From: a virus
IMG/VR virus record: IMGVR_UViG_3300014913_000082
Span: 1-23,180 of that record
DNA: 23,180 nt
Strand: one strand, 5' to 3'
The position numbers and the translations under genes are program-made. A model generated the notes under the pieces. That model did not search any database. It was not told the DNA's origin and saw only the letters and a program-made list of their open reading frames with translations. This document shows, one piece after another, positions 1 to 23,180 of this stretch (the first letter of the stretch is position 1; each line of letters starts with the position of its first letter).

Positions 1-308
1 ATGCAGTACCGGAACCCGCCGGCTACAGCAGCCCAAACGCTTTCCGTGTTCTGATCCGGGAAGGGGGCTTGCAAATACGAGCGGACGACCCTCTGGCCAG
101 CCTCCTGAAGATCCATAATGTAATCGCTGACAGCGCTGGGCGCGTCATCAAACACGAACGTGAAGCCCCCCACGTAAGGCCAAAGGCTTAGAATCTGGAG
201 CTCGACAAGCTCCCTGGGCATGCTGTCCACGTCCACCACCGCCCAGCCCTTGGAGTCCAGCTTGGGCTTCGGGATAAGCTGGGCAACCGAGCTGATCCTC
301 CTATCCAT
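1..308 (-). CDS. Hypothetical protein, 5' part (runs off left edge)
   Basis: An open frame starts with ATG at 308 and stays open for 102 codons to the window edge, so the C-terminus is missing. The start is fixed by an AAAGGAGG ribosome site seven bases upstream, which lies on the TAA stop of the preceding gene (TAAAGGAGG), so the two are probably translated together. The protein begins MDRRISSVAQLIPKP and contains several tryptophans and an acidic, mixed helical/strand-like composition. I see no signal peptide, membrane segment or recognisable motif. Its place after the fibre and small virion-type genes suggests a late accessory, tail-associated or lysis-region function, but this is only position-based inference. 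I do not recognise the family. Confidence 0.7.
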   Translation of the reverse strand, partial: MDRRISSVAQLIPKPKLDSKGWAVVDVDSMPRELVELQILSLWPYVGGFTFVFDDAPSAVSDYIMDLQEAGQRVVRSYLQAPFPDQNTESVWAAVAGGFRYC

Positions 309-321
309 CGGTCAGCCTCCT

Positions 322-702
322 TTAGCTCTGAGGCATTGTCACCGTGAAACTGGATATCACGATAGTATCACCGGAGCTGACGGTCAAGTTTCCGATTTCA
401 AACTCCCCGCCGCCCCCGGTCACGGTGATCGTGCATTCCATGACCTCGGTATCGTCCGTGTCCCGGATCGACACTTTGGCAATGGTGCCGCTTGTGCCGA
501 CTGTCCCGCTTGAGATCGAGTTGGCCGTAGCTGTACCGTTAGAGCTCGACCCGAAGGCAGGATTGCTCATGTTGCAGGTGCAAAGCACCGTGTCGCTTGA
601 GTCCAAAAACTTGATAGCGCCATTTGAGCCGCTGCCGCCGTCGATCAGGTCAACGACAGCGTCGCATGCGGCGTTCCGGGCTGCAGTGCTGAGTGTAGGC
701 AT
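322..702 (-). CDS. Small phage virion-type protein (126 aa, conserved hypothetical)
   Basis: This 126-aa protein starts MPTLSTAARNAACDAVVDL, a beginning I associate with a common family of small hypothetical proteins located beside tail-fibre genes in prophages. A short N-terminal helix is followed by Gly/Ser/Thr-rich beta strands (SNPAFGSSSNGTATANSI, then GDTIVISSFTVTM near the C-terminus), consistent with a small beta-sandwich virion decoration or tail-tip accessory protein. The function is not known. The ATG at 702 has an excellent AAAGGAGG ribosome site six to seven bases upstream, and the gap to the stop of the fibre gene is 18 bases. It ends in TAA. There is no membrane segment or catalytic motif. 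The family recognition is from memory and the role is inference. Confidence 0.75.
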   Translation of the reverse strand: MPTLSTAARNAACDAVVDLIDGGSGSNGAIKFLDSSDTVLCTCNMSNPAFGSSSNGTATANSISSGTVGTSGTIAKVSIRDTDDTEVMECTITVTGGGGEFEIGNLTVSSGDTIVISSFTVTMPQS

Positions 703-720
703 CCAGCACCTCCTTTCTCG

Positions 721-1521
721 CTACAAAACGACCAAAAAACTGCGCGAAAAAACGCCAAGGGATGAAGTGTTCACAACCAGGGAGTACGTGTAAGTGCCGC
801 TTCCGGGGGTATCCTCAACCGCGTAAGTCAACCACCCGGCGCGGTATGAATCCTCGCCATACGTGTAAGTTATGAACGGAAGATTGCCATTTGCTAAATC
901 AGTAGACCCTCTCCGGATGGCCCATGCAGCACTACCAGTAAGGCTTAGTTCATAAAAGCAGCCAGCAAGGACAATTTTGGTCTCAGAACCTGTTGCGGTC
1001 GAAATCACGGTCACTGATTTGCTTTCCAGTGTGACCTCGCCGGTGACGTTCGTTGTGCCAGTTGAGCCTTGAACGCCACGCTCGTTTCCGTTAAGGTCCA
1101 CCACATCAATCTTCGGCCCATCATTGCTTGCCCCGGTGTGGTGGTGGCCCGATATCACGGAGTTCAAGTAAGCGAGGTTGACAGCGTCGCCCGGATTGCT
1201 GTCATCAGTCGGGGATGCCATGTTGACGACCTTGTTTCCTCCTACGTTCAGGTCGCCGCTCATGGGGTAAGAATCTCCGCCGGCCCGGGGCAGGTTGCCC
1301 ATGTAGTGAGCTGTAGCGGCTCCTATCTGCCACCAGTTGGAGCCGTCATAAATCCAGAAAGTCTTGTCGCTGGTTCGGAAGAAAAGCTGCCCGGCCACGG
1401 GGGAGCTTGGGAAGTCAGTCCCCGAAAAGCAACTCCGAAGCGTCTCAAAGTTATTGACGATTTCCTGCCGGGTGTCCGACAAGTATTCCGAGCCGTCTAT
1501 TGATTCCCAGGTCTGACTCAT
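721..1521 (-). CDS. Tail fibre / tail tip-associated protein
   Basis: This 266-aa protein starts at ATG 1521, which shares an ATGA overlap with the stop of the gpJ-like gene. Residues about 30-70 hold a motif common in phage fibre proteins, ending in a DGSNWWQIG-type turn (PVAGQLFFRTSDKTFWIYDG). Residues about 85-125 hold a fibre repeat, GDLNVGGNKVVNM followed by DAVNLAYLN, seen in many trimeric tail fibres and collar proteins, and then a GHHHTG turn. The C-terminal half is beta-rich (VTLESKSVTVIS, then YTYSLVVNTSS). Its place directly after gpJ fits a fibre or receptor-contact protein attached to the tail tip. At 266 aa it is short for a stand-alone long fibre. Receptor specificity cannot be read from the sequence. 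It ends in TAG. Confidence 0.72.
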   Translation of the reverse strand: MSQTWESIDGSEYLSDTRQEIVNNFETLRSCFSGTDFPSSPVAGQLFFRTSDKTFWIYDGSNWWQIGAATAHYMGNLPRAGGDSYPMSGDLNVGGNKVVNMASPTDDSNPGDAVNLAYLNSVISGHHHTGASNDGPKIDVVDLNGNERGVQGSTGTTNVTGEVTLESKSVTVISTATGSETKIVLAGCFYELSLTGSAAWAIRRGSTDLANGNLPFITYTYGEDSYRAGWLTYAVEDTPGSGTYTYSLVVNTSSLGVFSRSFLVVL

Positions 1522-4500
1522 GTGTACGCCTCCACTTTCAATTGCGTAATCTTACCGCCGACAGCCTCCGAGTCCAGCCGGATTGCAAGCAGAAATTGGA
1601 ACCACCTGGTATTGAATTCCCCCGCCCGGAAAGGCTCAAATTCACTATTCAGCATGTCATTCTCGGTATCGCCATAGCGGACGTAAAGCTCAAGGGTCGC
1701 AACTTCCCCTATCTGTGCGGTATCCCACGTAAGCGCCTTGGCCGTGTCGCTATCCCAGGCGAAAGTTGCCTGGTCCCAGGTGTAGCCGCCGACAATCTGC
1801 TCTCCGGCAATCGCCGCCCGCAGCCGCTGCGTGTGCACTGAACCGGTGTCGATTGAAGGCGTCATGTAAAAGGCGGAGGTAAACCCGGAAGAAACGACCA
1901 GATCCCCTGAGGATTCGTACAGCGCATTCTTGGTACCAGGCCAGCTCAACGCGCGTTCATCTCGGCTCCAGTCGAGTGTTTCGTCCGTCCCCGAGGGGAC
2001 CGTGTACTGCAACGAAGCAACCTGCAGCGAATAAACGCCGCTTGTGTTGATCGCCTTCACCATGAAATACCAAGTCCCAACCGGGAAATTGACTGTTTCA
2101 AGGTAAGGCGTCGGAATGTTCGTTGCCATTACAACGCCGTCATCCCATGACGCGGACTCAGCGTAGCGGACCTCATAACCCTTCAGGTCCTTATCATCCA
2201 CAGCGTCCCAGCTTATTGAGAGCACCGTCCCGACGCGGGCAATGTTGATTGAGCTGGAATCCACGTTAGACGGGGCCGACTCCCTGCCCTTTATCGTGAT
2301 TATCTGCCTGGGGCTGTTATCCGGTCGCCGCTTGGCCCCGAAAGAAGAAACAGAAACGACCGCAACTTCGTACTTGTTGCCTTCAACAAAAGGATCGGTG
2401 CTGGTATACGGGGACCCTTCGGTTATGCGGTCGTTGATCGTGAAATGCAGCGATGAAGTCTCGCCGGCGTAAATCCAAGCAGCCCTGCCATACTCCCGGA
2501 ACCAGATTTCATACTTATCAGCCCCGGATGCAGCCGGCCAAGCCACCTCGATTGCGATATTCACCGTGCCATCCCGTCGGAGCTGTGTACGCTCCATCAG
2601 GAGCACCTCAGAAACGTTGTCCGGCAGTTTGCGCGGATCCGGCAACTCACTGCGGCTTACAAACGGCACGTGAGTGATCGTCGGGTCATAAATGGCCGGG
2701 TTGTACTCGACAGCTTCGATTGTGCATTCAAGATCGCCTGTGCGTTCGATCCTCGTAACTACGAATTCGCTTGTGGAAATCGATGTTTGACCCAGGACCC
2801 ACATCTCGTCAGGAATGGGAATCGAGGTCCAGCCTGAAACCTGCAGCGTCGAATAGGTCCCGGGCGTGTTGATCACAACCGTTGCTGTCTCAATCGAGTC
2901 ATCGTTATGCCTGACCTTGATTTCGTAGCTTTTGCCTTCCTCCAGCGTCACAGGCTTATCCAAGGTGATTGTCGATCCTGTAGCGGTAACAACACGTCCC
3001 GAGGAAACGCCCCAGCGTGGCACATCGTGCTGCACCGAGATTACGTCGTAAGGCTCGCAAACTATGGCTTCAACGCCTGTTGAAAACTTGATTAGCTTTC
3101 TCTGATAGCGATTCTGCTTACACCTGAAAAGCGCCGCCCTGAAGGCTTCCCCAGGCCGGGTGACGCCATACAGGTTTGCAGTCTTTCCCCGCAACGGCTC
3201 AGCGGTCTCAAGATCCGGGTCCTGGTAAACAGCGTAATCCTGCGCCCAGTCGTTCTCAGCATTGAGAAATTGAAGCTCCCAGTAATTTGCGCCGAGCTCT
3301 TTTGCAGCATACGTAACCGAAAATGAGCCCTTGGCGATATTAGCCATGGAGAAAAGCTGTACCGGGCTCTGCTCGTGTAGATAGACCACGCGGATCGTAT
3401 TTCCGACTTTTACCAGGGAGGCGTTGTAATTCTCAAGAAGTCCCAACGCTTGCTCCCAAATGGACTTAGCGCTGTCAATGACAACGTCACAGCGATATCG
3501 AGCTTCAAGGCCGCCGCGGCCGTCAGTTACTTGTTCATCGCAGTAAGCCGCGAAAGCGAGAAACGACTCAAGGTCAATATCCGATTCCGAGATATAAGCC
3601 CCGGCACCATAATGATCATCAGTAAGCAGGTCATATATAACCCACGCCGGGTTGTTGCTGCATTCAAGCGAGTAACAGGTGGAATCGGCGAACTCAAACT
3701 CTTTCACCACCGCTGTGAAGTCCGTCTCATCGCCGCTGTCTTCCTTCTCCAGGCAGATCCCAACATCCCAGGGCTGATAATCGCTATACCACGGCAAGCT
3801 GTCGCCGTACTGGGTCCAAGTTTCGCCATCCGTGGAGGCATAAAAGGTAAGACTGCCAGTATCGCTATCAGCGACAGCTCTCAGGTAAATGTCATTGCTT
3901 GGCGCATCGCCGTGCCAAGTAGTTGGAGCATCAGCCACATTCGCCCTGGTAAAAAGCTTCAACGTCCCGCTTGAATCCGTCTTAAGTCCGAAAGCGGAGA
4001 AGTTATGCGCCGGATCCGTCATTCTGACAAGCAGCATAACTCCGCGACCAGCGACCGAATAACCGTCCTTCCAGTTAACCCTCACGCGGAGGTCGAAGTC
4101 GCCGTAGATCTTCTTGTACACATAAGGAACTGTAAGCTGCGCCCAGTAGTAGCTTCCGGCTTCCGGCTTGTGCTTAAGCGTAAGCGAGTAGGCGCTTGGT
4201 ACATGGGTGCTTGCGATGTCCAGCTTGTTGACTTTTTCTACATGCCATCCCCAGTGGCCCGGAATTGCGTCAGAACCGGTTGTAAGGGTCGTAAAGTCCT
4301 GCTGCGTATCCGGGCCGAAAAGGTCACCCGGCTTATACCGCTTAACTTTTTTGCCGTAAATGATCGACGTTATCCTGGGCATTCGGCCGTTGAGCTGCTC
4401 GGTAGCAAGCGCTCTTAGGCCAAGAAGCGCCACGCCTTTGTAGGCAACGTCATCATAAGTCGTCTCGGTTATCGCAAGCAGGTATGACTTTGAGACAGGA

Positions 4501-5564
4501 TAAAGGCCCTGAGCTGCCGAAACTTCGGCGTCATTCTGAGTCTGCCTGGTGATCCGGAACTGATAAGAAGCCAAGTCCAAGCCGGGAATGCGGATCTCAT
4601 AGTTGTATTGGGACGTATTTCTGGCCGATGCCGTATATGTGCCAACAGTCGTCCAAGTCGTCTCCGAGGGGAGCTTTTTCTCTATGAGGAAATCGACATC
4701 ATACTGTCGTATCGCTCCCTTGCTGTCCCGCATGTAAAGGCCGCTTGGAAACCGGATTTGAAACGTAATCTCCTGGATCGGCGTGTTGGCCGTATGAATA
4801 TAAGCAGAATCGTATTGAAGCTCTGTGTTGATCGAGGTTTGGATATGCGACCGACGGAACCCGGGGATCGGTTCCTGCTCCCATGAGCCCAGCCTGTAGT
4901 AAACCTGGATGCCTTCGTATTCAGAAGCTGAATTGTCGTCGAGTTTCAGGTCCTCAAGCAAACTGCCGGACTGAATTGCATCCCGGTCCTGAGTACAGCG
5001 ATTTATGGCTTCGATTTCCCCTGCTGCAAGCCCAAGCAGCACGTACAGATAGTGCTCATTGTTGCCCTCTACCTGCGTATAAGCTGCGATTACCTGGCCG
5101 CCTACTTTATGCTTTCCGTAGACAAGCGGAATTATCGTGCCGTTTCGTGTCGTATTCTGTATCCCCGCCCAGCCGTAAGTAGGGGACTGTTCCGAGTTGT
5201 CATAAGTTGCCAAATTCTCAGGCTTAGGCCCCATGGCGGCCGTTACGAACGGCATTCCAACCGAAAGAGCAAGGAGGGTGCCGGCTACAATCACGTTGCC
5301 GACGGTTATGGTTCCGATAAGCGGCAACGTTACAAGCGGCGTGGCCCAGCCGGGAAGTCTGCATAGGGTCAAGATATCCTGGTCACTAAGTCTGAGCGTT
5401 CTTATATCGCGGGCGCTGAACTGCTTGCCGTTCAAAACGCCGGCCACATTCTCCCGCTGCCAATCGGCTGGAAGAAAAAGCCCAAGCGGAGCGTCTGCAG
5501 GAACGTCTCTTACGCTTATTACGCGGGCCGAAAAGGGGTTCTCAACAAGGACTACCCGCGCCAT
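1518..5564 (-). CDS. gpJ-like central tail tip / host specificity protein
   Basis: This 1348-aa protein is a lambda gpJ-type hub protein, expected to form the central trimeric tip that contacts the receptor. Residues 1-115 form a small domain with a hydrophobic segment (about 74-111) that recalls lambda gpI. Residues 128-156 carry the gpJ signature YGWAGIQNT followed by IPLVYGKHKVGG. The GKKVKRYKPGD segment near 404-414 and NPAWVIYDLLTDDHYGAG near 638-655 are adjacent in ordinary gpJ, but here an inserted beta-sandwich of about 205 residues (420-628) separates them. Two fibronectin-III-like domains follow (about 981-1095 and 1095-1186), then a beta-rich C-terminus. The ATG at 5564 has a TAGGAG site seven bases upstream and overlaps the NlpC gene by 13 bases. 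It ends in TGA within ATGA. No separate gpI gene is present. Confidence 0.9.
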   Translation of the reverse strand: MARVVLVENPFSARVISVRDVPADAPLGLFLPADWQRENVAGVLNGKQFSARDIRTLRLSDQDILTLCRLPGWATPLVTLPLIGTITVGNVIVAGTLLALSVGMPFVTAAMGPKPENLATYDNSEQSPTYGWAGIQNTTRNGTIIPLVYGKHKVGGQVIAAYTQVEGNNEHYLYVLLGLAAGEIEAINRCTQDRDAIQSGSLLEDLKLDDNSASEYEGIQVYYRLGSWEQEPIPGFRRSHIQTSINTELQYDSAYIHTANTPIQEITFQIRFPSGLYMRDSKGAIRQYDVDFLIEKKLPSETTWTTVGTYTASARNTSQYNYEIRIPGLDLASYQFRITRQTQNDAEVSAAQGLYPVSKSYLLAITETTYDDVAYKGVALLGLRALATEQLNGRMPRITSIIYGKKVKRYKPGDLFGPDTQQDFTTLTTGSDAIPGHWGWHVEKVNKLDIASTHVPSAYSLTLKHKPEAGSYYWAQLTVPYVYKKIYGDFDLRVRVNWKDGYSVAGRGVMLLVRMTDPAHNFSAFGLKTDSSGTLKLFTRANVADAPTTWHGDAPSNDIYLRAVADSDTGSLTFYASTDGETWTQYGDSLPWYSDYQPWDVGICLEKEDSGDETDFTAVVKEFEFADSTCYSLECSNNPAWVIYDLLTDDHYGAGAYISESDIDLESFLAFAAYCDEQVTDGRGGLEARYRCDVVIDSAKSIWEQALGLLENYNASLVKVGNTIRVVYLHEQSPVQLFSMANIAKGSFSVTYAAKELGANYWELQFLNAENDWAQDYAVYQDPDLETAEPLRGKTANLYGVTRPGEAFRAALFRCKQNRYQRKLIKFSTGVEAIVCEPYDVISVQHDVPRWGVSSGRVVTATGSTITLDKPVTLEEGKSYEIKVRHNDDSIETATVVINTPGTYSTLQVSGWTSIPIPDEMWVLGQTSISTSEFVVTRIERTGDLECTIEAVEYNPAIYDPTITHVPFVSRSELPDPRKLPDNVSEVLLMERTQLRRDGTVNIAIEVAWPAASGADKYEIWFREYGRAAWIYAGETSSLHFTINDRITEGSPYTSTDPFVEGNKYEVAVVSVSSFGAKRRPDNSPRQIITIKGRESAPSNVDSSSINIARVGTVLSISWDAVDDKDLKGYEVRYAESASWDDGVVMATNIPTPYLETVNFPVGTWYFMVKAINTSGVYSLQVASLQYTVPSGTDETLDWSRDERALSWPGTKNALYESSGDLVVSSGFTSAFYMTPSIDTGSVHTQRLRAAIAGEQIVGGYTWDQATFAWDSDTAKALTWDTAQIGEVATLELYVRYGDTENDMLNSEFEPFRAGEFNTRWFQFLLAIRLDSEAVGGKITQLKVEAYT

Positions 5565-5995
5565 CTATAAACTCCTAAGATCTTCCTACGGCCGATTCTG
5601 CGGGCGACCACCCCAAACTGCGGGGTGGCCTCAACCACTCTGAGATTCCCGACGTAAACGCCCACATGCGGCGGGTCTCCTTCCCGAAGCGGGGCGAAGG
5701 TTATAACGTCCCAAACTTCAAGAGCGCCCCTGACAGGCTCCCATGCTCTTTCTACGCCTTCGGGCACCTCCCGGGGCGCGGATTCCGGGCCTTGGTACTT
5801 CAGCGTCGCCTCAATGTCCACGCCGAGGCGCTTGTAGATTTCAACCACAAGGCCCCAGCAGTCGAAGCCTTCCTCGGGCGACTTACCGCCCCACTTGAAC
5901 GGCGATCCCAAAAGCGGACTATAGATAGATGCGTCCCTCGGGAATCGCCGGGAAGCCGCCGAAGTTTCGCGTGTTGTTATGCGCTCTGCAGCCAT
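5552..5995 (-). CDS. NlpC/P60 family tail assembly peptidase (gpK-like)
   Basis: This 147-aa protein is a cysteine peptidase of the NlpC/P60 fold, which cleaves peptidoglycan stem peptides. In lambda-like tails it sits at the tip and helps assembly or DNA entry. Numbering from ATG 5995, the nucleophile is Cys46 in GFDCWGLVVEIYKRLG, preceded by the usual SPFKWGGKSP loop, and the catalytic His110 is in PPHVGVYVG. The usual third polar position falls in VVEATPQ, a Glu where the family normally has His, Asn or Gln. The lambda gpK N-terminal JAB/MPN domain is absent. I chose 5995 because GGAGG lies six bases upstream. A longer in-frame start at 6028 exists without such a site. The gene overlaps the gpL-like gene by 77 bases, and its ribosome site is embedded in that gene. 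It ends in TAG. Confidence 0.88.
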   Translation of the reverse strand: MAAERITTRETSAASRRFPRDASIYSPLLGSPFKWGGKSPEEGFDCWGLVVEIYKRLGVDIEATLKYQGPESAPREVPEGVERAWEPVRGALEVWDVITFAPLREGDPPHVGVYVGNLRVVEATPQFGVVARRIGRRKILGVYRWRG

Positions 5996-7124
5996 TAGGC
6001 CCCTCCAAGGTGAGGTCACATGTCGCAAGGCCGCCGCTTGTCACGTAAAAAGCGCTCCAACGCTGAGCGACGCTTGTGCCCTGCACCGTGTTAAAAGCGC
6101 AGAAGCCGATTCTTATTGTGTCAGCTATATCAGCCCGTAAACGGCTGTCAAGCAGGATCCAATTACCCGGGCTGCCATGATATACGCTTGCCTGCTTGCC
6201 GTCGAATACGAGCCGCCAGTAGGGCATCTGGTAGCTCTCAGCAACAATCGTGCTGGATCCGGCGATCGTGTGGACGACAGAATCGCCGCTTGTGCAGCGA
6301 CGAATCGCAAACCATTTGCTGGGGGCTCCGTCGTCCATGATGAAAAACATGCCCCCATACTTGCCGTCACGACCTATGACAAACGCAATATCGCAATAGG
6401 CGTCAATATCACCGGTAAAAGTCTTGTAAATGTAGGGCGCGGTGAAGGTGTTGTCCCAAGCGGTGTAAACGCCGTTCTCGCTGTCGGACTGAATAACAAG
6501 CTCGCCGGGATAGTCAATGTCAATGTTGCACCTGGTTGCATGCGCCATATTCTTGGCCCGCCAAGACCAGGTCTGAATGTCCCCGGCTGACTTGAAGTCC
6601 ATCTTCTCAACGCTGTCGAAATATGAGTTCGGGTAGCGGCAACGTGAATCTTTGTACCGAAACCGACACTTATTCCGTATAAACCGCTGGCGAGGCAGCT
6701 TCAAGACAAGCAGGCGCTCATGGCCGAGGGTAAACGTCGCTACTTCATCTGTCGTGACAATAGCGCTTATTCTGTACGTGTAGGCCGGCACGTCCGTAAC
6801 GTCAAGGTGCTCATTGTGCACAATGTAAAGCGTTACCTGCTTGCCCGCCAGATCCGTATTCTCCAAATAGGCCGAAACCGTTCTGTCCTGGTTCGCAACG
6901 TGGACCTGCAGTTCACTGAGCGCGCCGGAAGAATCTTCCGTACTGGCGTCCACCCAAAGCGGAAAACCTGTCCAAACATGCCCATTCCAGGTCACATCGT
7001 CAGGATAAGCCGCCAGTCTGAGGTACGTGCCATCGTCAAAGTCCAGCTCGAAAAGCATGATCCAAGGCTGGGTCGAGTACAGCTTGTTTTTCTGGACAAT
7101 CAGCCGTGGATCTATCGACCTCAT
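5919..7124 (-). CDS. gpL-like tail tip protein with split iron-sulphur motif
   Basis: This 401-aa protein resembles lambda minor tail protein L, which joins the distal tail ring to gpJ and carries an iron-sulphur cluster held by four cysteines. Residues 1-145 are the beta-rich N-terminal part. Cys153 and Cys162 (NKCRFRYKDSRCRYP) form the first pair. Cys369 and Cys379 (CDLTLEGPNGCRAHNN) form the second, followed by the family ending RNFGGFPAIP. Between the pairs lies a beta-sandwich of about 190 residues (roughly 175-362), probably concanavalin/DUF1349-like, which is not part of ordinary gpL. That explains the length of 401 aa against a little over 230 in lambda. The start ATG 7124 overlaps the preceding stop as ATGA. 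It ends in TAG at 5919, inside the NlpC gene. The iron-sulphur role is inferred from family knowledge plus the cysteine spacing. Confidence 0.87.
   Translation of the reverse strand: MRSIDPRLIVQKNKLYSTQPWIMLFELDFDDGTYLRLAAYPDDVTWNGHVWTGFPLWVDASTEDSSGALSELQVHVANQDRTVSAYLENTDLAGKQVTLYIVHNEHLDVTDVPAYTYRISAIVTTDEVATFTLGHERLLVLKLPRQRFIRNKCRFRYKDSRCRYPNSYFDSVEKMDFKSAGDIQTWSWRAKNMAHATRCNIDIDYPGELVIQSDSENGVYTAWDNTFTAPYIYKTFTGDIDAYCDIAFVIGRDGKYGGMFFIMDDGAPSKWFAIRRCTSGDSVVHTIAGSSTIVAESYQMPYWRLVFDGKQASVYHGSPGNWILLDSRLRADIADTIRIGFCAFNTVQGTSVAQRWSAFYVTSGGLATCDLTLEGPNGCRAHNNTRNFGGFPAIPEGRIYL
6002..6006 (-). promoter_or_regulatory. Ribosome binding site of the NlpC/P60 gene inside the gpL-like gene
   Basis: GGAGG lies six bases before ATG 5995 and is encoded by the Leu-Glu-Gly codons of the conserved end of the gpL-like protein. 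It decides the start over the upstream in-frame start at 6028. Confidence 0.7.
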
Positions 7125-7810
7125 GACGCCTCCGGGTTCTCAATCACGGCCGCTTTTATGGTGTAATCGTCGATGAAATTCTGCTCAAACGAAATGGAGT
7201 CCTCAAGCACGTTGACAAGCGGTGACTCGGTGAAATTGTTTGAGCTCGGCGGAGCAGCACCGCCCGTGTCATATCCTGTGTCAGGCTCCGTCCACTGATC
7301 GGTTACCAATGCAGCCTGTTTATGCAGGTCATTTATGCTTGTGCCTACATAAATGTAAGCGCCCGTTGCCGACCGGGGCAGAATGCCCACCTTGACCCTC
7401 AGTACGTGGGATGCCGGACAAACCACGGTTTTGGCCGAGTCTCCGATATCGGTCTCCTTGGATGCACCCCCGGCCCACGTCTTTGCCACAACAAGCGTTC
7501 TCTGGCTCATGCTGCCCGCTTGCACAAAATCCACTTCCACTTCCGCCGCAGGAGCCGGCACAGTGTCGGGCAGCGAAATGTAAAAGGGCGTAAGAGGCCC
7601 CAAATGCGCCAGGAAAAACGCCCTGAGCTCCTGGGTCTGCTCCTTGGTGGCGTGGTTCCACTGCAACGTCCACTTGCGAATACCCTGTCGCCACTTCGGC
7701 CACATTTGAATATCGCCGGACTCGAACTCCACCCTGATAACGCGATTGTCAGCAACCTCGGGGAAAGCAAAGTCAGGTGCAAGATGTGAAGGTAAAGTGG
7801 CGTAGCTCAT
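7121..7810 (-). CDS. gpM-like minor tail / distal tail protein
   Basis: This 229-aa protein lies just before the gpL-like gene, where lambda M sits, and fits a distal tail ring subunit. The N-terminal part has the alternating W/R strands of such proteins (IQMWPKWRQGIRKWTLQW) and a PFYISLPDTVP segment. An Ig-like segment follows at about residues 100-195 with SQRTL, YVGTSINDL and WTEPDTGYDTGGAAPP. The C-terminus returns to the ring-like strands (FIDDYTIKAAVIE). The same series of motifs occurs in the middle of the 1256-aa gene immediately upstream, so the two share a duplicated module. ATG 7810 overlaps the preceding stop as ATGA, and its TGA overlaps the next ATG in the same way. The gpM/Dit-like assignment rests mainly on position and fold-like pattern, so it is moderate. 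Confidence 0.75.
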   Translation of the reverse strand: MSYATLPSHLAPDFAFPEVADNRVIRVEFESGDIQMWPKWRQGIRKWTLQWNHATKEQTQELRAFFLAHLGPLTPFYISLPDTVPAPAAEVEVDFVQAGSMSQRTLVVAKTWAGGASKETDIGDSAKTVVCPASHVLRVKVGILPRSATGAYIYVGTSINDLHKQAALVTDQWTEPDTGYDTGGAAPPSSNNFTESPLVNVLEDSISFEQNFIDDYTIKAAVIENPEAS

Positions 7811-10800
7811 CCAACATACCCCACAAAGAAATCAGCCACCCAAATGTCATACCCGGAAGCCTGAGAATCGGTTATGTCAAGCCGGATATATCGGGCGCTT
7901 ACGTCACCGAGGCTATAAATATGCGTTGCGCCCTTGGAATCGTTTGTCCGAGAAGCCACGGTCGTGTAAGAAAGGTTGTCTGTTGAGACCTTTATCGTAA
8001 CGTTCTTCGGGTTCTGATATGAATAAGGTGTATCGTGAGCCCAGGGCAGCAAAAAGGCATAATTGATTGTCTTGGTGGAGCCAAGATCTATGATCAAATA
8101 CTCGTTCGAGTCGTTTGCGGCTTTCCAGATCGATAACCTGCCCCTGTCGGTGCCCCGCTGCATGGTCGAGGTATTCGACGAGGCGTCGATTGCAGTTGCA
8201 GGGTAATAGGTAAACTCCTCGCTTGCTGAGCTCGTTACGCCAGAGCAGCCGTAATCGTCCACCGTGCTCGGGTCATACATGGTGCCATTCTGCTCGAATC
8301 CGGTGTCAGCACGAAGCTCGGCTAAGCTGTCCCAGGAATTGTCTTGACCGCTTTCAACCCCGGAGTAAGAGTCATCGTCAACCCAGAGATGCCAAGCTGA
8401 ATTGCTGTCCCAGTACATGTTGTAATCAAGCACATTGCCGCTCTGGGCCTGGAGAATAGCGAACGTTTCATAAGCGCCCTTGAACAGATTGAACCGAATC
8501 CGCCAGCCTGTCGTTGCAGGTGTTTGGCTGCTGAGCCAGAAGCCTATCCCACAGTCTTCTACGGTGTTGTGGGTAAAATAGTTAGGCCCGATGTCGTCGG
8601 TCACCTTCTTGAAGTATACACCTATGTCGCAGTCGATTATCCAGTTGTTGATAAACGTAAGGTGCGAGCTATCCTCCTCGGGCGATATGCCAGTCCAGCA
8701 GCGGAAAATGTAATTGTCCGAGGTTGTGACACCCTTGCAGCGGATGGTCCGAATGCCCTCCTTCCGGCAAAGGTAAATGGTATTCCCGGTTATCTGAGAC
8801 TCGGTAAGCCTGGAAGCGTAGATCCCGAAAGCTTCCGAATTGTGATAGATGTGATGAATCAAGTTGTTCCGGATGACATGGCCTGATCCATGGTAGTAAG
8901 TCCACCCGTCATTCTGCCCGATAACAGCTATCCCCCGCTCAGAGCAGTTATGGACGTGGCAATTCTCAATCGTCCAGGAATCTCCCCGGTAGCATCTGAT
9001 GCCCTGTGACGGACCGGTTACTTCAAGGTTGTCTATCGTGATGCCGGTGAGATAGTCCCCCCAGATGCCGTACGTATCGCTTGTCTCCAGTATCGCCCCG
9101 TCTTCGCAACGTATTGTCACATTGTCGCGCAGAAGCTCAACGCTTTCGTTATAAGTCCCTGCTCGGACGATGATCGTCTCGCCAGATTGCGCCGCTTGGA
9201 CAGCGCGTCCTATGGTCTGAAAAGGCTCAGAAGATGTTCCCGGGTTGCTGTCATCACCTGAAGGATCAACATACCAGTCACCTACAAGTCCGGCCGAGGC
9301 GGAGGCCGAAACTGAAAGTTGCGGCAACTCCACCGATCCTGTGCTCGCTACAGGGCTCGTACAGGAGCCAGAAGAGGTCAAGGCCGGCAAAGTCACAGCA
9401 CCACGGGCTGTTTGATCTCTTGCCGTAGCTGCAGCGATAAGAGCCGGTAGCGTAACCTCAGCGCTTGCCTTGTTAGGCTGTAGCTTCGCAGAGGCTGAAG
9501 AATTTAGGCTGGGCAAGGAGATATATCCGGTGCCGTATACCGCCTTCTTGGTGGCCGGGAAAAGCTCCACAAATGTGGCGCTTAGCGTCCACCTGCCGGC
9601 CGCATTCTTCGTGGCCTCGTTATCGGCGAGAGTGACAAGCACGGTTTCGCTGAGCGAATTGACGGAAGGAGGATTGGCCCCGCTTGTGTTATAGCCTGCG
9701 TCCGGTTCGGTCCAGGTGCCGCCGGATTCCGAGATGACGCCCTGATACTTGAGATCATTCGCCGAAACGCCCACATAGACGCCAGCAGCAGTGACGCCCC
9801 GAGGAAAAACCGGCACTGTGACGGTCAGCTTGTAATTGGCAGGAACCGTTATCGAGTCAATGTTGTAACATATTGGCGTTTCGCCGCTTACGCCCTGCCA
9901 AGTGTACCCTACATAAAGTGTCCTTTGACTTGGAATGTTTCCGCCTGTTGTGACGCCAAGGGTGGGAGCCATCCAGGGCCTGGGCACGACATCGGGCACT
10001 TCTATGTAAAAGGGCCTGCTGCCGCCGGCATGATCCCGCACAAAGGCCCTGAACACCTCCGCCTCGTCTGAAAAGGCATTTCTGTTGATAAATCGCCATG
10101 AGCGTCGTGCTCGCTGGTTCCGAGCGCGTCTCTTTATGATGCCGTAATTTGTAGGCGAAGTCAGAACGTCGTACTGGTAAATCTCCGACCAGGGATATTC
10201 GGGATGCAATGGCCAGGTTTCATATTCGTAGACGACGCCCGTTCTTGTCCATGAGGTCGCGGCTTCAACTTTAAATTGGTTAAGCTCAACTGCCGGAGAC
10301 ACGGAGTATTGCTTCCTTAGAACAGAATCAGTTGTTATCAGCAGTTGCGGCAGCGTTGACGCACCGCTTGTCTCCCACTCGGTGGCAATCTGCGCCGCTC
10401 CATTTACATTGAGCTGGGGCAAGCTCACAGCGGCGACACAGGGAATATCCTGGTCGGCTCCGATATTCCAAGACGAAATATCAGTTAAATCGATGCCGTC
10501 GCAATCTTCGGTAACAGCCAGGTTGGCATCGCTGCTTAGGTCGGTCCCGTTGCCCCTTGCGTTTGAATCGGTCGAACCTAAGTGAAAATCGTCGCCTGAC
10601 TCATCCCGAAACGTAACGACGCCGTCAGTGCCGTTCCTGGAGTTGGAACCGGGCGCGTCACCTGAAATATCCGAAGCGTTGTAATCAGAGCTTGCGCTGA
10701 AGGAGCCTGAAAAGCCGTTCGCGCAATCATTAGTGATCGTATTCTTTACGGTAATGGTGGAATCGGTGGAATAAATCCCGAAATAGCAATTATGAATCGT

Positions 10801-11577
10801 GCAGTTGTGAATATATGCAGCGCTCCCACCATTCCAGTAGATGCCAGCACAGGCGTTGTTTGTTGAATTCCTTGCGTCATATATGATCGTATTGCGGACC
10901 TTGAGGTTAACGTTCGTGCTGTATGCCCTTATGCCGCGACGCCAATAGCTGCTGTTGTTATTGTCGTTGAACCGGATTATACACCGGTCAACCAGGATCT
11001 CGCTTGAGCTTGATTGCCCGGTGAGATAAATGCCGTAAGTGTTGCCGCTTGTAGTTCCGTATATCTGGATGCCGTAAAGCTCCACATGGTCTACACTGAT
11101 TGAAAGCATCTTATAAGCGGCACCCTCGATTCTGTAGAGTCCGGAGCTCCAGACCCCCTTAGGCGGCGTTGCTGCACGGATCTTGATCTTCGCTGAAGAA
11201 GACGTCGTAATCCCCGAGATCGTTAGGGCCGAATCAGCAGAGCCGTTTGTTGCAACCTGCGCATACGGATTGGCCACATCGCCGGAATCGCTTATGTAAA
11301 CATAGTTGTTGGCATCGACGTATACCTTCTCCCCGGGCTGGAAGGTGCCGCTTATGCTGTGAAGATAAATCTGGCTGCTTGTGCAGTGAACGACGGTGGC
11401 CGTAGCCCCGCTTGTTGCGCCGGTAACAGAATCTCCGTCCGATATTGTGCCTGTAACTCCTCCGTGCGAGAAGACCTTGGCTGTAGTGAGGTCGGTCGGC
11501 AAAGCCGCAATGAAAGATGCCAGCGACGTATAATCGGCCTGTCCTGGTCCTACTTGACAAATAAAATCGGTGCTCAT
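7807..11577 (-). CDS. Chimeric tail tip protein: beta-helix, gpM-like core, second beta-helix, discoidin-like domain
   Basis: This 1256-aa protein is built of distinct parts. Residues 1 to about 370 look like a right-handed beta-helix (repeated Asn/Ile/Gly turns such as VRNTIIYDA and IHNCTIHNCYFGIYS, ending WNIGAD). Residues about 425-675 match the gpM-like protein encoded next door (PFYIEVPDVVP, SQRTLYVGYTW, YVGVSANDL, WTEPDAGYNT). Short LPxL repeats flank this core. Residues about 769-1060 form a second beta-helix opening with WYVDPSGDDSNPGTSSEPFQ, typical of pectate-lyase-like or DUF1565 proteins. Residues about 1112-1256 resemble an F5/8-type C (discoidin) carbohydrate-binding domain. A hub-anchored adhesin or depolymerase is likely, but I cannot assign catalytic residues. 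The start ATG overlaps the tape measure stop as ATGA. The gene sits between tape measure and gpM, where lambda has none. Confidence 0.8.
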   Translation of the reverse strand: MSTDFICQVGPGQADYTSLASFIAALPTDLTTAKVFSHGGVTGTISDGDSVTGATSGATATVVHCTSSQIYLHSISGTFQPGEKVYVDANNYVYISDSGDVANPYAQVATNGSADSALTISGITTSSSAKIKIRAATPPKGVWSSGLYRIEGAAYKMLSISVDHVELYGIQIYGTTSGNTYGIYLTGQSSSSEILVDRCIIRFNDNNNSSYWRRGIRAYSTNVNLKVRNTIIYDARNSTNNACAGIYWNGGSAAYIHNCTIHNCYFGIYSTDSTITVKNTITNDCANGFSGSFSASSDYNASDISGDAPGSNSRNGTDGVVTFRDESGDDFHLGSTDSNARGNGTDLSSDANLAVTEDCDGIDLTDISSWNIGADQDIPCVAAVSLPQLNVNGAAQIATEWETSGASTLPQLLITTDSVLRKQYSVSPAVELNQFKVEAATSWTRTGVVYEYETWPLHPEYPWSEIYQYDVLTSPTNYGIIKRRARNQRARRSWRFINRNAFSDEAEVFRAFVRDHAGGSRPFYIEVPDVVPRPWMAPTLGVTTGGNIPSQRTLYVGYTWQGVSGETPICYNIDSITVPANYKLTVTVPVFPRGVTAAGVYVGVSANDLKYQGVISESGGTWTEPDAGYNTSGANPPSVNSLSETVLVTLADNEATKNAAGRWTLSATFVELFPATKKAVYGTGYISLPSLNSSASAKLQPNKASAEVTLPALIAAATARDQTARGAVTLPALTSSGSCTSPVASTGSVELPQLSVSASASAGLVGDWYVDPSGDDSNPGTSSEPFQTIGRAVQAAQSGETIIVRAGTYNESVELLRDNVTIRCEDGAILETSDTYGIWGDYLTGITIDNLEVTGPSQGIRCYRGDSWTIENCHVHNCSERGIAVIGQNDGWTYYHGSGHVIRNNLIHHIYHNSEAFGIYASRLTESQITGNTIYLCRKEGIRTIRCKGVTTSDNYIFRCWTGISPEEDSSHLTFINNWIIDCDIGVYFKKVTDDIGPNYFTHNTVEDCGIGFWLSSQTPATTGWRIRFNLFKGAYETFAILQAQSGNVLDYNMYWDSNSAWHLWVDDDSYSGVESGQDNSWDSLAELRADTGFEQNGTMYDPSTVDDYGCSGVTSSASEEFTYYPATAIDASSNTSTMQRGTDRGRLSIWKAANDSNEYLIIDLGSTKTINYAFLLPWAHDTPYSYQNPKNVTIKVSTDNLSYTTVASRTNDSKGATHIYSLGDVSARYIRLDITDSQASGYDIWVADFFVGYVG
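9309..10432 (-). repeat. LPxL short protein repeats flanking the gpM-like core
   Basis: Six copies of a hydrophobic-x-LPxL motif followed by a Ser/Ala-rich strand lie within the 1256-aa gene: VSLPQLNVN, STLPQLLIT, ISLPSLNSS, VTLPALIAA, VTLPALTSS and VELPQLSVS. Two precede and four follow the gpM-like core. They look like extended linker strands. The copies are similar in protein and diverged in DNA. Confidence 0.6.
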
Positions 11578-13700
11578 GCCTTAACCGTCAGCTTGAAACC
11601 AGGGTCACTGTGTACAGCCTTCCGAATGATCGAAGCAATAGTCCGCTGGTGCTGCATAAGAGTGCGCTCAACGCTTGGGCCGTCCATAGCTTGAATGTTG
11701 AATGTTACATTTACGTTACCACCAAATCCCGGCGCTGCGGTCGCTCCATGTCGTCTCAATGGTATCACCGCCTCGGGACCAGCTTCACCTACCAGGGCCA
11801 GCGTGGGTTTGGTCACAATCCCGCCGTGCTGCAGCCCCTTGAAAAAGCCCGCTATCGGACTTAGAGCGGGTGCCATTACCATTTTGAAAAGGGCGGTTGC
11901 CGCCAGGCCGCCAATCTGAGCCAGAAGGCTTCGCAGGTAATCTCTCGCACTTCTTAACCTGCCAAGAATCGCGTCCGATACGACGGACCTCACGGTTCCT
12001 TCCATCGCCCTGAACATGCCTACTACCGTCGCCCTGACGTTGTCGCCAAAGTTTCTGTATCCTTCGGCCAGTTGAGTAAGCTGGTCCTTGATATTGACGT
12101 TGATGTTTAGAATGTCCGAAAGCAGTCGTTTCCTTTCACGCAGGATTTCATTCTCCTCCCACTCGCGCGCGATTTCTTCGGCCCTTTTCCCTCCGAATTC
12201 CTCAATCGGTCCGAAGCCAAAGAGCATTTGGAGCTCGCCTTTCAACGCTTCTGCATCAGCTTTTATATCATCAAGGACGCTTCTTCCGCGTCGGTAAGCG
12301 TCTCCAAGTGTCTTTTCAAACTCTTTGATGGCTTGCAATCTCGGATAGATCGCCTCCGCGCTTTCCGCAAATTCGCCGATCATCTCACGAATGTTTCTGA
12401 GTTGCTTCGCGAAGGCGGTAAGCTGCGAATAAACGCGCTCCATTGCTTCCCTGCCGACACCTTCGCCTCGGAGCGGTTTCAGCATCGCCTCGATCGTTTT
12501 CTTGGTCTCTGCGGCCATTCTCCTCCAGCCTTCAACCAGCTTGCGTTGTGTATAGCTAAGGCTGTCCGTGTTGACCTTGACCGCAAGGATCCCCTGGGCC
12601 GCCCTCAGCGCGGAATCTGTCACCAACCTAAACCCGCGCTCAAAACGGGTTCCGCTGAGATCGATTCCTTGCAGGATCTCCTCAGCTTGCATTTGTATGT
12701 CTTCAGTCGCGCCAATGGCCTCTGCAATGGCATGAAGCCCTCGGGCCGCTTCCCGGATAAGAGGCAACAAGACCCTGCTGCCAATCCGCGCAATAGCTGT
12801 CGCGGCATCGTCAACAGCGGCCTTGAATTGCTGCCATTTGGTGGCAGCAGTCTCAATGTCCATGCCCATTACGCTGAGGATGTCTCTACTACGTTCAAGC
12901 GCGATGGTGATAAAAGCGACGCGCTTCTCTGCTGCGCTTAATTCGTTGGCCGTCTTCCCGATCCGGTCGGCGTAAATTTCATACGCTTCCTCGGCCTTGA
13001 GAACGATTCCGAGGTTGTCGAGAATTTTGGTCGATTGACGCCCCAATGCTGTTGTCAACTGCTCAAAGGCTTGGGTGGTGTCCATTCCAACCGCTTGGCC
13101 AAGCCGTCTTGCGATAGTTGCAAGCTCCACAAGGTCCTTTTTGCTCTTAACCGCCCCAAGCATAATCGCCTGGTTGGCCAAGCGGTAAGAGTCCATCACC
13201 GAAACCGTTCCGTGTAATGCATCTCTAAACGCTTTAAATGCTTTTATTGGCTCGGCCTGGATCCTGGCTGCAAGATTCCTAAACGCCAGTCCCAAGGTCT
13301 GCAGCCTTGTTCCGGTCTCAAGCAACATCCGGCCAAGGAAAGTCACAAGAACCGCTCTGGTGAGGTGCCTGATCGAGAAAAGGCTGTGAGACCAGCGCTT
13401 GACCCAGACGCCGAGCGCTACATGCTGCTCTTTAAGTCTGCGGGTGGCATGCTGAATGCTCTGACCGGTTCGGCCCATAGCGCCTTGAGCTATAGCGCCC
13501 GTTTTGGCCATTTGAGCGCTGAGGACCTTCAAGGACCCCGACATCTGGGCGACCGAAGCTACAGCCTGCGGCGAGCTGATCGGTGCCATGGCGGCCTTTA
13601 TCTGCATTGCGCCGGCCTTGGCGACGCTCACCAACCGCCTGAATGAGGCCGTGAACCGGTCGTCGAGCTTAACGACGACTCTCAGCGTCGGGTCTGCCAT
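11574..13700 (-). CDS. Tail tape measure protein
   Basis: This 708-aa protein sets tail length and probably passes into the host during DNA ejection. The N-terminus (VVVKLDDRFTASFRRLVS) and long Ala/Arg/Lys-rich helices with a few hydrophobic stretches are typical. Residues about 185-285 hold a conserved tape-measure block (MDTTQAFEQLTTALGRQSTK, then RVAFITIALERSRDIL). Near residue 622-645 is the hallmark GGIVTKPTLALVGEAG followed by PEAVIPL. At roughly 0.15 nm per residue (a family rule of thumb) the tail would be near 105 nm. ATG 13700 follows a GGAG site and overlaps the end of the second chaperone frame by 19 bases. Its TGA overlaps the next ATG. At 708 aa it is on the shorter side for a siphovirus. 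Confidence 0.93.
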   Translation of the reverse strand: MADPTLRVVVKLDDRFTASFRRLVSVAKAGAMQIKAAMAPISSPQAVASVAQMSGSLKVLSAQMAKTGAIAQGAMGRTGQSIQHATRRLKEQHVALGVWVKRWSHSLFSIRHLTRAVLVTFLGRMLLETGTRLQTLGLAFRNLAARIQAEPIKAFKAFRDALHGTVSVMDSYRLANQAIMLGAVKSKKDLVELATIARRLGQAVGMDTTQAFEQLTTALGRQSTKILDNLGIVLKAEEAYEIYADRIGKTANELSAAEKRVAFITIALERSRDILSVMGMDIETAATKWQQFKAAVDDAATAIARIGSRVLLPLIREAARGLHAIAEAIGATEDIQMQAEEILQGIDLSGTRFERGFRLVTDSALRAAQGILAVKVNTDSLSYTQRKLVEGWRRMAAETKKTIEAMLKPLRGEGVGREAMERVYSQLTAFAKQLRNIREMIGEFAESAEAIYPRLQAIKEFEKTLGDAYRRGRSVLDDIKADAEALKGELQMLFGFGPIEEFGGKRAEEIAREWEENEILRERKRLLSDILNINVNIKDQLTQLAEGYRNFGDNVRATVVGMFRAMEGTVRSVVSDAILGRLRSARDYLRSLLAQIGGLAATALFKMVMAPALSPIAGFFKGLQHGGIVTKPTLALVGEAGPEAVIPLRRHGATAAPGFGGNVNVTFNIQAMDGPSVERTLMQHQRTIASIIRKAVHSDPGFKLTVKA

Positions 13701-13987
13701 TTCCGCTCCTGCCTCCTAAGCTCTTCGTTCTCAAGTTCCGCCTTTCTGCCCAGCACAATGCCTATAGCCGCCATGGTTTTATAGGGCTGGTCCAAAAAGC
13801 CGCCGGACTCGGGCAGGATGCCCGCTTCCACCCACGATGCCATCTGGGCGATCCAAAGAGCTCTGGAGGGAATCTTCGCTATAGGACAGTTCTCTTTGCA
13901 CCAGGCTGTCCCGCGCGTTGCGTGCGGACATCTTTCGCACCTCGGAACCTTTGCAGAGCCGGTGATCAGCTCTGCAGCCAACTTCAG
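13682..13987 (-). CDS. Tail assembly chaperone, -1 frameshift extension (gpT-like part of gpGT)
   Basis: This frame has no convincing start of its own: the first possible codon is a TTG at 13981 without a ribosome site. It is reached by a -1 slip on AAAAAAC at the end of the upstream gene, giving about 101 extra residues and a fusion of about 223 aa. After the slip the protein continues K-L-K-LAAELITGSAKV. It then shows a four-cysteine motif, CERCPHATRGTAWCKENC (C-x2-C-x9-C-x3-C), which could bind zinc, and ends in a basic helix rich in Glu/Arg (ENEELRRQERKWQTRR). In this family the fusion bridges the tape measure and tail tube proteins during shaft assembly and is absent from the finished virion. 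It ends in TGA, overlapping the tape measure start. Confidence 0.85.
   Translation of the reverse strand: MKLAAELITGSAKVPRCERCPHATRGTAWCKENCPIAKIPSRALWIAQMASWVEAGILPESGGFLDQPYKTMAAIGIVLGRKAELENEELRRQERKWQTRR
13952..13976 (-). promoter_or_regulatory. Stem-loop downstream of the frameshift site
   Basis: In the transcript, TGCAGAGC pairs perfectly with GCTCTGCA over eight base pairs with a nine-base loop (TGATCACCG). It starts ten bases after the slippery heptamer, close to the spacing used by stimulatory structures. The loop's CACC could pair with GGTG further downstream (in GAGGTGCG), giving an H-type pseudoknot. Confidence 0.7.
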
Positions 13988-14352
13988 TTTTTTACCTCGT
14001 CCTCCCCGAGCTCGTTGAACCGCCAGGCAGCGTCTGAAAGTTCAAAACGCTGCGCTGTGCTGAGCAACGCAAGGCATTCGTCCGTCACCTTGCCGTCGGC
14101 ATCGGTTACAAAAGGCACGTCTTTGCCCTTGTCATCCTTGAGATTCCGCCAGCCGACAAGGCTGTTCTTAAGCACCTTGTATGCAAAGGTGCCCATCGGG
14201 AAGCGATCAACAGACGCTGATGTAAGCACATCTTCGCACTCAGCGCGTTCTCGGGCCGTAAGCGGCCTGAAGACGAAGATGGTCGGCTCTTTGCTGTTCC
14301 GGTCCTCTCTCAAAACGTATTCCAGCTTGTCCTTCCTACTGATTACGATCAT
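13984..14352 (-). CDS. Tail assembly chaperone (gpG-like)
   Basis: This 122-aa protein lies between the tail tube and tape measure genes, the fixed place of the lambda G/T pair, and has the expected size and acidic, helical composition. It contains FVFRPLTARERAECEDVL near residues 26-43, a pattern like the RxLTxxE-type helix of other chaperone or tail proteins. The ATG at 14352 has a perfect AAAGGAGG site seven bases upstream, so it should be made in quantity, as needed for the unshifted chaperone. Translation normally stops at TGA 13984. A fraction of ribosomes is expected to slip on AAAAAAC just before it and make the longer form. Identification rests on position, size and the frameshift signal rather than on a strong sequence motif. 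Confidence 0.85.
   Translation of the reverse strand: MIVISRKDKLEYVLREDRNSKEPTIFVFRPLTARERAECEDVLTSASVDRFPMGTFAYKVLKNSLVGWRNLKDDKGKDVPFVTDADGKVTDECLALLSTAQRFELSDAAWRFNELGEDEVKN
13987..13993 (-). promoter_or_regulatory. -1 ribosomal frameshift slippery heptamer A AAA AAC
   Basis: The end of the first chaperone frame reads GAG GTA AAA AAC TGA, so the heptamer A AAA AAC is in the right register for tandem slippage and sits directly before the zero-frame stop. Slipping one base back joins exactly the frame of the downstream open reading frame. Confidence 0.88.
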
Positions 14353-14376
14353 GCCATTCCTCCTTTCGATTGCCGG

Positions 14377-15312
14377 TTACACGTGATCGATCATAAGCTC
14401 GTCATCGCCGCTGTCAGCCCTGAGCTTAAAAGTGATCGTATCAACCGCAACGCCGTCCCTGTCTCCGTCCTCACGGCCTATGACCTGAAACTTGGGCGCG
14501 CTGAACGACAACTTATTGCCGGTGCTTGTGCCAAGGTCAAAGGAAAAGGTGCCCGTTGTGGGCGTCGTTATATGGCTGATCCAGTCCTGGGTCGCAACAA
14601 GCACCTTGTCCGGATCAATCGTTCCACCAGGGTCACGCGCGGTGATGATCGCGTAAGAGAGACCATTAGCGGCGTTTGCGTCCTGCCGAATGGTCACCTC
14701 GTTGTTCATGTCGATCGTAAGGGCGCTTACCACCGCAGTTGTCCACGAAGCCCCGAAATTGAAGCTGATTGAGGCGTTTTTCCATGTTACCGGAATCGTC
14801 GATTCATACGTCGGGGACCACATGGAAGAGTCCGTCGTATCGTCGAAGATTCCCGTGAAGGTAAACGTGGCGTAGGCAACCTGGTTGGCTGCAAACTCAA
14901 AAGACACGTTCCCTCGGGCTCCGTAGATCAGATCAAGTCTGCCGTCGTTGTTGACCCCAATGGTAAGCGTCGGGATCGAGTCCTCGTCACTTGTCGGCGT
15001 GTAGTAAACCGAATCGGCGTCTGTAGTCTCCTCAAAACCGCAGGCCCGAAGCAGCGTGCCCCAAGAGGGCGCGGTTGTGGCGGTGCCTGAGCCTTTAAGC
15101 TCCACCCTGCAAGTGATCGTCCCGATCTTCGCACCGGGTAGAGAGACAAGCGGTGAAATCGAAGACCGTAGTGGGTCTCTCACCACCTCTTCCGGGCTGA
15201 ATGAGACGGAAATCTCATCGCAGAGAATGTTGGCGTCAGCATCTGCGAGGGTCTCCTTGGTCCCCTTGGTGCTTTCGACCTTCGCAGCGAGCTGTTTCTT
15301 CCTGCTGAGCAT
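14377..15312 (-). CDS. Major tail tube protein
   Basis: This 311-aa beta-rich protein has the layout of siphovirus tail tube subunits: a short basic N-terminal helix (MLSRKKQLAAKVESTKGT), then ILCDEISVSFSPEEV and long alternating strands rich in Thr/Ser/Asp (IGTITCRVELKGSG, GNVSFEFAANQVAYATFTFT), with WGTLLRACGF near residue 84. Hundreds of copies stack as rings around the tape measure. The ATG at 15312 has an AGGAGG ribosome site seven bases upstream that begins within the stop of the tail terminator gene (TAAGAGGAGG), consistent with strong expression. At 311 aa it is larger than lambda gpV, so an extra surface domain is possible. It ends in TAA. The gene is followed by the frameshifting chaperones, which supports the call. 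Confidence 0.87.
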   Translation of the reverse strand: MLSRKKQLAAKVESTKGTKETLADADANILCDEISVSFSPEEVVRDPLRSSISPLVSLPGAKIGTITCRVELKGSGTATTAPSWGTLLRACGFEETTDADSVYYTPTSDEDSIPTLTIGVNNDGRLDLIYGARGNVSFEFAANQVAYATFTFTGIFDDTTDSSMWSPTYESTIPVTWKNASISFNFGASWTTAVVSALTIDMNNEVTIRQDANAANGLSYAIITARDPGGTIDPDKVLVATQDWISHITTPTTGTFSFDLGTSTGNKLSFSAPKFQVIGREDGDRDGVAVDTITFKLRADSGDDELMIDHV

Positions 15313-15326
15313 TTCAATGCCTCCTC

Positions 15327-15776
15327 TTATACAGCGGTGTACGGGTCACCCAAACGGTGCCTGTAAATGACCTCGACTTCAAGGTTACAGGCCCCAAGCG
15401 GGGCGACTTCCTCCGATATATCGTAAACAATGCCGACGACACGAGTGTCCAATGCAAGCCCGCCGCGGGTCGGGTCCACATGTAACGCTTTTGTTATATC
15501 CGCAGCGAGCTTATGCACTGCGTCCACCGTATCGTCGGCATCACTTGCTATGCCGAGAACCGAAATCGTTGCTTTCGATTCCTTAACCTGCACCGCCAAG
15601 TCCGTTTTCTCCTCCGAAACGGCCGCCATGAAAACGGCATCATATTGCGGCTGCGCAGGCATGAGGCTCATTCGGGAGGTTGTGCGCACGGTCCGCTCGT
15701 ACCCGTTCGTCGGGCTGATCTGGCCGATTGCAGCCACCATGTTGTCCATAATCTGCGTAAGCAGCGGATCAGCCAC
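15327..15776 (-). CDS. Tail terminator protein
   Basis: This 149-aa protein sits between the head-tail joining gene and the tail tube gene, the usual place of the lambda gpU-type terminator that caps tail polymerisation. It has an N-terminal helix (LLTQIMDNMVAAIGQI), a central strand/helix region with DAVHKLAADITKALHVDP, and a C-terminal strand series (VVGIVYDISEEVAPLGACNL, then EVEVIYRHRLGDPYTAV). That C-terminal pattern, in which a measured-value strand is followed by an R-x-GDP ending, is familiar from terminator-like phage proteins. It begins with GTG at 15776, overlapping the upstream stop by eight bases, so translation is likely coupled. It ends in TAA. The family assignment is moderate to good. 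Confidence 0.8.
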   Translation of the reverse strand: MADPLLTQIMDNMVAAIGQISPTNGYERTVRTTSRMSLMPAQPQYDAVFMAAVSEEKTDLAVQVKESKATISVLGIASDADDTVDAVHKLAADITKALHVDPTRGGLALDTRVVGIVYDISEEVAPLGACNLEVEVIYRHRLGDPYTAV

Positions 15777-16350
15777 GTCTCAGCTCCTCCCTTGCGCGCT
15801 TGGCAAGCTCGGTTACAAGCGGTCTGAGCCTCCCCTCAACGTGTTTGCGGAATCTAAGCTGCGGCCGGACCCTTGCCTGTGGGACAAGAAGATACCAGGG
15901 TCGCGGAGGACGCTTCCGAATATCAGCCAAGAAGGCATGCCCGGAGCTCGATCTCCAGAGCTTAATATGCTTGGGCAACGTCCGGCGTAGAGGCGATCGG
16001 AACACCTTGCGGTGCTTAATTCTGTCCCAAATGGGAATCGCCAGGACTTTGGCCTTTACCGGCCTGACTATGCCGCCGTACTCAAGCAACCGCGCCTGAA
16101 CTGCATCGCTTTGCAACGCCGCCGATAAAGTGCCTATCTTGTTGGTCCCTTTTACCAAATAGGTAAAACTCCTTGCCAGGGATCCGCTTCGGCTATGCAC
16201 CGTGCCCCTGCCGGCTCCCAGCTTAGCCCTGAAGAGCTTAAGCGTGCGTCGCGCCCAGAATCCGAGCCCCTTCCTGAAGCCCCTTGCAAGTCGCTGGTGC
16301 GCTTTGATAAGGCTGTTTATGTGTCGCCATTTGATCGTTGCGATGATCAA
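15769..16350 (-). CDS. gp10-like head-tail joining / virion morphogenesis protein
   Basis: This 193-aa protein is very basic (many Arg/Lys, such as RKGLGFWARRTLKLFRAKLG). It contains the features of HK97 gp10-like morphogenesis proteins: a GSLARSFTYLV segment near residue 57, and RLLEYGGIVRPVKAKVLAIP near residues 87-106, where an E-Y-G-G turn is followed by a hydrophobic A-I-P strand. Such proteins connect the head adaptor ring to the tail and are needed for completion. The predicted start is TTG at 16350, which overlaps the previous stop as TTGA. No better start with a ribosome site is visible nearby, so initiation probably depends on coupling. It overlaps the tail terminator gene by eight bases. 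The high Arg content is unusual and could reflect contact with DNA or with an acidic ring. Confidence 0.78.
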   Translation of the reverse strand: MIIATIKWRHINSLIKAHQRLARGFRKGLGFWARRTLKLFRAKLGAGRGTVHSRSGSLARSFTYLVKGTNKIGTLSAALQSDAVQARLLEYGGIVRPVKAKVLAIPIWDRIKHRKVFRSPLRRTLPKHIKLWRSSSGHAFLADIRKRPPRPWYLLVPQARVRPQLRFRKHVEGRLRPLVTELAKRAREELRRG

Positions 16351-16928
16351 ATCTGGGGCCTCCTATGGCTCAGAAGGGTCCTTCTCACCTCCGGCAGCCA
16401 CTCAACACCGGCTACAATCTCCAAGGTTTGGCCGCTAAGTGTCGTGGAAGCCACCTGGCCTAAACGCTTTCGCGTGTTCCAGTAATAGATCACCTGCCGG
16501 GCCACCGCGTGGCTTACGTCCGGCATTGCCGTTTTGAACGACGATGTGTCCGACGCAACCCCGCCTGTGTAGACGATCCTGAGCGCTTGGCGGCCATGTG
16601 TGAGCGTGCTGGTATAAAATGTGACGATACCCAATTCGTCGTTTGTGATGTAATCATCGGTGTCCATATCGTCCGTGTTGTCCCAGTCCCAAGTGGGGTC
16701 ATTCTTGACGCTTGTTATGCTTGAGACCGGGTAAGCCTTCAGAGCGAAGACAAGCTGCCCGGGGAAGACATCGAAAATCTCGGTGTAGCTTCCCGTTTCC
16801 AGGGTCCGCCCCATGAACTGCTCGGCTTCCTTGGATACAGCGCTTATAAGCAAACCGAGCTCCGTATCGTAGTCGTTGCTCGTTATTCCAAGGAGCGATT
16901 TAACGTCGGCAAGAGGGCAAAGATCCAC
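16347..16928 (-). CDS. gp6-like head-tail connector (adaptor) protein
   Basis: This 193-aa protein matches the HK97 gp6 type of connector, which forms a ring below the portal. The N-terminus carries the family pattern CPLADVKSLLGITSNDYD followed by LGLLISAVSKEAEQFMGR, the two helices of the adaptor. A strand region follows (PVSSITSVKND), then GRQALRIVYTGGV and PDVSHAVARQVIYYW, the conserved C-terminal helix. The start is GTG at 16928, sharing one base with the upstream TAG (TAGTG). It ends in TGA, overlapping the next start. The acidic stretch DWDNTDDMDTDDYITND (about residues 81-97) is an unusual surface loop between strands and appears to be an insertion. Confidence 0.88.
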   Translation of the reverse strand: MDLCPLADVKSLLGITSNDYDTELGLLISAVSKEAEQFMGRTLETGSYTEIFDVFPGQLVFALKAYPVSSITSVKNDPTWDWDNTDDMDTDDYITNDELGIVTFYTSTLTHGRQALRIVYTGGVASDTSSFKTAMPDVSHAVARQVIYYWNTRKRLGQVASTTLSGQTLEIVAGVEWLPEVRRTLLSHRRPQI

Positions 16929-17170
16929 TACTTGGCCTCCTCAGGGGCTACGAAAGCGGTACACCGCTTAGGTCCTTTCATGGCTCGTGTCGCAGGCTTT
17001 GGCTTTCTCTGCCTTTTCGGCACCAAGTCAAAGGGAAGCTCGTCGAGAATGTGCCTAAGGCCCGATTTGTTCACGTCCTCTTCGTCCATGTAAAAAACGT
17101 CCCAGCCTGCCCGGACAAAACGATAGCGGAAACTGCCGTTTCGTTTGACGCGCCATTTCTTAAGCGCCAT
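16928..17170 (-). CDS. Small basic phage protein between capsid and connector (80 aa)
   Basis: This 80-aa protein starts at ATG 17170 with AGGAG eight bases upstream. A longer open frame to 17347 exists but would overlap the capsid gene by 100 bases, so I reject it. The sequence begins MALKKWRVKRNGSFRYRFV, has a short acidic middle (YMDEEDVNK), then LPFDLVPKRQRKPKPATRAM and a basic tail. It has no membrane segment. Genes in this position often encode small head-completion or capsid-associated proteins, but I do not recognise a family. It ends in TAG, overlapping the start of the connector gene by one base. It lies just after the hairpin downstream of the capsid gene, so its expression may be lower than that of the capsid. 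Confidence 0.72.
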   Translation of the reverse strand: MALKKWRVKRNGSFRYRFVRAGWDVFYMDEEDVNKSGLRHILDELPFDLVPKRQRKPKPATRAMKGPKRCTAFVAPEEAK

Positions 17171-17178
17171 GAGCTGTA

Positions 17179-17183
17179 CTCCT
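17179..17183 (-). promoter_or_regulatory. Ribosome binding site of the 80-aa gene
   Basis: AGGAG lies eight bases before ATG 17170. It decides the start over the longer open frame that would overlap the capsid gene. Confidence 0.7.
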
Positions 17184-17191
17184 CTCGCTAT

Positions 17192-17226
17192 AAAAGGGGC
17201 CGGGAGGGGGCGCTCAGACCCCCTCC
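17192..17226 (-). terminator. Possible weak terminator or processing hairpin after the capsid gene
   Basis: In the transcript, GGAGGGGG pairs perfectly with CCCCCTCC over eight base pairs around an eight-base loop (TCTGAGCG), at 17203-17226. A short T run (TTTT, 17192-17195) follows after a seven-base spacer (CGGCCCC). The stem is strong, but the T run is short and displaced, so this is at best a partial terminator. It lies in the longest intergenic gap of the window, where such an element would lower downstream expression or protect the capsid message. Confidence 0.5.
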
Positions 17227-17247
17227 AGACCGCCACTGCTGCGGCGA

Positions 17248-18534
17248 TTACGTGGTCGTATCGGTGCACACGCACGCGGATTCGGGATTGATCATCCCGA
17301 CATCCACGGTATAGACAGCCTTCACCTCCACGAGGTGCTTGGCCCAAGCATCGCCTCCAACCGAGGTCGAAGCCAGCTCAAGCCCGCCCCACTCGCAGAG
17401 AATGACATCCGGCACACGGACCAGCATAAGCGTTGCTTCGTTGCTGCCGGTACCTCCGTCAACCGTCAAGTTTGAGGTCGTGTAGACGGGAATACCGTAC
17501 AGCCTCGGCGAATACGCCTGCTGCTGGGTCGGATTGATCACGAAATTGTTGGACTCGGAGTTCTTCACGAACCCGAGAATGCCGTACCAGGTCCTCGGGT
17601 GCATGAACCAGGCGCATTCGTCAAGCGGCACATCGTCTGTTTCAAGCTCCTTCATGAAATCGCGGAGCTTGTCGAACGTTATTGCCGCCGAACCGGCGCT
17701 TACAGTATTCACACCGCTTGTATTGGCAATGCCAGTTGGCTGTCCCGACGAACCGCTTCCTTCGAGGATTGCGTCGTCAACAGCGCGGGCCAGTTCCTCG
17801 CCGAGGATCCTGCGTACAATGGTCTCAGCAGCAAGCTCACTCGACCGGACGAGGAATTGAGTGAGCTGCACCCTGCCGACACACCAGTGCGGGTTGAGCT
17901 GGAGCTGGGCGGTCTTCATGGCTGTATCGGCCGTGATGGTGTCGCCCTCGTTTGCCAACCAGCTTGTCGTCGGTGCATCGGTTACCTTCGGGATCTGGAC
18001 CGGGGCACCGGTTGCTTGAAGAACCGTGCAGCCAGCCTTCCTGGCAACGATCTTTGCACCGTAATAGGTGAAGAATTCGTCAGCCAAAAAATCACCGGCT
18101 ACAAAGTCCGAGCCTTCAGCGGTTCCGCCGCCGTAGCTCAGGGTCTTGTAGTACCCCTCCTTCTGGGCGATCTCGGCGCTGGCTTCAAGCGCCATCTTCT
18201 CAAACGGCGCATGCTTCCAGTCACCTGTCATCTTCGCCCGGATATACCGCACGAAGGAGAACTCGTCATAAGGAATCTTGCCGCTCTTACGGATCTTCTC
18301 AAGAAACTTGGCCTGCATTTCCTTTGTGCGTTCGGCCACTTCCTCAGGATCGTAAGAGCTCCAGCTCTGCACCACTTTGGCGACCTTGGAGTCCGACTGC
18401 TCTTCAGCCTCAGCTTTTGCCTTGGCCTCGGCGAGAACAGTCACCTTCTGCGCAAGCGGCTTTACCGCTTCCTCAACGGCCTTGTTTATAAGCTCGTTGA
18501 GCTGCGTTTGAGTAAGCTCAATCGTCTTGCTCAT
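17248..18534 (-). CDS. Major capsid protein (HK97 fold)
   Basis: This 428-aa protein has the two-part layout of HK97-type capsid precursors. Residues 1 to about 110 form a charged, helical, coiled-coil-like segment (QTQLNELINKAVEEAVKPLA and an Ala/Glu/Lys-rich stretch), the expected delta scaffolding domain removed by the prohead protease. The shell part follows, with GGGTAEGSDFVAGDFLADEF, the strand series VQIPKVTDAPTTSWLANEGD, LARAVDDAILEGSGSSGQPT near residues 252-271, and an E-loop/P-domain region ending with VEVKAVYTVDVGMINPESAC. ATG 18534 follows a GGAGGGAG site and overlaps the protease stop by 17 bases. It ends in TAA. The cleavage site cannot be placed exactly. It probably lies between residues 100 and 120. 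Confidence 0.93.
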   Translation of the reverse strand: MSKTIELTQTQLNELINKAVEEAVKPLAQKVTVLAEAKAKAEAEEQSDSKVAKVVQSWSSYDPEEVAERTKEMQAKFLEKIRKSGKIPYDEFSFVRYIRAKMTGDWKHAPFEKMALEASAEIAQKEGYYKTLSYGGGTAEGSDFVAGDFLADEFFTYYGAKIVARKAGCTVLQATGAPVQIPKVTDAPTTSWLANEGDTITADTAMKTAQLQLNPHWCVGRVQLTQFLVRSSELAAETIVRRILGEELARAVDDAILEGSGSSGQPTGIANTSGVNTVSAGSAAITFDKLRDFMKELETDDVPLDECAWFMHPRTWYGILGFVKNSESNNFVINPTQQQAYSPRLYGIPVYTTSNLTVDGGTGSNEATLMLVRVPDVILCEWGGLELASTSVGGDAWAKHLVEVKAVYTVDVGMINPESACVCTDTTT

Positions 18535-20119
18535 GGTCGTTATCTCCCTCCATTTTGATTCTGATGGTCATTTCTTCGTTCCGTTCATCCGATGGGGGGT
18601 CGTCCGCTACGATACGAAACCTAAGCGGAGATTTACCTTGGCCTTGCTCCTGCTTCTGCCTTTCGTTCTCCCCTTGGGGAGCCGATTCGGCTTTCCGCTC
18701 GGGAGCAAATGCCTCGATAAGTTCCACCCAGATGTCGTCTATGAACTTCAGCAAGTCAGGGTGATCCTTCACCCACTTCTTCGCCTTGTCAATGGTCCAG
18801 CCGTCGTCCTTCGGGAACCGAAGGCTTTGAATTTTGGTGGTGTTCTGCCCCTTGGGCCTGCCTATTACAGCGAAAACCCTCGGCTTGGACTTCTTAAGCG
18901 TTATCCTTCGGAAGCTGTCCTTCTCAAACTCGTCCGGGTCGCGGACACGATACTTGATCTCGGTCCAACTTTCCGAGTCTTCCCAACCCGGCTTTGTTAC
19001 AACCTCGGGCGCTTCTTTGAACTCAGGAGGCTCTTTCCCGAACTGCTTGTAATGCTGCGCCAAGTGGTTGTAAACGCCTTTGCGGTCCTTCTCCGGAATA
19101 TCGGTCTTTCCCTGCATGAGCCGGGCCATGGCCGCAGCAACCCCGCGCCAGACAACAGGCTGGGCACCGTCGCCTTTGTGATGCGGCAGCTTATACCATT
19201 GCCGCTCTGCAGGATCAAAACCGTCTGCAGAGGAGTTGACCCAGGCGTGCATTCGACGCAGCTTCTTGGCATCGCCGGTTGCCTTCTTCAGCTCTTCACC
19301 TGCATTCCAAGGCGTATCTTCAGGAGCTTTCGGCCCGTCGCCGTGCACCGAGTAGGGAATCGCCCCCTTTATCTCGACTCCTTCGTAGGGGTCTTCCTCG
19401 GATTTCGGCGCCGGCGCTTCCTCCTCTTTCTTCTCCTGCGCTTCACTTTTTTTGCCCTGCTCCTCAAGCTGCTTCTTTATCCGGGCTGTTGTGTGAAGCG
19501 CTTCGTATGACTGGATCAAGTCCAGGTGGGCCATTGCAAGCTCAACCTCACGCGGGACTTCCACCTGGCCGTTTGAGATGGCCTTGCGCAGGGCCTGGGG
19601 ATTCGCCGGGACCGGGCAAATCGAAAGCTCCCAGAGCTCCTTTTTCTCGAATTTAAGCCCGGGCCTTAGGTCCGGATTCTCCTCAAGGCGCTTTTCGAGC
19701 TCTTCCTCGCTTTCCTCGATCGGCTTTGACTTCAAGCTCTGGAAGCCGACGGAAACGGCATTGAGAAAGCCCCCGTCCACCAACTTGCGTATCTGCTCTG
19801 CAAAAGGATTGGCATCTTCCGGGGCGAACTCGACCTCAAAGACCCAGCCGTAGTTGCCGTCCGGGGTTTTCCCTTTCTTGATCTGCAGCGTCCTTCCAAC
19901 AGGCGGCAGATCGTATCTATGAGCCCACAAGACGACGGGGTTACGCAGGTAATTGTCAAACTGCCAGCCGTCAAGCGGGATCTCATCGCCCATTCGGTCC
20001 CGGATCGCGGTTGTGCCGATGAACCTGTACACGCGGTCCTTGTCCGGTACGGACCGCACCTGGCAAAAAAGCGTTCCTCTGTCCAACTTGGCAATGTCGG
20101 GTTTGCTCTGGTTACCCAT
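18518..20119 (-). CDS. Prohead protease (HK97 U35 type) with long C-terminal extension
   Basis: With the ATG at 20119 this is a 533-aa protein. Residues about 25-180 are the herpes/HK97-type serine protease: His67 in VVLWAHRYDLPPVGR and Ser123 in LNAVSVGFQSL are the probable catalytic pair, followed by the conserved ELSICPVPANP. It matures the capsid by removing scaffolding domains. Residues about 205-245 are charged and coiled-coil-like. Residues about 250-365 hold a module with WYKLPHHKGDGAQPVVWRG and GVYNHLAQHYKQFGKEPP. Residues about 387-450 hold FRRITLKKSKPRVFAVIG and RFPKDDGWTIDKAKKWVKDH, motifs seen on other phage head proteins. The extension may act as extra scaffold or bind the portal (inference). 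Start 20119 is preferred over TTG 20164 because of GGAG nine bases upstream and an eight-base overlap with the previous gene. The HK97 protease itself is about 225 aa. Confidence 0.9.
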   Translation of the reverse strand: MGNQSKPDIAKLDRGTLFCQVRSVPDKDRVYRFIGTTAIRDRMGDEIPLDGWQFDNYLRNPVVLWAHRYDLPPVGRTLQIKKGKTPDGNYGWVFEVEFAPEDANPFAEQIRKLVDGGFLNAVSVGFQSLKSKPIEESEEELEKRLEENPDLRPGLKFEKKELWELSICPVPANPQALRKAISNGQVEVPREVELAMAHLDLIQSYEALHTTARIKKQLEEQGKKSEAQEKKEEEAPAPKSEEDPYEGVEIKGAIPYSVHGDGPKAPEDTPWNAGEELKKATGDAKKLRRMHAWVNSSADGFDPAERQWYKLPHHKGDGAQPVVWRGVAAAMARLMQGKTDIPEKDRKGVYNHLAQHYKQFGKEPPEFKEAPEVVTKPGWEDSESWTEIKYRVRDPDEFEKDSFRRITLKKSKPRVFAVIGRPKGQNTTKIQSLRFPKDDGWTIDKAKKWVKDHPDLLKFIDDIWVELIEAFAPERKAESAPQGENERQKQEQGQGKSPLRFRIVADDPPSDERNEEMTIRIKMEGDNDHEQDD

Positions 20120-20411
20120 CTTTAGCCGCTCCGTTTCCATTGAGCTTGTCAACTTTCTGTTCAAGAAGCCGAACGCTCACAATCAGCTCACCGAGTTTCT
20201 CGTTGAGCATGTTCTGTATCTGGGCGAAACGCTCGACCATTTCTGTATGCCATGAAGCCTCGCGTTCGCGCTGCCTGTCAAACTGCGTCTCTATCTCTTT
20301 CAGCCGCATTTTCAGGTTTCTCACTGCAAGACCCAAGTTCGCCGCGTAAGCTATGGCCGCAGCGGCCGTCGCAAAAACAGCCACCAAACTCTGAAGTTCC
20401 CCTATCTCCAC
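20112..20411 (-). CDS. Small membrane-anchored coiled-coil protein
   Basis: This 99-aa protein starts with GTG at 20411. Residues about 7-29 form one hydrophobic segment rich in Ala and Val (LQSLVAVFATAAAAIAYAAN). Residues 32-91 are a charged amphipathic helix with heptad-like spacing (RLKEIETQFDRQREREASW, then IQNMLNEKLGELIVSV), a likely coiled coil. No cleavable signal is evident. It sits between portal and protease, where HK97-type phages usually have few genes. Membrane-plus-coiled-coil proteins occur in phages as holin-like or XhlA-like proteins, but here the membrane segment is at the N-terminus and the location is unusual for lysis. It could instead be a portal- or scaffold-associated helper. 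The role is unknown. It overlaps the protease gene by eight bases and ends in TAA. Confidence 0.75.
   Translation of the reverse strand: MEIGELQSLVAVFATAAAAIAYAANLGLAVRNLKMRLKEIETQFDRQREREASWHTEMVERFAQIQNMLNEKLGELIVSVRLLEQKVDKLNGNGAAKDG
20129..20132 (-). promoter_or_regulatory. Ribosome binding site of the prohead protease
   Basis: GGAG lies nine bases before ATG 20119. It supports this start rather than the in-frame TTG at 20164 or ATG at 20140. Confidence 0.6.
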
Positions 20412-20431
20412 TTCTCAACTTTCCTCTCAAC

Positions 20432-21433
20432 TCAAAGTTGCACATTCAAAGCTGTCTCCACCATGTCCTTCAAAGTTCGCCTGGCAGCCTTAACGCCGTC
20501 GGCAAGGCCGCGTTCGGCGATTTCTCTTCTCAACTGCCTGTAAATCTCGCTTGCAAACTTCCCCGGGGTCCATGCCGGCCTGGCACCGTTGCCCGTGGCT
20601 TCCTTCACCGCAAGCTCAAAGGATTCAAACAGCTCAGCCACCCTCTGCTCAAACGCTTCACAAGCCTGGGCCGGGATCTCAATGGTATCACCCGGCTTGG
20701 CCCGCTCAGCTTGCTTTCTGAGCCTGAGCTTCACCTTCTGGAAAAAGCCCCTCGTGGCGGTGAGAAGCTCCGCTTTGTAGGGCCTTGCAAGGTCCATTAA
20801 GAAATCAAGGCTGGGACCGGGTGTAGCTGAAGGCCGCTCCTGAAAGTGCTGCCATTCGTCGGTAGGCGTGGCGTCACTGCGTTCCGCGGGCGTTGACGTT
20901 GGATGGGTCCTGGCAGAGACAAGGGGCTTCCCATAGGGAGCCACGTTCACAGGTACAAAGGAGGTATCGCCAACACCAGGTAGGTTAGGGAAACCCAGCC
21001 CCAGCCTCTCGTTGATCACATTAAAAGGCACTCCCATGTTCCAGAGCTTAACCGCACGGGCAAGCTTGGCATCAAGAAGCTCCTGGAGCGCTGAGACCTC
21101 CGTAAGGTCAAAAGCCCCACGGGGACTTGTAGGCTCCACCTTGAGCGGGTCGTCCTCAATCGGAGCCCAAAGCTGCGAGTCAAGCGTGGCCTCGATCAGC
21201 CTTATAAGCGGAAGGACGGTGCCCTCCCAAAATTGGCGGTGAATGGTGTCAGCCGTCGCCTTGTACACTCGCTCCATAACGCCGAGAAGCGAGCTCGGCA
21301 CGTTGAAAACAGCACAGATCTCTTCCCTTGTGAGCTTCCTCTGGTCAATGAAGAGCATGTCATCATGGCTGATCGTGAAGGGGTCGTAACTTACACCGCC
21401 TTCAAGGAAGATCGTGCGGAAGGCTTTTTGCAA
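20432..21433 (-). CDS. Portal protein, C-terminal part downstream of an in-frame stop
   Basis: This 333-codon stretch is in the same frame as the N-terminal portal part and is separated from it by one TAA and 14 sense codons (KKLIEEQFSAKYEG). The first possible start is TTG 21433, which has no properly spaced ribosome site, so independent translation is doubtful. The sequence continues the HK97 portal with FRTIFLEGGVSYDP, then SHDDMLFIDQRKLTREEIC, FNVPSSLLGV (the usual I-C-x-x-F-x-V-P helix) and the ADTIHRQFWEGTVLPLI helix. The standard portal ends near residue 170 of this part (FVPVNVAPYGKPL). About 160 further residues form a helical extension. Read through, the portal would be about 577 aa. 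It is either a disrupted gene, a readthrough product or a sequencing error. Confidence 0.75.
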   Translation of the reverse strand: MQKAFRTIFLEGGVSYDPFTISHDDMLFIDQRKLTREEICAVFNVPSSLLGVMERVYKATADTIHRQFWEGTVLPLIRLIEATLDSQLWAPIEDDPLKVEPTSPRGAFDLTEVSALQELLDAKLARAVKLWNMGVPFNVINERLGLGFPNLPGVGDTSFVPVNVAPYGKPLVSARTHPTSTPAERSDATPTDEWQHFQERPSATPGPSLDFLMDLARPYKAELLTATRGFFQKVKLRLRKQAERAKPGDTIEIPAQACEAFEQRVAELFESFELAVKEATGNGARPAWTPGKFASEIYRQLRREIAERGLADGVKAARRTLKDMVETALNVQL

Positions 21434-21475
21434 CCCCTCGTACTTTGCGCTGAACTGCTCTTCTATGAGTTTCTT

Positions 21476-22165
21476 TTACTCTTGAGTTAGGAGGCGATCG
21501 ACCTTCAGGACCCCGCCCGGGTTGGCTGAGTTCTCAAAATAGCTCTTGTTGAAAAGCATTGCGGCCCAGTCCATTTGGACCGACAGCTTGGCCGCCTCAA
21601 GCGGGCTGAGGCCCCAATCAAGAGGGCCGCCGTAGGGGTTGTAAAGTCTGCACCAGACGATCTGATAGGGGGCGAGCTCAATGGGAGGCTCAGAGGGCCG
21701 GTTCGGGGGGCGATAGATCCAGCTTTTAACAGTGTTGGACTTCTTGTCCGTAACAAGCTGGAACCTCTTGTGGCTCAGAACCACAATCCGCTTGGGCGCT
21801 TCGCGCCAACTGCGACGGTCAAGCACCCAAATGGCGTTTCCGTTGAGAAGAAGCGTGGTAACCGTGGCGGACCACAGGTCCCCGTGGTTCCAGTACTGGT
21901 TCGGCTGCCTGAAAACACGCCACCAGGGGCCGCTTGTTATAGGCCCGCTTCCTGAGAAAAGCCTGTAGGGGACAGAGGCCACACGGCTGCTTATGGCGTT
22001 TACCGCAGCGTAAACCCAAGGATGCTGCGCATACGGCTTGTCAATATCAGTGCCTGCAACCTTGATGGGGTTTACAACGGCCCAGGACTTCTCAAGGTAG
22101 TTGTCAAGAGCCGTCTTGGTCCTTCCCCTCTGTCGCCTGAAAAGCCCAAGGATCTTGCGAAACAA
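21476..22165 (-). CDS. Portal protein, N-terminal part ending at a premature TAA
   Basis: This 229-aa part begins with TTG at 22165 with GGAGG about nine bases upstream. It shows HK97-family portal features: QHPWVYAAVNAISSRVASVP near residues 47-66, GNAIWVLDRR, LSHKRFQLVTDKK, WCRLYNPYGGPLDWGLSPLE and FENSANPGGVLKV. The family continues without interruption at this point, but here the frame meets TAA at 21478-21476 (CTA ACT CAA GAG TAA AAG AAA). One base change (TAA from CAA) would restore Q and a standard reading through KKLIEEQFSAKYEGLQ. The portal forms the dodecameric DNA entry ring at the head vertex, so truncation should abolish function. The gene lies 21 bases after the terminase stop and just upstream of the small membrane protein gene. 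Confidence 0.82.
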   Translation of the reverse strand: MFRKILGLFRRQRGRTKTALDNYLEKSWAVVNPIKVAGTDIDKPYAQHPWVYAAVNAISSRVASVPYRLFSGSGPITSGPWWRVFRQPNQYWNHGDLWSATVTTLLLNGNAIWVLDRRSWREAPKRIVVLSHKRFQLVTDKKSNTVKSWIYRPPNRPSEPPIELAPYQIVWCRLYNPYGGPLDWGLSPLEAAKLSVQMDWAAMLFNKSYFENSANPGGVLKVDRLLTQE

Positions 22166-22186
22166 TCGAGCCGCCCTCCACAGGGA

Positions 22187-23180
22187 TCAGCCAAGCAGCG
22201 TAACCCGCACTCCAATGCCGCTTCCCACTTGGCGGACTTGAGAAACGGCGTAGCAAAGTGCGTCCGCCAGGTCGTCATGCCGGCCGTGCGGGTACTCCAA
22301 AAGTTCCTGCACAAGTTCCTTGAGCTGTCCCTCCACAGGTCTCTTTAATACCACCAGTCCGGACTCAAGTAAAGAAGCAAGCCTGCAAAGCCTAAGTTCC
22401 TTGGGGAGATTACCGGTACTTTGGGGATAAATGGGAAGGCTCAAGGTTGACGCAAGTTCCCGCACGATCTCAGCTTGCGCCTGGACGCTTTCTATGAAAA
22501 TGGCCCGAAGTCCCGGGGCGAATCTCTTGGCGTATTCCGGCAAGAACCGCTTCAAGTACGTAATGCTGACCCCACGCCTGGCCCAAGCGTCCACCACATA
22601 AGCCTTCGGACCATGCTGGCAGACCGTCACAATGGCAGTCCTGTCGCTTCCAGGCTTCGCACTGAAGGCCAAGTCCATGCCCATGTAGTAAATGAAAGGG
22701 CCTTCAGAAGGCAGGTCCTCTTCGCTTATGTATTCCTCCTTGAAAAGCAGCTCTTCGGAGGAGACCGGCTTGCAGTGAAACGCACGGGCAAAAGCGTGGG
22801 AACCTATGGCCTGCTGCTGCTGGATAAGCCTTTCCTTGGGCCAGACCTCGGGCCAGAGCGGCTTGAGGTCCTCGGTTATCCTGCGCTCAAAAACGGCAAA
22901 AGAGCCGCTCCTTCGCATGCGCATTAAAGCGTCGTCAGAATGCCAAGGCGTTCCGATCCACCAAATCCTGCCGCCTGCGGGGTGAAGGAGGTTGAACCAT
23001 TTGTTCACAACGGTTTCGTGCACTTCGTCCCGCCTGCGTTTTGAAAACAGGCTGTTTCGGTCGTCCGTAACGTCGTCAAGGACGAGAAGATCGCACCTGT
23101 CCCCTGTAGCTGAGGTCGTAACGCCGTAAGCTTCAACCGAAGGGTCAATCGCCCCTGACTGTCGCACAACCGTGATAGAG
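22187..23180 (-). CDS. Terminase large subunit, C-terminal part (5' end beyond right edge)
   Basis: The frame stays open to the right edge. The GTG at 23167 is an internal codon, because sense codons continue upstream of it, so the N-terminus with Walker A lies outside. Numbering from that codon, Walker B is LLVLDD with D31/D32, followed by the IGTPWHSDD coupling motif near residues 71-79. The RNase H-like nuclease begins with D165 in YYMGMDLAF, then E226 in AIFIES, and HDDLADA (D298, D299, D302) close to the C-terminus. These acidic residues bind the metal ions that cut concatemeric DNA during packaging. All expected nuclease residues are visible, so this half appears intact. The gene ends in TGA 21 bases before the portal start, the standard terminase-portal order. 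Confidence 0.95.
   Translation of the reverse strand, partial: SITVVRQSGAIDPSVEAYGVTTSATGDRCDLLVLDDVTDDRNSLFSKRRRDEVHETVVNKWFNLLHPAGGRIWWIGTPWHSDDALMRMRRSGSFAVFERRITEDLKPLWPEVWPKERLIQQQQAIGSHAFARAFHCKPVSSEELLFKEEYISEEDLPSEGPFIYYMGMDLAFSAKPGSDRTAIVTVCQHGPKAYVVDAWARRGVSITYLKRFLPEYAKRFAPGLRAIFIESVQAQAEIVRELASTLSLPIYPQSTGNLPKELRLCRLASLLESGLVVLKRPVEGQLKELVQELLEYPHGRHDDLADALCYAVSQVRQVGSGIGVRVTLLG

Follow-up and report, generated by a model that had tools for sequence, protein, structure and literature searches.

An in-frame TAA in the HK97-type portal gene of a metagenomic phage contig is a private difference, very probably a consensus error or a recent mutation

The in-frame TAA that interrupts the portal gene of a 23,180-base virus record, analysed here over its full length as the window, is confirmed in the contig sequence; its meaning is ordinary, and it is no real functional signal. 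The stop would be a private point difference in the consensus of one contig, devoid of programmed function, and is very probably either a consensus error or a recent real mutation. The window carries tailed-phage head and tail genes, almost all on the minus strand. Its portal frame, of HK97 type, runs on that strand from a TTG start at 22165 to a TGA stop at 20432 and is cut after codon 229 by the TAA at 21476–21478 (codon 230), which is the only interruption. The 5' part (21476–22165, minus strand) encodes 229 residues from the TTG, with GGAGGG about 9 bases upstream, and the 3' part (20432–21475, minus strand) continues for 347 codons to the TGA, with neither a start codon nor a ribosome site near its beginning. 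Between the TAA and the next possible start, a TTG at 21433, lie 14 codons (21475–21434). The reading frame bears out the coordinates and the 14 intervening same-frame codons given in a preliminary description of this DNA, as well as its remark that neither a ribosome site nor an ATG directly follows the stop; a reinitiation signal is absent there.

The identity of the gene is clear from the joined 577-residue frame, which matches the family Phage_portal (PF04860) with an E-value of 9e-58 and 196 bits, the curated cut-off being 39. Taken separately the two halves score 92 and 86 bits and cover profile positions 2–173 and 177–278; they are thus nearly contiguous on the profile, so nothing of note is lost between them. 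Searches against PHROG (12 and 2662) and the PDB concur, the nearest solved structure being the HK97-family portal Rcc01684 of the Rhodobacter gene transfer agent (PDB 6tba/6te8), which matches residues 45–329 of the window portal. The read-through frame matches PF04860 over residues 50–342, as in HK97-type portals, and differs from the family core in a C-terminal extension of about 230 residues that is also found in both close relatives. The gene also sits where an HK97-type portal is expected, in the order terminase (large subunit, 22187–23179), portal, head protease (18518–20164) and capsid (17248–18534). Unlike HK97-type portals, the window's copy is not a single uninterrupted frame, being broken by one in-frame stop behind codon 229, whereas both close relatives are open; this concerns the state of the window's copy and not its kinship with PF04860.

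The evidence that bears most directly on the stop comes from two close relatives, found among viral contigs and originating from different metagenome datasets. Both are 98% identical to the window in DNA and colinear over all 577 portal codons, differing at 31 and 43 of 1,734 bases, and in both the portal is open throughout with a glutamate codon at the position of the TAA, which argues for an error or a mutation. The longer relative, a 35-kb fragment, covers 14178–23180 of the window and the shorter one 16914–23180. One of them (L011, contig 3300033156_001193) carries 18 inserted bases immediately ahead of the portal start, at about 22163 of the window, and with them a GGGAG of its own that lies upstream of the TTG. 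In a wider profile search of viral contigs, 75 portal homologue loci were recovered and 74 of these align across the site, where the residue is Q in 50, E in 6, A in 6, S in 4 and T in 3, with five others. A stop stands at this position in none of the 74; the alignment program penalises stops heavily, so that their absence from an alignment would not suffice as proof, but here the alignments run through the site. A 16-base pattern including the stop gave 97 matches in viral contigs, the window's own record excluded, a length at which chance matches are expected, and these were set aside. When the pattern was lengthened and given the sense codon, it matched only the two known relatives. No match was obtained in a DNA search of annotated phage records, a protein search returned 992 phage records, all below 60% identity, and no relative was found among bacterial and archaeal genomes. 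The preliminary description had derived the TAA from a glutamine codon and taken CAA in relatives as the mark of an error. Glutamine is indeed the commonest residue among the distant homologues (50 of 74), but for the near kin the guess was wrong, both having glutamate. A sense codon does stand at the site in both relatives, and in substance it speaks against readthrough as the description had anticipated.

Of the three options raised at that stage, a sequencing or assembly error and an inactivating mutation survive, whereas readthrough by a suppressor does not, the stop being found in 0 of 74 homologues. We give a consensus error in the assembled contig roughly an even chance and slightly favour it over a real mutation, although the error itself is something we infer; its source could be sequencing, low coverage or the mixing of strains. 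Tailed phages cannot form virions without a portal, and a genotype that has lost it would therefore not be expected to spread as the dominant one. Support for a local error also comes from three window-specific substitutions at 21478, 21483 and 21488 (minus strand), which comprise a nonsense change, a P-to-Q missense change and a synonymous one. They are spaced 5 bases apart and fall within 11 bases; the remainder of the interval from 21314 to 21611 is free of window-specific sites. Under a uniform model, a given substitution would have two others within 10 bases of it with a probability of 0.037, and this was observed for 10 of the 76 substitutions in 18000–23180; a triple of this kind is expected somewhere in the region in 39–46% of random draws. 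Hence, the cluster hints weakly at a local error, and against an error it can be said that the two companion changes are mild and could be real divergence. The notion that the P-to-Q change is harmful was dropped, since Q occurs often in that column, in 9 of 74 homologues. A second dense patch, five window-specific differences in 8 bases at 20893–20900, alters portal codons 422–425, where the C-terminal extension has a variable linker.

The chance that the stop is a real and recent nonsense mutation, and the sampled genome that of a defective phage or of a prophage just starting to decay, falls somewhat short of even. According to this explanation, the 229-residue fragment could not form a portal ring and no DNA-filled heads would be made unless an intact phage helped. 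Prophages do acquire genuine nonsense changes, the TAA is one substitution away from the relatives' glutamate codon, a random single substitution in the portal gene yields a stop in about 3.7% of cases, so that no special cause is needed, and the neighbouring differences can be read as ordinary divergence between strains. Weighing against a loss is the pattern of substitutions at which both relatives agree and the window differs, a comparison that leaves the direction of change unassignable at the DNA level, the next relatives being at about 30% protein identity. Synonymous and missense substitutions of this kind number 6 and 0 in the terminase, 10 and 3 in the portal upstream of the stop, 6 and 6 in the portal downstream of it, and 27 and 8 in the protease. 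Five of the six missense changes after the stop are in codons 423–435, four of these within 7 bases. Judged from these counts, the 5' part of the portal gene and its neighbours look like genes under purifying selection, and the signal is less clear in the 3' part because of its variable stretch. This fits a portal that worked along almost all of the window's branch, in which case the stop would be either very recent or not real. Also, no other gene is interrupted among those compared, and no tyrosine integrase was found in the 35-kb relative, itself a fragment; together with the mostly synonymous change on the 5' side, this means that any loss must be very recent. The first two of these observations leave the earlier suggestion of a decaying prophage without support.

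Phage stop-codon recoding and suppressor readthrough likewise place a stop in frame within a conserved structural gene. However, recoding in phages assigns TAG or TGA to an amino acid, whereas here the case is single, the codon is TAA, and TAA terminates elsewhere in the window. The five other genes that had been named as ending in TAA are all real, with ends at 322, 14377, 15327, 17248 and 20112, and four of them lie within a stretch common to a relative, in which the TAA end is kept. Nine genes were compared with one or both relatives (the terminase fragment, portal, a 99-aa protein, protease, capsid and four downstream genes); an internal stop occurs only in the window's portal and a frameshift in none. 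The earlier argument against general recoding of TAA therefore holds, and a reading of TAA as sense throughout is excluded for practical purposes.

Functional readthrough or suppression of this one TAA, yielding a short and a full-length portal, is very unlikely. The sole point for it is that the frame stays open and portal-like past the stop; the stop is found in no relative and no homologue, and five genes truly end in TAA, four of them likewise in a relative. ARAGORN detected no tRNA gene in the window or in either relative's contig, all three being fragments. The base after the TAA is A, a context that, to our knowledge, is not among the leaky ones, and a literature search on portal readthrough returned nothing. 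Conditional ochre readthrough with two portal lengths, as first proposed, is thus unsupported, and so is the suppressor tRNA that it invoked. That the population truly carries the TAA and makes its portal by host-dependent suppression, the stop acting as a host-specific switch, has an even slimmer chance. Least probable of all is a split portal, with a second polypeptide initiated from within the gene. The TTG at 21433, 14 codons downstream of the stop, could serve as its start, but a purine-rich GAGGGG abuts this codon without the usual spacing and leaves no room for a ribosome site, the codon is CTG, outside the accepted set of start codons, in one relative, and no homologue is split at the site; reinitiation there is unsupported.

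Several other features of the window were noted. Between 16700 and 18000, a span that takes in two thirds of the capsid gene, on its C-terminal side, and the small gene that follows, identity to both relatives falls from about 97–99% to about 80–88% and returns to 95–99% beyond; the boundary near 17975 is sharp, which suggests that the capsid allele is recombinant. Among the tail genes, 7807–11577 (minus strand) encodes a 1256-residue protein in which residues 452–671 are 35% identical to the complete 229-residue protein encoded next to it (7121–7810), of which they form a diverged copy; a right-handed beta helix comes after this copy, as does an F5/8 type C (galactose-binding-like) domain. 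From its sequence, this tail protein was apparently built by duplication and the addition of sugar-binding or depolymerase-like parts. In family scans, the lambda-L-like (5919–7124, minus strand) and J-like (1518–5564, minus strand) tail tip proteins gave partial matches only; their unmatched stretches, for instance residues 180–370 of the L-like protein, appear similar to one another by eye and may be lectin-like insertions.

The consensus error or recent mutation that we favour leaves the stop without wider consequence, and the phage population would most likely produce, like its relatives, an intact HK97-type portal of normal length, about 577 residues. If real, the stop would indicate that the phage is defective, or that it is a prophage whose decay has barely begun. 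Private stops in metagenomic contigs should be compared with relatives before they are read as recoding or readthrough.
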